Notes: generated by a model from the sequence alone, not told the origin. DNA of 64,000 nucleotides from Coriobacteriia bacterium (GCA_013336165.1 JAAXUF010000003.1:1-64000), one strand, 5' to 3'. Positions 1 through 64,000 are shown, counted from the stretch's first letter. Program-made: numbers and translations.

Positions 1-1278
1 CGGCCGCTGAGGCGCAGACCCAGGCCGCTCAGCCTCTTCAGCCGATGATACGGGAGCACCCGCGCGCCCCACCCGAAACACGCTCACATTCGTCGCAATC
101 CGCCCGTTGTACATCCCCACGGTCCGCTCCGGCGTCATCCGCAGCCCCGCTCCCAGTCCCGCATCCGGCGTGATCACCGCGAGCTTCCAGCCCGCGAATC
201 CTCCTTCGCGCAAGCCAGCGGCCAGCTCGGCGTAGAGCGCAGCCAGCTCTCGGCGCTCGCCGATACGCTCGCCGTATGGCGGGTTGGTCGCCACCAGCCC
301 CGGCCGCTCCGTCACGCCGTCGGTCACAGCGCCCTCCGGCGCCACCAACTCCGCGACCGCGCGCCGCTCGACCGACACGTGTCCCTCAAGTCCCGCGCGC
401 GCCACACACGCAGCCGCGACCTCGATTGCCCGTGGGTCGACGTCGTATCCGGCCACCGGCACCATCGCAGCCAGCCCCGCCTCGCGCCGCTTCTCCGCCG
501 CTGCGCGCACTCGCTCCCAGTCGCCGGCGTCGTGCCCCAGCCATGCCGAGAACCCCCAGCGCTCCCGAAGCAGCCCCGGCGCGATGTCGCCCGCCATCAT
601 CGCAGCCTCGATCGCCAGCGTGCCCGAGCCGCACATCGGGTCGACGAACGCCCCGCCCGCCTCGGCGATCTCGGGCCAGCCGGCCACCAGCAGCACCGCG
701 GCGGCCAGCGTCTCTTTCATCGGCGCCGCGACCTGAACTCCGGGCTCGCGGTAGCCTCGGCGGTGCAGGGGCTCGCCGGCCAGATCGATCGAGACGGTCG
801 CGCGATCTGCCCGCACCACCACATTCACCAGCAGATCAGGCCGCACGGTGTCCACGCTCGGGCGGATGCCGCCGCGCGCGGTGAACCGGTCGGCGATCGC
901 GTCTTTCACGCGCACCGCCGTGAACTGCGTGTTGCGCAGGGCGGCGTTCACGCCGGTCGCGTCGACCGCGATGGTGCCGTCGGCGCGCACGTGGTCCTCC
1001 CACGGCAGCGCGCTAACAGCGGCGTAGAGCTCGTCGGCAGAGGCCGCCGAGACGCGAGCGAGCGTGAGCAGCACGCGCGAGGCCGTGCGCGACCACATGA
1101 GCGCCCGATACGCGTGCTCAAGCCGGCCGCCAAACGACACACCAGCGGCGACGGGCCGCACGCTGCGGCACTTGAGCGCCCGCAGCTCGTCGGCCAGGAA
1201 CTTCTCGGCGCCTCTGGGGCATGGCGCGAAGAACTCCAAGCGGTCGCCTGTGAGCTGCAGCGTACTAGTATCAGCCAT
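1..1278 (-). CDS. rlmL: 23S rRNA (guanine-N2) methyltransferase, RlmL/RlmKL type (3' end cut off)
   Basis: The frame runs from an ATG at 1278 to base 1 without a stop, giving at least 426 residues, so the C-terminus is missing. The N-terminal part (about residues 50-155) fits a THUMP RNA-binding domain. The Rossmann methyltransferase follows, with SAM motif I DPMCGSGT at 213-220 and the catalytic NPPYG motif at 332-336. These are hallmarks of enzymes that N2-methylate a guanine in 23S rRNA (G2445 in E. coli). The frame continues about 20 residues past the usual end of a stand-alone RlmL domain, so a fused RlmK domain is possible but cannot be seen. It starts 15 bases after the NYN gene and is probably cotranscribed with it. 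Confidence 0.87.
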   Translation of the reverse strand, partial: MADTSTLQLTGDRLEFFAPCPRGAEKFLADELRALKCRSVRPVAAGVSFGGRLEHAYRALMWSRTASRVLLTLARVSAASADELYAAVSALPWEDHVRADGTIAVDATGVNAALRNTQFTAVRVKDAIADRFTARGGIRPSVDTVRPDLLVNVVVRADRATVSIDLAGEPLHRRGYREPGVQVAAPMKETLAAAVLLVAGWPEIAEAGGAFVDPMCGSGTLAIEAAMMAGDIAPGLLRERWGFSAWLGHDAGDWERVRAAAEKRREAGLAAMVPVAGYDVDPRAIEVAAACVARAGLEGHVSVERRAVAELVAPEGAVTDGVTERPGLVATNPPYGERIGERRELAALYAELAAGLREGGFAGWKLAVITPDAGLGAGLRMTPERTVGMYNGRIATNVSVFRVGRAGAPVSSAEEAERPGSAPQRP

Positions 1279-1293
1279 GTCTCCCGCGATCTA

Positions 1294-2064
1294 TCAGGCG
1301 AAGCCCTCCACCACGTAGGTGCCGGAGCGCGTGTCTTTGTGCAGCGTGATGAAGCCCATCTTCTGAGCGTCCTCAAGCAACTGCGTGAACGATCGGTAAC
1401 CGTAGGACGATTCCGAGAACTGCGGCTGCTTGCGCTTCATCGTGTCTTTCAGGAGCGACGAGTGCATGGCGCCCACATTCTCGCGCTGCAGCGCCTCGAT
1501 CGTCTCGAAGAGCAGCGTGAACGCGGGCTGCTTCGCCGTCGGCACCGTGTCGCTGATCTTGGGCGCTCCTGCGGCCGCACCAATGTCCTCGTAGTAGATG
1601 AATTCGTCGCAGTTGGCGGCCAACAGATCGCTCGTCGAGTCCTTCATCCCCACGCCGATGACCGTCTTACCGTTTTCTTTCAGCCGCAGCACGAGCGGCG
1701 TGAAGTCGCTGTCGCCCGACACGATCACGAAGGTGTCGATGTGCTCCTTGGCGTAGGAAAGCTCCATCGCGTCGACCACGAGCCTTATGTCGGCCGAGTT
1801 CTTGCCGGTCTTGCCGCGCTCGGGGATCTCGGTGAGTTCAATGCCCAGCTCATGCAGAACAGTCGTGTACTCCGAGAACCGCGCCCAGTCGGCATACGCG
1901 CGCTTGGCGACGACCTTACCCTTTTCAACGAGCCTCTCAAGCACCTTCTGGAAGTTGAGCACCTCGGTGATCTTGGCGCGCCTTCCGCCATTGCGCGGAG
2001 CCAGGCCCAAGGCGATGTTCTCGAAATCTATGAAAACAGCGAGCGAGTGCGCTTCTTCAGCCAC
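1294..2064 (-). CDS. NYN domain protein with C-terminal OST-HTH (LOTUS) domain
   Basis: 256 residues from a GTG start with GGGGA five bases upstream. Residues 1-150 carry the PIN-like NYN fold of the LabA/DUF88 type, with FIDFENIALG near the start and the SGDSDFTPLV acidic motif in the middle. These are the usual metal-binding aspartates of this putative ribonuclease family. The last 70 residues, ending at a GTYVV strand, match an OST-HTH winged helix that binds RNA. The pairing suggests RNA processing or turnover. The rRNA methyltransferase gene lies directly downstream, which fits an RNA-related role. The specific target is unknown. Confidence 0.85.
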   Translation of the reverse strand: MAEEAHSLAVFIDFENIALGLAPRNGGRRAKITEVLNFQKVLERLVEKGKVVAKRAYADWARFSEYTTVLHELGIELTEIPERGKTGKNSADIRLVVDAMELSYAKEHIDTFVIVSGDSDFTPLVLRLKENGKTVIGVGMKDSTSDLLAANCDEFIYYEDIGAAAGAPKISDTVPTAKQPAFTLLFETIEALQRENVGAMHSSLLKDTMKRKQPQFSESSYGYRSFTQLLEDAQKMGFITLHKDTRSGTYVVEGFA

Positions 2065-2173
2065 GGGATTCCCCTCTCACGGGATACTTCGCTCCTGATA
2101 ATGCCACATGTGGGGGTTTCTCACACGGATTCGCCCTAGGCGATGTACCGACGACAGCTACCGTGACCCGCCG

Positions 2174-3211
2174 CTAGAGGGGCGAGATCACCTCTACGTG
2201 CACATCCGCAAGCCCCATGGACTTGATACCGAGTATCTCGGCGGACCGCTTGGTAATGTCGAGAATACGGCTTCCCGAGTAGGGCCCGCGATCGGTCACC
2301 ACCACAATGATGCGCTTGCTGCCGTAGGAGACCGCAAGGCGGGTTCCAAAAGGCAGTGAGGGATGGGCGCATGTCAGCTCGTTTTCGTTGAAACGGCGTC
2401 CCGAGGATGTGTAAGCGCCGGAGCCCGCATTGCCGTACCAGGAGGTGATACCGTCAAATGCAATGCCTGTCGTGCGGTACGCCGTCGGCTCGCCGGCCAT
2501 GACGATGTAGCCGCCCTGGCCATCGACCGTCGCCTGCGTCAGATCGGTGCCATAACTGGCCCCGCTGCCCGAACCCGCCCTGGCCGCGGCGCGCTGCGCT
2601 TCGAGAATCGCCGCAACCTCGGCAGAGAGCGACTTCACGAACTTCTGTTGCTCCGCGACCGCAGCCATCGCCGCATCGCGCTCCTGGGTGACCGACGCAA
2701 CCAGAGCGGCCTGCTGCAGCTCTCGCTCCTTGAGCTCGGCGGTAAGCCGAGTCACCTCGGCGCTTTGGTCCTTGAGTGCCACCATCAACTTGGCGTCCTG
2801 GGACGAGATGATCATCATGACCCGCAGCCGGTTCGCAAACTCCTGAAACGACTTCGCCGAGAACAGCGCATTCAAAAATCCCGTACCGTCGGTGCGGTAC
2901 AGGTAGTTCGCCTGGTCGCCGAGCCGGGCCTTGCCGGCCTTGAGCGAGGCATCGAGCTCCGTCAAGCGCTTGGTGTTGGCGGCGATCTGTTCGCGAGTCT
3001 TGGCCAACTCTCCGGATGCTGAGTTGTAGGTCGACATCGTCTGCCCGAGAGAAGCGCTCATCTGATCCAGCTTGGACTGAGCGTCTTGCGCCTGTTGCTG
3101 GATCGATGAAACGGTAGGTGCAGCCAGCCCGGGGGCAGGCGTGCCAATGAGCACGACCACCACACCCAGGACCGGAACTACAGCGCGCAAGATTCTTGGA
3201 AGCGACGCCAA
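2174..3211 (-). CDS. Secreted coiled-coil protein with C-terminal RlpA-like double-psi beta-barrel
   Basis: 345 residues if begun at the TTG at 3211, which has CGGAGG about seven bases upstream. A GTG ten codons earlier lacks a ribosome site. An N-terminal hydrophobic segment ending TPAPGLA is a signal peptide. Residues about 40-215 form a Gln/Ala/Glu-rich coiled coil like those of CwlO/PcsB wall hydrolases. The last 90 residues carry the RlpA/3D barrel, recognisable by SWYG, FGTRL and VVVTDRGP and the conserved aspartate. The protein probably acts at the cell wall, either as a lytic transglycosylase or as a peptidoglycan-binding regulator at division sites. Catalysis is not proven by sequence. 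Confidence 0.85.
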   Translation of the reverse strand: MASLPRILRAVVPVLGVVVVLIGTPAPGLAAPTVSSIQQQAQDAQSKLDQMSASLGQTMSTYNSASGELAKTREQIAANTKRLTELDASLKAGKARLGDQANYLYRTDGTGFLNALFSAKSFQEFANRLRVMMIISSQDAKLMVALKDQSAEVTRLTAELKERELQQAALVASVTQERDAAMAAVAEQQKFVKSLSAEVAAILEAQRAAARAGSGSGASYGTDLTQATVDGQGGYIVMAGEPTAYRTTGIAFDGITSWYGNAGSGAYTSSGRRFNENELTCAHPSLPFGTRLAVSYGSKRIIVVVTDRGPYSGSRILDITKRSAEILGIKSMGLADVHVEVISPL

Positions 3212-3338
3212 ACATGCCTCCGCGTACAATAGACACGACACCGCGACGGTCGATCAAGATCGTGCAAGGGGAAAGTTTACATCATCAGGCACAGCAACTG
3301 GCTAGCCAACCTGCGTGCCAAGAGAGGACAGGCGCCTC

Positions 3339-3614
3339 ATGACCGGGAACACCCTTTCTACCAGCGACTCCGGCACCGCACCGAAAGTCGTCATGTACTG
3401 CCGGACGTGGTGCGGCGATTGCTCCCGCGCGCGCAGGTGGCTGGAAGCTCGCGGCATCGACTATATCGAGATCGACGTCGAATCCGATCCGGGTGCGCAT
3501 GCCCGCGCCGCTGCCCACAACGAAGGCCGACTGCACACGCCCACCTTCGAGATCGGCGACGGCGTCTGCGTCGACTTCCATCCTGACAAGCTGGAACGCC
3601 TGCTCGGCCTCTAG
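3339..3614 (+). CDS. Mycoredoxin/glutaredoxin-like thiol oxidoreductase
   Basis: 91 residues. The thioredoxin-fold active site is WCGDC, with YCRTW before it, and a cis-proline in HTPTF. This is the layout of actinobacterial mycoredoxin and NrdH-like proteins that reduce mixed disulfides or supply electrons. The ATG at 3339 is preferred; an in-frame GTG at 3315 would add eight residues. The gene is convergent with the GNAT gene, and the two stop codons share one CTAG palindrome at 3611-3614. Confidence 0.82.
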   Translation: MTGNTLSTSDSGTAPKVVMYCRTWCGDCSRARRWLEARGIDYIEIDVESDPGAHARAAAHNEGRLHTPTFEIGDGVCVDFHPDKLERLLGL

Positions 3615-4435
3615 CCTACCGACCCAATCGGAGCCGCCCACTCGGTTCGCGAATACGCGTGGCACAAGCCCAGCCGCTCCATGTTGCGCTTGCTCGAGCT
3701 CTCGGCTGCGGCTTCGCTGACGGCCAGTTCGCAGCCGGCGTCGCGGGCGATAGTGAGCCTGGCCCGCTGCAGCGAGCGCTGAACACCGCGCCCGCGAAAC
3801 TGCGGTACTGTCGAGTCCGCCGACAGCCAGCCCACACCATCGTGGCACTGAAGCTCGGCCGTACCTGCCGGGCGTCCGTCCACCAGCGCGAGCAGGAACC
3901 AACCATCATCACGCGCGACGATCGAGCGGCACAACTGCAGCTCGGCAGGCGTCGGATCGTCCGGCGCCGAGAACCCGTTCGCCGAGACAAGCGCCCATAC
4001 CTCGCGCTCCTCGGGGGTCTCGGCGAGGCGGATCTCGACATGCGCTTCAGGCCCGGGGATCTCGTCTGCCGAGGAGATCTCGCGCACCATCACGTCCTCG
4101 CATCCGAGAGGCGTCCAGCCGCGGCACATGAGCGCATCCTCAAGCGAACCATCGGCAAGCGAGCACACACTCACGATCGGCCTGGCACCCCGGGCGCGGA
4201 AGAACTCCTCTACTGCCTCGACATCGCACTGCGACACCCGGTCGCCCGAGAACCCCAAGCCGACGGTCTGGTTCACCGGCGAGGCGGGACCCACGAACGC
4301 TGCCACTCCCCCCGCGACTTCGAGCACCTCCGGCTGGATCGCCGGAAACGCCCTTTGGGCCGCGAACGCGAGAAGCCGCAGGTCGGAAGCGGCGATCGTC
4401 TCAAGGCGACGCGCGAGTGCCTGCACGTCTCGCAT
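3611..4435 (-). CDS. GNAT family N-acetyltransferase
   Basis: 274 residues. The C-terminal half is a GNAT fold: the acetyl-CoA loop reads FRGRGVQRSL after a VGWLSADSTV strand, and a late helix carries SSSKRNMERLG. The N-terminal half (about 1-130) looks like a degenerate second GNAT repeat or a substrate domain. The acceptor is unknown. The gene begins 13 bases after the flavoprotein gene on the same strand, so the two are probably one transcript. Confidence 0.8.
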   Translation of the reverse strand: MRDVQALARRLETIAASDLRLLAFAAQRAFPAIQPEVLEVAGGVAAFVGPASPVNQTVGLGFSGDRVSQCDVEAVEEFFRARGARPIVSVCSLADGSLEDALMCRGWTPLGCEDVMVREISSADEIPGPEAHVEIRLAETPEEREVWALVSANGFSAPDDPTPAELQLCRSIVARDDGWFLLALVDGRPAGTAELQCHDGVGWLSADSTVPQFRGRGVQRSLQRARLTIARDAGCELAVSEAAAESSSKRNMERLGLCHAYSRTEWAAPIGSVG

Positions 4436-4447
4436 CGGCGGCAGCGC

Positions 4448-5023
4448 CTACTCGCCGAGGTGGCCGAGCAGCCAGGCCATGTTCTCGCCCAAGCGGCGCA
4501 TGGTGCCCATGCCCTCGGCGTCGCCGACGACCTCGCCTTTGGCTCCGCCGAAGCCGACATTCCAGTACGACGAGCCCACCACGATCATCTCGTTGATGAG
4601 GAAGAAGTTGTTGATGCTCGTGAATGCGTGCATTCCGCCGGCGCGGCGCATCGACACCACCGCCGCGGCGGGTTTGCGCGCAAGCGTGTTGCCGTTGCCG
4701 CGCGAGACGTAACCCACCCGGTCGATGATCGCCTTCATCTCGGCGGTGACATCGGCGAAGTACGTAGGGCTGCCGAGGATGATCGCGTCGGCGTCACGCA
4801 CGGCATCGATAACGTCGTTCCCGAAGTCCTTGCGCCCGTGGCACTGCCCATCGCGAAGTTCGCGGCAGCGTCCGCATGCCGTGCACCCGCGGACGTCCTT
4901 GCCCGCAAGCTCGATGAGCTCACACTCGATGCCCGCCTCGCGAAGCGGTGCGAGCGCGGCCTCGATAAGCAGCGCCGTGTTCCCGCCTTTGCGAGCGGAC
5001 CCGTTGATTGCGACAACTCTCAT
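4448..5023 (-). CDS. Iron-sulfur flavoprotein (Isf)-like NADPH-dependent FMN reductase
   Basis: 191 residues with a flavodoxin fold: INGSARKGGNT is the FMN phosphate loop and GSPTYF the second FMN contact. Between them lies a compact cluster motif, CTACGRC followed by C seven residues later (CX2CX2CX7C). This matches the unusual [4Fe-4S] motif of archaeal and clostridial Isf proteins, which move electrons between ferredoxin and oxidants such as O2 or H2O2. The role here is inferred to be redox stress or electron transfer in an anaerobe. It leads a two-gene unit with the GNAT gene. Confidence 0.82.
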   Translation of the reverse strand: MRVVAINGSARKGGNTALLIEAALAPLREAGIECELIELAGKDVRGCTACGRCRELRDGQCHGRKDFGNDVIDAVRDADAIILGSPTYFADVTAEMKAIIDRVGYVSRGNGNTLARKPAAAVVSMRRAGGMHAFTSINNFFLINEMIVVGSSYWNVGFGGAKGEVVGDAEGMGTMRRLGENMAWLLGHLGE

Positions 5024-5064
5024 GGGATCGATCCTTTCGTGTGTGTCGATTCCTGACCAGGTTC

Positions 5065-5925
5065 TTATGCCCAGTCCCGCTCAGTTTCGTAGACGATGCC
5101 CACGGCCGGGCCAACGTGCACGCCTACGACCGGGCTGACCGGGACGAGCCGGACACTGTACCCGACAATCGGCTCTATGTGCTCCTCAGCAAACTTCCTG
5201 GCGACTTCTCGGCTGCCGATGTAGTGCACGACAATCTGTGAGAGGCCATAGGCGCACATATCGTCGGCAAGCTTGCGGGCGATCTCGGCCATCGCGCGGG
5301 CGCGCGTGCGCACCTTCGCGAAGGTCTGCGTCTCGCCGTCTTCCACCGTGAGAATCGGCTTGATCTGCAGCAGCCCGCCGAGCAGGGCGGTCGCACCGCC
5401 GATACGCCCTCCGCGGCGCAAAGGCTCGAGTGTCTCCGGGGTGAACAGGTATCTCGTCCTCTTCAGGGTAGCCGTCGCGGCCTGCACGCACTGCTCCAGC
5501 GACTGGCCCATCTGCGCGGCCTTCGCCGCGGCCAGCGCGCCGAACCCTTCCTCCATCGAGTTCGAACCGCTGTCGACCAGCTCGATCCGCACGCCGGGGT
5601 GATCCTTGAGCACCATCTCGGCGGCCATTCGAGCGGTAGCCATCGTGCCGCTCATCTTCTCGGAGATGAACACGCCCACGACATCGCAACCGCGCTCGAC
5701 CGCGTGCTGAAATGCGCACATCAGCGAATCCACCGAGGGCTGAGAGGAAGTGGGGAGGACCCGCATGGCAGGAAGCCGCGTGTAGAAATCGTCAACGTCC
5801 ATGTCCAGCTCCCGCGTGGTTCGCTCACCCTCGTTGACATACAGCGACACCACGTCGATGCCGTATTGAGTATTGAGTTCCGCCGGAATCGATGCCACCG
5901 AATCAGTGACCACGTTCACACACAT
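5065..5925 (-). CDS. DegV family fatty-acid-binding protein (FakB-like)
   Basis: 286 residues from an ATG at 5925 with GGGAG six bases upstream. This start places the conserved VTDSVASIP strand at the extreme N-terminus, as in the family. DegV/FakB proteins bind one fatty acid and present its carboxylate to the kinase FakA, feeding exogenous acyl chains into phospholipid synthesis. The TSQPS motif near residue 85, SxKLSGT-like ISEKMSGT, and the RRGGRIGG loop are visible. No FakA is in the window. A second DegV lies at 8045-8905, so this genome keeps at least two acyl carriers. Confidence 0.88.
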   Translation of the reverse strand: MCVNVVTDSVASIPAELNTQYGIDVVSLYVNEGERTTRELDMDVDDFYTRLPAMRVLPTSSQPSVDSLMCAFQHAVERGCDVVGVFISEKMSGTMATARMAAEMVLKDHPGVRIELVDSGSNSMEEGFGALAAAKAAQMGQSLEQCVQAATATLKRTRYLFTPETLEPLRRGGRIGGATALLGGLLQIKPILTVEDGETQTFAKVRTRARAMAEIARKLADDMCAYGLSQIVVHYIGSREVARKFAEEHIEPIVGYSVRLVPVSPVVGVHVGPAVGIVYETERDWA

Positions 5926-6148
5926 GTGCACTCCCGCCCTGACGCTATCTGTTTGCCAAGATTTGTGTTCCCACGATACACGAGTCGGCGGCGCTGCCCC
6001 CAAGAAGTCGTTACCGATCGGCACGCCATGTCGCCGTTTGTCGCGAACCCGGGGGACGGCGGCGCTCTCCTACTCGCCGATGGGTATATCGCCCGTACGT
6101 TCAATCAGTGCAATCCACCGCCGCCCGAGATCCCTTCCGGAGGACGCG

Positions 6149-6337
6149 ATGAATAGTGACGCGAACACAGCACTTCTGAGAGGCAAGAACGCCGGGTCCG
6201 ACAGCCGCCGAGACTCGGCGTCGGAGATCTCCCTCCTCATGGCGGACAGAGTCGGCGGACTCTACGCCGAGGAGGAGCGTCGTTCACGTCTCAAGCGGAC
6301 CGAGGACATGATCCGCAGAGCGCAGTCTTTGAGATAG
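6149..6337 (+). CDS. Small hypothetical protein, 62 residues
   Basis: A short reading frame with a good ribosome site (CGGAGG, seven bases before ATG). The product is charged and rich in Arg, Glu and Ser, with a predicted helix in its second half (EEERRSRLKRTEDMIRRAQS). No signal peptide, membrane segment or known motif is visible. It ends 70 bases before the ferredoxin-like gene on the same strand and may share its promoter. It is called a gene on the strength of the ribosome site only. Confidence 0.5.
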   Translation: MNSDANTALLRGKNAGSDSRRDSASEISLLMADRVGGLYAEEERRSRLKRTEDMIRRAQSLR

Positions 6338-6407
6338 CGTACCGGCGCTCAACCCTGCGATACTGACCTCTCAACAAATGAAACGAAATCACGGAGGCCT
6401 TCTGCGC

Positions 6408-7250
6408 ATGTGCCAATTCTGCGTCGAGCACGGTGAGGGCAAGCGCTGGTATCTTGAGGCCGCGAACTACGCGCACGATCTCGAGAGCGACCTGAAACGC
6501 CGAGACTACATGGTGGGCTTCATCCGCGACTTCGACTCGATGCGCGCAAACGGAATAGCGGGCATGGAGATTCTCGGAAAGCTGCCGAGACCGCTCGAGA
6601 CCGCCGGCAAGAACGCGGTCTCCCGCCATATGCGCAAGAAGCATTTCGGTCAGCCGCTTTCGCTTGAGGATTGCGCGGAAGTCTTCTCACTTGCGACCAG
6701 CATCACCGTCATCCCCTGCATCTGCCGCATGCACGCGCCCAACCGCGTCGCCGAGGAAGTCTGCATTCTGGTCACCACTCAGCCCATCACACCGCTGCTT
6801 GAAGAGGGCTTCAAAGACTACATCGACGGCCCCGATCTCGACGACTTTCGGACCGTCACCAAAGACGAAGCCATGTCTCTCCTGCGCTCATGCGAGGAGC
6901 GAGGGCTCCTGCACTCGATCTGGACGTTCAAAACACCCTTCACCGCTGCGATCTGCAACTGCAACCTCGCAAGCGGATGCATGGCGATGAAGATGACCGC
7001 GGGCTACGGCATGAAGATGATGTGGCGCGGCGAAGACATCGCACAGTTCGACGCCGAGAAGTGCTCAGGCTGTGGAGTCTGCGTCAGGCTCTGCCCGTTT
7101 GATGCAATCAGCACCAACCGCGGCGGAGGACCCGTGCGCCACGACGTCGCCAAGTGCTGGGGCTGCGGCATCTGCCGCGCGGGGTGCCCGCGGGATGCGA
7201 TCAGCCTGGCCGATCGGCGGAGCGTGCCCGCGGTCGCAAACCTCTGGTAG
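6408..7250 (+). CDS. Cysteine-rich 4Fe-4S protein with C-terminal two-cluster ferredoxin domain
   Basis: 280 residues from the ATG at 6408, which has GGAGG ten bases upstream; an ATG at 6378 has none. The N-terminus MCQFCVEHGEG is characteristic of a conserved anaerobe family without assigned function. Further cysteine groups occur in IPCICRMHA and CNCNLASGC. The C-terminus holds CSGCGVCVRLCP and CWGCGICRAGCP, a classical bacterial 2[4Fe-4S] ferredoxin. The protein probably relays electrons or carries an extra cluster in the upstream domain. It is cytoplasmic, with no signal or membrane helix. The partner enzyme is not evident from neighbours. Confidence 0.8.
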   Translation: MCQFCVEHGEGKRWYLEAANYAHDLESDLKRRDYMVGFIRDFDSMRANGIAGMEILGKLPRPLETAGKNAVSRHMRKKHFGQPLSLEDCAEVFSLATSITVIPCICRMHAPNRVAEEVCILVTTQPITPLLEEGFKDYIDGPDLDDFRTVTKDEAMSLLRSCEERGLLHSIWTFKTPFTAAICNCNLASGCMAMKMTAGYGMKMMWRGEDIAQFDAEKCSGCGVCVRLCPFDAISTNRGGGPVRHDVAKCWGCGICRAGCPRDAISLADRRSVPAVANLW

Positions 7251-7380
7251 CTCCTCGCAGCCCGAAGACTGTCGGCACTAAGGTGCCCGTCGACGTGGGA
7301 TGGCCGCCGGCGGGCACTTCACTACCCTTTGTACCCCTAGGATGTTGCAGATATGTTTCTCGCGCGGCTGACTTTGGTTT

Positions 7381-7959
7381 TTAGTCGCTCCGAAAGCCGT
7401 GTGGCTGGTCCTTGCTTTGCACGTCTCGCCGTCGCCGAGACGCACGCTGCACCCGCCGTTTCTCAACGATGAACGATGCTGCGGAAGCGGGGTCGAACTT
7501 CTCCCCCATACTGTCCGTGTTCGCCAGAATCGCCATGCCGAGCGCGATCCGTCCGGCGTGTTCCTCGTCTTCCGCGCACGTGGCAGCAACGAATGCTCCG
7601 ATGAGCAGCCCGTCTTGGCGCCACACCTCCACAACGTACTCCCACTCCCAACCAAGACCGTCTGCGGGCGCGCACACAGGAACACCTGACAGCGGGATCT
7701 CGGTAGTCCGGTCGAAGGCGGGGTCCTCACGCGGGGGCCACGGCGGGCGGGCAACATCGAGCACCCAAGCCGTCACCGCAACAGCAGTCTCCCGCACGTC
7801 TCGGTCGGCGTCCTCCAGCGCACGTTCCAACCAGAGAATGCGCTCGTCGCACTCCACATGCTGGAGCATCGCCACGGCACGCCTGCGTGTTGCCCTGCCG
7901 GACGATGACAGAGCGCGCTCAAGCACGCGATAAGGATTAGAACCACGCTCAACATTCAT
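7381..7959 (-). CDS. Hypothetical protein with HEAT-like N-terminus
   Basis: 192 residues, start ATG 7959. The first 65 residues contain two helical repeats resembling HEAT/PBS repeats (RRRAVAMLQHVE, then LERALEDADRDVRETAV). The rest has no motif I recognise and ends in an Arg-rich stretch. It is probably soluble and cytoplasmic, and may be a protein-interaction scaffold. It sits alone between the ferredoxin-like gene, with which it converges, and the second DegV gene upstream on the same strand. Confidence 0.6.
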   Translation of the reverse strand: MNVERGSNPYRVLERALSSSGRATRRRAVAMLQHVECDERILWLERALEDADRDVRETAVAVTAWVLDVARPPWPPREDPAFDRTTEIPLSGVPVCAPADGLGWEWEYVVEVWRQDGLLIGAFVAATCAEDEEHAGRIALGMAILANTDSMGEKFDPASAASFIVEKRRVQRASRRRRDVQSKDQPHGFRSD

Positions 7960-8044
7960 GCCGCATCACTCTCCGGGAACCAGAGTAGCTCGGCAGTCTG
8001 ACATGCCCGCCGGTGCGATCCCGGGCCACATGGAGCGCTTGGTG

Positions 8045-8905
8045 CTACGCAGGCCGCACGGTCACGCCCCACGCCGTGCCCACGTGAGTGGCAACCACGA
8101 TACCCGCCTCACAGATGTGCATCTCAGAGACCTGATACTGCTGCTCAATGTGCGCGCGCAGCCATTCCGCACGCTCGGGAGACATGGCATGCGTGATGGC
8201 GAACGCTCCGCGCTTGGCGCCGTTCATCTGCTCGGCGACCCACTCCAGCGTGTAACGGAGCGCCGCCTTCTCGCCGCGCAACCGTTTGAGCGGCTGAAAC
8301 TTGCCCTCCGCGTCAACCGTCAACGTCACCTTCAGGTCGAGCAACGCGCCGAGAAATGCGCTCACCTGGCCGATACGCCCGCCCTTCGCGAGGTTCTTGA
8401 GCGAGTCCAGCCCGACGAGCATCTTGACGCGTTCCCGCGCAACCTCAAGCCGCGAGATCGCTGCTGCCGGCGTAAGCCCTTCGGCCGCCGAGGCAGCCGC
8501 ATCGAGCGCCTGAAACGCGAGGCCCATCGAGAGGTTGCGCGAGTCGAAGACGTCGACGCGTCCCGGGAACCGTTCTGCGGCCTGCAGAGCCGCCTCGATC
8601 GTGCCGGAGAGTTTTGAAGAGATGTGGAGTGAGATGATGTGGTCGGCGCTCGCCAAGATGTGCTCGTACACCTCGATGAACGTGCCGACCGGGGGCTGCG
8701 AAGTGGACGGCAGCTGCGGCGCCGCATTCATGCGCTCGAAGAACTCGGCTTGCGTCAGCTCCCCGTCCTTGAACGTCTCATCTCCAAACGTCACGCTGAG
8801 CGGAACAACGACGATGTTTCGCTCGGCCGCCAGAGCCACAGGGATATCTGCGGTTGAATCGGTGACCACGACGAAGTTCGGTTTCGGTGATTCTGCTGCT
8901 GACAT
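8045..8905 (-). CDS. DegV family fatty-acid-binding protein (FakB-like), second copy
   Basis: 286 residues from the ATG at 8905, which puts VVVTDSTADIP near the N-terminus. Family features are TSQPPVG, ISSKLSGT and the LAKGGRIGQVS loop. The start lies eight bases past the gatB stop, and its ribosome site (AGGAG) overlaps the last codons of gatB, so it is translated with gatB. It is clearly diverged from the copy at 5065-5925. Likely job: binding a different acyl chain for FakA-dependent phosphorylation. Confidence 0.88.
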   Translation of the reverse strand: MSAAESPKPNFVVVTDSTADIPVALAAERNIVVVPLSVTFGDETFKDGELTQAEFFERMNAAPQLPSTSQPPVGTFIEVYEHILASADHIISLHISSKLSGTIEAALQAAERFPGRVDVFDSRNLSMGLAFQALDAAASAAEGLTPAAAISRLEVARERVKMLVGLDSLKNLAKGGRIGQVSAFLGALLDLKVTLTVDAEGKFQPLKRLRGEKAALRYTLEWVAEQMNGAKRGAFAITHAMSPERAEWLRAHIEQQYQVSEMHICEAGIVVATHVGTAWGVTVRPA

Positions 8906-8912
8906 GTCGGAA

Positions 8913-10475
8913 CTACTCCTCAAGTTTGCGTTTCAGGACCTCGTTGACCACGGCCGGATTCGCCTGCCCGCCGGTTTCGCGCATTACCTGTCCCACGAAG
9001 AACCCGATAAGTCCCGTCTTGCCGCTACGGTAACCCGCGACCTGCCCCGGGTTGGCCGCCAGAATGCGCTGGACGACCTCCTCGATGGCTCCCGTGTCGC
9101 TCACCTGCTTCATACCCTTGATTTCGACGATCGCACCCGGCGCGTCCCCGCTTGCAGCCATCTCGGCGAAGACTTCCTTGGCCTGCTTGGAAGAGATCGT
9201 GCCGTCCTCCACAAGCGCGACCAGCTCGGCGACCATGGACGGCACGACGCGCGAGTCCGTAACCGAGATGCCCTCGGCGTTGAGGTAAGCCGTGAGGTCG
9301 TTCAGGATCACATTCGAGATTGCCTTTGCGCGCTCGACCCCGCCGATCGCAACCGCGCTCTCGAAGAACTCGGCGAGATCGAAGTCGCCGATCAGGAGCG
9401 TGGCATCACGGACCGGAAGGCCATACGCCGCGATAAAACGTGCGCGCTTGGCATCGGGAAGCTCCGGCAGGCGACCGCGGATCTCGGCAATGAAGGCGTC
9501 GGAGAACTCGAAGGGCACCATGTCGGGCTCGGGGAAGTAGCGGTAGTCGTGCGCCTCTTCCTTGCTGCGCAGTGCGCTTGTTCGCTTGGCGCCGACGTCG
9601 TAGTGGCGCGTCTCCTGGATGACGCGGCCGCCGCCCTCGATCAGCTCGGCCTGGCGGACGATCTCATAGGCAAGCCCGTCGTGCAGTGCGCGGAAGCTGT
9701 TCATGTTCTTGATCTCGGCTTTGGTGCCAAACTCGGTCTGGCCGCGACGGCGCACGCTGACGTTCGCGTCGACGCGCATCGAGCCTTCCTCCATCGAGCA
9801 GTCGGAGATGGAAAGCGAGAGCCAGATGAGGCGCAACTTCTGCGCGAAACGGCGGGCCTCCTCGGGCGTGCGGATGTCGGGCTCGCTCACAAGCTCGATC
9901 AAGGGCGTGCCCGCGCGGTTGAAGTCGACGAGCGACTTCGTGGCGCCGGAGATGCGTCCTTCGCTGCCGCCGACATGGATCATCTTGCCGGTGTCCTCTT
10001 CGAGGTGGATGCGCGTGATGCCGATACGCGTCGTGTAACCGTCGCCGTCCGCCGACACCGTCACGCCCGTGGGCGCAGCCGCGAGGTCGTTGCGCTCATC
10101 GGCATCCCTGCCTTCGAGTTCGATATCGACCCAGCCCGCCGAACAAAACGGCAGGTCGTACTGCGAAATCTGGTAGTCCTTGGGCATATCGGGATAGAAG
10201 TACTGTTTGCGATGGAACTGGCTCCAGCGCGCGATCTCGCAGTTGGTCGCAAGGCCCGCGAGCACCGTGGACTCGATCGCAGCCTGATTGGGCACCGGCA
10301 GGGCGCCGGGCAGGCCGAGGCACACCGGGCACGTACGCGTGTTTGGCTCGCCGCCGAACGCCACCGCGCAGCCACAGAACATCTTGCTGTTCACTGTGGT
10401 GAGCTCGGTGTGGATCTCGAGGCCGATAACGGCTTCCCAGGTCTCAAGAACCTCTGCGAGACGGTCTTTCGCCAT
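8913..10475 (-). CDS. gatB: Aspartyl/glutamyl-tRNA amidotransferase subunit B
   Basis: 520 residues. The ATG at 10475 has AAGGAG nine bases upstream and places WEAVIGLEIHTEL at the start, as in all GatB proteins. CGC...CPVCLGLPG corresponds to the zinc site, FDFNRAG-type VDFNRAGTPL is conserved, and the tail is the YqeY-like helical domain ending in QVMRETGGQANP. GatB activates the side chain of misacylated Glu-tRNAGln/Asp-tRNAAsn and receives ammonia from GatA. In this window it is separated from gatCA by a membrane-protein gene and two terminators, so it is not in a simple gatCAB operon. Confidence 0.97.
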   Translation of the reverse strand: MAKDRLAEVLETWEAVIGLEIHTELTTVNSKMFCGCAVAFGGEPNTRTCPVCLGLPGALPVPNQAAIESTVLAGLATNCEIARWSQFHRKQYFYPDMPKDYQISQYDLPFCSAGWVDIELEGRDADERNDLAAAPTGVTVSADGDGYTTRIGITRIHLEEDTGKMIHVGGSEGRISGATKSLVDFNRAGTPLIELVSEPDIRTPEEARRFAQKLRLIWLSLSISDCSMEEGSMRVDANVSVRRRGQTEFGTKAEIKNMNSFRALHDGLAYEIVRQAELIEGGGRVIQETRHYDVGAKRTSALRSKEEAHDYRYFPEPDMVPFEFSDAFIAEIRGRLPELPDAKRARFIAAYGLPVRDATLLIGDFDLAEFFESAVAIGGVERAKAISNVILNDLTAYLNAEGISVTDSRVVPSMVAELVALVEDGTISSKQAKEVFAEMAASGDAPGAIVEIKGMKQVSDTGAIEEVVQRILAANPGQVAGYRSGKTGLIGFFVGQVMRETGGQANPAVVNEVLKRKLEE

Positions 10476-10591
10476 ACTTGAGCGCTCCTTCTGGCTTTTC
10501 ATGTTGCGCCGACGGATGGCGCGCATGCCATTTTCTGTACGGGCTGATTCTACCCGAGCGCACGGGCACGTGGGCGAAGACGTGGCAGGAC

Positions 10592-10626
10592 GACAAACAG
10601 GGGCGGCCTGGATGGGACCGCCCCTG
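10592..10626 (-). terminator. Rho-independent terminator after the Pro/Ala-tail membrane protein gene
   Basis: A perfect 9-bp stem (CAGGGGCGG at 10598-10606 pairing with CCGCCCCTG at 10618-10626) with an 11-base loop. Read on the minus strand it is followed by TTTGT. It lies 28 bases past the stop at 10654 and before gatB. Confidence 0.7.
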
Positions 10627-10653
10627 CTCTAGGACATCGAAAACGATGCAGTT

Positions 10654-11328
10654 CTACACCAGCCGAGCGGGTGGCGCAGGTGGCTCTTCCTCTGCGAGCG
10701 GCGCAGTCGGCGACCCGGGTGCCGGTGGCGCGGGTGGCGCGGGTGGCTCCGGCGCCGGTGGTGCTGGGGGCGCTGGGGGTGCAGGTGGCTCCGGCACTGA
10801 TGCCACCGGGGGGGCAGGCGCGACCGGCGGTGCCGGCGGAACGTAGCTGGCGGGCGGCGTGTAGGTCCCTTGCTCGTAGGCCGTCTTCTGGCTGGAGAGC
10901 GGCGCCATGGTCGGCCCGACACTGGTCTTGCCGAATGCGGCCTTCACGTCGGGAGTGAACAGGTAGTACAGGATGAACAGGTTGAACGCTAGGCCGAGTA
11001 GGTCGCTGAAAGCTGATCCACTTACGGCGACAAGCTGGATGAGGTTCGAGACGGCACCGATGGCCATCAGCACGACGCCCACCGTCCATGCCCAGCCCCG
11101 CAACTTCAGTGCGCCGAAGCCGAACACCATGTCCGCTGCGCCGATCAGCCCCAGCCAGAGCGCCAAGAACACGACAACGACTCCGCTTGCCGCGGCCGCA
11201 CCGCTTCCGGCTCCAAGCACGAGCAGCGCAAACCCACTAAACAGAGCCACGATGCCGCCGAGAACCGATAGTGCGCCGCCGATGATCGCCAGCCATCCGA
11301 TCACGGTAACGCCGGTCGGTCTGTTCAT
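10654..11328 (-). CDS. Four-helix membrane protein with Pro/Ala-rich C-terminal tail
   Basis: 224 residues from the ATG at 11328 (AAAGGGGA five bases upstream). Four hydrophobic segments lie within about residues 8-125, ending LFILYYLFTP. From about residue 150 the chain is a low-complexity tail of repeated PPA, PAPP and EPPAPP units, ending EEEPPAPPARLV. The first half resembles generic small integral proteins of unknown function. The tail could be an extended linker or a protein-binding region. The repeat is visible in DNA as GGTGGC-type triplets around 10680-10830. No function can be assigned. It lies between gatA and gatB on the same strand but is bracketed by terminators. Confidence 0.75.
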   Translation of the reverse strand: MNRPTGVTVIGWLAIIGGALSVLGGIVALFSGFALLVLGAGSGAAAASGVVVVFLALWLGLIGAADMVFGFGALKLRGWAWTVGVVLMAIGAVSNLIQLVAVSGSAFSDLLGLAFNLFILYYLFTPDVKAAFGKTSVGPTMAPLSSQKTAYEQGTYTPPASYVPPAPPVAPAPPVASVPEPPAPPAPPAPPAPEPPAPPAPPAPGSPTAPLAEEEPPAPPARLV

Positions 11329-11447
11329 GTGATCCCCTTTCACATCCTTGGTCCCAACGTATCAGTCGACACGCCGACGGCGTCTTCTCTTGAGCCGTCT
11401 GTCGCGTTGTATTCCCATTCGTTGCCAAACCAACCACTTCGATCGGC

Positions 11448-11481
11448 GAAAAACACGAAGGCTGCACAATGGCAGCCTTCG
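11448..11481 (-). terminator. Rho-independent terminator after gatA
   Basis: A perfect 10-bp stem (11456-11465 with 11472-11481) and six-base loop. Read on the minus strand it ends in TGTTTTTCG. It lies 30 bases past the gatA stop, so gatCA transcription ends before the next gene. Confidence 0.82.
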
Positions 11482-11511
11482 AGGTGAATCGAGTCATGCC
11501 GCGTTCGCCGT

Positions 11512-12999
11512 CTACCGCGCGAGGGGACTCCTCAGATCCAGCGCCAGATCGCGCTCGAGCGCCGCGGCGGCGCGATAGATCGTGCTCTCGGCGAAGTAGT
11601 CGCCGATGATCTGCAAGCCGATCGGCATCCCGTCGGCCGAGAAGCCACACGGCACGTTGATCGCGCAGTTGCCGGCCAGATTGACCGGGATCGTGTAGAT
11701 GTCGGAGAGGTACATCGTCAGCGGGTCGCCCTTCTCGCCGAACTTCCACGCAACCTGCGGGCTTGTCGGCGTGAGCAGCACGTCGTAGTCCGCAAACGCC
11801 GCCGAGAACTCGCGTGCGATCAGCGTGCGCGCCTTCTGCGCCTGGCCGTAGTAGGCGTCGTAGTAGCCGGCCGAGAGCGCATAGGTGCCCAGCATGATGC
11901 GACGCTTCGCTTCAGGCCCAAAGCCTTCGGCGCGCGAGCGCAGGTAGAGGTCGATGGTATCGGCGGGGTTCTCGGCGCGGTGGCCGTAACGGATGCCGTC
12001 GAATCTCGCGAGGTTCGAGGATGCCTCAGCGGGACCGATGATGTAGTACGCCGAGAGGCCATGCTGGCTCGTGGGCAGGTTGACCTCGCCCACCGTCGCG
12101 CCCATCGCCTCGAATCCCGCAGCGGCAGCAAGCACGGAATCGCGGACCTCTGAGGTGACGCCCTCGGCGTCGAGGAGGTCGCGCACGATCGCGACCCGCA
12201 GGCCGCGCACGTCGGCGTCGCGCGTGGCGGTCACGAAATCCTCCGGCACGCGGTCGGCCGAGGTCGCGTCGGCCGGGTCCTTACCCTGGATCGCGCTCAG
12301 TGCACGCGCGTTGTCGGCGACCGTGCGAGAGAACGGGCCGATCTGGTCGAGCGAACTCGCGAACGCGACGCAACCGTAGCGGCTGACGCGGCCGTACGTC
12401 GGCTTGATCGCGACGGTGCCGGTGAGCGCGCCCGGCTGGCGGATCGAGCCGCCGGTGTCGCTGCCGAGTGAGATCGTCGCCATGCCGGCCGCAACCGCCG
12501 CGGCACTACCGGCGCTGGAGCCGCCGGGCACGCGAGAGAGGTCCCACGGGTTCTTCACCGGGCCCCACGCGCTCGACTCGCCCGACGAGCCGAAGGCGAA
12601 CTCGTCCATGTTGCACTTGCCCAGCGGAATCACGCCGGCGGCGATCATCCGCGCGACCGCCGTGCAGTCGTACGGACTCACGTAGTTCTCGAGAATGCGG
12701 CTCGAGCACGTCGTGCGCGTGCCGATCAGGTTCATATTGTCCTTGAAGGCGGCCGGCACGCCTGCGAGCGGCGGCAGGTCAGCCTCGCTCGCACCACCGC
12801 GCACGAGCGCATCGATGCGTTCCGCGGCGGCGATCGCCAGATCGGCCGTCACCTGATTGAAGGCGTTGACCTCACCGTCGAGGGCGTCGATGCGCGCTAG
12901 AGCGGAGTTGGCGACCTCGACAGCCGAGAACTCCCCGGCCGCGATACATCCGCGGATCTGCTCGGCGGTCATGTTCGAGACGTCGATTTTGTGGGTCAC
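11512..12999 (-). CDS. gatA: Aspartyl/glutamyl-tRNA amidotransferase subunit A
   Basis: 495 residues of the amidase-signature family. The Ser-cisSer-Lys triad is visible as K86 in AFKDN, the cis-serine in GGSSAGSA (about 161-162) and the nucleophile in DTGGSIRQP (S185). GatA hydrolyses glutamine and sends ammonia to GatB for transamidation of Glu-tRNAGln or Asp-tRNAAsn. The start overlaps the gatC stop by four bases (ATGA), indicating translational coupling. Confidence 0.97.
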   Translation of the reverse strand: MTHKIDVSNMTAEQIRGCIAAGEFSAVEVANSALARIDALDGEVNAFNQVTADLAIAAAERIDALVRGGASEADLPPLAGVPAAFKDNMNLIGTRTTCSSRILENYVSPYDCTAVARMIAAGVIPLGKCNMDEFAFGSSGESSAWGPVKNPWDLSRVPGGSSAGSAAAVAAGMATISLGSDTGGSIRQPGALTGTVAIKPTYGRVSRYGCVAFASSLDQIGPFSRTVADNARALSAIQGKDPADATSADRVPEDFVTATRDADVRGLRVAIVRDLLDAEGVTSEVRDSVLAAAAGFEAMGATVGEVNLPTSQHGLSAYYIIGPAEASSNLARFDGIRYGHRAENPADTIDLYLRSRAEGFGPEAKRRIMLGTYALSAGYYDAYYGQAQKARTLIAREFSAAFADYDVLLTPTSPQVAWKFGEKGDPLTMYLSDIYTIPVNLAGNCAINVPCGFSADGMPIGLQIIGDYFAESTIYRAAAALERDLALDLRSPLAR

Positions 13000-13298
13000 T
13001 CGTCATCGCCTCCCCCGGTGATCTGCGGGATCACGAAGGCGCCGTTCTCGGCGAGGGGGGCGTTGGAGATGGCGACGGCCTGAGGGAAGCTCGGGCGAGC
13101 AACGTCGGGACGGGTCACGTTGACGACCTCGATCGCGTGCGCCATCGGCTCGACACCAGCCAGATCGAGGCGCTGGATCTCATCGATGTGGCCGAGAATG
13201 GAGTTCAAGTCACTCTGCATGGCCTTGGTCTCCTCGTCGGTCAGGCCAAGGCGCGCGAGCATCGCCACATGGCGAACGTCGTGCTCGGAAAGGGACAT
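12996..13298 (-). CDS. gatC: Aspartyl/glutamyl-tRNA amidotransferase subunit C
   Basis: 100 residues, the normal GatC length, beginning MSLSEHDVRHVAMLARL and with the family core DLNSILGHIDEIQRLD. It wraps around the GatA/GatB interface to stabilise the complex. AAAGGA lies ten bases before the ATG. It is coupled to gatA by an ATGA overlap. Confidence 0.95.
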   Translation of the reverse strand: MSLSEHDVRHVAMLARLGLTDEETKAMQSDLNSILGHIDEIQRLDLAGVEPMAHAIEVVNVTRPDVARPSFPQAVAISNAPLAENGAFVIPQITGGGDDE

Positions 13299-13355
13299 GC
13301 GGATGGTCCTTTCGTGCGGATGTGAGAACGCACTCCATCATACCCGAGTTGCGCG

Positions 13356-14455
13356 CTACCGCACCGCCATGAAGGCGGCGACGACGGCCGCCGAATTGTA
13401 GAGCATATGCAGCAGAATCGCCGATGCAAGCGAACGCCGAGTCCACGCGATCCAGCCCAGCGCCACCCCCAGCACGAACGTGGGCAGGAGCATCCAGAGG
13501 CTGAGGTGAGAGGCGGCGAACAACAGCGCCGAGGCGATGATCGCCGGCCACATCCCCCACTTCTCGCCGAGCGCGTTCAGGACCACGCCGCGAAACGCCA
13601 GCTCTTCCACGACCGGGGCGACGAGTGCCACCAGCGCGACGGCGAGCACCGCGCCTGCGGTTCCCGCGCCAAACACCGCCGTCAGGTCGCTCGACAGACG
13701 CACCGGCTGCGCCCAGCCGAGAGCCTCCACAGCGAGGCTGTACACAAACGCGACGAACTCGATGCCCAAGAACAAAGCGATGGCCAACCCTGCGGAGCCC
13801 ATGCGCGCGAGCACCGAAGGCCCGGTTGCGCCCTTGACGCGCCGCAACCCGAACGCCTCGAGCAACCCCACGTTGCGGCGCGACGCGAGAAAGGCGAGCA
13901 CGCCGATCTGCAGCGCATAGAACACCACCAGCACGACCACGCGCATGGCGACCTTGCCCGAGAAGGGCATCAGCGAGATCGCTCCCATGCCCAGAACCGC
14001 AGTCTTCGCGTACATCGCAAGCATCAGCACCGAGAGCACCGCAACGGCGTCAAGCAGCGTCCATCCCGCGACGACGCCCGATGACGAACGCGACGGGGGC
14101 TTCGGCTTCGCCGTGGATGTTGCCTTGGCCGACTTGCGCCACGCGGTACCGTCTGACGCGGTCGCGACGGGCTTCGTCGATGCAGCGGACTCGGCGGGCC
14201 TAGCGGCATCGCCAGCCCTCTCGGCGAGACTGCTGTCGGAGGCGGCACCGCGCGCTGACGCATTCGCCGGACGCACGATGGCGTCTCGGCGACACGCCTC
14301 GACGCAGGCCGCACAGCTCGTGCAGGCCGCCCAATCCACGTAGATGTAGGTGGGCCCCACGTTCACAGCCCCAACCGGACATACGGCCATGCAGGCGCCG
14401 CACCTGTCGCATCTGTCGGGATGAAGCGTGAAGCGTTCCATTCTGACGCCCGCCA

Positions 14456-14459
<4 letters not shown>
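13356..14459 (-). CDS. Ferredoxin-CPBP fusion: 2[4Fe-4S] domain joined to a CAAX-type intramembrane protease
   Basis: 367 residues from the ATG at 14459, which overlaps the preceding CPBP stop by four bases. Residues 1-60 form a two-cluster ferredoxin (CDRCGACMAVCP and CTSCAACVEACR). A Ser/Ala/Lys-rich linker (about 65-140) follows, then about eight membrane helices. The CPBP/Abi motifs are present: EELAFRG (EExxxR), ASHLS, and a late HMLYNS. Such enzymes cleave near prenylated or similar membrane substrates, or act in bacteriocin resistance. Joining a ferredoxin to one is unusual and could make proteolysis redox-dependent, which is my inference. A later in-frame ATG (MERFTL) is a possible alternative start. 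Confidence 0.85.
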
Positions 14460-17630
<3,171 letters not shown>

Positions 17631-17810
17631 GTGGCGGTCTTCCTTTCATCCGGCGAACTGCCAAAAACGGCGCGGTAACGAAGCGCCGCTTCACATTCTA
17701 TCGCTTCCACCTGCGCAGGTTCGCCGATTGTGGCGATACCTTCTACGCTATATCCTTGGAACAGCGACATTCCTCTGTCCGTCCTCTGAAGAAACGGTGG
17801 AACCGCCGCC

Positions 17811-18839
17811 ATGGAACAGGTCTTGGGTCTTTGCATCTCGCTTGACCGCTCGGCTCACCAGACGTTCACGCACATGGCAGCTGACTGCTCCGACCCTGAA
17901 CTTGCGGCAGTGTTTCGCCGCATGAGCAGCGAAGAGTCCACTCACGTGTCTTGGTGGTCGCAACTTCTCGAACAGTCGCATGCCGGCCTCCTCCCTCCGC
18001 TTGCAGATAAGGACGAAGTTGTCGCGCAGCTTGAAGCGATCCAATCCGAGTTCGCGCAGACGATTCCCGCAGACACGGCTGGGCTGCCCTGCGACCGCAT
18101 GCTTGAGATCGCGCTTCGCATGGAGTTCTTCATGCTCGATCCGCTCTTTGGGGAGCTGCTCGATCTGCTGGATCCCGGCGCGACGACCAATCATGCCGAC
18201 GAGTACGCCCAGCACGTGATCGGCCTCACAAAGGCCATCGAAAAGCACTACAGCCACAGGGAAATTGCGCCGATGCTCGCTGGGATCCTGACTCGCATCT
18301 TCGCCGAGCAGGGCGTGCTCGCGACTTTGGCTGTCCACGACCCGCTCACCGGAATCTACAACCGCCGCGGCTTCTACGGCTACCTTCAGCAGTGGTCGGC
18401 CTGGTCGGAGCGCTACGAACACCCGCTTGCCGTACTTCTCATCGACGTCGACAACTTCAAGACGATAAACGACACTCTGGGGCACCCCGCGGGAGACACA
18501 GTGCTCGAGTCCGTCGCTGCGGCGCTGGGCAAGGCCGTGCGAAAGGTCGACGCGGTCGGCCGATACGGCGGCGACGAATTCGTCATCCTGGCTCCCGAGA
18601 CCGGCGCAGCGGAACTACCGATGCTTATGGAGCGGGTGCTGCAGATGGTGCGAGAGGCTCGGCCGCTCTCGGAGGACCAGCGCGCTCGAGTTACCGTCAG
18701 TGTAGGCGGAGCGTACACGAGCGGCGGGCTCGCGGTGACTCCGGAGCAACTGCTCTCGGCGGCGGACCGCTCTCTCTACGAGGCGAAGGCGGCGGGAAAA
18801 GACTGCGCGGGCACGCCGATCGAGATCACAGCGGAGTAG
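17811..18839 (+). CDS. Diguanylate cyclase with N-terminal ferritin-like domain
   Basis: 342 residues. The C-terminal GGDEF domain (about 170-335) is intact: DPLTGIYNRRGF, GGDEF at 253-257, and an RxxD inhibitory site (RKVD) exactly five residues before GGDEF, so it should make c-di-GMP and be feedback-inhibited. Residues 1-165 are all-helical with EESTH at 41-45, E105, and histidines at 128, 135, 147 and 149. These are spaced like the metal ligands of ferritin-like or rubrerythrin-like four-helix bundles. No membrane helix is present, so it is a soluble sensor. Iron or oxygen sensing through a di-iron site is an inference. It is divergent from the DUF2469-ligA operon. Confidence 0.85.
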   Translation: MEQVLGLCISLDRSAHQTFTHMAADCSDPELAAVFRRMSSEESTHVSWWSQLLEQSHAGLLPPLADKDEVVAQLEAIQSEFAQTIPADTAGLPCDRMLEIALRMEFFMLDPLFGELLDLLDPGATTNHADEYAQHVIGLTKAIEKHYSHREIAPMLAGILTRIFAEQGVLATLAVHDPLTGIYNRRGFYGYLQQWSAWSERYEHPLAVLLIDVDNFKTINDTLGHPAGDTVLESVAAALGKAVRKVDAVGRYGGDEFVILAPETGAAELPMLMERVLQMVREARPLSEDQRARVTVSVGGAYTSGGLAVTPEQLLSAADRSLYEAKAAGKDCAGTPIEITAE

Positions 18840-18861
18840 GAGCGGGCGTGAACCGCGCCGC

Positions 18862-19758
18862 CTAGAGTCCTGCGGCGAGTTCGCCTGCGTGGTAGCTCGA
18901 GCGCACGAACGGCGCGCTCGCCACGGCTGCGAACCCGAGTTTGTAGGCGTCGCGTGCCAGCTGCGCGAACACACTCGGCTCGACGAACTCGGCTACGGGA
19001 AGATGCGCCGCGCTCGGCCGAAGGTACTGGCCCAGCGTGAGCGCCGTGACACCGTGCGCGAGCAGGTCGTGCATGACTTCGCGCACCTCGTCCGGCGTCT
19101 CGCCAAGCCCGAGCATCAGCCCCGACTTCGTGGGCAGATCCGGCTGTGTTTCGCGCACGCGCGCCAGCACCGCAAGCGAGCGGGTGTAGTCAGCGCCGGG
19201 GCGCACTTCGGCGTACAAGCGAGGAACGGTCTCGAGGTTGTGGTTGAAGACCTCCGGACGGGCCGCCGCCACAGCGTCGACGCTCTCCATCCGGCCTGCG
19301 AAGTCGCTGGTGAGCACCTCGACGGCCGTCTCCGGCGCAGCCGAGCGGACCGCGTCAATGACCGCGACCATATGGGCGGCACCGCCGTCAGCCAGATCAT
19401 CGCGCGTCACCATCGTGATCACGACATGCGACAGCCCCATCCGCACCACAGCCTCGGCCAGCCGCGCCGGCTCTCCCGAATCGAGCGCCTCCGGAACGCG
19501 CGTCTCCACCGCGCAGAAGCGGCACCCGCGCGTGCAGGCATCACCCATCACCAGAAACGTCGCGGTTCCTTCCGCGAAGCACTCCCCGCGGTTGGGGCAC
19601 TTGGCCGACTGGCATACGGTTGAAAGCCCCAGCTCGCCGAGCAACCCGGCAACCTCGGTCCCGCGTCCGGGCGTGGCGACCGGCCGCCTCAGCCAGGCCG
19701 GAAGCCTGGCCTCTGTGGAACCGTGCCGATACGCGCCGTCTTGTGTGCCGTTGCTCAT
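18862..19758 (-). CDS. lipA: Lipoyl synthase
   Basis: 298 residues, a radical SAM enzyme that inserts two sulfurs into protein-bound octanoyl groups. The auxiliary cluster motif reads CQSAKCPNRGEC and the radical SAM motif CTRGCRFC. The C-terminal SSYHAGE carries the family RSSYxA motif. The start follows the lpdA stop directly (TAGATG), so the two are cotranscribed and coupled. No lipB, lplA or lipoyl-domain gene lies in the window. Confidence 0.96.
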   Translation of the reverse strand: MSNGTQDGAYRHGSTEARLPAWLRRPVATPGRGTEVAGLLGELGLSTVCQSAKCPNRGECFAEGTATFLVMGDACTRGCRFCAVETRVPEALDSGEPARLAEAVVRMGLSHVVITMVTRDDLADGGAAHMVAVIDAVRSAAPETAVEVLTSDFAGRMESVDAVAAARPEVFNHNLETVPRLYAEVRPGADYTRSLAVLARVRETQPDLPTKSGLMLGLGETPDEVREVMHDLLAHGVTALTLGQYLRPSAAHLPVAEFVEPSVFAQLARDAYKLGFAAVASAPFVRSSYHAGELAAGL

Positions 19759-21147
19759 CTAGACCTTGGAGGCCGCATCGGCGGCGGCCATCTTGATGAC
19801 CTCGGAGACGGTCGGGTGCGCGTGAACCGTGTGCGCAATGCCACCCACCGTGATCCCGTGCGCCATCGCAAGCGCAACCTCGTGGATGATCTCGACCGCG
19901 TGCGGTCCGACGATCTGGCAACCCAGAATGCGTCCGGTGCCCTTCTCGGCGACAAGCTGCACGAAGCCATCGCCCTCGCCCTCGCCCAGCGCCTTGCCGT
20001 TGGCGGCGAACTTCGCGACCGCCTGAATCGCGTCGATTCCGTCGGCCTTGGCAGCGTCGCGCGTGGCGCCAACGACCGCGACCTCGGGGAACGTGTACAC
20101 GCATGCCGGCACGCAGTCGTAGCACATCGACGACAGTGCGGCACCCTCGCCCGCGAGCTGCGCGATCGCGTTTCGGGCAGCCAGCACGCCTTCCTCCTCG
20201 GCGACGTGCGCAAGCATCATCCCGCCGATAAGGTCGCCGATCGCGTAAACGTTCGCGACGTTGGTGGAGAAGAACTCGTCAACCTTGATCGCGCGACGGT
20301 CAAACTCGACGCCCGCTTCGGCGAAACCGAAACCTGCCGAGTTGGGAACGCGCCCCACGGCGCTCATCACGATGTCGCTTTCCAGTACGGCGCCCGAGCG
20401 CAGCGTGGAGAGCATGCGCCCGTCGGCGCGCTTAACGCTCTCAACCGCGTCGCCGAGGTGGAACTCCACACCCATGGCCTCGAGCCTGCTCTGCGCCAGC
20501 TTCACCACGCGCTTGTCGTTACCGGGCAGCACCTGGTCCATCAGCTCGACCACGGTGACCTTGCTGCCAAACGCGGCGTACGCGCAGGCGAACTCCAGCC
20601 CGATCACGCCGCCGCCGATGATGACGATGTCGCCGGGGATCTCGGAGAGCGCGACCGCTTCATCGCTTGTCCACACGCCCTCAAGGTCGTGGTCGATGTT
20701 GGGGAGCTTGAAGACTTCCGAGCCCGTTGCCAGAATCACGGCATCCGCCGAGATGGTCTCGGCACCGCCCCCAGTGAGCTCGACTTCGATGGTGTGCGGA
20801 GCGTCAGCCACCAAGCGGCCGGTGCCATAGACCACGCGAACCTTCAGACGCTTGGCGGTAGCTTCGATCTGGCCCACCAGATCGTCGACAACGCCCTCTT
20901 TGCGGACCCGCAGGCGATCGATATCGACGGTGGCGCGCTGCGCGACGAGGCCGAACTCCTCGGCTTCCGCGGTGTCCTTGACGATGTGCGCCGAGCGCAG
21001 AATGGTCTTCGTGGGCACGCAGCCCCAGTTCAGACACGTACCGCCGAGCCTGCTGCGCTCGATGAGCGTGACCTCGGCGCCGAGCCTGGCCGCCTCAAAC
21101 GCCGCGGCATATCCGCCGGGACCTCCACCAAGGACTGCGATCCGCAT
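19759..21147 (-). CDS. lpdA: Dihydrolipoyl dehydrogenase
   Basis: 462 residues. FAD-binding GGGPGGYAAA, the redox-active disulfide in GGTCLNWGCVPTKT (Trp where most enzymes have Val), NAD-binding VIIGGGVIGLEFA, and the C-terminal dimer domain ending with VHAHPTVSE (catalytic His). It reoxidises dihydrolipoyl groups of 2-oxoacid dehydrogenase or glycine cleavage complexes. Pairing with lipA supports a lipoate function. Which complex it serves is not visible here. Confidence 0.95.
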   Translation of the reverse strand: MRIAVLGGGPGGYAAAFEAARLGAEVTLIERSRLGGTCLNWGCVPTKTILRSAHIVKDTAEAEEFGLVAQRATVDIDRLRVRKEGVVDDLVGQIEATAKRLKVRVVYGTGRLVADAPHTIEVELTGGGAETISADAVILATGSEVFKLPNIDHDLEGVWTSDEAVALSEIPGDIVIIGGGVIGLEFACAYAAFGSKVTVVELMDQVLPGNDKRVVKLAQSRLEAMGVEFHLGDAVESVKRADGRMLSTLRSGAVLESDIVMSAVGRVPNSAGFGFAEAGVEFDRRAIKVDEFFSTNVANVYAIGDLIGGMMLAHVAEEEGVLAARNAIAQLAGEGAALSSMCYDCVPACVYTFPEVAVVGATRDAAKADGIDAIQAVAKFAANGKALGEGEGDGFVQLVAEKGTGRILGCQIVGPHAVEIIHEVALAMAHGITVGGIAHTVHAHPTVSEVIKMAAADAASKV

Positions 21148-21219
21148 CTGTTAGCCTCCTGAAAAGCTGCGCACTTCGGGACAAAACGTCCGAAGATTCT
21201 AGCATGCCGATTGACGCCT

Positions 21220-22110
21220 CTACGCGTTCGGAGTCGGAATTCCTGCGCCCTCAAGAATGCGCCCGACGGCGTCATCTGCGCCCAGCGGCATGATGTGGAT
21301 CCCGTCGGCGATCTGCGCAAGCTCGCGCACCTGCTCGGTCGCCAGCGCGATAGCTTCCTCAAGAGGCTTCTCGGCGCGGGCGATGCGATCGGCGATGTGG
21401 TCGGGGATCATGAGGCCGGCGAGGTTCTCGTTGATGAAGCGCACCACGCGCGGGCTCTTGAGCAGCAGCACACCGGCGATGATCTTGACGCCTGTGGGGC
21501 GCAGCGCCTCCACCGTGCGTGCGAACTTGTCGATATCGGTGATCGCCTGGGTCTGGAAGAACTCGGCGCCTGCCTCGATCTTGCCCAGCGCGCGCTCCAT
21601 CTGGATCTCCCACGGCTCAGCCTCAGGGAACAGCGCCCCGCCGATGTAGAAGCCGGTTCCGCCGTCGAGCTTGGAACCGTTCATGTCGATGCCGGCGTTC
21701 AGGCTCGCGGTGACTTCGATGAGCTGCGTCGAGTCCAGGTCGAAGACGCCTTTGCACTTGGGGTGGTCCCCGCCGCGCGGGTCGTCGCCGGTGACCACGA
21801 GCACGTTTTCCAGCCCCAGCGTCCAGGCCGCAAGCAAGTCGCTTTGCAGCGCGAGGCGGTTTCGGTCCCGGCAGGTCTGCTGGAAGATCGGTTCGCACCC
21901 GCCGCCCGAGTCCAGGACCACCTTCGAGGCCGCCAGCGACGACAGGTGCAGCGTGGCGCCCTGGTTGTCGGTCACGTTGAGCGCATGGCACAGCGGCGCA
22001 AGCTTGCGCACACTCTCGCGCATCGCCGAGTAGTCGGTGCCGTGCGGCGGCGCGACCTCGCCGGTCACCACGAACTCGCCGCGCACCAGCGTGTCGCGAA
22101 AGCGGCTCAT
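21220..22110 (-). CDS. metF: 5,10-methylenetetrahydrofolate reductase
   Basis: 296 residues from the ATG at 22110 that overlaps the metV stop (ATGA). Family features are the early GEVAPPHG with the catalytic glutamate, NVTDNQG, the TGDDPRGGDHP flavin/folate loop, and GAEFFQTQAITD. It reduces methylene-THF to methyl-THF. In this operon it pairs with MetV, forming the MetVF-type enzyme found in acetogens and related anaerobes. MetV is thought to supply an Fe-S or zinc-bearing subunit so that electrons may come from ferredoxin or other carriers rather than NAD(P)H alone. Confidence 0.95.
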   Translation of the reverse strand: MSRFRDTLVRGEFVVTGEVAPPHGTDYSAMRESVRKLAPLCHALNVTDNQGATLHLSSLAASKVVLDSGGGCEPIFQQTCRDRNRLALQSDLLAAWTLGLENVLVVTGDDPRGGDHPKCKGVFDLDSTQLIEVTASLNAGIDMNGSKLDGGTGFYIGGALFPEAEPWEIQMERALGKIEAGAEFFQTQAITDIDKFARTVEALRPTGVKIIAGVLLLKSPRVVRFINENLAGLMIPDHIADRIARAEKPLEEAIALATEQVRELAQIADGIHIMPLGADDAVGRILEGAGIPTPNA

Positions 22111-22781
22111 CGCGGCCCACCCCCGCTGCCTTTGGTTTCTCTCAGGTTCACCGAACCCGGCTTCAGTTTCGCCGAGTAATCCTTGGGCGCCAGCGCGCCC
22201 GATCTGGTACGGCCCTGCTCGGCAAGCCGGCGGTGAATCTTCACGTGTGTGCACTCGCGATCGGTGAGCACCTCGCACTTGCCGTCCCACATGCCGCCGC
22301 ACGGGCCGTTGAGCAGCCCTTTGGGGCAGGTCGTGACCGGACAGATGCCGGCGGTCTTGTCGAGCACGCAGTCTCCGCACATCTGACAGCGCTCCTCGAA
22401 CACCCCGTGCCGAATCACGTTGCCCAGAAACACGCTCTCAAGCCCCGGAAAGACCGGCTTTGCGATGCTCTCGGCGACGGTCTGAACTCCCGCGCCGCAC
22501 GACAGCACGAGCACGGCGTCGGCCGCCTCGAGCAGACCTGCGTGCTTGCGCATGTCCAGGCGCGTCCCGCCGAGGTGGCAGGCGACCTCGCCCACTGCCC
22601 AGCCCGCGACCGCGAACCCGTCGGCCTCCAGCGTCGCCTTGGCGGCCAGAACCTCCGGCTCGCCCCCGGTCTTCGACGTGGTCGCACACTGGCCGCAGCC
22701 CATGATGAAGACGCTCCTCGCGCCGACCTCAGCGAGATTCGCGCGGATGCGGTTCCAGTCCCTGGGCTTCGTGATGATCAT
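22107..22781 (-). CDS. metV: MetV: methylenetetrahydrofolate reductase C-terminal-type (Fe-S/zinc) subunit
   Basis: 224 residues starting at an ATG that overlaps the metH stop (ATGA). Cysteines occur as GCGQCAT near the start, CGAGVQ in the middle, and a dense C-terminal group CQMCGDCVLDKTAGICPVTTC followed by GPCGG. This is the methylene-THF reductase C-terminal family seen fused or adjacent to MetF in acetogens. It probably binds [4Fe-4S] clusters and relays electrons to the MetF flavin. It lies between metH and metF in a fully coupled three-gene unit. Confidence 0.88.
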   Translation of the reverse strand: MIITKPRDWNRIRANLAEVGARSVFIMGCGQCATTSKTGGEPEVLAAKATLEADGFAVAGWAVGEVACHLGGTRLDMRKHAGLLEAADAVLVLSCGAGVQTVAESIAKPVFPGLESVFLGNVIRHGVFEERCQMCGDCVLDKTAGICPVTTCPKGLLNGPCGGMWDGKCEVLTDRECTHVKIHRRLAEQGRTRSGALAPKDYSAKLKPGSVNLRETKGSGGGPR

Positions 22782-25246
22782 GCGCCGACACCGGCCCCTG
22801 CGGCCGCGACAGCCTCGCGCACAGCGCGCACGCACCCGGGTGCGTCGGCAGCGTAGCCCACGCCGATGGAGGCAGCCCACTCGCCGGTCACGACCGCCCC
22901 GCCGACCAGAACCGGCATCGCCGAGTACCGCGCCCGCACCGCATCCACGGTCGCGCGCATCGCCGGCAGCGTCGTCGTCATGAGTGCCGAGAGACACACG
23001 GCATCCGCGTCCGCCGCGGCGGTAACCACCGCCTCGCCGGCAACGTCGACGCCCAGATCGGTGACTTCGAAGCCTTGGCTCTCGAGCAGCGAGACGCAGA
23101 TATCCTTGCCGATGGAGTGGATGTCGCCCTTCACGGTCGCAAAAACCACCCTCCCAGCCGAGATCCCCGCGCCGCCCTCAGGCAGGTGCGTCTTGACTTG
23201 CGCGACGGCGGCTTTCATCGCCTCGGCAGCCACCATCAGCTGCGGCAGGAAGACCTCGCCGCGCCCGTACGCGTCGCCCAAGCGCTGGATCGCCGGCGCC
23301 AGTACGGCGCTGATGACGTCCTCGGCGGCCAAGCCACCCGCGATCACGGCGTCGATCAACGCAGGCGCGCCGTCGGTGTCGCCGCGGAGCACGGCGGCCT
23401 CAAGCGCCGTCGCCGGATCAGCCGCGCCCTCACCGGCGCCGGAAGCGCCCGCAAGCGCCTCGGTGCCGCTGGCGGCGTGAGCCAGAGCGGCCGCGTACGC
23501 CGCGTCCCATGCCGCCCACGCATCCTCGCCATGGCCGATCACGCCTGCGTCCTGCGCCGCGCGCGCCACATTGACCGTGCGCAGCGCCTCCATCACCACA
23601 TGATCGTTAGGATTCAGCAGCGCCGCGTCCAGCCCCGCCTCTGCCGCAGCGCCAAGAAACGCGGCGTTGAGCAGCGGCCTATCGGGCAACCCGTGGCTCA
23701 CGTTCGACACTCCGAGGATGGTCGCCAGCCCACGCTCATGCGCCGCGGCAAGCGCGCCCAGCGTCACCCTCGGCGCACCCGGATCGGTTGCCGCCGTCAT
23801 CACGAGCGCGTCGACCACCAGTGCGTCGTCGGACAACCCAGCCTCGTGTGCAGCCTTGCGAACCCGCTCCACTACCGCCACACGCCCATCAATGCTCGCC
23901 GGGATCCCGGCGTCATCGAGCGCGAGCACGACCATCGCCGCGCCGTAGCGGGCGGCAAGCGGCAGGACCGCCGCGATGGACGCCGGATCCCCATTCACGG
24001 AGTTGATGAGGGCCCGGCCGGGATAGATGCGCAACGCGGCCTCAAGAGCCGCGAAATCGGTGGTATCGATCACAAGCGGCAGATCGGTCGTGCCGACCAG
24101 CGCCAGTACGGCCGCCGGAAGCGTCGCGACGGCATCAACGCCCGCAGCGCCTACGTTGACGTCAAGCAGATCCGCACCGGCCTCCTGCTGATCGCCCGCA
24201 AACGAGCGCACGATGCTCATGCTGCCAGCTCGGAGCGAATCGGCCAGAGCACGCTTGCCTGTAGGGTTGATGCGCTCGCCAACCACGCGCATCGGCGCTG
24301 TCGCCCCCAGCGTCACGACCCGCCGGGGACCGGCGAGCACCGTGCCCGCATACCCGCGACCCTCCACCTCGACGACGTCCATATCGGCGACCTCGGCGAC
24401 GATGGCACCGGTGAACGTCGGCGTGGATCCGCAGCAGGAGCCAATCATCGCCGCGCCTGCTGCGCGGAACTGCACGGCAGCCGCAGCCATCTCGTCGGGC
24501 GTTCCGGGGAAGACGGTCGCACCGCTTGCGTCAAGCGTCGGAAGGCCGGCGTTGGGCTGCACGAACACAGGCAGCCGAGTGGATGCGACCATGCGCGCGA
24601 CCAGCGGCAGCATCTGCTCCGGCCCCAGCCCGCAGTTCATGCCGACAGCGTCAGCGCCTGCGGCTTCCAGGACCACCGCCGCGGTCTCGGGATCGGTGCC
24701 GGAGAGGTCCATCCGGCCGGACGCACCAAACGTGCAGCTCGCGAAGACCGGCAGATCGCACACGGACTTCGCGGCCATAACGGCACAGCGAACCTCGGCG
24801 ATATCGGTGAATGTCTCGAGCATGATGGCGTCGGGGTTCTCGGCGGCAAGCGCGGTCATCTGCTCTGCGAAGGCGGCGAAGACCTCCTCGAACGTCGCCG
24901 ACCCGAGCGGCTCCATGACGAGTCCCGTGGGGCCGACGTCGGCCAGTATGTGCGCCCCGCCTTCTTTGCGGGCCAGGTAGACCGCGGCGCGGTTGAGCTC
25001 CGCCACGCGGTCGCCGAGGCCGTACTCAGCAAGCTTGGGCCGAGAGCCGCCGAACGTGTTCGTGGTCGCGCAATCAGCGCCTGCAAGCCGGTAGAACCGG
25101 TGGATCTCGCTGATGACTTCCGGAGCGGTCACGTTGATCAACTCGGGGCATTCGCCCGCCGGAATCCCGGCACGCTGTAGCATCGTCCCCATCGCGCCGT
25201 CGATGATGAGAAGGTCGCGTCCAAGGCGCATCATGATGTCCGGCAT
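22778..25246 (-). CDS. metH: Cobalamin-dependent methionine synthase lacking the reactivation domain
   Basis: 822 residues versus about 1,200 for E. coli MetH. Domains in order: homocysteine-binding barrel (about 1-295) with zinc ligands C205 and C271/C272 (GSCCGS), pterin-binding barrel (about 320-580; GERINPTGK), B12 cap helices, and a Rossmann B12 domain with the cobalt-ligating DIHSIG (His about 710). The AdoMet-binding activation domain is absent. The enzyme moves the methyl of methyl-THF to homocysteine through cobalamin. Without its own reactivation domain it would need a separate reductive activator. It is the first gene of the metH-metV-metF unit. Confidence 0.93.
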   Translation of the reverse strand: MPDIMMRLGRDLLIIDGAMGTMLQRAGIPAGECPELINVTAPEVISEIHRFYRLAGADCATTNTFGGSRPKLAEYGLGDRVAELNRAAVYLARKEGGAHILADVGPTGLVMEPLGSATFEEVFAAFAEQMTALAAENPDAIMLETFTDIAEVRCAVMAAKSVCDLPVFASCTFGASGRMDLSGTDPETAAVVLEAAGADAVGMNCGLGPEQMLPLVARMVASTRLPVFVQPNAGLPTLDASGATVFPGTPDEMAAAAVQFRAAGAAMIGSCCGSTPTFTGAIVAEVADMDVVEVEGRGYAGTVLAGPRRVVTLGATAPMRVVGERINPTGKRALADSLRAGSMSIVRSFAGDQQEAGADLLDVNVGAAGVDAVATLPAAVLALVGTTDLPLVIDTTDFAALEAALRIYPGRALINSVNGDPASIAAVLPLAARYGAAMVVLALDDAGIPASIDGRVAVVERVRKAAHEAGLSDDALVVDALVMTAATDPGAPRVTLGALAAAHERGLATILGVSNVSHGLPDRPLLNAAFLGAAAEAGLDAALLNPNDHVVMEALRTVNVARAAQDAGVIGHGEDAWAAWDAAYAAALAHAASGTEALAGASGAGEGAADPATALEAAVLRGDTDGAPALIDAVIAGGLAAEDVISAVLAPAIQRLGDAYGRGEVFLPQLMVAAEAMKAAVAQVKTHLPEGGAGISAGRVVFATVKGDIHSIGKDICVSLLESQGFEVTDLGVDVAGEAVVTAAADADAVCLSALMTTTLPAMRATVDAVRARYSAMPVLVGGAVVTGEWAASIGVGYAADAPGCVRAVREAVAAAGAGVGA

Positions 25247-25326
25247 GATCGGTCCTTTCGCCCTGGCCGAGATTCTCGACTGCGGCCCTCGCGCTCACGC
25301 GAGGCTTGATGTGTGAGCCAATCAGT

Positions 25327-25785
25327 TTAGCGTAGTGCCATAACACTGCGTAGACGCCGTACTGCGGCTTCCACGATCTCGTCGTGATCGAAGGCCAGCG
25401 GCGAGGGCAGCGCGTCGAGCGGGAACCACGCAGCCTCTGCGGCATCGTCCCCGCCGAGAACCTCGGGCATTTCCGGTCCCACGTCGGCCACGTAGGCCGC
25501 ACACACGTTCCAGCCGCGCGGATCGCGCCCGGGATCGCCGAACGCAGCCACCGGAATCATCGCACCGCTCCAAGCCAGGCCGGTCTCCTCGGCAAGCTCG
25601 CGACGGGCGGCGTCCTCGAGGCGCTCCCCTTCGTCCACGAAACCTCCCGGAAGCGCCCACCTGCCGAGGTACGGCTCGGCGCCGCGGCGGATGAGCAGCG
25701 CCTTTCGCGCCCCGGCTGGACCCGCGAGAGCGACTGTGTCGGCGGTCAGCGCGGGCCGGGCGTAGTCGTAGCAGTACTTCGTCAT
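25327..25785 (-). CDS. NUDIX hydrolase
   Basis: 152 residues. The Nudix box is complete: GGFVDEGERLEDAARRELAEETGL, which includes the REx2EE metal ligands. GRWALPGG precedes it. The size and the early YCYDYARP segment resemble ADP-ribose or NADH-pyrophosphatase-like enzymes, though the substrate cannot be read from sequence. It lies 80 bases upstream of metH on the same strand with a short GC-rich hairpin between them. Confidence 0.88.
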   Translation of the reverse strand: MTKYCYDYARPALTADTVALAGPAGARKALLIRRGAEPYLGRWALPGGFVDEGERLEDAARRELAEETGLAWSGAMIPVAAFGDPGRDPRGWNVCAAYVADVGPEMPEVLGGDDAAEAAWFPLDALPSPLAFDHDEIVEAAVRRLRSVMALR

Positions 25786-25889
25786 ACGAGCTCCGTTTCC
25801 TCGGCATGAGTGTACTAGAGAATCCCGACAAACAACGGTCCCCGAGCGCTACACTGGGTGAATTCTGTTTGACCGCTTTCGGAGGCTGC

Positions 25890-26876
25890 ATGTCCGCCCT
25901 GTCACACCGCACCAAAGTCATTCTCGCCATGCTCACGTTGTACGTCGTCTGGGGCACAACGTACCTCGGCATCAAAGTCGGCATCGACGCGAATCTACCG
26001 CCCACGCTCTTCGCCGGCATCCGTCAACTTCCCGCCGCGCTACTCATGTTCGCGATCGCAGCCTCTCGCGGCGCTTCCCTCAAGATCTCGCCGCGCGACC
26101 TGCGGATATCGGTGATCGTTGGAATCCTGCTCATCTGCGGCGGCCAGTACTTCACCTTCCTCGCCGAGGTCTCGATTCCGTCGGGCATCTCGGCGCTGGT
26201 TGTGGCCTTGCTGCCGCTCTGGATCGCGCTTGCCGAGTCGGCGTTTCCCGATATGCAGCGACCTGGACGGCTCGGCTGGCTTGGCTTGGCGGTCGCATTC
26301 GCGGGGCTCGGGATCCTGCTGTGGCCACGCATCGTTGACATGTCGACCAACAGCCACGAGCTGCTTGGGATCGGACTTCAAGTACTGGGAGGCTGGCTGT
26401 GGGCCGCGGGCACTATCTACAGCAAGCGCCACCCCGTCAAAGCCAACAACATGGTGATGACGGCCTACGAGATGCTGGCCGCGGGGTGTGTGCTGCTCAT
26501 TCTGGGAAGCTTCCTCGGTGAGTGGCCACTTCTGCATTTCACTCCGAAAGGCCTGGGCGCGCTTGCCTACCTCGCCGTATTCGGAAGTGCGCTCGCCTTC
26601 ACGGCGTTCACGTACGCCCTCAAGCATCTCCCTGCAAGCAAGGTCATGACGTACGCCTACGTGAATCCCGTCATTGCGGTGTTCGCCGGCGCGCTCGCCG
26701 GACGCCTCGGACTCGTGCCGCCGGAGCCGATTACAGCAGTGACATTAATCGGCATGGTGGTGATCGTTGGCGGCGTTGCGCTGGCCACCTCGGCGCCGGT
26801 CCTACCGCCTCGGAAGGAGTCTGGAATCCGCCCAAGCGGGTCCGAAGCGGCCGAAGCGGTCCCCAGCGAGGTCTGA
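25890..26876 (+). CDS. EamA/DMT family transporter
   Basis: 328 residues from the ATG at 25890 with GGAGG four bases upstream. Ten hydrophobic segments arranged as two EamA repeats; the first begins YVVWGTTYLGIKVGI, the second MVMTAYEMLAAG. RhaT/YdcZ-like exporters of this family expel amino acids or metabolites. The substrate is unknown. The tail after helix 10 is polar and short. It has its own terminator at 26903-26920. Confidence 0.88.
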   Translation: MSALSHRTKVILAMLTLYVVWGTTYLGIKVGIDANLPPTLFAGIRQLPAALLMFAIAASRGASLKISPRDLRISVIVGILLICGGQYFTFLAEVSIPSGISALVVALLPLWIALAESAFPDMQRPGRLGWLGLAVAFAGLGILLWPRIVDMSTNSHELLGIGLQVLGGWLWAAGTIYSKRHPVKANNMVMTAYEMLAAGCVLLILGSFLGEWPLLHFTPKGLGALAYLAVFGSALAFTAFTYALKHLPASKVMTYAYVNPVIAVFAGALAGRLGLVPPEPITAVTLIGMVVIVGGVALATSAPVLPPRKESGIRPSGSEAAEAVPSEV

Positions 26877-26902
26877 GAGATCCCTTCGAAGCGGGGTTTG
26901 AT

Positions 26903-26920
26903 GCCCTGAGCAGGGCTTTT
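26903..26920 (+). terminator. Rho-independent terminator after the EamA gene
   Basis: GCCCT-GAGC-AGGGC hairpin directly followed by TTTT, 26 bases past the transporter stop. Confidence 0.7.
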
Positions 26921-27030
26921 AAGTCCACACCATCTCCACAATCGGTTCATTCCCCCTCCTTCCCGTTGCGAGAAAGTGGTCTTGCGGCAAACAGCCGACA
27001 GATCGCACCGCAGACACGAGGGAGGTCGCC

Positions 27031-27138
27031 ATGAGCACAGTAATCGTCGCAGCAGCTTCGATGGCGATCATCGCTTTCTGTGTTGCGTATCTCGCCTCTG
27101 ACTACTCCGAACGGATGGTTCGTATCAGACAGAGCTAA
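27031..27138 (+). CDS. Small membrane protein, 35 residues
   Basis: A 36-codon frame beginning ATG AGC ACA, with an excellent ribosome site (GAGGGAGG, five bases before the start). The product MSTVIVAAASMAIIAFCVAY... has one hydrophobic helix (residues 3-21) and a charged tail SDYSERMVRIRQS, the layout of single-pass small membrane proteins. It is followed 46 bases later by a 15-bp perfect hairpin, so it looks like a complete monocistronic unit. The function is unknown. It could regulate a transporter such as its neighbour, but nothing proves that. Confidence 0.62.
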   Translation: MSTVIVAAASMAIIAFCVAYLASDYSERMVRIRQS

Positions 27139-27184
27139 CACACCAACTCCGGCGCCCATCCCAGCGCCTCTTCTCCCTCCTTGT

Positions 27185-27226
27185 GCGAAACGACCCGGTC
27201 TGGCAGAACCGGGTCGTTTCGCGTTT
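27185..27226 (+). terminator. Perfect 15-bp inverted repeat, probable terminator of the 35-residue gene
   Basis: GCGAAACGACCCGGT (27185-27199) pairs fully with ACCGGGTCGTTTCGC (27208-27222) around an 8-base loop, followed by GTTTG. The tail is T-poor but the stem interior ends TTT. It may stop transcription from both sides. Confidence 0.65.
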
Positions 27227-27418
27227 GGGGGGTTCTTTCCCGCTGCCGCCTCACGCCGTGATTTGACGGCGTCTGGCGCACTGCCACGGTAGTCGGTCGC
27301 TGATCGGAGCGACTTTCCGAGAGACTCCCCCTCCTTTTCGTGGCTCAGGTTCAACCAGAGCCACTTCTTGCGCCTCTGACGTGCAGTTTTGTTGCAACAC
27401 TCAAGTTTACGTTCACTC

Positions 27419-27447
27419 TTGAATTCTATATATGTGTCATCTATTAT
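27419..27447 (+). promoter_or_regulatory. Sigma-70-type promoter of padR in an AT-rich island
   Basis: TTGAAT (27419-27424), 17-base spacer, TATTAT (27442-27447). The surrounding 27400-27470 is strikingly AT-rich for this genome, with ATATATG, ATTATATG and CTTATATCA elements that could be PadR operator half-sites, suggesting autoregulation. Confidence 0.6.
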
Positions 27448-27482
27448 ATGTTTGATCTTATATCACTGTTTAGGGGGTTTCA

Positions 27483-28085
27483 GTGTCTCTAGAGGCGGCG
27501 ATTCTCGGCTTTCTGAGCGATCGGCCGCGCTCCGGCTATGACCTCAAGACGCGGGGCTTCGACATCTCCCTCAAGGACCTCTGGACGGCCGATCAAGCGC
27601 AGATCTACCGGACGCTGGAGCGCCTGCAGACGGCCCGGCTCGTGACGTCCAAGCGCAAGCGTCAGTCCGGCAAGCCCGATCGCCGCATCTACGACGTCAC
27701 CCCGGCAGGACGCGCGTTCTTGTCCGGCTGGCTTGCAGAGACGACCCCCCTTCCGCCCGCCAGAGACGCGCTCCTGCTGCGGATGTACTTCAGTGCCGAG
27801 CTCCCCGACGAGCATCTGGTGGCGTCCTTGTCGGCAAGACGGGAATTCCACCAGGACCGGCTCAATCACCTGCGATCCCAGCTGCTGGCTCCGCAGACGG
27901 CTGAGGTGGCTGCCGACCCGCGGGCTGAAGGCCTGCGGGAGATGGCGGTTGACGGCGCCATCGCGTCAGAGCGCGCCGCAATCGACTGGCTGGACAACTG
28001 CATCGAGATCATCAAACGCGGCAAGCTTCCCGCCGCAATCGAGGCTGATGGGGGCGCGGCCCTCTTCGGAAGGGGAATCGGATGA
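27483..28085 (+). CDS. PadR family transcriptional regulator
   Basis: 200 residues from a GTG with GGGGG five bases before it. The N-terminal winged helix reads ILGFLSDRPRSGYDLKTR, then IYRTLERLQTARLVTSKRK and a wing ending RRIYDVTPAGRAFL. The C-terminal helices form the Vir_act_alpha_C dimerisation domain. PadR proteins are usually repressors released by phenolics, drugs or metabolites. It overlaps the next gene by four bases (ATGA), so the flavoprotein is its likely target and cotranscribed partner. Confidence 0.92.
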   Translation: MSLEAAILGFLSDRPRSGYDLKTRGFDISLKDLWTADQAQIYRTLERLQTARLVTSKRKRQSGKPDRRIYDVTPAGRAFLSGWLAETTPLPPARDALLLRMYFSAELPDEHLVASLSARREFHQDRLNHLRSQLLAPQTAEVAADPRAEGLREMAVDGAIASERAAIDWLDNCIEIIKRGKLPAAIEADGGAALFGRGIG

Positions 28086-28678
28086 GGATTGTCGCGATCG
28101 ACGCCAGCCCGACACGAGGCGTGGTGAGCTTTTCGGTGGAAACGGCCGCACAGGCGGCTGCCTCGAGCGGCGCAGACATCAGCCGGGTTCGTTTGTCGGA
28201 ACTCAGGATCCACAGCTGCACGGGTTGCGGTATGTGCCGCTACACGGGACGCTGCAAGATCCCCGACGATCTCCCCTCTCTGGCTGATGCGATCGCGCAA
28301 GCCGATGGCGTGATCTTCGGCATGCCTTCGTACTTCCGGCACCCCGACGAGCATCTGAGGGCGGCGCTTGAGAGGCTGCAGCACTTCTTCCCGGACGACA
28401 GACAACTTGTGCTGCCAGGCACTGCGCGATCCGGGGCACCATCACATGCCCAGAAGCGCGCGGTTATCATCACCGCCTGCAACGCTCCTGAACCTCTGGC
28501 GACCTTCTTCGGCTACACGACCGGCCCCATCCGCGAGCTGCGGCAAGCACTGGCAATCACCAAGATCAGGACAATTGGATCTCTCGCACTCACGGGCAGT
28601 TGGGGACGACAGTCGTTCGACGACTGGGAACATGACAGGGCGAGTTCACTCGGCCGAATGCTGGCAGGAAAAGCATAG
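28082..28678 (+). CDS. Isf-like NADPH-dependent FMN reductase / iron-sulfur flavoprotein
   Basis: 198 residues, flavodoxin fold with IDASPTRG and GMPSYF flavin loops. Between them, SCTGCGMCRYTGRC gives CX2CX2CX5C, the compact cluster motif of iron-sulfur flavoproteins. It probably reduces quinones, nitro or azo compounds, or oxygen species with electrons from ferredoxin or NAD(P)H. Coupling to a PadR regulator suggests induction by an aromatic or toxic compound. It is a distant paralogue of the gene at 4448-5023. Confidence 0.82.
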   Translation: MRIVAIDASPTRGVVSFSVETAAQAAASSGADISRVRLSELRIHSCTGCGMCRYTGRCKIPDDLPSLADAIAQADGVIFGMPSYFRHPDEHLRAALERLQHFFPDDRQLVLPGTARSGAPSHAQKRAVIITACNAPEPLATFFGYTTGPIRELRQALAITKIRTIGSLALTGSWGRQSFDDWEHDRASSLGRMLAGKA

Positions 28679-28687
28679 GAACAGCGG

Positions 28688-29878
28688 TCAGCCCAGCAGC
28701 AGGTCCATGACCTTTCGACCGGGATCAAGCACGTACCCTGTCCCGGCAGCGGCAACTTCGTCAAACGAAGCAGCACCGTTCGTCGCGATTCCCGGTCCCC
28801 AGAGCACGAATGGCACAGATTCGGCCGAGTGAGTCTTGATCGCGACCGGCGTCGGATGATCGGGCATCGCCAGAACGCGAACGTCGTCCCGATCCCGGGC
28901 CACTTCTCTGACGCGCGAAATCACCTCGCGGTCGATAGCCTCAATCGCAGCCACTTTCCCGGCAGTGTCGCCGGCGTGGCCCTCCTCGTCCGGGGACTCA
29001 ACGTGAATGACCACGAGGTCGTAGTCGCCGAGAGCGTCCAGCGCGCCGGCAGCCTGGGCCGCGTAGTCGTTGTCCGAGCCGCCTGTCACTCCCGCGATGG
29101 TGAGCCGATCCATGCCGAACAGCACCGCAAGCCCGTTCAGAAGGTCAACTCCGCTGGTCATCGCCGCGCGCACGCCTCGCAGTTCCGCAAACGGCGTCAA
29201 CGCCCTCGGCGCAGATCCCGGCCAGAACGGCCACACGTCGGTGGCAGCAAGGTGCCCCCGGGAGGCACGCAGCCGGTTAGCCGAACTCTTGGCGAGGAGG
29301 GGACGTGCGCTCTCCATATAGCCGAGCAGAAGTTCAGTGCCCGATCCCTTCGGCAGAAACGGTTCGATTCGCCGATCGGAGATGTCGTGAGGCGGCGTGT
29401 ACGTGCCCTCAAGCAGTTCCGGATGGCCTGTCACCACGAGGATGTGCCGGTAGGCCACGCCCGGATACAACTTGAATGCGTCGTCATCGAGCTCGGCGGC
29501 GAGATCCGCGACGATCGCGTGCGACTCCTCGGTGCTGATGTTGCCGGCCGCATAGGACGCCATCACGCCATCGACGACCGTCACGAGGTTGAGACGCAGG
29601 GCCACCTGATCCGGTGCAAGTGCGATCCCCATGCTTGCCGCCTCGATCGCACCACGCCCGACCCAATCGGCGACGGGGTCATAGCCCAGGATCGACGTGC
29701 ACGCAGCCGATGACGAAGGCTCGGTGTTCTCGGGAACCGTCCGTGCACATCCGAGCAACCCGCGACGCGCCAGCGCATCCAAGTGAGGAGTGAAGGCGGC
29801 CTGCAGTGTCGTCCTGCCGCCGAGCTCCTCGATCGGCCACCCCGCCGCTCCGTCCAGAATCACGACCACGTATTTCAT
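28688..29878 (-). CDS. ApgM-like alkaline-phosphatase-superfamily protein; candidate homoserine kinase
   Basis: 396 residues from the ATG at 29878 (AAGGA nine bases upstream). The fold is that of archaeal cofactor-independent phosphoglycerate mutase: VVVILDGAAGWP, the serine segment NTEPSSSAACTSILGYDP, HVESPDEEGHAGD, and the metal-binding MPDHPTP. A subgroup of this family (proposed homoserine kinase, TIGR02535) replaces ThrB in organisms without it. The divergent neighbour is threonine synthase, whose substrate is homoserine phosphate. That context makes homoserine kinase my preferred call over phosphoglycerate mutase; assay or family scoring would decide. Confidence 0.8.
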   Translation of the reverse strand: MKYVVVILDGAAGWPIEELGGRTTLQAAFTPHLDALARRGLLGCARTVPENTEPSSSAACTSILGYDPVADWVGRGAIEAASMGIALAPDQVALRLNLVTVVDGVMASYAAGNISTEESHAIVADLAAELDDDAFKLYPGVAYRHILVVTGHPELLEGTYTPPHDISDRRIEPFLPKGSGTELLLGYMESARPLLAKSSANRLRASRGHLAATDVWPFWPGSAPRALTPFAELRGVRAAMTSGVDLLNGLAVLFGMDRLTIAGVTGGSDNDYAAQAAGALDALGDYDLVVIHVESPDEEGHAGDTAGKVAAIEAIDREVISRVREVARDRDDVRVLAMPDHPTPVAIKTHSAESVPFVLWGPGIATNGAASFDEVAAAGTGYVLDPGRKVMDLLLG

Positions 29879-30035
29879 GCGCAGAGTCCTTAGCTCCTCG
29901 GCTACAAGGGAAAGCGTACAACAGGAACGCGCGGATTGGGGGCGCGGGAATCTCGGCAGCCCACGTTTGCATGTGCGGAGCGCTGACATGAACTGATCTG
30001 GCGAGCGGCACCGCCCGCTCGGCCGCCCACTCGGG

Positions 30036-30041
30036 TATCAT
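30036..30041 (+). promoter_or_regulatory. -10 element of thrC, implying a leaderless mRNA
   Basis: TATCAT ends seven bases before the A of the thrC ATG at 30048, and no ribosome site precedes that ATG. Transcription would start at or within a base or two of the start codon. The -35 region is weak. Confidence 0.45.
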
Positions 30042-30047
30042 GCTCGC

Positions 30048-31583
30048 ATGAAGCTGACTACATACCATGACACCCGCGGGCTCGACACCGAGCCCAAGAC
30101 GTTCACCCAGGTCGTCGTCGAGGGCATCGCGCCCGGAGGCGGGCTGTACGTGCCCGACGAGCTGCCGGCGTTCTCTCTTTCCGAGATACTCTCGCTTTCC
30201 GAGATGCCGTACTGGCAGCGCGCTGCGCATGTGTTCGAGCGGTTCGGCGTCGATGTCGCGCCGGAGCGTATCGCTGCGCTCATGCAGCAGGCGTACGGTT
30301 CCCAATGGGACGACGAGCGCATCGCGCCGGTCGAGGAAGTCGTGCCAGGCACGTGGGTGCTAGAGCTGTGGCACGGCCCCACCTCGGCGTTCAAGGACAT
30401 GGCGCTGCAGTGTATGCCGCTCTTCTTCTCCGAGGCGATCGAAGTGCAGCGCGCGCAGGGCCGCTCGGCGGACGACTATCTGATCCTCGTAGCGACGTCG
30501 GGCGACACCGGCAAGGCCGCGCTCGACGGCTTCGCCGATCGCGCTCACACCAGCATCATCGTCTTCTACCCCGCCGAGGGTGTCAGCGACATCCAGCGCA
30601 AGCAGATGGTCACGCAGCACGGCGAGAATGTCGGCGTCTTCGGCGTGCGCGGCAACTTCGACGACTGCCAGTCGGCCGTCAAGGCGGCGTTCGCCGATCC
30701 CTCCTTCGCCGAGATGCTGCACGCCGAGCACGGGCTGAAGCTCTCCAGCGCCAACTCTATCAACTGGGGAAGGCTGCTGCCGCAGATCGTCTACTACGCG
30801 AGCGCGTACGCCGACATGGTAGCCGGCGGAGGAGTCGTCGAGGGTCGGCCCATCGATGTGTGCGTGCCGACGGGCAACTTCGGAAACATCCTCGGTGCGT
30901 ACTACGCCAAGCGCATGGGCGTGCCGATCGGCAGGCTACTTGTGGCATCCAACGAGAACAACGTGCTGGCCGACTTCATCGCCACCGGCGTCTACGACAT
31001 CTCGGACCGGCAGTTCGTTACAACGCCGAGCCCCTCGATGGACATCCTGATCTCCAGCAACCTGGAGCGGTTGCTGTTCGAGATCACCCGCGACCCCGCA
31101 CGCATCCGCGAGTGGATGGCGTCGCTCGCCCAGACCGGCCGCTTCCAAGTCGACCGCGAGACCTTCGGCGCGATCCGCGAGCTGTTCTCGGCAGATTACG
31201 CCGACAATGACGAGTCACTCGAGACGATCCGCAACGTCCTTGCCGACAGCGAGTACCTGCTCGACCCGCACACCGCTGTGGCTTGGGAGATCGCTGAACG
31301 GCTGCGCGAGCGCGACCCCGTGCTCGTGGTGTCGACCGCGCATTGGGCGAAGTTCGGCACAGACGTGTACAAGGCCCTGGCCGGCATCCCGTACGACGAG
31401 ATCCTGCCGGACGGCATCCGCGAGCTGACCGGCGTCGAGCTGCTGGCGCGAGTGACCGAGCTGGCGCCGGACGCATACGCGCCCAAGTCGCTCACCGAAC
31501 TCGACGACATGGCCGAGCGGTTCTCAGTCGTGGTGGATGCGGGGCGGACCGGCGTCGAAAACGCCGTCCTGACCTGGCTCTAG
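30048..31583 (+). CDS. thrC: Threonine synthase
   Basis: 511 residues, the long (E. coli/yeast-like) class. The PLP lysine is K116 in TSAFKDMALQ. VATSGDTGKAALDGF binds the cofactor phosphate and NSINWGRLLPQ is conserved. It converts O-phospho-L-homoserine to threonine. Its stop shares a CTAG palindrome (31580-31583) with the convergent NERD-like gene. The divergent ApgM-like gene upstream may supply its substrate. Confidence 0.96.
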   Translation: MKLTTYHDTRGLDTEPKTFTQVVVEGIAPGGGLYVPDELPAFSLSEILSLSEMPYWQRAAHVFERFGVDVAPERIAALMQQAYGSQWDDERIAPVEEVVPGTWVLELWHGPTSAFKDMALQCMPLFFSEAIEVQRAQGRSADDYLILVATSGDTGKAALDGFADRAHTSIIVFYPAEGVSDIQRKQMVTQHGENVGVFGVRGNFDDCQSAVKAAFADPSFAEMLHAEHGLKLSSANSINWGRLLPQIVYYASAYADMVAGGGVVEGRPIDVCVPTGNFGNILGAYYAKRMGVPIGRLLVASNENNVLADFIATGVYDISDRQFVTTPSPSMDILISSNLERLLFEITRDPARIREWMASLAQTGRFQVDRETFGAIRELFSADYADNDESLETIRNVLADSEYLLDPHTAVAWEIAERLRERDPVLVVSTAHWAKFGTDVYKALAGIPYDEILPDGIRELTGVELLARVTELAPDAYAPKSLTELDDMAERFSVVVDAGRTGVENAVLTWL

Positions 31584-32356
31584 ACCCACGCTGCCTTCGA
31601 GAGCGCGCCGAGTGCTTCGAGTTCACTGCCGTAGGCGATCTGGTCGCGCGACTCCATGCGCCCGTAGAGCGCCCGGCTGATCCAGTACACCTGTTTTGAC
31701 GTCAGCAGGTCTCGGCGGCGGTCCTGCATGATGGCGCGAGAGAGTTCAAACGATCGCACGGTGCGCACGTCGGAAGTTCTCGGGTGCTCCATGATGGCGC
31801 CACCAGCGGTGTAGACGATGATTGCCTCGACCGGCACCGAGCTCAGCTCGCCGCCCGACCAATGGGCGAGGGCCTCACGCATGGATCGCGCAACCTGTTC
31901 GGCCGAATCGATGTTCGATGTGCCGCTTGAAACCGCGGGACCTGACTGACGACGGCGCTCTATGCGCACAGCAAAGACGCCGGTCGGCCCGACCACGACG
32001 TGACCCACGCTGTCGGGAGCGCCGGAGCCGCCCAGGTTCCAGTTCATGTCGGTGAAGATAGCGTACGTGCGAGGCAGCGTCGAAAGCTCGCGATCGACGA
32101 GCATCCCGCCGTCAGCCCGCTTCAACTCCCTGAAGTGGCGACCGGCGTCCCGGGCCAGTCGGCCGACGCGCGGTGCCAGCGCAATCAGGATGGCCATGCC
32201 CACAAGGAAGCCGAAGAACGCGGAGAGGTACTGCCCCTGCATAGTGAGCACTACCTCGATGACGCCCCACGCCAACAGACCGGTGACCAAGAGCCCGATT
32301 TTGACGGCCCCTCTTCGCGCCCCGATATACGCCGGCCTACCGAATGTGTGCGCCAT
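31580..32356 (-). CDS. Membrane protein with degenerate NERD-like nuclease domain
   Basis: 258 residues from the ATG at 32356. Two membrane helices (about 15-35 and 40-60) are followed by a soluble domain with the NERD core: YAIFTDMNWN, then VGHVVVGPTGVFAVRIERR. In active NERD proteins the equivalents are an aspartate before HvVvGP and an ExK. Here the aspartate is glycine and the lysine is arginine, so nuclease activity is doubtful. It is probably a membrane-anchored scaffold or signalling protein. Confidence 0.68.
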   Translation of the reverse strand: MAHTFGRPAYIGARRGAVKIGLLVTGLLAWGVIEVVLTMQGQYLSAFFGFLVGMAILIALAPRVGRLARDAGRHFRELKRADGGMLVDRELSTLPRTYAIFTDMNWNLGGSGAPDSVGHVVVGPTGVFAVRIERRRQSGPAVSSGTSNIDSAEQVARSMREALAHWSGGELSSVPVEAIIVYTAGGAIMEHPRTSDVRTVRSFELSRAIMQDRRRDLLTSKQVYWISRALYGRMESRDQIAYGSELEALGALSKAAWV

Positions 32357-32420
32357 GGAACCCGCCCCCGTTCCGCTCCCGTTTTCTACATCCGAAGTAT
32401 CGGCAAGTACCCGGTAATCC

Positions 32421-32448
32421 TTGACACCCTGACCGCCCGCCCTACACT
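32421..32448 (+). promoter_or_regulatory. Sigma-70 promoter for the 79-residue gene
   Basis: Consensus -35 TTGACA (32421-32426), 16-base spacer, TACACT (32443-32448). It is the best -35 box I found in the window. The start codon follows 38 bases later. Confidence 0.65.
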
Positions 32449-32486
32449 GTGATGCCATCGACAAACAGAAGACGTGAAAGCCGCGC

Positions 32487-32726
32487 ATGCCCGAAGAAGA
32501 TCGCGAGATACTGCACCGCTTCCTCGACAACCTCTTCCGAGACTGCACGCGGGTCTCCCGGTTGGACGTCATCATGAGAGCACAGGCATTGGACCTCGAC
32601 GAGGAACTCGCCGGACTCTTCGAGTTGCTTCCGCCAGGCCCGTACGTACGTCACAGGCTTGCCGACCAGCTGAATTCCGCGATCGTGGGACACGGCTGGA
32701 GCCGCCGATACGGGACAGTTGAATAG
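32487..32726 (+). CDS. Hypothetical protein, 79 residues
   Basis: A small acidic-to-neutral helical protein (MPEEDREILHRFLDNLFRD..., then LDEELAGLFELLPPG). There are no cysteines in pairs beyond one, no signal peptide and no membrane segment. The ribosome site is weak (GTGAAAG), but a consensus promoter sits just upstream, which supports expression. It lies 104 bases before murT on the same strand. Function unknown. Confidence 0.6.
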   Translation: MPEEDREILHRFLDNLFRDCTRVSRLDVIMRAQALDLDEELAGLFELLPPGPYVRHRLADQLNSAIVGHGWSRRYGTVE

Positions 32727-32830
32727 CCAAGACGCCGAGTGGGCAAACGTCGGGTGGCTCTCTTCGGCCGTTCTGGGATAATGCAGCGTGGTGTCGCTAG
32801 CACAATCGTCACGAAGGGATCTGGAAGCCG

Positions 32831-34222
32831 ATGAGGTTAACGGCTGTTCTGGCCGCCAAGACCGTCTCCGCACTGTCGAGAGTCACGCGGCGGGGCAGCG
32901 GCATGACCTACTCCGGCATCATTGCCGAGCGGCTGGATCCCACGTTCATCCGCGACATGGCAGGGGATCCGCGCGATGGCGTAATCGTCCTCACGGGCAC
33001 CAACGGCAAGACGACGACCGCTAAGATGCTCGGGGACGCGCTGGCACAGTGGCCTCGCACGATCGTGCGCAACGACTCCGGCTCGAACCTGCGTCAAGGC
33101 ATCGCCTCGGCCCTCGCACTCGCGGCACACCCGCTCACCGGTGCGATCACGGCCGACCTGGCCGTCTTCGAGGTCGACGAAGCGACCATGCCCCGAGTTG
33201 CCCCCGACCTCTCCCCCCGCCTTATCTGCGTCACGAACCTCTTCCGCGACCAGCTCGACCGCTATGGCGACCTCGACGGAACCGCGGAGAAGATCCGCGA
33301 GGGTCTCTCGGCAACTCCGGGCGCAACGGTGCTGCTGAACGCCGACGATCCCATTGTCGCCGGGCTTGCAAGTTCGGCACGCGGGCCTGTGGTCACGTTC
33401 GGGATCGACGATCCGGCGCTCGCTCGCCCCGTATCGGGCCGCGGACTCAACACGGCGCATTGCCCCACGTGCGGTGGAAGCCTCGCGTTTGCCCGCGTCT
33501 ACTACGGTCACTTGGGCGACTGGGGATGCCCGCACTGTGCGACCGTGCGGCCGACGCCGGAGTACGTGGCGCGCGACATCGAGCTTTCCGCCGAGTCTTC
33601 GCGGTTCACCTTCGTCGCCGAGGGAGTCGCCACCCGCGTCGATCTTCCGCTGACGGGGGTTCATAACGTCTACAACGCTCTGGCGGCGCTGGCCTGCGCG
33701 ACGATCGCAGGGATGCCCGCCGAGCAGGCCGCCGCCGCGATCTCCCGATTCAAGCCCGCATTCGGCCGTGCCGAGAAGCTCGATGTGGACGGCAAACTCA
33801 TCGAGATCGCGCTTGCGAAGAACCCCATCGGCGCCGAGCAGGCAATCGCGACGGCGCTCTTGCTCGGAGCGGAGACAATCGGCATTGCGCTGAACGACAA
33901 CTTCGCCGATGGCACCGACGTGTCGTGGATCTGGGACATCGATCTTGATTCGATGGATTTGTCCCGCGCATCGTTCGTGTTTTCAGGAAGCCGCGCGGAG
34001 GACCTTGTTCTCAGGCTCAAATACGCGGGCGTGCGCGGTGACCGCATCCTGATGCAGAAGAACCCGGCTGAGGCTATCCTCATGCTTGCCCAGCGCATGT
34101 CCGACGATCACAGCGTGTACATGCTGGCCACCTACACTGCCATGCTTGAGCTGCGAGGCGCCTGGACTCCCGTCGGCGACCGGTTCTCGGGGCTTGGAAA
34201 GAGGCTCGCGCATGACGGCTGA
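32831..34222 (+). CDS. murT: Lipid II isoglutaminyl synthase, MurT subunit
   Basis: 463 residues, Mur-ligase family. ATP loop GTNGKTTT at 56-63, the EVDEATM metal segment, NLFRDQLDRYGD, and an inserted zinc ribbon (C211, C214, C233, C236) typical of MurT. The C-terminal DUF1727 domain contains NPIGAEQAI and NDNFADGTDVSWIWD. MurT activates the D-glutamate of lipid II, and GatD supplies ammonia for amidation to isoglutamine, needed for efficient crosslinking. It overlaps gatD by 11 bases. Confidence 0.95.
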   Translation: MRLTAVLAAKTVSALSRVTRRGSGMTYSGIIAERLDPTFIRDMAGDPRDGVIVLTGTNGKTTTAKMLGDALAQWPRTIVRNDSGSNLRQGIASALALAAHPLTGAITADLAVFEVDEATMPRVAPDLSPRLICVTNLFRDQLDRYGDLDGTAEKIREGLSATPGATVLLNADDPIVAGLASSARGPVVTFGIDDPALARPVSGRGLNTAHCPTCGGSLAFARVYYGHLGDWGCPHCATVRPTPEYVARDIELSAESSRFTFVAEGVATRVDLPLTGVHNVYNALAALACATIAGMPAEQAAAAISRFKPAFGRAEKLDVDGKLIEIALAKNPIGAEQAIATALLLGAETIGIALNDNFADGTDVSWIWDIDLDSMDLSRASFVFSGSRAEDLVLRLKYAGVRGDRILMQKNPAEAILMLAQRMSDDHSVYMLATYTAMLELRGAWTPVGDRFSGLGKRLAHDG

Positions 34223-35021
34223 CATCCCCGCTCGCAGGAAGATCAAAATCGCGCACCTCTACCCCGAGGCCATGGATCTCTATGGCGACATCGGCAACAT
34301 CATCACGCTGTGCCGACGCTGCGAGTGGCGTGGGATCGACGTCGAGGTTCTTGAGGTGCGAGCCGGAGACGACGCGGACCTGCACGACGCCGACCTGCTC
34401 GTCATGGGGGGCGGCCAGGACAGCGCGGAGTCTTACGTGGCAAGCGACCTGAAGGCACGCGGCGCGCTCATCCGCACGCTTGTCGATGAGGGCGCTGCTG
34501 CGCTCGTCGTGTGCGGAGGATTGCAGCTCTTCGGCCTCACCTACGAGACGGCGTCGGGTGCGGAGCTGGAAGGCATCGGCGTCTTCAATGTGAGGACGAC
34601 GGCGGGCGGGCGGCGCTACATCGGCAACATCGCGATCGAAGCCAAGCTGGGCACACCAAGCGATGCGGTGGAGCCGGAAACCGTGGTCTTGGTCGGCTTT
34701 GAGAACCACTCGGGCCTCACCCACGTCGGCGGGGACACTCTTCCGCTTGGGCGCGTACTCATGGGAGCGGGCAACCTCGGCGACGGATCAGTCGAAGGTG
34801 CAATCTACAAGAACGCCATCGGCACGTACCTGCACGGGCCCGTGCTGCCCAAGAATCCCAAGCTCGCGGATCACCTCATCGCAACCGCTCTCGCGCACCG
34901 CTACGGCGTGAACGAGCCCCTCGGCGAACTCGATGACACTGCCGAGATGGCCGCCCATGCGGTCGCACTCACACGCTGCGAAACCGGGCGCGTCGCCGGG
35001 CCGGTGCGAAAGAAAGCCTAG
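34212..35021 (+). CDS. gatD: Lipid II isoglutaminyl synthase, glutamine amidotransferase subunit GatD
   Basis: 269 residues from the ATG at 34212. CobB/CobQ-like class I amidotransferase: LYPEAMDLYGDIGNI, the nucleophile C101 in VVCGGLQLFG, GFENHSG, and catalytic histidine in TYLHGPVLPKNP. It generates ammonia for MurT. The 11-base overlap with murT fits an equimolar complex. The 3' end is convergent with nhaA, 35 bases away. Confidence 0.95.
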   Translation: MTADIPARRKIKIAHLYPEAMDLYGDIGNIITLCRRCEWRGIDVEVLEVRAGDDADLHDADLLVMGGGQDSAESYVASDLKARGALIRTLVDEGAAALVVCGGLQLFGLTYETASGAELEGIGVFNVRTTAGGRRYIGNIAIEAKLGTPSDAVEPETVVLVGFENHSGLTHVGGDTLPLGRVLMGAGNLGDGSVEGAIYKNAIGTYLHGPVLPKNPKLADHLIATALAHRYGVNEPLGELDDTAEMAAHAVALTRCETGRVAGPVRKKA

Positions 35022-35056
35022 CCCGGGGCGGGATGCGGAGTCGTCGATCCGTGCAG

Positions 35057-36397
35057 CTAGCGTGCACGATCCTTGCATACACTCCTGAGCACCAGATAGC
35101 CCGCGTAGCCGGCCACGACGGAAGCGATCATGATCGCGGCCTTCGCTTCATTGACTTGGGATGCGTCACTGAAGGCCAGCCCGCTAATGAAAATCGACAT
35201 CGTGAAACCGATTCCGCCGAGGATACCGGCACCAATGATGTGGCGCCAACCTGTGCCCGACGGAAGCTCGACCAGGTGAAAGCGTTCCGCGAGCCACGTC
35301 GCCAGCACGATTCCGAACGGCTTGCCGAGCAGAAGGCCGAGCGTGACGCCCAGTGCGATCGGGGTCGCGAAGAGATCGGTAAGGCTTGCGTCAACGAATC
35401 TGACCCCCGCGTTAGCGAGCGCGAAGAGCGGGAGCACCAGAAACGTCGTCCACGGGTGCAGCGCGAATTCGAGCCGCTGCAGAGGCGCGGATGTATGGTG
35501 TGCTGCTCGGCGGATGCGGCGAGCCACGATTTGCTGGCGATCATTCTCAAGAACGTGCTCCCCCCGAACGTGATGGCTCTCGATCTCGGAACAGTCTTCG
35601 CGGGTCTGTCGAGCAAACGACAGGGGATCGAGCTTGGCGGTGGACGGGATCGCGAAAGCAAGCATGACGCCTGCGATGGTCGAGTGAACGCCGCTCAGTA
35701 GCACGCAGAACCACATGAGCACTCCGACGATCAGGTATGGTGCCGGATGATCGACCGAGAGACGATTCAGCAGGACGAGCGCGACGAGCAGCAGAACCGC
35801 AAAGGCGAGCCATAGCACGGAGAGATCCGCCGTGTACGCAACCGCTATGATCAGGATGGCACCGATGTCATCCACAATCGCCAAAGACACGAGGAATACC
35901 TTGAGTCCCTGAGGCACGCGGCTGCCGAGAAGCGCCATGACCCCAACTGCGAACGCGATGTCGGTCGCCATCGGGATACCCCAGCCGCTCTCCCCTGCCC
36001 CTCCGTAGTTCAGCGCTAGGTACACAAGTGCAGGGACAGCCATACCGCCGATGGCGGCGAGCAGCGGGAGCGCTGCCTTTCGACGAGCAGAGAGCTCGCC
36101 AACGAGAATCTCGCGCTTGATCTCGAGCCCGACTACCAAGAAGAAGAGTGCCATGAGTGCATCGTTGACCAGATCGACCAGCGGCATCGAGAAGCCGTGA
36201 TCGCCGATCGCGATGCCGACAGAAGTCTCCCAGAACGCCTCGTAAGCCACATGGAGCGGCGAGTTCGCGAACACCAGAGCGATTACCGTAGCCGCCAGCA
36301 GCACGATCGCGCCAACAACCTCGGTGCTCAAGAACCGCCCAAAATCCTCGGGCATACGCTTGGGCATCGACAATTTTCTAGGGATCGTGGTGCTCAC
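35057..36397 (-). CDS. nhaA: Na+/H+ antiporter NhaA
   Basis: 446 residues from a GTG start, about 12 membrane helices. Signatures: LFFLVVGLEIKREILVGEL, ATDIAFAVGVMALLG and the adjacent VSLAIVDDIGAILIIA pair with the ion-binding aspartates. A polar loop of about 60 residues after VMLAFAIPS carries several histidines. It expels Na+ in exchange for protons at alkaline pH. The long leader (36398-36573) can fold into a compact structure; see the separate entry. Confidence 0.95.
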   Translation of the reverse strand: MSTTIPRKLSMPKRMPEDFGRFLSTEVVGAIVLLAATVIALVFANSPLHVAYEAFWETSVGIAIGDHGFSMPLVDLVNDALMALFFLVVGLEIKREILVGELSARRKAALPLLAAIGGMAVPALVYLALNYGGAGESGWGIPMATDIAFAVGVMALLGSRVPQGLKVFLVSLAIVDDIGAILIIAVAYTADLSVLWLAFAVLLLVALVLLNRLSVDHPAPYLIVGVLMWFCVLLSGVHSTIAGVMLAFAIPSTAKLDPLSFARQTREDCSEIESHHVRGEHVLENDRQQIVARRIRRAAHHTSAPLQRLEFALHPWTTFLVLPLFALANAGVRFVDASLTDLFATPIALGVTLGLLLGKPFGIVLATWLAERFHLVELPSGTGWRHIIGAGILGGIGFTMSIFISGLAFSDASQVNEAKAAIMIASVVAGYAGYLVLRSVCKDRAR

Positions 36398-36415
36398 TTG
36401 CTTTCTCTCTTCTCC

Positions 36416-36454
36416 GCCGAGGTGCCGTCGCTCTCAAGCGTACTTCAACTCGGC
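36416..36454 (-). promoter_or_regulatory. Structured leader of nhaA (two nested stems)
   Basis: On the minus strand GCCGAG (from 36454) pairs with CTCGGC (to 36416). Inside, CGCT-TGAG-AGCG forms a second hairpin. The element ends about 18 bases before the GTG, directly ahead of the purine-rich translation signal. It could be a cis-regulatory RNA, but I cannot match it to a known riboswitch consensus. Confidence 0.4.
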
Positions 36455-36573
36455 TTGCTCCCTTGTGTCTGCAAGTGTACCAACTAAGCGTTCCGAGAGC
36501 CGACCAAGAGGCATAGCACGGTCGCGTGTGCGCCCCCTATAAGTCGAACTCTGATCCACCGGAGGCGGAAGTG

Positions 36574-37518
36574 TTAGGACAGAAGCGAGTACAGGTACAC
36601 GACGTATCCGCAGAGCAAGCCCGCGCCCTCCCACCGATTCAACACCGAACCACGCCACATGAGCGGTAGCAGCAGCACAGCGCTTGCGACCATGACGGCA
36701 AGGTCGGTCGCCCTGAGCCCCTCCACGTCGAACGGACGTATCAGAGCGGCCACGCCGAGAACCGCCAAGATGTTGAGGATGTTCGATCCGATGACATTGC
36801 CGAATGCGACATCTGCTTCGCCCCGGATGGCAGAAGTGACTGACGTCGCAAGCTCAGGCAGACTCGTACCTATCGCAACGATTGTAAGGCCTATCACGAC
36901 TTGACTGATCCCAAGTGTCTCGGCGATGAACACAGCACCCTTGAGCAGCATGTTTGCCCCGAGGAGCAGTGCCGCTAACCCGGTCGCAAGTAGTATCAGA
37001 TCCACACTCAGACGACGCTTGGGACTCACCAGTGCCTCGTCGAATTCCGCCTCAATCGCACGACCCTCGCCGCGCTTCGCCGCAGAATAGGAGAATACCG
37101 TGTAGGCGACGGCCCCCAGAACCAGAAGGAGCCCGTCGAGACGGCTTAGGCTTCCGTCAAGGAGCATGCCCCCTAACACCAGCGTTACAGCAATCATCAA
37201 CGGCACTTCGCGCAGGATCAACTCGGAGCGCACACGCATTGGCTTCACGAGAGCGGCGATTCCTAGGACAAGCGCAATATTGCTGATGTTGGAACCAACA
37301 ATGTTGCCCAAAGCCAGACCGCCGTTTCCGGCTCGTGCCGCTTGGACACTCAGAACGAACTCGGGGCTGCCCGTACCGAACGCGACGATGGTCAGGCCGA
37401 TCACCAGCGATGTGACACCGAGGCGAAGAGCTAGGGCCGTGCTTCCGCGAACCAAGCCCTCGGCCCCGATGACCAAGAGCAGAAGCCCGCCGACCATGAG
37501 GAGAACATTGAGGAGCAC
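36574..37518 (-). CDS. Na+/Ca2+ (CaCA family) cation exchanger, YrbG-like
   Basis: 314 residues from the GTG at 37518 with GGAGG nine bases upstream. Two inverted repeats, each with the alpha-motif: VAFGTGSPEFVLSVQAA with GNIVGSNISNIALVLG, and VAIGTSLPELATSVTSA with GNVIGSNILNILAVLG. About ten helices. The family exchanges Ca2+ or other cations against Na+ or K+. It lies between nhaA and the pst operon, all on one strand, but a terminator separates it from pstB. Confidence 0.92.
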   Translation of the reverse strand: MLLNVLLMVGGLLLLVIGAEGLVRGSTALALRLGVTSLVIGLTIVAFGTGSPEFVLSVQAARAGNGGLALGNIVGSNISNIALVLGIAALVKPMRVRSELILREVPLMIAVTLVLGGMLLDGSLSRLDGLLLVLGAVAYTVFSYSAAKRGEGRAIEAEFDEALVSPKRRLSVDLILLATGLAALLLGANMLLKGAVFIAETLGISQVVIGLTIVAIGTSLPELATSVTSAIRGEADVAFGNVIGSNILNILAVLGVAALIRPFDVEGLRATDLAVMVASAVLLLPLMWRGSVLNRWEGAGLLCGYVVYLYSLLS

Positions 37519-37559
37519 TTGTATCGATCCTCCGTACGCATGTGCGCACCACCTTGAGC

Positions 37560-37581
37560 AAAAAGGAGCGCGCCGGCACTC
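37560..37581 (-). terminator. Rho-independent terminator of the pst operon
   Basis: On the minus strand GAGTGC-CGGC-GCGCTC (one G-U pair) is followed by CTTTTT. It lies 38 bases past the pstB stop and 42 bases before the exchanger start. Confidence 0.75.
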
Positions 37582-37618
37582 GGCCGACACGCCCGTGCTT
37601 TCGCCTTTCAGGATACCG

Positions 37619-38404
37619 CTATCCGAAGCGGCCCGTGATGTATGCTTCCGTGCGTTTGTCATGCGGCGTCGTGAACATCGCCTTGGTGTCCCCATACTCG
37701 ATCAGCTCCGCGGGCCGATCCATCGACTCACGCAACATGAAGGCGGTGTGGTCGGAAATACGCGCTGCCTGCTGCATGTTGTGGGTCACGATCACGATCG
37801 TCACGGTTGGCTTGAGCTCGGCGATAGTGTCCTCGATCTGCTGGGTCGAGATCGGGTCGAGTGCCGAGGCCGGCTCGTCCATCAGCATGACCTCGGGTTG
37901 AGTCGCCAGCGCACGTGCAATGCAGAGGCGCTGTTGCTGCCCACCGGAGAGTTCGAAAGCATGCTTCTTGAGCGAACCTTTGACCTCATTCCAAAGGGCG
38001 GCACGCCGCAACGACTCCTCTACCAGTGTGTCGAGCTCGGCGCGCTTGCGTATCCCTTGCGTCCGAGGCCCGAAGGCGACGTTGTCGTAGATGGTCATCG
38101 GGAAAGGATTGGGCCGCTGGAACACCATACCCACGCGCATCCTGAGTTCCACAGGATCAACGTCTCGGCTGTTGATGTTCACCCCGTCGAGCAGCACTTT
38201 GCCGCCCGTTGTCACGTTGCCCACTTCGTCGTTCATGCGGTTCAGCACCCGCAGCAGCGTGGACTTGCCGCATCCCGACGGGCCAATAAGCGCCGTCACT
38301 TTCTTGGGTGCGATGTGCATGCTGACGCCCGCGACCGCGGTCTCCTTACCGTAAGTCACCGACACGTCAACGAGTTCGAATGTCCCGCTCGCGGACTCTA
38401 CCAT
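37619..38404 (-). CDS. pstB: Phosphate ABC transporter ATP-binding protein
   Basis: 261 residues from the ATG at 38404. Walker [11 protein letters not shown]-loop FQRPNPFPM (the PstB-specific form), signature LSGGQQQR, Walker [14 protein letters not shown]-loop THNMQQA. It drives phosphate import through PstCA. The start overlaps the pstA stop by a few bases. No phoU follows; a terminator does. Confidence 0.97.
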
Positions 38405-39273
38405 CTGATCTTGCTCCTTTGCCGAGAACGCCAGGCGGCCGCGAGCACTCCCGCGATCGTCACGCCTGCCACGAGTACGAGGGCGGTTCCCCACACGATG
38501 TGCGGGGCGGGTTTCACGGCCTGAGTGGCCATGATGTAGAGGTGGTACGGCAGCGCCATGACCGGCTCGAACGGGGAGTTCGGCAGCGGGGCATAGAATG
38601 CGGCGGCCGTGAGAATGATCGGCGCGGTTTCCCCGGCGGCTCGAGAGAGGCCGAGGATCGACCCGGTAACGATCCCCGGTGCTGCCGCGGGCAACACCAC
38701 ACGTGCAACCGTACGCAGTTTCGTGGCACCCAAGGCAAGCGACGCCTGCCGAAGGTCCTGAGGCACCTGACGGAGCGCTTCTTCAGTCGCGGAGATGACG
38801 ACCGGCAGCGTGAGACATGCAAGGGTCAGCGAACCTGCAATGAGCGACTTGCCGAAGTGCGCCACGATGACGAAGAGCGCCAGGCCGAACAGCCCGTACA
38901 CGATCGACGGAACTCCCGCCATGTTCGCAATCGACAGCCTGACGATGCGTGTGCGCAGGCCGCGTTTGGCGTACTCAGAGAGGTAGATGCCTGCTCCGAC
39001 GCCCAGCGGCAACGCGAATAGTGCGGTCCCGAAGGTAAGGGCGAGCGTGCCGTAAATTGCCGGCCAAATACCGCCTGCGCGCATGTTGCTCTTGGGCATC
39101 GCCGAGAGAAACTCGGCCGTGATCGAAGGCGCCCCGCGGTAGACGATGGCGCCGATGACGCCGATCGTCGCCACCACCGCGAAGAGGAGGCACGCGCCGG
39201 TGATGATCTTGGCGGTCGTCTCGAACGCACGGGCGCGCTTGACCCGCGACTTCTTCATAGCAGACGTGCTCAT
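38398..39273 (-). CDS. pstA: Phosphate ABC transporter permease PstA
   Basis: 291 residues with six membrane helices; start ATG 39273 overlaps the pstC stop (ATGA). The EAA-like cytoplasmic loop is [25 protein letters not shown]. Forms the membrane channel with PstC for high-affinity phosphate uptake. Confidence 0.96.
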
Positions 39274-40196
39274 CGACGCCACCTCTTACGCTGACGCTCG
39301 AGCACCATGTCGGCGGCAAGGTTGATCAGGAACGTGATGACGAACAGCACCAGACCCATCGTGAACAGCACTGAGTAGTGCTCTCCCCCACTCACGACCT
39401 CACCCATCTCCTGAGCAATCGTCCCCGTGAGCGTGCGCGCTGCCTCAAGCGGTGAAGAGATGATGAGGCCGGAGTTCCCGGCAAGCATGAGCACGACCAT
39501 TGTCTCGCCGATGGCCCGGCCCAAGCCCAGCATCACCGCCGCGAAGATACCCGAGGACGCCGAGGGAACGACAACCTTGTAGATCGTCTGCCACCTTGTG
39601 TTGCCCAGAGCGAGCGACCCCTGCCGCAGGTCCTTGGGTACGCTGTGCAGCGCGTCCTCGGAAATCGAGATGATGGTGGGCAGCGACATGATTCCCACGA
39701 CGAGGCCGGCCGTCAGCGCCATGAGCCCCGAGCTAACATGGAACGTCGTAGCCAGCAGCGGGGCCAGATACGCCAGCCCGAGCAGTCCCAACACGACCGA
39801 CGGAACGGCGACCATGAACTCCACGACCGACTTTGTGACCTCCTTGACCCAACCCGTGGCGAACTCGGACAGATAGATCGAGCCCGCAATGCCGATCGGA
39901 ACTGCGAGCAGAAGCGCGATGCCGGTCACCCACAGCGAGCCCACTATCGACGGCAGGAAGCCATACCTGGCAGGCTCAATCGTTGGATACCAGTCCGTGC
40001 CCGAGAGCATCTTCCACAAACCCACATCCCGGAGGGCCTGCGTTGCGTTCCATGCGAGAAATACAAAGATGGCCACGAGAACCGCAATGGCCACCCACCC
40101 ACACACCCATATTGAACGCCTGGCGATCGCATCGGCCGCCCGGTTGAAGGCCGGGCGGCCCTTGCGCGCCGTCTTCTGTGAAGACGGTACAGTCAT
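39270..40196 (-). CDS. pstC: Phosphate ABC transporter permease PstC
   Basis: 308 residues, six helices after a short basic N-terminus. The EAA loop is SEDALHSVPKDLRQGSLALGNTRW, and the VPSVVLGLLGL segment is typical of PstC. It follows pstS by 26 bases and overlaps pstA by four, so pstSCAB form one operon read leftward. Confidence 0.96.
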   Translation of the reverse strand: MTVPSSQKTARKGRPAFNRAADAIARRSIWVCGWVAIAVLVAIFVFLAWNATQALRDVGLWKMLSGTDWYPTIEPARYGFLPSIVGSLWVTGIALLLAVPIGIAGSIYLSEFATGWVKEVTKSVVEFMVAVPSVVLGLLGLAYLAPLLATTFHVSSGLMALTAGLVVGIMSLPTIISISEDALHSVPKDLRQGSLALGNTRWQTIYKVVVPSASSGIFAAVMLGLGRAIGETMVVLMLAGNSGLIISSPLEAARTLTGTIAQEMGEVVSGGEHYSVLFTMGLVLFVITFLINLAADMVLERQRKRWRR

Positions 40197-40222
40197 GTCA
40201 TTTTCCTTTTAGGGCCGGAGAG

Positions 40223-41107
40223 CTACTTCTTCAGGGGCACGAAACCTTGCTCGGCAACGATCTTCTGGCCCTCGGTGCCGAGGATCCAATCGATGTATGC
40301 CTTCATGACGCCCGTCGGCTGACCGTTGCTGATCATGTTCAGGTCACGACTCAGCGGATAGGTGCCGTTGAGCACCGTGTCTACTGAGGCAGTCACTCCC
40401 GCGCAGGTCAGAACCTTGATTGAGGAGTTGTCGTAGCCGAGGCCCACGTAACCGATCGCATCGGCGTTCTTGCTGACCTCGTCAACAATCGCCTGGTTGG
40501 ACTGGAGGTTGCGCATCGATTTTGCGTAGGTCTTGCCGCTGCCGATGATCTCGTCCTGGATGAAAGAGTACGTGCCCGAAGACGAGTCCCTGCCGAGAAG
40601 GACGATCGTCGCGTCCTTGCCGCCGACGTCCTTCCAGTTGGTGATCTCACCGCGGTAGATCTTGCCCAGCTGCTCCTTCGTGATGTCCTTCATCGTGTTC
40701 GCCGAGTTCACGATGATCGTGACAGCATCTTTCGCAACAACCGTGGTGACCGCGTTGAGACCGGCCGTCGTCGCCTGGGACTTCTCGGCATCTTTGAGCT
40801 TACGCGAAGCGTTGGCGAAGTCGACTGTCTTGTTCAAGAACGCCGCTATACCAACGCCGGAGCCGCCGCCCGCGACCGTCAGCACGACACCCGGGTTCTC
40901 GGTGTTGAACTTCTCGGCCCAGGCCTGTGCCATATTCACCATCGTGTCGGAGCCTGAGATCTTGATCGTGCCGGACAATGTCGACTTAGTCGATCCCGAC
41001 GTGTTCGTGTCTGTACTTGTGCTCTTCGAACTACAACCGCCTGCCGCGAGGGCACCGGTTGCGAGCATCGCCGCAAGCGATATCATCAACCACTTCCTGA
41101 GTTTCAC
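40223..41107 (-). CDS. pstS: Phosphate-binding lipoprotein PstS
   Basis: 294 residues. The GTG at 41107 has AAGGAGG eight bases upstream; an ATG two codons earlier is too close to that site. A signal peptide ends in ALAAGGC with a lipobox cysteine, then a Ser/Thr-rich linker. The phosphate loops are visible: ISGSDTM, GGGSGVG, and RDSSSGT. Captures phosphate outside the membrane for PstCAB. A Pho box sits upstream. Confidence 0.94.
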   Translation of the reverse strand: MKLRKWLMISLAAMLATGALAAGGCSSKSTSTDTNTSGSTKSTLSGTIKISGSDTMVNMAQAWAEKFNTENPGVVLTVAGGGSGVGIAAFLNKTVDFANASRKLKDAEKSQATTAGLNAVTTVVAKDAVTIIVNSANTMKDITKEQLGKIYRGEITNWKDVGGKDATIVLLGRDSSSGTYSFIQDEIIGSGKTYAKSMRNLQSNQAIVDEVSKNADAIGYVGLGYDNSSIKVLTCAGVTASVDTVLNGTYPLSRDLNMISNGQPTGVMKAYIDWILGTEGQKIVAEQGFVPLKK

Positions 41108-41225
41108 CAGCATCTCCTCCTTGTGTGTGTACATCATTCGCACGCTCTTTTCCGAGCCCGCTACGAGCATGCTAAGAGGAAGCCTCCTGGAGTTGGTTGC
41201 ATCGTCGTTAACTCCGGAACATATA

Positions 41226-41242
41226 TGTAAAACAAATGTGAA
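41226..41242 (-). promoter_or_regulatory. Pho box upstream of pstS
   Basis: On the minus strand TTCACA-TTTGT-TTTACA: two half-sites with an 11-base period, matching the TT(A/C/T)ACA-N5 direct repeat bound by PhoP in Gram-positive bacteria. It lies 119 bases before the pstS start and 76 before the divergent phoP start, so it may control both. Confidence 0.6.
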
Positions 41243-41317
41243 TTGCACTGCGTACGAGACTCTCGCATGGCATGATGCTCGCGAGACATGTGTTCCCGCG
41301 AGTAAGCAGGAGGAAAC

Positions 41318-42043
41318 GTGGCAACCTTGCTCGTTGTCGAAGACGATCCGATCATTCGTCAGACAGTTCAGTACTCCCTGAAACGTGCAGGGTTCACCGT
41401 CCATGCGGTCAGCGACGGCGGCGAGGCCCTGGAAGCTGCCGCGCGCATCCAGCCCGACTTGATTCTTCTGGATCTCATGTTGCCGGGTATGGACGGCTAT
41501 GAAATCGCTGAGCGTCTCCGGCGAACCGACAAAGAGACCGCCATCATCATGGTGACAGCGCTCGACACCGAGCGTGACAAGGTGCGCGGCCTAGACGTCG
41601 GCGCCGACGACTACATAACCAAACCCTTCTCGACCGAGGAGCTCCTTGCCCGCGTCCGCGCCAATCTGAGGCGGGTTCGTGCCAAGGAGGCCCTCGCCGG
41701 CGATCGGCTCATCGAAGTGGGCGACCTCACGATCGACCCAAAGAGTTTCCGGGTTTCGGTGCGCGGCACTCAACCTCGCCTGCGCCTGAAAGAGTTCCAG
41801 CTTCTGCTCGCACTGGCGCAGCGTCCCGGCCAGCTCTCCACGCGCCAGTTCCTTGCCGAGGAAGTGTGGGGCTACGAGCATCTCGCCTCTTCCAGAACCA
41901 TCGACGTTCACGTGAGACGCTTGAGGCAGGCCATTGAGGACCCGTCGGACTACATCTACATCCACACGGTTCACGGAATGGGGTACCGCTTCGAACCGAT
42001 CCTCAAGTCCGACCTTGAGCCGAACGGCGGGGTGCGCAGATGA
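41318..42043 (+). CDS. phoP: OmpR/PhoB-family response regulator
   Basis: 241 residues from a GTG with AGGAGG five bases upstream. Receiver domain with acidic pocket VVEDD, phospho-acceptor D52 in LLDLMLPG, T in MVTAL and K in ITKPF. The C-terminal winged helix has LRLKEFQLLLAL, TRQFLAEEVWGYE and SRTIDVHVRRLRQAIE. Its position divergent from pstSCAB with a Pho box between makes phosphate control the likely role. Overlaps the kinase gene by four bases. Confidence 0.9.
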   Translation: MATLLVVEDDPIIRQTVQYSLKRAGFTVHAVSDGGEALEAAARIQPDLILLDLMLPGMDGYEIAERLRRTDKETAIIMVTALDTERDKVRGLDVGADDYITKPFSTEELLARVRANLRRVRAKEALAGDRLIEVGDLTIDPKSFRVSVRGTQPRLRLKEFQLLLALAQRPGQLSTRQFLAEEVWGYEHLASSRTIDVHVRRLRQAIEDPSDYIYIHTVHGMGYRFEPILKSDLEPNGGVRR

Positions 42044-43800
42044 AACGCCCCGAGTACATGCGGGGTTCGTACCGTGCCCGATTGGTCCTCGGCTACATTC
42101 TGGTCGCAACTGTTCTTGCCGCAGCTTGGATCTGGTCAATGTACGGCCCACTGAACACCGCAGTCGTCAACCAGGAGGAACGCAACCTCACGCAGACAGC
42201 ACGCGCCGCAGCACTCTACGCCAACGCGTCAACGGAGCCGATCGGCGATGTCGCCAAGCGCCTCGTCGCCAATTCCGACCTTCGGCTCACTGTTGTCTCG
42301 GCGGACGGAACGGTGCTCGCCGACACCAACAACGACGCCTCGACTATGGAGAACCACCTGTCACGCCCCGAGATAGCGGCGGCGCTCAAAGGCGAGGTCG
42401 GCATCTCAAGGCGCGTTTCAAGCACGGAGGACAAACGGGAGATCTACGTCGCGGTACCGGCAACCATCGCCGGAAAGCCGGCGGCTCTGCGCATTTCTCG
42501 GCCTCTCACCGACGTTGAGCAGATTGCGAACACGTCCAGAAGTATCGGCTTGGGGCTGCTGCTTGCCGCCTTGGCGATCGTGGCAGGAATCGCGACCTGG
42601 GCGAGCGGTGCTGCCGCGCTCCCGATCCGCGACCTCTCGGCGATCGCGAAGCGCATGGCCTCAGGCGACCTGCACTCGCGGGTGCCGGAGGTGCCGGCCG
42701 ACCTCAAGGCGCTCGCAGACGCGCTCGAGACGCTTCAGCATCAGATGCGCGACCGGATCGATGCCCTTGAAGGCGAGCAGAAGACGCTGCGCGCAGCCCT
42801 CGACGGCCTCACCGACGCCGTCTTCCTGTTGGACGGCACCGCTATCCACTACGCGAACCGGGCTGCCGGCCGGATCTTTCGCGCGGCCACGGGCGATCGG
42901 CGAGAGGTGCCGCTCGCCCGGTCCGGACTCCCCGAGTCGCTGGTGGCCGCCATTCTCGGCCCGCTCGGCGAGCGGCGGCACGTCGCCGTCGACCTCGATC
43001 CGGATCCGTTTGGGAGGACGCTGCGCCTCCTCGTCGTCCCGCTCGACGCCGCCGAGAACGGACGCACTCTCGTGGTCGTCACCGACATCACCGAGCGCGC
43101 CAGGCTCGACCGCATGCGCCGCGATTTCGTCGCCAACGCGAGCCACGAGCTCAAGACGCCGGTTGCCGGCATTCAGTTGCTGGCCGAATCCGCCGAGACC
43201 GCTGCCGAGGACGGCGACGCCGAGCAGTCGTTCGCCTTCACGCGCCAGATCGAGGCCGAAGCCGCGCGCCTGAAGCGCCTCGTGGGCGACCTGCTCGACC
43301 TCTCCCGTCTTGAGTCGATCCCCTCGCCTGATGCGGTGACTGACGTCAGGCAGGCTCTCGACAACGCTCTTGTCGGGCACCGCACGGCCGCCGGCCGCAA
43401 GGGCCTCACGCTCAGCGCGGACCTCTCGGCGGTGCGCGGCATCGACGTATTCGCCGCTGCCGCCGAGCCCACGGATGTAGCCATAGTTCTCGACAACCTG
43501 ATCGACAACGCGATCGCCTACACCGCCGAGGGTTCCGTACGAGTCTCGGTTGAGGCAACCCCTTCCGAGGTTCGCCTGCTCGTGACCGACACCGGCCCCG
43601 GCATCGAATCCGAACACCTCCCCCGCATCTTCGAGCGCTTCTACCGCATTGACCGTGCTCGCAGCCGGGAGAGCGGCGGCACCGGCCTGGGCCTCGCGCT
43701 CGTGCGTCATGTCGCCGAGAGAAGCGGAGGCTCCGTCACCGTGAGCTCCGAGGTCGGCGTGGGCACGACGTTCACCGTGACGCTGCCGAGAGCACAGTAG
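42040..43800 (+). CDS. phoR: PhoR-type sensor histidine kinase
   Basis: 586 residues. Helix 1 (about 14-33), an extracytoplasmic sensor of about 130 residues, helix 2 (about 168-187), HAMP (about 190-240), a PAS-like domain (about 250-350), HisKA with H369 in NASHELKTPVAG, and HATPase_c with LIDNAIAYT, DTGPGI, RFYRIDRARSRESGGTGLGL. This is the normal PhoR/ResE layout. Partner of the preceding regulator by ATGA overlap. Confidence 0.9.
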   Translation: MKRPEYMRGSYRARLVLGYILVATVLAAAWIWSMYGPLNTAVVNQEERNLTQTARAAALYANASTEPIGDVAKRLVANSDLRLTVVSADGTVLADTNNDASTMENHLSRPEIAAALKGEVGISRRVSSTEDKREIYVAVPATIAGKPAALRISRPLTDVEQIANTSRSIGLGLLLAALAIVAGIATWASGAAALPIRDLSAIAKRMASGDLHSRVPEVPADLKALADALETLQHQMRDRIDALEGEQKTLRAALDGLTDAVFLLDGTAIHYANRAAGRIFRAATGDRREVPLARSGLPESLVAAILGPLGERRHVAVDLDPDPFGRTLRLLVVPLDAAENGRTLVVVTDITERARLDRMRRDFVANASHELKTPVAGIQLLAESAETAAEDGDAEQSFAFTRQIEAEAARLKRLVGDLLDLSRLESIPSPDAVTDVRQALDNALVGHRTAAGRKGLTLSADLSAVRGIDVFAAAAEPTDVAIVLDNLIDNAIAYTAEGSVRVSVEATPSEVRLLVTDTGPGIESEHLPRIFERFYRIDRARSRESGGTGLGLALVRHVAERSGGSVTVSSEVGVGTTFTVTLPRAQ

Positions 43801-43885
43801 GCAGCTTTGAGTTCGAAGAGCGCGTGGCTCAAACCCATGCCACCTGCTAGGATGCCTAGCGGGCGTTTTGGAGGATGCGAGTACC

Positions 43886-44578
43886 GTGCAGGATGACCTG
43901 AGAGACAACAGAGCGGAAGAACGCGCGATGCGGCGACGCAGGCGCGCACGCCGCGACAGGTGGATCGCAAGCGCTATCGCCGTTGTCGGCGTGCTTGTTG
44001 TCGTGGGCGCGATCGCTGGCGTGGTTCACCTAGTCTCGCCGGCACGCGCCGAGAACACTTCGGCGGACAGCAGTGCGGCTTCAGCCTCCGTCGCAGCAAC
44101 GTCATCCCCGGCATCGGCGGTGGCCACGGCATCCGTGCCGGCTTCAACCCCGCCTGTCGCGACGCCGCCGGCCGAGACCCCCAAACCCGCTGCGACGTAC
44201 AAAACCGACGGTAAGCGGACGATCGTCGTCTACCGGAGCCGCCAGGAGATCACGCTCTTCGCCGAGGACGGCAACGAGGTCGCTACCTACCTCTGCTCGA
44301 CGGGCGAGTACTACCCGGTACCCGGAACATACAGCGTGTCCGATCACCAGCAGGCCTCATACGAAGCTGACCTGCGGTTCTACTACTTCACGATCTTCGC
44401 CAAATCGGAGAAGGGCAACAACATCGGCTTCCACTCGGTTCCGATCGATGCTGCAGGAGTCTCCGTCGGCGGGCTGGGCCAGCCGGTTTCGCATGGCTGC
44501 GTGAGGATCGCGTACGACAATGCAAAACTGGTGTACAGCTGGGCGGCCGTGGGAACCAGGGTCGTAGTGGTCAAGTAG
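43886..44578 (+). CDS. L,D-transpeptidase (YkuD domain), membrane-anchored
   Basis: 230 residues from the GTG at 43886; GGAGG lies 11 bases upstream. An Arg-rich cytoplasmic start (MRRRRRARRDRW), one membrane helix (about 28-48), an Ala/Ser/Pro linker, then the YkuD domain (about 110-230) with the catalytic motif SHGCVRI. It crosslinks peptidoglycan stem peptides 3-3 or attaches wall proteins. The last base is ten bases before the decayed PAP2 fragment. Confidence 0.9.
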   Translation: MQDDLRDNRAEERAMRRRRRARRDRWIASAIAVVGVLVVVGAIAGVVHLVSPARAENTSADSSAASASVAATSSPASAVATASVPASTPPVATPPAETPKPAATYKTDGKRTIVVYRSRQEITLFAEDGNEVATYLCSTGEYYPVPGTYSVSDHQQASYEADLRFYYFTIFAKSEKGNNIGFHSVPIDAAGVSVGGLGQPVSHGCVRIAYDNAKLVYSWAAVGTRVVVVK

Positions 44579-44587
44579 GAGCGATCC

Positions 44588-44703
44588 TACCTGCGCCGCC
44601 AGCTCACATACGCCCTAGCGCGATCACGACCGTTACAGCCAACGCTTCAGCACGCGAGGCTATCCGCGCTTGACCGCATAGCCGACCGGTGCCCGAATAT
44701 GCT
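44588..44703 (-). pseudogene. Decayed 3' fragment of a PAP2 phosphatase gene
   Basis: CCTGCGCCGCCAGCTCACAT and the following six bases (44589-44614) match the PAP2 3' end at 49194-49219 with two mismatches in 26. Then, after loss of about 100 bases, 44619-44703 lines up with 49317-49404, including identical CTTGACCGCATA. It has the same orientation as the intact gene. No reading frame survives. Confidence 0.75.
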
Positions 44704-44710
44704 GCAAGGC

Positions 44711-44747
44711 AAGAGAAGAGCAGCGGCCCAGAAGCCCGAACCGCTGC
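44711..44747 (-). terminator. Probable terminator of the reductase operon
   Basis: GCAGCGG (44720-44726) pairs with CCGCTGC (44741-44747) around a 14-base loop. Read on the minus strand it is followed by TCTTCTCTTG. It lies 30 bases past the cytochrome stop. Confidence 0.55.
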
Positions 44748-44777
44748 CTCACTGCTCTATCGATCGAGAACCGACTC

Positions 44778-45341
44778 TCAGTTGTCCGGATTCTTCCAAC
44801 CCTCTGGGAGTTCCCAGCTGTGACAGCTGTTGCAGAAGAGAGTCGAAGTGCCGTGCATACTGTGGCATTCGTAGCAGTTCATCACCCCTTGGTGCGAACT
44901 GTGGGGGTTGGCATTCTCACCGCCGCCGTAGTCTCCAGTGGCCTTTGTGACGTCATCATAGTTGTGGCAACCTTCCTGAAGACAGAATTTAGGGGTGGCA
45001 AACTTGCGCCCCTCAAGCGGATCGTTGAAGTTGCCGGTCACCCACTTGCCGGCCTCGGCAAGTTGCTCCGAAAGCGCGGGTTCGTGGCAGTCGAGACATG
45101 AGACCCCATTGTCTGCATGCGCGGTGATAAGGAGCTTGCCGTCATTGCCGTAATAGCCATTCACATACGCGTTCATCGGTGAATGGCATATGGCGTTGCA
45201 GAAGCTCGGCTTGCTGTGAAGGTAGAAGAACCCGCCGACAAGGGCAACGACTACTATGATAATGATGCCCAGCGTGATCCAGAGTCTCTTTCGGGACTTC
45301 TTGAACTTCACGGAGCCCATTAGGGCTTCGGTGTCTGACAT
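44778..45341 (-). CDS. Membrane-anchored multiheme cytochrome c, NapC/NrfH-like
   Basis: 187 residues: a basic cytoplasmic start, one membrane helix (about 21-42), then an exported domain with five potential heme sites. CLDCH (82-86), CYECH (156-160) and CNSCH (170-174) are standard. CNAICH (48-53, CX3CH) and CLQEGCH (120-126, CX4CH) are atypical. Quinol-oxidising NrfH/NapC relatives pass electrons from menaquinol to a periplasmic reductase. The only candidate acceptor is the flavoprotein gene upstream in the same operon (68-base gap). Confidence 0.88.
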   Translation of the reverse strand: MSDTEALMGSVKFKKSRKRLWITLGIIIIVVVALVGGFFYLHSKPSFCNAICHSPMNAYVNGYYGNDGKLLITAHADNGVSCLDCHEPALSEQLAEAGKWVTGNFNDPLEGRKFATPKFCLQEGCHNYDDVTKATGDYGGGENANPHSSHQGVMNCYECHSMHGTSTLFCNSCHSWELPEGWKNPDN

Positions 45342-45409
45342 CTACGACTCACTTCCTGTGGCATTCACGGAGTGGCGATTCTAACAGTCTGCTTGCCATG
45401 CGACGTCAG

Positions 45410-47119
45410 CTATTTAGGCTCATTTCCGAGCAGTTGTTTGAGGGGATTCGCGGTAGTACGATCGGCCAGAGGCCCATCGTATTCCTTGTCGCCATACCAG
45501 TTTTTGGCAACCGTCCCACCGAGAAGGTTTGCTACGGCATGACGAGCGGCCACGCTTCCGCTCCATAGAGCCACGGCCTGAGATGTGCCGGTGCTGTATA
45601 CCTCAACGTTGAAACCGTGGACGCTGATGCCTCCAGCGTACAAGCCTTCGATGGGGGTGAAGAACGGATCACAGACACGGCAGGACTCGTCGATACGGAT
45701 TCCTCCGTTGGTCTGAATAATGCCGGAGAAGATCCTGAATCCGTAGTAGGGGCCGTCACCGAGAGAAACCATGTATTTTGCGGTCTTGCCGAGAACAGAG
45801 TCGCCGGTACCAGCTGTCACGTTCGCTTCATAGGCCTTGATAGTGTTCACGAACGTATCACTAGGCACTCCCATCGCTTGCGCAAGCCCCTCAAGAGTTG
45901 GCGCAGTGAAGACGTATTTATTGTCCTTGTACTTCGCCAGATCACTGTCGAGACTGGTAGGTGTCTTGTAGTAGTAGTACCAGAGCGCGTCTGACCCCTT
46001 TGTCTCGAAGTACTTCTTCAGATTCTGTCCGAATATCGAGAAGCAATAGCCTTCTGTCTCGATGGCTTTGCCAGCCGGGATGAAGGGATACACAGAAGTC
46101 GCCTCTTCATTCACAAATCGCTCACCACGCTGATTCACCCAGACGTTCGTTGGCTGCAGGGCCACGGCGACTCCTAGCGGCGAGGAAAAAGAAAATCCCT
46201 TCACATTGTGGAACATGCCCGTGGGATAAACGCCCTTGCACATGCCATGAGCGGTCTGCTCAACCATAAGATGACCGTCGCCATCCTGACCGGCACCGAG
46301 CCCGAGGCACTTCTGCTGCACATCTTCGCCCGTGTAGTATGAGAGCAGGTCCAAGTTGGTTCCCATGCCGGCCGTGGCCAACAGGACAGCTTTTGCGTTG
46401 ATGTTCTTGTACGCGCCAGAGACAACGTCGAGAGCTTGCACGCCAGTGCACTTGTGATCACTGGCCAACAGAAGTGCGGTCGCTCGGGTGTTCAAGCGAA
46501 TTTCGACATTAGCGTAGGCTGAGTCGGACTTGATCTGGCTGGTGAGTTTCGCCATCGATTTGGCACCGTTGCGAGTCTCATAGTACATATGGGTTTCGTC
46601 GAGAAGAACGCCGTGTTTGGTGAAGAGCCATGCCGAGTTCTTGGCTGCATCGAGGTACAGATTGACCAACAGTGCCGGATCCTTCAGATACGTGCTAGCC
46701 TTGAACATGTCAAGAGCCTTCTGCCTAGCGGCCGCATAGGTTGTTGCACGAGCCGGCGCGTTGATCTCCGCAAAATTGCTGTTCCCGCCAGTAGCGGAAA
46801 GCTTCTCGAGCAAGAGTATCTTCGCCTTCGGCATCTGTTCTGCTGCGATCATCGAGGCCGTGAGACCAGTCAAACCCGCCCCCACAACCACGAAGTCGAA
46901 CGTTTCTTGAACAGACGTGTTCTGTACGATTCCTATCTTTGCGGAGTTCTCATAGGTGGTGTATTTAGTTCCTTTTGCAGTCCCAGTATCCTGCGCTCCC
47001 TGACTTTGAGAAGTGCACCCTGCCGCAGCGACTCCCATGGCCATAGAGGTCAACGCTGCGCCTTTTAGAAATGCCCTTCTCGTCAGCGTCCTTGGACCTT
47101 GTTCTGAAACAGTAATCAT
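45410..47119 (-). CDS. Tat-exported FAD-dependent reductase of the fumarate reductase/flavocytochrome family
   Basis: 569 residues. The Tat signal TRRAFLKGAA is followed by a hydrophobic stretch and AAAGC, a possible lipobox (C35). FAD binding starts at VVVGAGLTGLTAS; the C-terminal segment GLYAGGISVHGFNVEVYSTG is the second FAD contact. In fumarate reductases the equivalents of IIQTNGG and HGFNV read HHTMGG and HGANR; the substrate-binding His and Arg are missing, so fumarate is unlikely. It probably reduces another organic acceptor outside the cell with electrons from the cytochrome downstream. Confidence 0.86.
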   Translation of the reverse strand: MITVSEQGPRTLTRRAFLKGAALTSMAMGVAAAGCTSQSQGAQDTGTAKGTKYTTYENSAKIGIVQNTSVQETFDFVVVGAGLTGLTASMIAAEQMPKAKILLLEKLSATGGNSNFAEINAPARATTYAAARQKALDMFKASTYLKDPALLVNLYLDAAKNSAWLFTKHGVLLDETHMYYETRNGAKSMAKLTSQIKSDSAYANVEIRLNTRATALLLASDHKCTGVQALDVVSGAYKNINAKAVLLATAGMGTNLDLLSYYTGEDVQQKCLGLGAGQDGDGHLMVEQTAHGMCKGVYPTGMFHNVKGFSFSSPLGVAVALQPTNVWVNQRGERFVNEEATSVYPFIPAGKAIETEGYCFSIFGQNLKKYFETKGSDALWYYYYKTPTSLDSDLAKYKDNKYVFTAPTLEGLAQAMGVPSDTFVNTIKAYEANVTAGTGDSVLGKTAKYMVSLGDGPYYGFRIFSGIIQTNGGIRIDESCRVCDPFFTPIEGLYAGGISVHGFNVEVYSTGTSQAVALWSGSVAARHAVANLLGGTVAKNWYGDKEYDGPLADRTTANPLKQLLGNEPK

Positions 47120-47592
47120 TGAAATCCCTTCCTCCCTTAGAGCTCAGTGTCTTCTTTCCCTCATAACGAGTCTAGAAGGGGAGGCAAAACGGCGGTATCA
47201 CTCGCCGCGGATGAATCCATGTGCGGCTTCTTGTATTCGCATCACCCGTGGCGTGTGATAGTCGGTAAGTAGACCCTTTGCATACGCACCGAGTGGAGTC
47301 TCGGCAGAAAGCCTCAACTGACTAGCCGTGCGGCATGGAAGGAAAAGCCAAGCACGACTGGGATGTGCCGCCCCTGAGGCTCTTTCGACTTCAGGAAGGC
47401 CAAGGGGCACCGCTCCCCGCCTTTGGGCTTGTCTCCGTCGCTGCATCCACCTCACCGAAGCACCGGCGTGCGGTTCTCGTGACTCGATCTCCTAGTGTTA
47501 TGATGCCAACTGACTGTGAGCCTCATGGGATGGCTCTCTTTCGCTTCGGGGGTTCGTATTGCCAAACGACTGTCCTTGGGAAGTGACTCGTC
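47120..47592. other. Intergenic control region between reductase operon and LuxR gene
   Basis: 473 bases without a convincing gene. It must hold divergent promoters. The reductase has GGGAGG about 12 bases before its ATG. A TATGAT near 47498 could be a -10 for the regulator. No clear operator palindrome was found. Confidence 0.6.
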
Positions 47593-49074
47593 GTGAATGA
47601 GCACGGAATGCCTCAGATTCTGAGAGTCGTCCTGCTTCTGCTTGGGATCTCTTTCTATCTGCTCTGGTTGATCGCAGGGGTCTTCAGCTTCCTAGTGTGG
47701 TATGGCGATTCGCCCTACCATGGAATGAACGCATGGCTGGTGACTCTGGTCGCGAATGCGGTCTCCCTGGCACTGGCATATTTTCTCGTCAGACGGATAG
47801 GTCCCCTAGTCCAGAGAATCCCCATAGTAGTAGCGTCAGCATGTGTGACAGCAGCGGGTATCGCATTGGTTTCTATTGCGTTGAATGTCGATGGGTATCT
47901 CCAGTTCATGATTCCTGGATGTGTGCTCACTGGTATTGGAGCAGGACCGCTTGCGCTCTGCTGGCGGGAGTGTTCCGAGGATTTGGCATCAAAACGGATC
48001 CAACGCAGCTTGTTCGCTCTGGCCATGGCATTGGATACCATGTTCTATCTGCTCGTCGTCTCGCTTCCGTTTGTCGTGGCCTTGATAATCTGCACGCTGG
48101 CCCCGATCTGTTCGGCCTTGTTCTTCCTCTATTCCTTCGACTCCTCGTCGAAGGCCGGGTCCGTCCTGAAACAGGAGAGAGTGACTGTGACAGCCTCTCA
48201 GAGGGGAACGGCCCTGGCAAGAGAGCAGGGAACACATCTGGCAATGTTGCTGCTCTGCTGCCTTTCCTTGTCATTCGCACAAGGAGTCTTCCGGACCGGT
48301 TTCCCGGCGGCAAGTGCGCGGTTGCCCTGGACCCTGATAATATCGAGTGCCGTATTGACGATTGTGGGCGTAGCTGCAGTCGACCTGTTTCTGCTGCAGA
48401 GGCTGCCGAGCAAGACTCTCCCACGTCTGTTCTTCCCCGTTGTGGTGATTGCGTGTCTGGCAATGCCCTTCTTCGTATCCCAAGACGCCTCGATCGCCCA
48501 TTTCTTCACTTTTGCCGGTTGCTTCCTGCTCATGGTCTATCTCTATTCCGAGGTAGATGCGGCAAACCCGGGCAGACATCTTCCGACGCAAGTCTTCGCA
48601 CTAGGGATCATCGCCTCAAATATCGGCTGCATCTTAGGAATCGTCTTTGGGAACATGGCGGGGAGCACCTCTACTACGGCGGTAGTAGGGTTACTTTACG
48701 CGGCTGTGTGCCTCGCTCTATGCCTATGTCGCGAACTGAGGAAGTCCTCGGTAGAGAGTGAACGCTTCTTGCCCGTGGCCAAGTCCGGAGAGAAGTACAA
48801 CATATTTCGGATCCCTGCCGAGCCGGGAATGACCATGATAGACAGCATTTCCCGCCAATGCCATGGCGCAGCGATACAGTACGCACTCTCGACACGCGAG
48901 GAGGAAGTGCTGCGGTACTTGGTCAGGGGGAAGAGCGCAAAATCGATAGCGAGCAGCACATATATCTCCTACAACACCACGAAGACCCACATGAGCCACA
49001 TCTACCAGAAGCTTGGCATACACACGCGCGAAGCGATGATTCAACTTGTGGAATCCATCACAATCAATGAGTGA
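47593..49074 (+). CDS. LuxR-family regulator with 12 membrane helices
   Basis: 493 residues from a GTG. About 12 hydrophobic segments fill residues 8-400 in an MFS-like arrangement, followed by a LuxR helix-turn-helix (about 430-490): STREEEVLRYLVRGKSAKSIA, then YNTTKTHMSHIYQKLGIHTR. Regulators of this form are abundant in Eggerthella-type bacteria, usually beside a reductase gene they control, and are thought to sense the substrate at the membrane. It is divergent from the flavoprotein-cytochrome operon. Confidence 0.92.
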   Translation: MNEHGMPQILRVVLLLLGISFYLLWLIAGVFSFLVWYGDSPYHGMNAWLVTLVANAVSLALAYFLVRRIGPLVQRIPIVVASACVTAAGIALVSIALNVDGYLQFMIPGCVLTGIGAGPLALCWRECSEDLASKRIQRSLFALAMALDTMFYLLVVSLPFVVALIICTLAPICSALFFLYSFDSSSKAGSVLKQERVTVTASQRGTALAREQGTHLAMLLLCCLSLSFAQGVFRTGFPAASARLPWTLIISSAVLTIVGVAAVDLFLLQRLPSKTLPRLFFPVVVIACLAMPFFVSQDASIAHFFTFAGCFLLMVYLYSEVDAANPGRHLPTQVFALGIIASNIGCILGIVFGNMAGSTSTTAVVGLLYAAVCLALCLCRELRKSSVESERFLPVAKSGEKYNIFRIPAEPGMTMIDSISRQCHGAAIQYALSTREEEVLRYLVRGKSAKSIASSTYISYNTTKTHMSHIYQKLGIHTREAMIQLVESITINE

Positions 49075-49167
49075 GCTGCTGACCAGTAGCCTATGAGGCA
49101 TGGTTCATGGGAATAGAATCCAGCCAACAGGAACGAAAGCTTGAATGGGAGATGGCCTGCCTGTAGT

Positions 49168-49196
49168 GGCGCTAGGAACAGTTTGTCCCTAGCGCC
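49168..49196. repeat. Perfect 9-bp inverted repeat over the PAP2 stop codon
   Basis: GGCGCTAGG (49168-49176) and CCTAGCGCC (49188-49196) with an 11-base loop. No T-run on either side, so terminator activity is uncertain. It marks the right edge of the reductase module. Confidence 0.6.
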
Positions 49197-49851
49197 TGCG
49201 CCGCCAACTCGCATACGCCCCCGCGCACAACGACAACCACGCCCCGCCGAACAGCCACGACGCGATCACATCGCTGGGCCAATGGACGCCGAGGTAGACC
49301 CGCGAAAGCCCCACCAGCACGATCACGACTGCGGCGACCACAGCAGTCAGTACCCGGGGCCATCCGCACTTGACCGCATAACCCACGAGCACCCCGAACA
49401 TGCCGAAGAACAGCAGTGATGCCAGCGCATGACCGGACGGGAACGAGTACGACGTCGGCAACGCGATCAGGGCATTGCCGGATGGAGGCCGCGTCCGCAC
49501 GTACAGGTTCTTCGCCAGTGCCCCGAGGAGCGCTCCCGCCCCGACCGTCCCGGCAAGCGCGATCGCCTCGGCACGGTGTCTGAACGCGTAGAGCCCCAGC
49601 GAGACCACAGCGACCAGCAGCCACATCGTGGCGCCATTCGCAATCGAAGTCACGAGCATAAATACGCGCGTCAGTTCGGGCGTGCGCCAGGCGTGCACAG
49701 CTGCTGTGACGCTGCTGTCAAACTTCGCGATCGCCGAGGAGATCCGGAAGTCCTCGGCGAGTTCGAAGAATGCTGCGAGGCACAGGGCGGCCACAGCCAC
49801 CCCCGCCAGAAGCGGCCAGATGCGGCGCGTGCGCGTTCTCGCCCGGGCCAC
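49189..49851 (-). CDS. PAP2 family membrane phosphatase
   Basis: 220 residues from a GTG directly after the pyrophosphatase stop (TAGGTG). Six hydrophobic segments and all three phosphatase motifs: KNLYVRTRP, FPSGH, and SRVYLGVHWPSD. Likely dephosphorylates undecaprenyl pyrophosphate or phosphatidylglycerol phosphate at the outer face of the membrane. Its 3' end is repeated, decayed, at 44588-44703. Confidence 0.92.
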   Translation of the reverse strand: MARARTRTRRIWPLLAGVAVAALCLAAFFELAEDFRISSAIAKFDSSVTAAVHAWRTPELTRVFMLVTSIANGATMWLLVAVVSLGLYAFRHRAEAIALAGTVGAGALLGALAKNLYVRTRPPSGNALIALPTSYSFPSGHALASLLFFGMFGVLVGYAVKCGWPRVLTAVVAAVVIVLVGLSRVYLGVHWPSDVIASWLFGGAWLSLCAGAYASWRRRR

Positions 49852-51480
49852 CTACGCGTCCGCCGCTTCGAGGAGACGCGCGGCGATCTGCTTCTTGCGC
49901 GAAAGCACGCCCGGCATCCACGCCGAGCCACCTACGAGCGAGATCCCCAGCGCGCGCTCGATCCCGCGCGTCGCACCGACTGCGAGAACTTCGCTCCCCT
50001 CGCGCATGATGTCGGTCACCAGCAGCACGACCGCCGAGTACCCGCGCGCCTCGCGCAGGGTCTCCATCGTCGCGCGCAGCTCGTCGGCGTGCTCCATGAC
50101 GGCGTTCGCGTCGACGGTCTCATACTGCGAGACCAGGAGCGTCCCCTTGCCCACGCGGAACTCTTTCGCGTCCGCGCGAACCACACCCTCCGCCGAGAAC
50201 ACCTCGCCGACCCGTCGCGAGCGCAGAAGCTCCATCCCAAACTCGATCGGGTCCACTCCCACGGTGCTCGCGAGTTCAGTGGCGATGCGGCGATCGGTGT
50301 CGGTGGTGGTCGGCGACTTCAGGAGCACGGTGTCCGTCAATATAGCCGAGAGCAGGATCCCCGCGATCGCGGCCGGAATCTCCACGCCGAGCTCTCGGAA
50401 GCGCGCCGCCACGATCGTGGCCGTCGAACCGACTGGCATGTTGAGGAACAGAATCGGGCTCGCGCTCTGAATGTCCCCCACGCGGTGATGATCGACGATC
50501 TCGACCACGGTCGCGTCTTCGATCCCCAGCGCAGACTGCGCGACCTCGTTGTGGTCGACAAGCACGACGCGCCGCCGCGTCCCGCGCGCGACATCGGTAC
50601 GTGTGAGAATGCCCACGACCCGGCCATCCTCCCCGCTCACCACGGCCTCGCGCTGAGAGCTGGCGAGGAGGTCCTCCGCCGCCTCGGCAAGCAGTGCCTC
50701 GGGGCCGACCGTGAGCACGTCGGTGTCCATCAGGTCGCCGACCGCATGCGCAAGCGAAACCAGGCGCGCAGCCGAGTACGTGTCGCGCGAGGTGACGACA
50801 ACGGCGGCGCCCTTGGCGCGCGCGAGTTCAATGACGTCGTCGGCAGGGCGGAAGCCGCCGGTCGAGATCAGGCACGCCGCACCTGCTGCCAGCGCCATCG
50901 GCTGAGTGCGAAGGCGGTCGCCCACGATGAGCGTGTCGCCCGGACGGATGCGCGCAGCCATCGTTGAGGGCTCGGCGGCACCCACGATGACGTCGCCGCT
51001 GATCTCGGCTCCCGCGTCGCCGCACAGAAGCTCGCCGTCGAGTGCGAGCACAAGCTGCTCCACGCTTACCGGCATGCGCTGGAACCCTGCGATCACCGTT
51101 TCGTCGAGGTAGTGTTCGGCGAGCACGCGTTCGCCCACGAAGCCCACCGCACGGCCATCGACGTCGACCACCGGTACGCCACGCACGCCGTGCTGCCGCA
51201 TGATGCGGCCGGCCGCAAGCATCGGGTCCTCGGGGCGAATCGTGATCGGTTCGGGCGTCATGACATCGCGAACGCGGGTTCGAACGTGCTCGAGTTCGGC
51301 GGGCGCATCAAGACCGAAGCGCTCGAACACCCAGCGGGTCTCCTTGGGCAGCGGCCCGAGCCGCACCGGCAGATAGACGTCGCACGCGTCGGTGACGTTC
51401 TTGAGGTGCGCGTATGCGACAGCCGAGCAGATGCTGTCGTTATCGGGATTCCTGTGGCCGAAGACGAGGATCTGGCCCAT
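49852..51480 (-). CDS. ppaC: Manganese-dependent inorganic pyrophosphatase with CBS and DRTGG domains
   Basis: 542 residues. The DHH phosphoesterase halves enclose a regulatory insert. N-terminal metal site GHRNPDNDSICSA, CBS repeats (MTPEPITIRPEDPMLAAG; later DVLTVGPEALLAEAAE), a DRTGG domain between them, then VEIVDHHRVG and the C-terminal DHHA2 domain ending GVLSRKKQ. In such CBS-PPases, AMP/ADP inhibit and diadenosine polyphosphates activate. Strong ribosome site AGGAGG before ATG. Confidence 0.93.
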   Translation of the reverse strand: MGQILVFGHRNPDNDSICSAVAYAHLKNVTDACDVYLPVRLGPLPKETRWVFERFGLDAPAELEHVRTRVRDVMTPEPITIRPEDPMLAAGRIMRQHGVRGVPVVDVDGRAVGFVGERVLAEHYLDETVIAGFQRMPVSVEQLVLALDGELLCGDAGAEISGDVIVGAAEPSTMAARIRPGDTLIVGDRLRTQPMALAAGAACLISTGGFRPADDVIELARAKGAAVVVTSRDTYSAARLVSLAHAVGDLMDTDVLTVGPEALLAEAAEDLLASSQREAVVSGEDGRVVGILTRTDVARGTRRRVVLVDHNEVAQSALGIEDATVVEIVDHHRVGDIQSASPILFLNMPVGSTATIVAARFRELGVEIPAAIAGILLSAILTDTVLLKSPTTTDTDRRIATELASTVGVDPIEFGMELLRSRRVGEVFSAEGVVRADAKEFRVGKGTLLVSQYETVDANAVMEHADELRATMETLREARGYSAVVLLVTDIMREGSEVLAVGATRGIERALGISLVGGSAWMPGVLSRKKQIAARLLEAADA

Positions 51481-51507
51481 GTTTCCTCCTGCGCCGCGCT
51501 CGCGGAC

Positions 51508-53742
51508 TTAAGGCTTGAGCTTGACTATTGGAGCGTACCCGACCAGCAGCTTCTTCGTCTCTCCGGTGCGGTCGAATCTGATCTCGAGCGCGTCGCCGTT
51601 GACCGACAGCACCCGCCCGCGCCCGAACGCCTTATGATCGACGATGTCACCTGGACAAAACGTCTCGGCGGATTCCTTGGGCGCACGTGAGACCGGGCCC
51701 GCCGGCGCGCCGGAGCCGAACACGCGGCCGCCACTGGCGCCGGCACCCGTGCCATGACCGAGCGTTCCGCGCCTGTCGCCGCGCTTCTCCCATCCGCCGC
51801 CTGACACACCGTCAGAGCCCACACCGCAAGCCAGAAGGTGCTCGGCGGGAATCTCGCTCACGAAGCGGCTCGTGGGGTTGTGCTGGGTGGTGCCGTAGAT
51901 CGAGCGCGAGTTCGCGTGCGTCAGGTAGAGCCGTTCGCGGGCGCGCGTGATCGCGACGTAGGCGAGGCGGCGCTCCTCCTCAAGACCGGAAGGATCGAAC
52001 ATGGAGTTCGCGTGCGGGAAGATCGACTCCTCAAGCCCGACGACGAACACGACCGGATACTCGAGGCCTTTCGCCGTGTGCACGGTCATGAGCGTGACGA
52101 AGTCGTCGCCCTCAGCGATCGAATCAAGATCGGTGCGAAGCGCGAGCCATTCCATGAATGCGGGAAGATCGGGCGTATCGTGGTTCTCGGCGAACTCGGC
52201 GACGACGGTGAAGAACTCGCGGACGTTCTCGGCGCGCTTCATTCCCTCGTCGGTGCGCTCGGCCTCGTAGGCGTCGAGCATGCCCGAGCGGGCCACGATC
52301 ATCTCGACGAGCTGACGCAGGTCGCCCTGCATCGAGCGCAGCTCGTCGAGCAGCTCCGTGAACTGCGCGATCGCGGTGCGGGCGCCCGAGCGGTGAGTGT
52401 CGTCATCGGCGGCCGAGCGAAGCGCCGTCTCGAAGCCGACGCCGGCCTCATGCGCAGCAGACTCCACGCGCTCGACCGTCGTTGAGCCGATGTTGCGCTT
52501 GGGTGTGTTGATGATTCGCTTGAGCGAGATATCATCGGCGGGGTTCACGACGGCCTTGAGGTACGCCATCACGTCGCGGATCTCGGCGCGGTCGAAGAAG
52601 CGCGTGCCGCCGACGATTCGGTACGGCACGCCGGCCTTCATGAGCGCGTCTTCCAGCACGCGGGACTGCGCGTTGGTGCGGTAGAACACGGCGATGTCGG
52701 TGTAGTGGCGGTACATGGTGCGGACAAGCCGCTCGATCTCGCCCGCGATGAAACGCGCTTCGTCGCGCTCGTCGGTCGCGAGGTAGCTCGAGATCTTCTC
52801 GCCCTCGGCGTTGGCGGTGAAGAGCGTCTTGACCTTGCGGTTGGGATTGTTCGCGACAACGGCATTTGCGGCCGCGAGGATGCGGGCGGTCGAGCGATAG
52901 TTCTGCTCGAGTTTGACCACCGCGGCCACAGGATAGTCGCGTTCGAACTCGAGGATGTTTCGCAGGTCCGCCCCACGCCAAGAGTAGATCGACTGGTCGT
53001 CGTCGCCGACGACCATGAGGTTGCCGTGGCCGGCCGCCAGCATGTTGGTGATCTGGTACTGCGCGTGGTTGGTGTCCTGGTACTCGTCCACCGAGATGTA
53101 GCGGAAGCGGTTCTGATACACGCTCAGCACATGCGGGTGCTCGGAAAGCAACCGGTAGGCGTTGCGCAGCAGATCGTCGAAGTCCATCGCGTTGGAGGTG
53201 AGCAGGCGCTGTTGGTAGCGTTCGAAGACCTGCGCAGCTTTGCGGTCAAGCGGCATGGCCGCCTTCGCCGCAAACGCGCTCGCCGTCATGAGCTCGTTCT
53301 TGGCCGCCGAGATCCTGTTGGCGATTCCGTTGATCGGATACTGCTTCTCGTCGATATCGAACTCGCGCATGACCTCTTTGATGAGGCGCTTGGAGTCGTC
53401 GGCGTCGTAGATGGTGAAGTTGCGGGTGAAGCCGAGTAGCTCGCCGTAGGATCGCAGCATGCGCACGCACATCGCGTGGAAGGTGAGCACCCACATGTCG
53501 CGCACGCGGGGCCCGACGAGTTCGCCGAGACGCCCCCGCATCTCGGCGGCGGCCTTGTTGGTGAACGTGATTGCCAAGATCTCGCCGGAACTAGCGCCCA
53601 GATCGCCGACGAGGTGTGCTATGCGAAACGTGAGTACGCGCGTCTTACCGCTGCCGGCCCCCGCGAGAACGAGGAGCGGGCCTTCGGTGGTCAGCACGGC
53701 TTGACGCTGCGCGGGATTGAGTGTGGAGAGATCGATATTCAT
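51508..53742 (-). CDS. pcrA: ATP-dependent DNA helicase PcrA/UvrD
   Basis: 744 residues, UvrD family: LNPAQRQAV Q-motif, Walker A AGAGSGKT, VDEYQDTNHAQ, GDDDQSIYSWRGA, TVHTAKGLEYPVVFVVG, and AITRARERLYL. A Gly-rich linker precedes the C-terminal tudor-like domain (FCPGDIVDHKAFGRGRVLSV). Unwinds DNA 3'-5' in repair and displaces RecA. It stands 28 bases upstream of the pyrophosphatase gene. Confidence 0.96.
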   Translation of the reverse strand: MNIDLSTLNPAQRQAVLTTEGPLLVLAGAGSGKTRVLTFRIAHLVGDLGASSGEILAITFTNKAAAEMRGRLGELVGPRVRDMWVLTFHAMCVRMLRSYGELLGFTRNFTIYDADDSKRLIKEVMREFDIDEKQYPINGIANRISAAKNELMTASAFAAKAAMPLDRKAAQVFERYQQRLLTSNAMDFDDLLRNAYRLLSEHPHVLSVYQNRFRYISVDEYQDTNHAQYQITNMLAAGHGNLMVVGDDDQSIYSWRGADLRNILEFERDYPVAAVVKLEQNYRSTARILAAANAVVANNPNRKVKTLFTANAEGEKISSYLATDERDEARFIAGEIERLVRTMYRHYTDIAVFYRTNAQSRVLEDALMKAGVPYRIVGGTRFFDRAEIRDVMAYLKAVVNPADDISLKRIINTPKRNIGSTTVERVESAAHEAGVGFETALRSAADDDTHRSGARTAIAQFTELLDELRSMQGDLRQLVEMIVARSGMLDAYEAERTDEGMKRAENVREFFTVVAEFAENHDTPDLPAFMEWLALRTDLDSIAEGDDFVTLMTVHTAKGLEYPVVFVVGLEESIFPHANSMFDPSGLEEERRLAYVAITRARERLYLTHANSRSIYGTTQHNPTSRFVSEIPAEHLLACGVGSDGVSGGGWEKRGDRRGTLGHGTGAGASGGRVFGSGAPAGPVSRAPKESAETFCPGDIVDHKAFGRGRVLSVNGDALEIRFDRTGETKKLLVGYAPIVKLKP

Positions 53743-53819
53743 GGGACGGGTAGTTTACCATGCCGAGAGGCCCCGGGAGGCGCTATCGGCTGGGGAGTCG
53801 GACTTCTTGTGAGATCATC

Positions 53820-54317
53820 TCAGATCGGCCTGCTGTCGTTCGTCTCGCGGATCTCCCGAAGAATGTCCCGTGATGGCCGCGAATCGAGCACAGGCCCTGC
53901 GGCGATCTTCTTCATCGTCAGAAGCGCAACCCGCTTCGCGAGCGCTCGGTCAGCCGTTTCCAGCCTGCAACCAAGAACCTGCGCAAGCGCGACATAGGCG
54001 GCGTCAAAAGCGGAGATACCGTTTTCGACCAGCTCCGCTGCCAACAGGACCTGCTCACGATCGGGCCCAAGAAGCGTCACGCCGGCGTCAAGAAACGTGC
54101 CCATGGCGTCAGCCAAGTCGGGCACCTCCCGATTCCGCCGAGCAAACACGTTGCACAGTTCATGCACGAGCAACGTCGGGGCGACAAGCTGCACCTCCCC
54201 CGCAGCATGCGCGGCGAGCAGCTTGTCCGCTTCGGGTACACCGTCTTCGTTCGCGGTCACAAACCACTTCACGGCGATGCTCGCATCAACCACGATCAGC
54301 GACGCGTCAGCCTTCAT
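53820..54317 (-). CDS. vapC: VapC-type PIN domain ribonuclease toxin
   Basis: 165 residues. The four acidic catalytic positions are visible: D11 (VVDASIAVKWF), E53 (VHELCNVF), D105 (SAFDAAYVALA), D123 (ETADRALAKR). PIN toxins cleave specific RNAs, often initiator tRNA or rRNA loops. Overlaps the antitoxin gene by 11 bases. The C-terminus is longer than usual by about 20 residues. Confidence 0.9.
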   Translation of the reverse strand: MKADASLIVVDASIAVKWFVTANEDGVPEADKLLAAHAAGEVQLVAPTLLVHELCNVFARRNREVPDLADAMGTFLDAGVTLLGPDREQVLLAAELVENGISAFDAAYVALAQVLGCRLETADRALAKRVALLTMKKIAAGPVLDSRPSRDILREIRETNDSRPI

Positions 54318-54588
54318 GGCGGGTCTCCTCGGCAGCTCGCGCCTCGGCGATCAGTGCAACCGGGTCTACACCAGCCAGTCCCAAACGCGTGCCAATCTGC
54401 TTCATCCGCTTAGCGGCGGATTCAATGCGCAGGCGCTTGATCTCGGCTTCGCGATCTGTTCGAGCTGCCGTGATGTACCGAACCGACGCCTCTTGTATCA
54501 GCCCACTCCGTGTGATGCACAACACGTCCGCTTCAGAATCGATCTCATCGAGCAGCTCTTGCGGAAGCGAGATATTGATCTTAGCCAT
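54307..54588 (-). CDS. vapB: VapB-type ribbon-helix-helix antitoxin
   Basis: 93 residues from an ATG with AGGAGG six bases before it. N-terminal RHH: KINISLPQELLDEIDSEA then SRSG-like ITRSGLIQEASVRYI. The charged C-terminal helices would mask VapC. The pair is an 11-base-overlapping operon with palindromes in its promoter. Confidence 0.88.
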   Translation of the reverse strand: MAKINISLPQELLDEIDSEADVLCITRSGLIQEASVRYITAARTDREAEIKRLRIESAAKRMKQIGTRLGLAGVDPVALIAEARAAEETRHEG

Positions 54589-54605
54589 CTTGCCACCTCC
54601 TAGTG

Positions 54606-54647
54606 GAGAACTCTATTCTCTACTCGGAGTATACACCGAATTCGGTG
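54606..54647 (-). promoter_or_regulatory. vapBC promoter with two operator palindromes
   Basis: Minus-strand -10 TATACT (54628-54633). On its upstream side is the perfect 14-bp palindrome CACCGAATTCGGTG (54634-54647) and downstream is GAGAA-CTCTA-TTCTC (54606-54620). Placement over the promoter suits autorepression by the VapBC complex. Confidence 0.6.
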
Positions 54648-54651
54648 CGTC

Positions 54652-55452
54652 CTACGCCAGCGTCTTCCCCACCGAAGCCGCCACGCCTCGCAGGTCTGCG
54701 ACCAGGGCGCGTATCCCCTCGAGGTCGAGCGACTGCGGACCGTCGCACAGCGCTCCGCGAGGGTCCGGGTGCACCTCGACCATGATGCCGTCCGCGCCCA
54801 CCGCCACCGCGGCACGCGAGATAGCAGGCACGAGGTCCGCTCGGCCGGCCGGGTGTGAAACGTCGACGATTATGGGCAGCAGCGAGAGACTCTGGACGAC
54901 CGGCACGGCCGTGATATCGAGTGTGAAGCGGTACGCCGTTTCAAACGTGCGGATGCCTCGCTCGCACAGTATCACGTTCTCGTTACCGGACATGGTGATG
55001 TAGTTGGTGGCCTGCAGCCACTCCTCGATCGTGGCGGCCATGCCGCGCTTGAAGACGACAGGCTTGCCGCTCTCGGCGGTGACCTGGCCGACCTTCTTCA
55101 GGAGGCTGAAGTTGGCCATGTTGCGCGTGCCGATCTGGATCATGTCGGAGTACTCGGCGATGAGCTCGGCGTGGGCTGAGTCGGTGACTTCGGTGACCAC
55201 GAGCAGGCCGTACTCGTCGGCGGCTTCGCGGAGGAGTTCGAGCCCCTTCTCCTCGAGGCCTTGGAACGAGAATGGCGACGTTCGCGGCTTGTAGGCACCG
55301 CCGCGCATGACCTTGATGCCGAGCTCGGACAGGCACGCCGCGACCTCGTGCATCTGCTCGCGAGTCTCCACCGAGCAGGGCCCAGCAATGATGGTGCACG
55401 TGTTGTTGTCGCGCGTGACTGCGCCGATGGCCGGCGCGTTTTGCCCGCTCAT
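54652..55452 (-). CDS. aroF: 3-deoxy-7-phosphoheptulonate synthase (DAHP synthase), type I beta
   Basis: 266 residues from the ATG at 55452. IIAGPCSVET, MRGGAYKPRTSPFSFQG, QIGTRNMANF, KRGMAATIEEWL, ILCERGIRTFE, DVSHPAGR, and VEVHPDP are the conserved active-site strands, with metal ligands Cys, His, Glu and Asp. First step of the shikimate pathway. It overlaps the chorismate mutase gene (ATGA), so the pair may form a feedback-regulated complex. Confidence 0.95.
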   Translation of the reverse strand: MSGQNAPAIGAVTRDNNTCTIIAGPCSVETREQMHEVAACLSELGIKVMRGGAYKPRTSPFSFQGLEEKGLELLREAADEYGLLVVTEVTDSAHAELIAEYSDMIQIGTRNMANFSLLKKVGQVTAESGKPVVFKRGMAATIEEWLQATNYITMSGNENVILCERGIRTFETAYRFTLDITAVPVVQSLSLLPIIVDVSHPAGRADLVPAISRAAVAVGADGIMVEVHPDPRGALCDGPQSLDLEGIRALVADLRGVAASVGKTLA

Positions 55453-55730
55453 CCTCGCAGCTCCTTCATCACATGCAGAATCGCCGAGTAGATCTCGCGG
55501 AGATTGTCGGCGAACAGCGGGCCCTTGTTGTGCTTCGCGAGGTTGACGAAAATCTCCTCCTCGCGCGCCGGGTCGTACAAGCCCCAGTGTACGACGGGCT
55601 TGAGATGGCGGATCTCCAGTGAGCACTCGGCGCGCTTGTTGAGCAGCTCCACAAGCTGGCCGTCGATCTCGTCGATCTCGGCGCGAATCTGCGCGATGCG
55701 CTCGGCTGCGGCGGTGTCGTTGGTTGTCAT
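55449..55730 (-). CDS. Chorismate mutase, AroQ class
   Basis: 93 residues from the ATG at 55730 (AAGGGG upstream). The AroQ helix 1 pattern is RAEIDEIDGQLVELLNKRAE, followed by a basic LEIRHLK and a long insert before the second helix with EEEIFVNLAKHNKG. Converts chorismate to prephenate for Phe/Tyr. Coupled to DAHP synthase, as in other allosteric CM-DAHPS pairs. Confidence 0.88.
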   Translation of the reverse strand: MTTNDTAAAERIAQIRAEIDEIDGQLVELLNKRAECSLEIRHLKPVVHWGLYDPAREEEIFVNLAKHNKGPLFADNLREIYSAILHVMKELRG

Positions 55731-55817
55731 CTCAAAAAGCCCCTTTGCATCTGGACCCATAGGCCACGGAGAAGGCGGTGGCAAGCATTGTAGCCGAATC
55801 GGCGCTCAAAGGTCTGC

Positions 55818-56033
55818 CTATCGCGCCAGCAGCTCCGCCACTCGCGGAGTCAGATCGGCTCGCTCCGCTTCCGAGAGACCCTTGATCGCCGCCCACACCT
55901 CCGGGCAGTGCGCATCTGCAGGCGAGCCAAGCACCTCGCGGATCGCCGCGTCGACACGCTTGCGGCTGGGTTTGTCGTATTCGAGATCGAGGGCTTCGAA
56001 CAGCCAGTGCATACTGCGCAGATAGCAGCTCAT
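55818..56033 (-). CDS. Small protein of unknown function, MSCYLR family, 71 residues
   Basis: Starts at an ATG that overlaps the stop of the membrane protein gene (ATGA). MSCYLRSMHWLFEALDLEYD is followed by a helix KPSRKRVDAAIREVLG and AHCPEVWAAIKGL. Two cysteines (C3 and C43) are the only likely ligands. It resembles short proteins with a CPxxW motif in other anaerobes that have no known function. Coupling implies it works with the membrane protein. Confidence 0.7.
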   Translation of the reverse strand: MSCYLRSMHWLFEALDLEYDKPSRKRVDAAIREVLGSPADAHCPEVWAAIKGLSEAERADLTPRVAELLAR

Positions 56034-57058
56034 CGCGCCGCCCTTTCCCGGCTCGGATGCAGTCTCGCCCGGACCGGAGGCAGCAAGCTGACCGCCCACA
56101 GTGCAGCAGCGACTACGAACACCAGCGCGTACTCGGTGACAGGGATGAAGCTTATCTCGTAGACCTTCGCCAGCCGTGCGCCCGAGAAAGCGCCACTCGG
56201 ATAGAAGGTGTAGAGGCCGAGCGACAGGAGCAGGTATGCGGCAGATGCCGTGCGGATGACCCACTTCGGAAGCCCGAGACCGTAGATCTGGGTCACGATG
56301 AAGATCGTGAGGAACCCGGTGAAGAACATCGTCCAGATGATCGAGCGCTGCGTATAGAACGCCACAGCGGTGCCGTGGATGAGCACGATCACTTCAAGAA
56401 CAAGCGTCCAATACTTGTTCATGTGTACTCGCGTGTAGGCAAGCGACATTTGGATGAGCAGCAGGAACATATAGAAGAAGCCGATCACGTGCGCCCACGT
56501 GCTGACCACAGGATGGAACCAGAACGTGTAGATCGCCGCCCAGGCAATGTAGTAGCTGTGAACCCTGGTGGTCATCAGCACGCCGTCCTTGGGCAGCCGG
56601 ACCTTGTGGCCGAAGAACAGCCCGCGCCAGCGATTCTTCATGATGAGGATCAGCACAAGCATCCCGACAACGGAGTACTGCGAACTCCAGATGGGGACGT
56701 CCTGAGCCAGTCCGTCGTAGAACAGCGATGTCTGGACAAAGTGGATCACGACGAACACGCCGTTGACGCCCAGAAGCCACCAGTTCCACTTCGAAAGAGA
56801 GTCGTCGACGCGCTTCTTGGAGGTGGTGAGCCTGTAGATCAGGTACCACACCAGAACCTGCTGAACTAGGTACGGAATCCACACCGAAGCCCGCGTCCAC
56901 CATGTTGCATCCGGAAGCTTCCAGAAATACCACGCAGAGCCCTTGTCCGGAATGAGTGCGACTTGGGGCACCAGGAAGGCGTCGAAGACCGGAATGAGCG
57001 CGGCTACAAGAACCGCGGCGATCACGGACCACAAGAATGCGCGGCGATCGACCTTCAT
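56030..57058 (-). CDS. Polytopic membrane protein of unknown function
   Basis: 342 residues with about nine hydrophobic helices. The first (7-27) could pass for a signal but is retained. Aromatic residues and histidines are concentrated in helices 4-7: VIHFVQTSLF, TTRVHSYYIAWAAIYTFWFHP, STWAHVIGFF, and VLIHGTAVAFY. Several of these His could ligate heme b or a metal, though no cytochrome motif is recognisable. It is cotranscribed with the 71-residue protein. I do not recognise the family. Confidence 0.75.
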   Translation of the reverse strand: MKVDRRAFLWSVIAAVLVAALIPVFDAFLVPQVALIPDKGSAWYFWKLPDATWWTRASVWIPYLVQQVLVWYLIYRLTTSKKRVDDSLSKWNWWLLGVNGVFVVIHFVQTSLFYDGLAQDVPIWSSQYSVVGMLVLILIMKNRWRGLFFGHKVRLPKDGVLMTTRVHSYYIAWAAIYTFWFHPVVSTWAHVIGFFYMFLLLIQMSLAYTRVHMNKYWTLVLEVIVLIHGTAVAFYTQRSIIWTMFFTGFLTIFIVTQIYGLGLPKWVIRTASAAYLLLSLGLYTFYPSGAFSGARLAKVYEISFIPVTEYALVFVVAAALWAVSLLPPVRARLHPSRERAAR

Positions 57059-57123
57059 GGGCTCATCCCCTCAACAGCGCATGGAAGATGAACCCATGAT
57101 ACCCGTCCGTTTGAGAAACGCCA

Positions 57124-57151
57124 GAACGTCGGCGATGGCGCGCCGACGTTC
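57124..57151. repeat. Perfect 10-bp inverted repeat
   Basis: GAACGTCGGC (57124-57133) with GCCGACGTTC (57142-57151), 8-base loop. It lies between the 50-residue gene and the membrane protein gene. No T-run; possibly an operator or a weak terminator. Confidence 0.5.
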
Positions 57152-57205
57152 AAGGCTGACTCTCGGAGATAGCCCAAGGGCTACTCCACTCCATTTGGAG
57201 ATCAC

Positions 57206-57358
57206 TTACTTAAGTGTCTCTCCGCGGCTCTCGAGCTCGCTCTTCACTTTTGCAGCCAAGATCGAAGAAACCGGGTTAGAGGGAGTTCTGCTGTATTTTT
57301 CGTACAAAGCAATCAGTTCTTCTTTGCTTTGTTCCTTGAGATCCTTCTCTTCAGCCAT
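57206..57358 (-). CDS. Small coiled protein, 50 residues
   Basis: Start ATG 57358 with AAAGGAG six bases upstream. Charged and helical: MAEEKDLKEQSKEELIALYE, then SSILAAKVKSELESRG. No known motif. It lies 72 bases after the zinc-ribbon gene on the same strand. Function unknown. Confidence 0.6.
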   Translation of the reverse strand: MAEEKDLKEQSKEELIALYEKYSRTPSNPVSSILAAKVKSELESRGETLK

Positions 57359-57430
57359 GATTCTCCTTTCATCAAGGACTAATTGTACTGTGTCTTCAGC
57401 CATGCGGCCAAAGTCGATGCGCAAGGGCAA

Positions 57431-57688
57431 TCACTTGTCAGATGGCGCAACTGGAGCAGAAGGGGCTTTTGGTGCCGTAGGAACAGAAGGGGCTTTTGGT
57501 GCTCCAGGGGCAGCGGGGGCCATGGGCGCGCCCGGAGCCGGTGCGCCCTTCACTGCGGCGACTGCCTCAGATACGTCGGCTTCGCAAAACGGACAAATGT
57601 TCGGGATGTTCCCCATGACCTCATTTATCTTCTTGCCACAGTCGGGGCATTTTACCGACAAGCTCACGGTGGGGGGTCTAAAGCACAT
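57431..57688 (-). CDS. Zinc-ribbon protein with Ala/Pro repeat tail, 85 residues
   Basis: Residues 12-36 form a zinc ribbon (VKCPDCGKKINEV, ICPFCEADVS). The second half is a repeat of GAP, APK and APS units ending VAPSDK. GGGAG precedes the ATG by five bases. The Pro/Ala tail resembles that of the membrane protein at 10654-11328. Possibly a small nucleic-acid or protein adaptor; function unknown. Confidence 0.65.
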   Translation of the reverse strand: MCFRPPTVSLSVKCPDCGKKINEVMGNIPNICPFCEADVSEAVAAVKGAPAPGAPMAPAAPGAPKAPSVPTAPKAPSAPVAPSDK

Positions 57689-57730
57689 GGTCTCTCCCTA
57701 AAGAATGGACGTTGCCAAAACAGATGCTAC

Positions 57731-57765
57731 GGGCTGCACCGGAACTGAGAAGGCCGATGCAGCCC
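57731..57765 (-). terminator. Possible terminator of the molybdoenzyme operon
   Basis: GGGCTGCA (57731-57738) pairs with TGCAGCCC (57758-57765), 19-base loop. Read on the minus strand, GTAGCATCTGTTTTGG follows, ten bases past the Fe-S subunit stop. Confidence 0.5.
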
Positions 57766-57774
57766 CGCAATCGC

Positions 57775-58107
57775 TTACGGTATGAAACAGACTACCTTCT
57801 CGCCCTTCCCGGATACGGTCTCGCCAATCTTCTCGATGGGAACCGCAGTCATGCATGCGCCTAGGCAATGATGCACGCATGCGGGACGCTTCCCGGCTTC
57901 GATGCGATCCTCACACATGTCGCAAAGACTCGATGGGATGGGAACGTAGTCGTACATCCACGCGCCGCCGAGCTTGACGGGACCCTGTTTGGTTACTTTG
58001 ATGCCATATTCCTCAACAGGCAGACCCTTCTCCTTGCGACATGCAACCTCGCAGGTGTGGCATCCGGTGCAGTATTTGTAATCGATGATGAGGGCGTACT
58101 TCGACAT
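57775..58107 (-). CDS. Small two-cluster Fe-S subunit of molybdopterin oxidoreductase
   Basis: 110 residues from the ATG at 58107. DYKYCTGCHTCEVACRKEKG is the first [4Fe-4S] site; SLCDMCEDRIEAGKRPACVHHC, with following cysteines, forms the second. The size is about half that of DmsB/PhsB-type four-cluster subunits, so it transfers electrons over a short path. No membrane anchor gene follows. It is separated from the catalytic subunit gene by 26 bases. Confidence 0.85.
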   Translation of the reverse strand: MSKYALIIDYKYCTGCHTCEVACRKEKGLPVEEYGIKVTKQGPVKLGGAWMYDYVPIPSSLCDMCEDRIEAGKRPACVHHCLGACMTAVPIEKIGETVSGKGEKVVCFIP

Positions 58108-58133
58108 AGTTGCTCCTTCTCCTTTCAGTTGCC

Positions 58134-60413
58134 CTAGGAATCCAGTCCGTCGACCTTGTAGATCTTCGCGATGACGCTCTTGTAGTTGGCACCGTAGCCA
58201 GTCGACCCAATGATCTCGTGCGGGATAAGGTTGTTGGGGTTGGCTTTGAAGGGACCATACAAGTTGGGCGCTTCGCTGGTCTGCTCTGGAAACCACCAGC
58301 CATGTTCGCAGTGAATGATCCTCGGATCAGCCTCATAGCTCAAAGAGGCGCGCTGAACGCAGCGACCCTCAGGGTTCTCGATGGCCACCCAGTCGCCATC
58401 AGAGATGCCGTGCTTCGCGGCGGTCTCGGGATGGATGGTGACCAGCGGATCGGGATGCAGCGAGCGCAGGCTGGGAACGTTGCGGTGCTCGGAGTGGAAG
58501 TACAAGATATTGCGGCCGCCAGTGGTAAGGACGAGGGGGTACTCGGCCTTCACTTCGTCGGAGATGCGGTCGCTGTAGGGGCTGTAGTACGGCTCCTTGA
58601 AGAACGGTAGGGCCTCTTCGCCAAACATCGGATAGATGCTCGACTTCAGCTCGACCAGACCCGTCGGAGTATCGAAGCCGGGATCCTTGTCGGCGCGAAG
58701 CTTGCCGGTGCGGAACTTGTAGTACTCGAACGGCTGCTGACGCACGACATCCTGCTGGAGATCCTTGAAGTCCCAGTCGTACTCGGTATGCAGCTGCTCA
58801 TCGAGGAACGCTTCCTCGTCTTCCCATGGCCATATGTCGGGACGCAGTCGCTTGCCCATATCAAGCATGATCTGGAAGTCGCTCTTGGTGTCGCCGGGGT
58901 CGACGGCCTGGTTCATGGCTCCGAGGAAGTGCGTGTTGCGGCCAAAATGGGGCATGACAATGCCGATGTGCTCCGCCCAAGTAGAAACCGGGAGGACCAG
59001 GTCGGCCAGAGCCATAACGGTCGGGGTCATGAATATCTCATTGGCGATGAAGAATTCCACTTGCTGCAAGTTCTTCAGCCATCGCTCGGGCTGTGCAGCC
59101 GAGCAGGCAAGAAGGTTGCTGCCGACGATCCAACCAAGCTTCAGAGGAAACGGCGGGTTCTCCATTTCCAGCCAGTCGATCATGGTGTCGCCAAGGGCGC
59201 CGGGCATGGCTCCGCCGGTCGTGTACACGGAATAGCGGCCGTCAAGCGGCTTGATCAACTTGTCGCGAGTCTCCGGCGGCAGGGACACAACGGCATCGTA
59301 GCGCCACTTGCCCATGAATGATGCGGGAGCGGCCAGCGTTAGACCGCCGGGAACGTCCAGGTAACCGCAAATGGCAACAATACCCAAGAAGAGATGGCCA
59401 GCCTGCACGCCGTTCTCCTGCATATCGAAAGCCAAACCCCACATAGCCGAGGAGGGGCCATTCGTGGCAAAAGCACGGGCAGCTTCGCGCAGAACGTCGG
59501 CGGGAACCCACGTGACTTCCTCGACGCGCTCGGGCGTCCACTCAGAAACACACTCGGCGAATGCCTTGAAACCGTAGCACCACTCATCCACGAACTCGTG
59601 GTCGTAGAGATCCTCCTGAATGATGACATTGGCCAAGCCCATGCCGAGAGCGGCGTCGGTGCCGGGGCGCAGCTGCAGATGATACTCGGCATGGGCAGCC
59701 AGCCACGTCAGGCGGGGATCGATCACGATGAGCTTCGAGCCGCGCTGCATCAGGTCGACGACGGCATGGCCGAACAAACCATCGGAGTTGGAATAGATCG
59801 GGTCCTTGCCCCAGATGACGATGTACTTGGGAACCTCGTAGCGCGGATCGTCGTAACGATCCGGGAAGAACGCCGCGTAGTCGAGCTCGGGATAGCCAGC
59901 TCCAAGATGATAGTTGGCCATGGTGCAGCGGGGACCGTAGCAGGAAGCACCGCTGATGACACCGGTCCTGTTGGGGGAACCCAGTACGTTGGTGGCATAC
60001 ACGTTCGCCCACAGCGTAGTCTCACGGCCAGTGCCTGTGATGACGAAGCAGCATTCGGGGCCGTGCTGTTCCCAAACCCTGCGAACCTCAGTCTCAATGA
60101 GATCATAGGCCTCGTCCCACGTGATCCGCTCCCATTTGTCTGTTCCGCGATCCTTTGGGTCACGCTTCATCGGGTGCAGCAGACGGTCGGGATGGTACTG
60201 AACCTCGTCAAAGGCCAAGCATCTGGGGCACAGGCGTCCTTGGCTTATCGGATGCTCAGGATCTCCTTCGACCTTGATAATCTTGCCGTCCTTGACGGAC
60301 ATGATGACACCGCATCCCGTGGGGTGATCACCAGGCGCGGACCAGGCGCAAGAGCGCACTTTGATGATGCCGTCTTCCTCCGTCATCCATTTCTTCTCGT
60401 CTGTCGTGCCCAT
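58134..60413 (-). CDS. Cytoplasmic molybdopterin oxidoreductase, acetylene hydratase/dehydroxylase-like
   Basis: 759 residues from the ATG at 60413 with AAAGGAG seven bases upstream. There is no Tat signal. The N-terminal cluster domain is atypical: C22, H30, C34, C62 and C65 rather than the CX2CX3C pattern. ASCYGPR contains the probable Mo-ligating cysteine. VIWGKDPIYSNSDG and VIDPRLTWLAAHA bind the guanosine portion of the cofactor. The C-terminal barrel begins about 640. Relatives include acetylene hydratase, pyrogallol transhydroxylase and gut catechol dehydroxylases. The substrate here is unknown. Confidence 0.85.
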   Translation of the reverse strand: MGTTDEKKWMTEEDGIIKVRSCAWSAPGDHPTGCGVIMSVKDGKIIKVEGDPEHPISQGRLCPRCLAFDEVQYHPDRLLHPMKRDPKDRGTDKWERITWDEAYDLIETEVRRVWEQHGPECCFVITGTGRETTLWANVYATNVLGSPNRTGVISGASCYGPRCTMANYHLGAGYPELDYAAFFPDRYDDPRYEVPKYIVIWGKDPIYSNSDGLFGHAVVDLMQRGSKLIVIDPRLTWLAAHAEYHLQLRPGTDAALGMGLANVIIQEDLYDHEFVDEWCYGFKAFAECVSEWTPERVEEVTWVPADVLREAARAFATNGPSSAMWGLAFDMQENGVQAGHLFLGIVAICGYLDVPGGLTLAAPASFMGKWRYDAVVSLPPETRDKLIKPLDGRYSVYTTGGAMPGALGDTMIDWLEMENPPFPLKLGWIVGSNLLACSAAQPERWLKNLQQVEFFIANEIFMTPTVMALADLVLPVSTWAEHIGIVMPHFGRNTHFLGAMNQAVDPGDTKSDFQIMLDMGKRLRPDIWPWEDEEAFLDEQLHTEYDWDFKDLQQDVVRQQPFEYYKFRTGKLRADKDPGFDTPTGLVELKSSIYPMFGEEALPFFKEPYYSPYSDRISDEVKAEYPLVLTTGGRNILYFHSEHRNVPSLRSLHPDPLVTIHPETAAKHGISDGDWVAIENPEGRCVQRASLSYEADPRIIHCEHGWWFPEQTSEAPNLYGPFKANPNNLIPHEIIGSTGYGANYKSVIAKIYKVDGLDS

Positions 60414-60799
60414 ATCTGTTCTCCTTTGCTTCTTCGCGGACTTCCTCACTGGCGCACGAAGGAGATCCGAGGTGTTACCCCAAAGGGAACCGTACGGCGG
60501 GCGACAAGACGCGCGCATCAGGCACAGCAGCCGAACGTTCATGAGAAGCGTGCGAAGTAACGGACAAAACAGGCATTAGCCTAATTGGTCTAGCCCCATC
60601 TCGGGAATGCCTCAAGCAGCCCACAGTCGCCGATCTCCCACCTATCGTCTTCCGACTGGGCTCAAACGCTGTCCCCATTCGGTCTTGTGGCGGGCATGAT
60701 GTGGGACGAAGGGGTCTGCTCGCTCTTCCTCGATCAACGGCACGGTCTGACGTGAGTCATGCGAGCATATGCCGTCTGAAACCACGTTGTTCGTACGTT
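60414..60799 (-). other. Intergenic region upstream of the molybdoenzyme
   Basis: 386 bases without a convincing gene. GGCATT near 60574 and AATGCC near 60606 form a spaced inverted repeat around TAGGCTAAT (minus strand), a possible -10 and operator. guaA ends at its other side. Confidence 0.45.
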
Positions 60800-62350
60800 C
60801 TACTCCCACTCGATCGTGCCGGGAGGCTTGCTCGTGATGTCGTAGACGACGCGGTTGATGCCTTCGACCTCGTTGATAATCCGGTTGCTCATCTTAGCCA
60901 ACAGGTCGTGCGGCAACCGCGCCCAGTCCGCCGTCATCGCATCGGCCGAGGAGACCGCGCGGATGATGATCGGATGGCCGTACGTACGCTCGTCGCCCAT
61001 GACGCCCACCGAGCGGATGTCGGGCAGAACCGCGAAGTACTGCCACACGCCGCGCTCCGTGTCCCACGCGCCGATCTCCTCGCGGACGATCGCATCGGCT
61101 TTGCGAAGCAGTTCGAGTTTCTCGTGCGTGATGGCGCCGATGATGCGGACCGCAAGGCCCGGACCCGGGAACGGCTGGCGATGGACGATCTCATCGGGAA
61201 GGCCGAGTTCCGAACCCACCGCGCGCACCTCGTCCTTGAAAAGCGCCTTGAGCGGCTCAATGAGCTCGAAGTGGACGCCTTCCGGAAACGGAATCAGGTT
61301 GTGGTGGCTCTTGATCTTGGCGGCCGTCTTGTTGCCCGACTCGATGACGTCGGGATACAGCGTGCCCTGCGCGAGGAACCGCACGCCCTCAAGCGTGGTC
61401 GCCTCGTCGAAGAAGACCTTCCAGAACTCCTCGCCGATGATTGTGCGCTTCTTCTCGGGATCGGTGACCCCGGCCAGAAGCGACAGGTAACGATCCTCGG
61501 CGGATACGTGCACGAGATCGACGCGGAACTGGTCGCGGAAGACGCGGATGACCTCGTCGGCTTCGTTCAGGCGCAGCATGCCGTGGTCGACGAAGACGCA
61601 GGTGAGCTGATTACCGATCGCGCGATGCAGCAGCGCCGCGACCACGCTCGAGTCCACGCCACCCGATAGGCCGCAGATGACCTTGGCGTCGCCGACCTGC
61701 GTGCGGATGCTCTCGACCGCGTCATCGATGATGTTGACCATCGTCCAGAGCGGCGGAATGCCCGCAAGGTCGTGGAGGAAGCGTCGGATGATCTGCTGGC
61801 CGAACTCCGTGTGCGCGACTTCGGGGTGGAACTGCGTGGCGTAGAGCTTGCGCTCCGCGTCCTCCATCGCGGCAACTGCCGTGGTGCCCGTGCGCGCGGT
61901 GACGGTGAAGCCGCTCGGTACGGTGCCGACGCTGTCGCGGTGGCTCATCCAGACCTGCGAGATGACCGGCAGTCCGTCGAGCAGCTGACACTCGGGCTCG
62001 AGCACCTCGAGCTGCGCGAAGCCGTACTCGCCGATGTCGGTCTTGGGGATCTCCCCGCCCAACTGCAGCGCCATCTCCTGGATGCCGTAGCAAAAACCCA
62101 GGATCGGGATGCCCAGCGCGAGCACGGCGGGATCCATATGCGGCGCACCCTCGGCGTACACGCTCGCGGGACCACCCGACAGGATGATCGCGGCCGGACC
62201 CCGACGTGCGACCTCCTCGGCAGAAATGTCGAAGGGTACGATCTCGGAGTAGACGCGGGCTTCACGCACGCGGCGTGCGATCAGTTGCGCGTACTGCGCG
62301 CCAAAGTCCAGGACGAAGACGGTGGGCTGGTTCTCGTGTTGTTGCGCCAC
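60800..62350 (-). CDS. guaA: GMP synthase (glutamine-hydrolysing)
   Basis: 516 residues from a GTG. Class I amidotransferase with nucleophile in [10 protein letters not shown] and [11 protein letters not shown] pyrophosphatase with SGGVDSS; and the C-terminal dimerisation domain ending in [13 protein letters not shown]. Converts XMP to GMP. Begins seven bases after the guaB3 stop, forming a guanine nucleotide operon. Confidence 0.97.
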
Positions 62351-62356
62351 CGGCTG

Positions 62357-63529
62357 CTACCGGCCCATTCCGACGCCCTGCGTGTTCTGCAGTACCTTGC
62401 CCTCGGTCTGAAGCGACGGGGCAACCATGACTTCGGCCTTCTGGAAAGCCTTCAGGTTCTCGTAGCCGGTCGTGGCCATCGAAGTGCGCAGGCCGCCGAG
62501 AAGGTTCAGGGTACCGTCGTTCTGGTGCGCCGGGCCAAGCAGGATCTCTTGCAGCGTGCCGCGTATGGTCGCCTTGACGCGGGTGCCGCGAGGCAGATCC
62601 GGGTGGAAGGTCGCCATGCCCCAGTGGTAGCCGCGGCCGGGCGCCTCAGAGGCACTCGCGAGCGGCGAGCCGATCATGACGGCGTCGGCGCCAACGGCGA
62701 TCGCCTTAGCGAGGTCGCCACCGGTGCGCATGCCGCCATCGGCAATGATGTGGCAGTACTTGCCCGTCTCCTCAAGGAAGCGGGTACGAGCGGCAGCTGC
62801 GTCGGCAATAGCGGTGGCCTGCGGCACACCGATGCCGAGCACGCGGCGCGAGGTGCACGCATGGCCTGGGCCCACACCCACGAGCACGCCCACGGCGCCG
62901 GCACGCATGAGGTGCAGAGCGCCTTGGTAGCTGCAGCAACCGCCGATGATGCACGGGATGTCGAGAGCTTCGACGAAGGCGTTCAAGTCGAGCGGCTTGT
63001 CGTAGCTGCTCACGTGCTCAGCCGAGACGACCGTGCCCTGGATGACAAGGAGGTCGAGACCGCCGGCAAGGGCAGCTTCTAGGTAGCGTTCACAGTTCTG
63101 GGGAGTGAGCGATGCGGCGGCAAGAACGCCGCCGTCTTTGATCTCGCGAACGCGCTTCGTGATCAGCTCAGGCTTGATCGGCTCCTTGTAGATCTCCTGC
63201 ATCTTCGCGGTTGCCTCTTCCTTGTCGAAAGAAGCGATCGCGTCGAGCATGGGCGCCGGATCCTCGTAACGGGTCTGGATGCCCTCGAGGTTCAGGACCG
63301 CGAGACCGCCCAATTTGCCTAAGGTGATCGCAAAGGCGGGATCGACGACACCGTCCATAGCTGAGGCGAGGACAGGAAGCGGGAAGACGTAATCACGACC
63401 GCGGAACGAGAACTGCCAAGTGATATCCACATCGCGCGGATCCCGAGTCCTCCTGGATGGCACGATCGCAATGTCGTCGAATCCGTATGCCCGCCGTGCC
63501 GTCTTGCCGCGTCCGATCTCGATCTCCAT
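62357..63529 (-). CDS. guaB3: GuaB3 family IMP dehydrogenase-related protein
   Basis: 390 residues without CBS domains. Begins MEIEIGRGKTARRAYGFDD as in actinobacterial GuaB3 proteins. The barrel has ASAMDGVVDPAFA, the active-site-like GHACTSR loop (Cys aligned with the IMPDH nucleophile), and ADGGMRTGGDLAKAIAVGADAVMIG. Family members may reduce or oxidise purine nucleotides. Next to guaA it could supply XMP, but a canonical guaB may exist elsewhere. Confidence 0.92.
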   Translation of the reverse strand: MEIEIGRGKTARRAYGFDDIAIVPSRRTRDPRDVDITWQFSFRGRDYVFPLPVLASAMDGVVDPAFAITLGKLGGLAVLNLEGIQTRYEDPAPMLDAIASFDKEEATAKMQEIYKEPIKPELITKRVREIKDGGVLAAASLTPQNCERYLEAALAGGLDLLVIQGTVVSAEHVSSYDKPLDLNAFVEALDIPCIIGGCCSYQGALHLMRAGAVGVLVGVGPGHACTSRRVLGIGVPQATAIADAAAARTRFLEETGKYCHIIADGGMRTGGDLAKAIAVGADAVMIGSPLASASEAPGRGYHWGMATFHPDLPRGTRVKATIRGTLQEILLGPAHQNDGTLNLLGGLRTSMATTGYENLKAFQKAEVMVAPSLQTEGKVLQNTQGVGMGR

Positions 63530-63737
63530 ATGTGCGCATCCTCCTTGAAAGTCAAAACGCCTCTTTGGGCGATGGTTCCACTTTCACCGGGGACGAGGGC
63601 GGCGGGTCTTCCAGATACGACGAGACCAGGCAATCGTCGCCGAGTTGCAGAAGCGAGCTGCCTGGTCCGACCTAATGCTACGAAGAGTGGCCCGCGGAAC
63701 CGGAAATCCATCCGGACTGCGCCCCGGTGTGAGTATT

Positions 63738-64000
63738 CTACACGTTGAACTTGAAGTGCACCACATCACCGTCAGCCATGACGTACTCTTTGCCCTCAAG
63801 CCGCATCTTGCCTGCCTCGCGGGCGCCCTTCTCCCCGCTGAGCGCGACATAGTCCTCATATGCGATGACCTCGGCTTTGATGAAACCACGCTCGAAGTCC
63901 GAGTGGATCACGCCGGCTGCCTGTGGCGCCTTCGCGCCGATCGGAATCGTCCACGCGCGAACTTCCTTCTCTCCCGCGGTGAAGTAGCTCTGCAGGCCGA
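63738..64000 (-). CDS. ychF: Redox-regulated ATPase YchF (C-terminal fragment)
   Basis: The final 87 codons are visible; the start lies beyond the right edge. [34 protein letters not shown], and the ending [11 protein letters not shown] are diagnostic of the YchF/Ola1 TGS domain. The protein binds ribosomes and hydrolyses ATP. It is followed by about 200 bases without a gene before guaB3. Confidence 0.93.

Follow-up and report, generated by a model that had tools for sequence, protein, structure and literature searches.

A three-gene reductase module between two copies of a PAP2 gene end in a Coriobacteriia genome, with a parallel case at clpB

In the draft genome of a Coriobacteriia bacterium (28 contigs, 1.99 Mb, 99.5% complete), three compositionally foreign genes, encoding a multihaem cytochrome c, an FAD-dependent reductase and a membrane LuxR-type regulator, lie between an intact PAP2 phosphatase gene and a decayed direct copy of its 3' end. 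A second LuxR-reductase unit of the same genome is bracketed in the same way by 3' ends of clpB. On balance, we favour the interpretation that foreign DNA bearing a PAP2 3' end of its own recombined within the resident one, probably by a single RecA-type crossover.

The module and the PAP2 gene ends

The window, i.e. the whole stretch of DNA analysed, is 64 kb long. The locus within it is ordered PhoB-PhoR, LDT, cytochrome c, FAD reductase, membrane LuxR, PAP2, a CBS/DRTGG/DHH pyrophosphatase-type gene and UvrD. The relevant features, in window coordinates, are the following.

43868..44578, plus strand: L,D-transpeptidase (LDT, YkuD), left neighbour of the module (Pfam PF03734, E 1.4e-15)
44588..44703, minus strand: decayed, putatively displaced PAP2 3' end (two colinear blocks against PAP2)
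44778..45341, minus strand: multihaem cytochrome c, Cgr1-like, with an N-terminal membrane anchor (Cytochrom_c3_2, E 4.2e-12)
45410..47119, minus strand: FAD-dependent reductase of the flavocytochrome c / fumarate-urocanate reductase type (FAD_binding_2, E 4.6e-30)
47593..49074, plus strand: membrane LuxR-type regulator, N-terminal multi-TM part and C-terminal GerE domain (GerE, E 1.8e-14, residues 432-485)
49166..49194, no strand: hairpin GGCGCTAGGaaca/tgtCCCTAGCGCC at the boundary between the module and the PAP2 stop (read off the sequence)
49189..49851, minus strand: intact PAP2 phosphatase (PF01569, E 8e-20, and relatives)

The three module genes have a GC content of 54.0-54.8% (GC3 63-70%), compared with 64.0-68.1% (GC3 77-85%) for PhoR, LDT, PAP2, MnPPase and UvrD. 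LDT is native in composition (GC 64.0%, GC3 76.8%), and the drop in GC coincides exactly with the three genes between the PAP2 end copies. Gene-by-gene GC and GC3 thus agree with the preliminary description, in which the enclosed genes had been noted as lower in GC than their surroundings: the module is compositionally foreign.

The remnant at 44588-44703 has the same orientation as PAP2 and aligns with it in two colinear blocks. In the first (44590-44615 against 49195-49220, alignable to about 49226), 24 of 26 bases are identical; the second (44616-44703 against about 49316-49402) comprises 86 aligned bases at about 74-76% identity. Between them, about 95-100 bp of PAP2 sequence are missing from the remnant. 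The local alignment scores of the two blocks (42 and 52) lie above those of the best dinucleotide shuffles (30 and 29) and not at chance level. When a 161-bp left stretch was searched against the whole genome, the two PAP2 blocks (E 1.2e-5 and 1.5e-4) were its sole matches apart from itself, and the reciprocal search starting from the PAP2 end gave the same result. Alignment, shuffles and genome search therefore bear out the earlier claim of a direct 3'-end copy composed of a 24/26 block and a second block. Chance similarity is ruled out by the shuffles and the genome-wide search, and chance or an assembly artefact is scarcely credible as the source of the repeat. Nothing was found in favour of such an origin in this 28-contig draft; the two colinear blocks have no further match anywhere in the genome and the copy is diverged and frameshifted, without any long exact stretch able to mislead an assembler.

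The remnant retains an in-frame stop, one codon short of that of PAP2, and contains indels; mismatches in the second block fall on the three codon positions as 3/6/13, only a mild bias. At the 24 sites that differ between the two copies, the relative G001 sides with the intact gene in 16 cases and with the remnant in 3, matching neither in the other 5. Most differences are thus attributable to later decay on the remnant branch, and so the PAP2 copies alone give no evidence of two alleles.

In 22 of the 29 loci from relatives, PAP2 and PhoR converge on each other without an intervening module (in G002, of the same family, the two genes are about 50 bp apart), which places the remnant on the ancestral PhoR side. 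LDT, despite its native composition, is absent from the PhoR-PAP2 gap of relatives. The module-free arrangement exists in relatives with PhoR as the facing gene; the exact empty site anticipated in the preliminary description, with PAP2 directly convergent on the transpeptidase, was not found among these relatives, none of which is of the same genus. Two of them carry other cargo in the gap, an O-antigen-ligase-like gene in G001 (L097 9986-11440) and a 1474-aa glycosyltransferase in G003 (L099 6293-10717). Neither is accompanied by any PAP2 3'-end copy, and the idea of the gap as a hotspot marked by such copies was discarded.

The closest solved structures to the module reductase are PDB 1qo8 (E 5.6e-22) and 6t85 (E 8.4e-19), a flavocytochrome c3 fumarate reductase and a urocanate reductase. 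Its best NCBIfam model is VprA, with a score below the cut-off; judging from an RR motif and a Cys at the N-terminus, the protein is probably exported. The cytochrome matches NCBIfam cytcCgr1 (E 8.6e-39) with 133 bits, below the cut-off of 340, and has five haem-like CxnCH motifs, two of them with unusual spacing (CX3CH and CX4CH, besides CX2CH). Hydrophobic segments run along residues 5-384 of the regulator; their count in a crude hydropathy scan is 14, with partial overlap among them, beside the 10-12 TM segments of membrane LuxR regulators of the DadR/CadR type. The module may serve the respiratory reduction of an organic acceptor, induced by the LuxR protein. Searches of 68 other genomes of the order returned no orthologue of the reductase at E<=1e-30. 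In the class, it occurs mainly in one reductase-rich family, the best match, from a different family, being 54% identical. Carriage on plasmids was considered and dropped, as no match was retrieved among 72,556 plasmids at E 1e-40. The genome encodes some 15 additional FAD reductases and approximately 25 LuxR-type regulators, whereas few candidates occur in its relatives within the order. Two tandem LuxR genes elsewhere in the genome (C6:8001-28000, stretch positions 14223-17332), 94% identical over 1554 bp, are a recent duplication.

A sister case at clpB

A second module lies on the same contig as the PAP2 locus (C3:204000-218000), bordered on one side by the intact clpB gene. On the other side, 5.2 kb away, the final 477 bp of clpB recur as a direct copy (5481-5957 and 10721-11197 within that stretch), 92.7% identical, and the repeats enclose nothing but the genes for a LuxR regulator and an FMN/FAD reductase of 846 aa, the latter absent from the other genomes of the order. 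The automatic annotation labelled the pair as paralogues because of a spurious antisense ORF over the copy; on inspection, the copy is a truncated clpB end.

The 35 differences between the two ends are distributed over codon positions as 3/1/31, and the encoded ends are 97.5% identical. This third-position bias, together with the protein identity, indicates that both ends were translated and under selection until shortly before they were joined, and the codon-position pattern identifies them as two alleles and not as a decayed in-situ duplicate. The copy is followed by a terminator and then by rrf2-cydA, which is also found downstream of clpB in G001, of the same family, one gene further on. 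Given that the copy adjoins rrf2-cydA, it would most simply be the native end, displaced by an allele that arrived with the module and now completes clpB. The bases of relatives do not point to either copy as the foreign one, with counts of 12:9, 11:12, 10:16 and 9:15 and no consistent side.

Within the clpB repeat, a central tract of 128 bp is identical in both copies (permutation P 0.00027 under random placement of mismatches, i.e. 0.027% of trials). Relatives show ordinary third-position divergence over the same tract, which is not conserved in them. The improbability of the tract and its lack of conservation in relatives point to a crossover or conversion inside the repeat. The copies at PAP2 are too decayed to reveal a trace of this kind. 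The clpB case is the younger of the two.

Possible routes of arrival

In the preliminary description, the module was suggested to have been inserted at a PAP2 3' end or to have come in with a copy of one. This proposal is supported by the position of the remnant, the foreign composition, the absence of the reductase from the order and the parallel at clpB, where the evidence for two alleles makes arrival of the module together with a gene end the better common explanation for PAP2 too. The incoming DNA would have consisted of the cytochrome c, FAD reductase and membrane LuxR genes plus a copy of the PAP2 3' end. Recombination within the resident PAP2 3' end would have let the incoming end rebuild PAP2, so that the last part of the intact gene would be module-borne. 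The resident end would have been pushed to the far side, beside LDT and PhoR, where, severed from its 5' part, it would have decayed. The likeliest route would be a single RecA-type crossover between 3' ends, by which a circular or tandem form integrated. This order of events at PAP2, the circular intermediate and the type of enzyme are all inferred. We prefer the RecA route given the length of the repeats, the conversion-like tract at clpB and the lack of an integrase within the units.

Site-specific integration would give precisely this displaced-end anatomy if the units were integrase-less att-flanked elements, comparable to CIMEs, with the gene 3' end as att and a tyrosine integrase supplied in trans. 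The same genome also has att-like copies of tRNA 3' ends around reductase modules (on C16, on C20, there with an integrase, and on C1). However, no integrase was found between or next to the PAP2 or clpB repeats, nor did one come to notice at the clpB end of five relatives or in the PhoR-PAP2 gap of those examined at that locus; the repeats, about 216 bp at PAP2 before the internal loss and 477 bp at clpB, are also long for att sites. We regard this route as unlikely. We hold the same view of homology-facilitated illegitimate recombination, in which a linear donor with homology in the gene is joined non-homologously inside the resident 3' end. This process, known from natural transformation, leads to the same final anatomy, and the far junctions are without obvious shared sequence, but it gives no reason to expect the identical tract of 128 bp at clpB. 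The third alternative, that part of PAP2 was duplicated in situ, the module inserted later between the copies and the outer copy decayed, would account for the differences at PAP2 lying mostly on the remnant branch. For PAP2 taken by itself it is conceivable. It requires two events, however, and does not work for clpB, whose two ends diverged at third positions while still under coding selection; overall, we consider it quite improbable.

Beyond the single RecA-type crossover that we favour for these loci, a more general reading is that compact integrase-less LuxR-reductase units of anaerobic Coriobacteriia use a carried gene 3' end as a homing sequence, circulate among close relatives and rebuild their target. 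This is speculative and rather doubtful; if true, it would explain how respiratory abilities are gained singly.

Occurrence and relation to known systems

Apart from paralogues, clpB and PAP2 were the only protein genes with directly copied 3' ends in 1.13 Mb surveyed (57% of the genome), a survey that took in nearly all LuxR/FAD loci found in the genome. Both copies bracket LuxR-reductase modules; the sample is small, and we claim no significance for a link to reductases. Most of the 19 LuxR/FAD loci are without such a copy, so that gene-end copies were rejected as a rule for all reductase modules. They were likewise rejected as a class-wide rule, since no such flanks were seen around reductase genes in 362 kb each of the Coriobacteriia genomes G142 and G202. 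One of these two samples contained 14 LuxR and 13 FAD genes, none of them with the pattern, which is therefore not general.

Insertion at gene ends is a pattern already known, and the units described here belong to that broad kind. In Escherichia coli, the elements e14 and phage 21 carry the 3' end of the protein gene icd, and the native end is displaced to the far side (icd/icdC); e14 encodes its own integrase, and the differences between icd ends are mostly synonymous. Both PAP2 and clpB resemble this system: the target 3' end recurs as a direct copy at the far edge of the unit, and the gene on the near side is rebuilt and intact. The displaced copy lies by the ancestral neighbour, rrf2-cydA for clpB and the PhoR side, with LDT intervening, for PAP2, and at clpB the differences are again biased to synonymous sites (3/1/31). 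In contrast to e14, the units are of 4.6-5.2 kb, contain regulator and reductase genes only and lack an integrase.

The ssrA islands of Dehalococcoides carry reductive dehalogenases and have a tmRNA target, a 20-bp repeat and a serine recombinase; 15 of them are without an integration module and have been likened to cis-mobilizable elements (PMC3146451). Respiratory reductase genes between 3'-end direct repeats are common to both systems, but here the targets are protein genes, the repeats are 116-477 bp long and no recombinase was seen in the units. CIMEs derive from ICEs or IMEs and share att sites with a partner element (PMC5704250). The units have comparable att-like flanking repeats and no integration or transfer genes, whereas a partner element is absent at PAP2 and clpB. 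In Eggerthella lenta, LuxR regulators with 12 TM segments are found beside reductase loci such as cgr and dadh, of which cgr is strain-variable (PMC9734109). The kinds of genes are the same, a membrane LuxR protein and a reductase with a Cgr1-like cytochrome, but E. lenta belongs to another order of the class, and the proteins described here fall below the Cgr1 and VprA cut-offs. Gene-end repeats were not seen at loci of the E. lenta type in the single reductase-rich genome that was sampled. The units are distinguished by protein-gene targets, small size and the lack of a recombinase.

In anaerobic Coriobacteriia, LuxR-reductase loci are numerous and vary between strains; they act on drugs, plant compounds and organic acceptors, and their spread is poorly documented. 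Two independent reductase units that displace the 3' ends of ordinary protein genes in one genome offer a concrete, testable route for it. The clpB case suggests how respiratory genes are acquired, and its copy is fresh enough to be tracked in populations.

Several other repeat arrangements were noted in the same genome. Copies of tRNA-Arg flank a reductase module on C16 (C16:1-20000, 2775-13365; 40-bp exact copy, no integrase), a unit in which a truncated apbE accompanies a complete one, and another on C20 (3788-9062; 72 bp), alongside a tyrosine integrase. On C1 (C1:40001-60000, 10535-19179), three copies of the 3' end or flank of tRNA-Pro stand in series after the gene, and a fumarate-reductase-like pair separates the last two. 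The LuxR/FAD locus on C7 has a pair of IS fragments. In a control stretch (C6:70001-90000), a gene pair for a GntR protein and an ABC ATPase lies between 142-bp copies at 1188-1329 and 3712-3853, which are 96.5% identical and include the 5' half of a tRNA-Ser-like sequence. Finally, at least 13 attC-like repeats of about 70 bp lie between small ORFs on C9 (C9:1-20000), and C22 encodes, at about 4.4-5.4 kb, a 319-aa tyrosine recombinase resembling an integron integrase; together, they apparently represent an integron cassette array in a Coriobacteriia genome.
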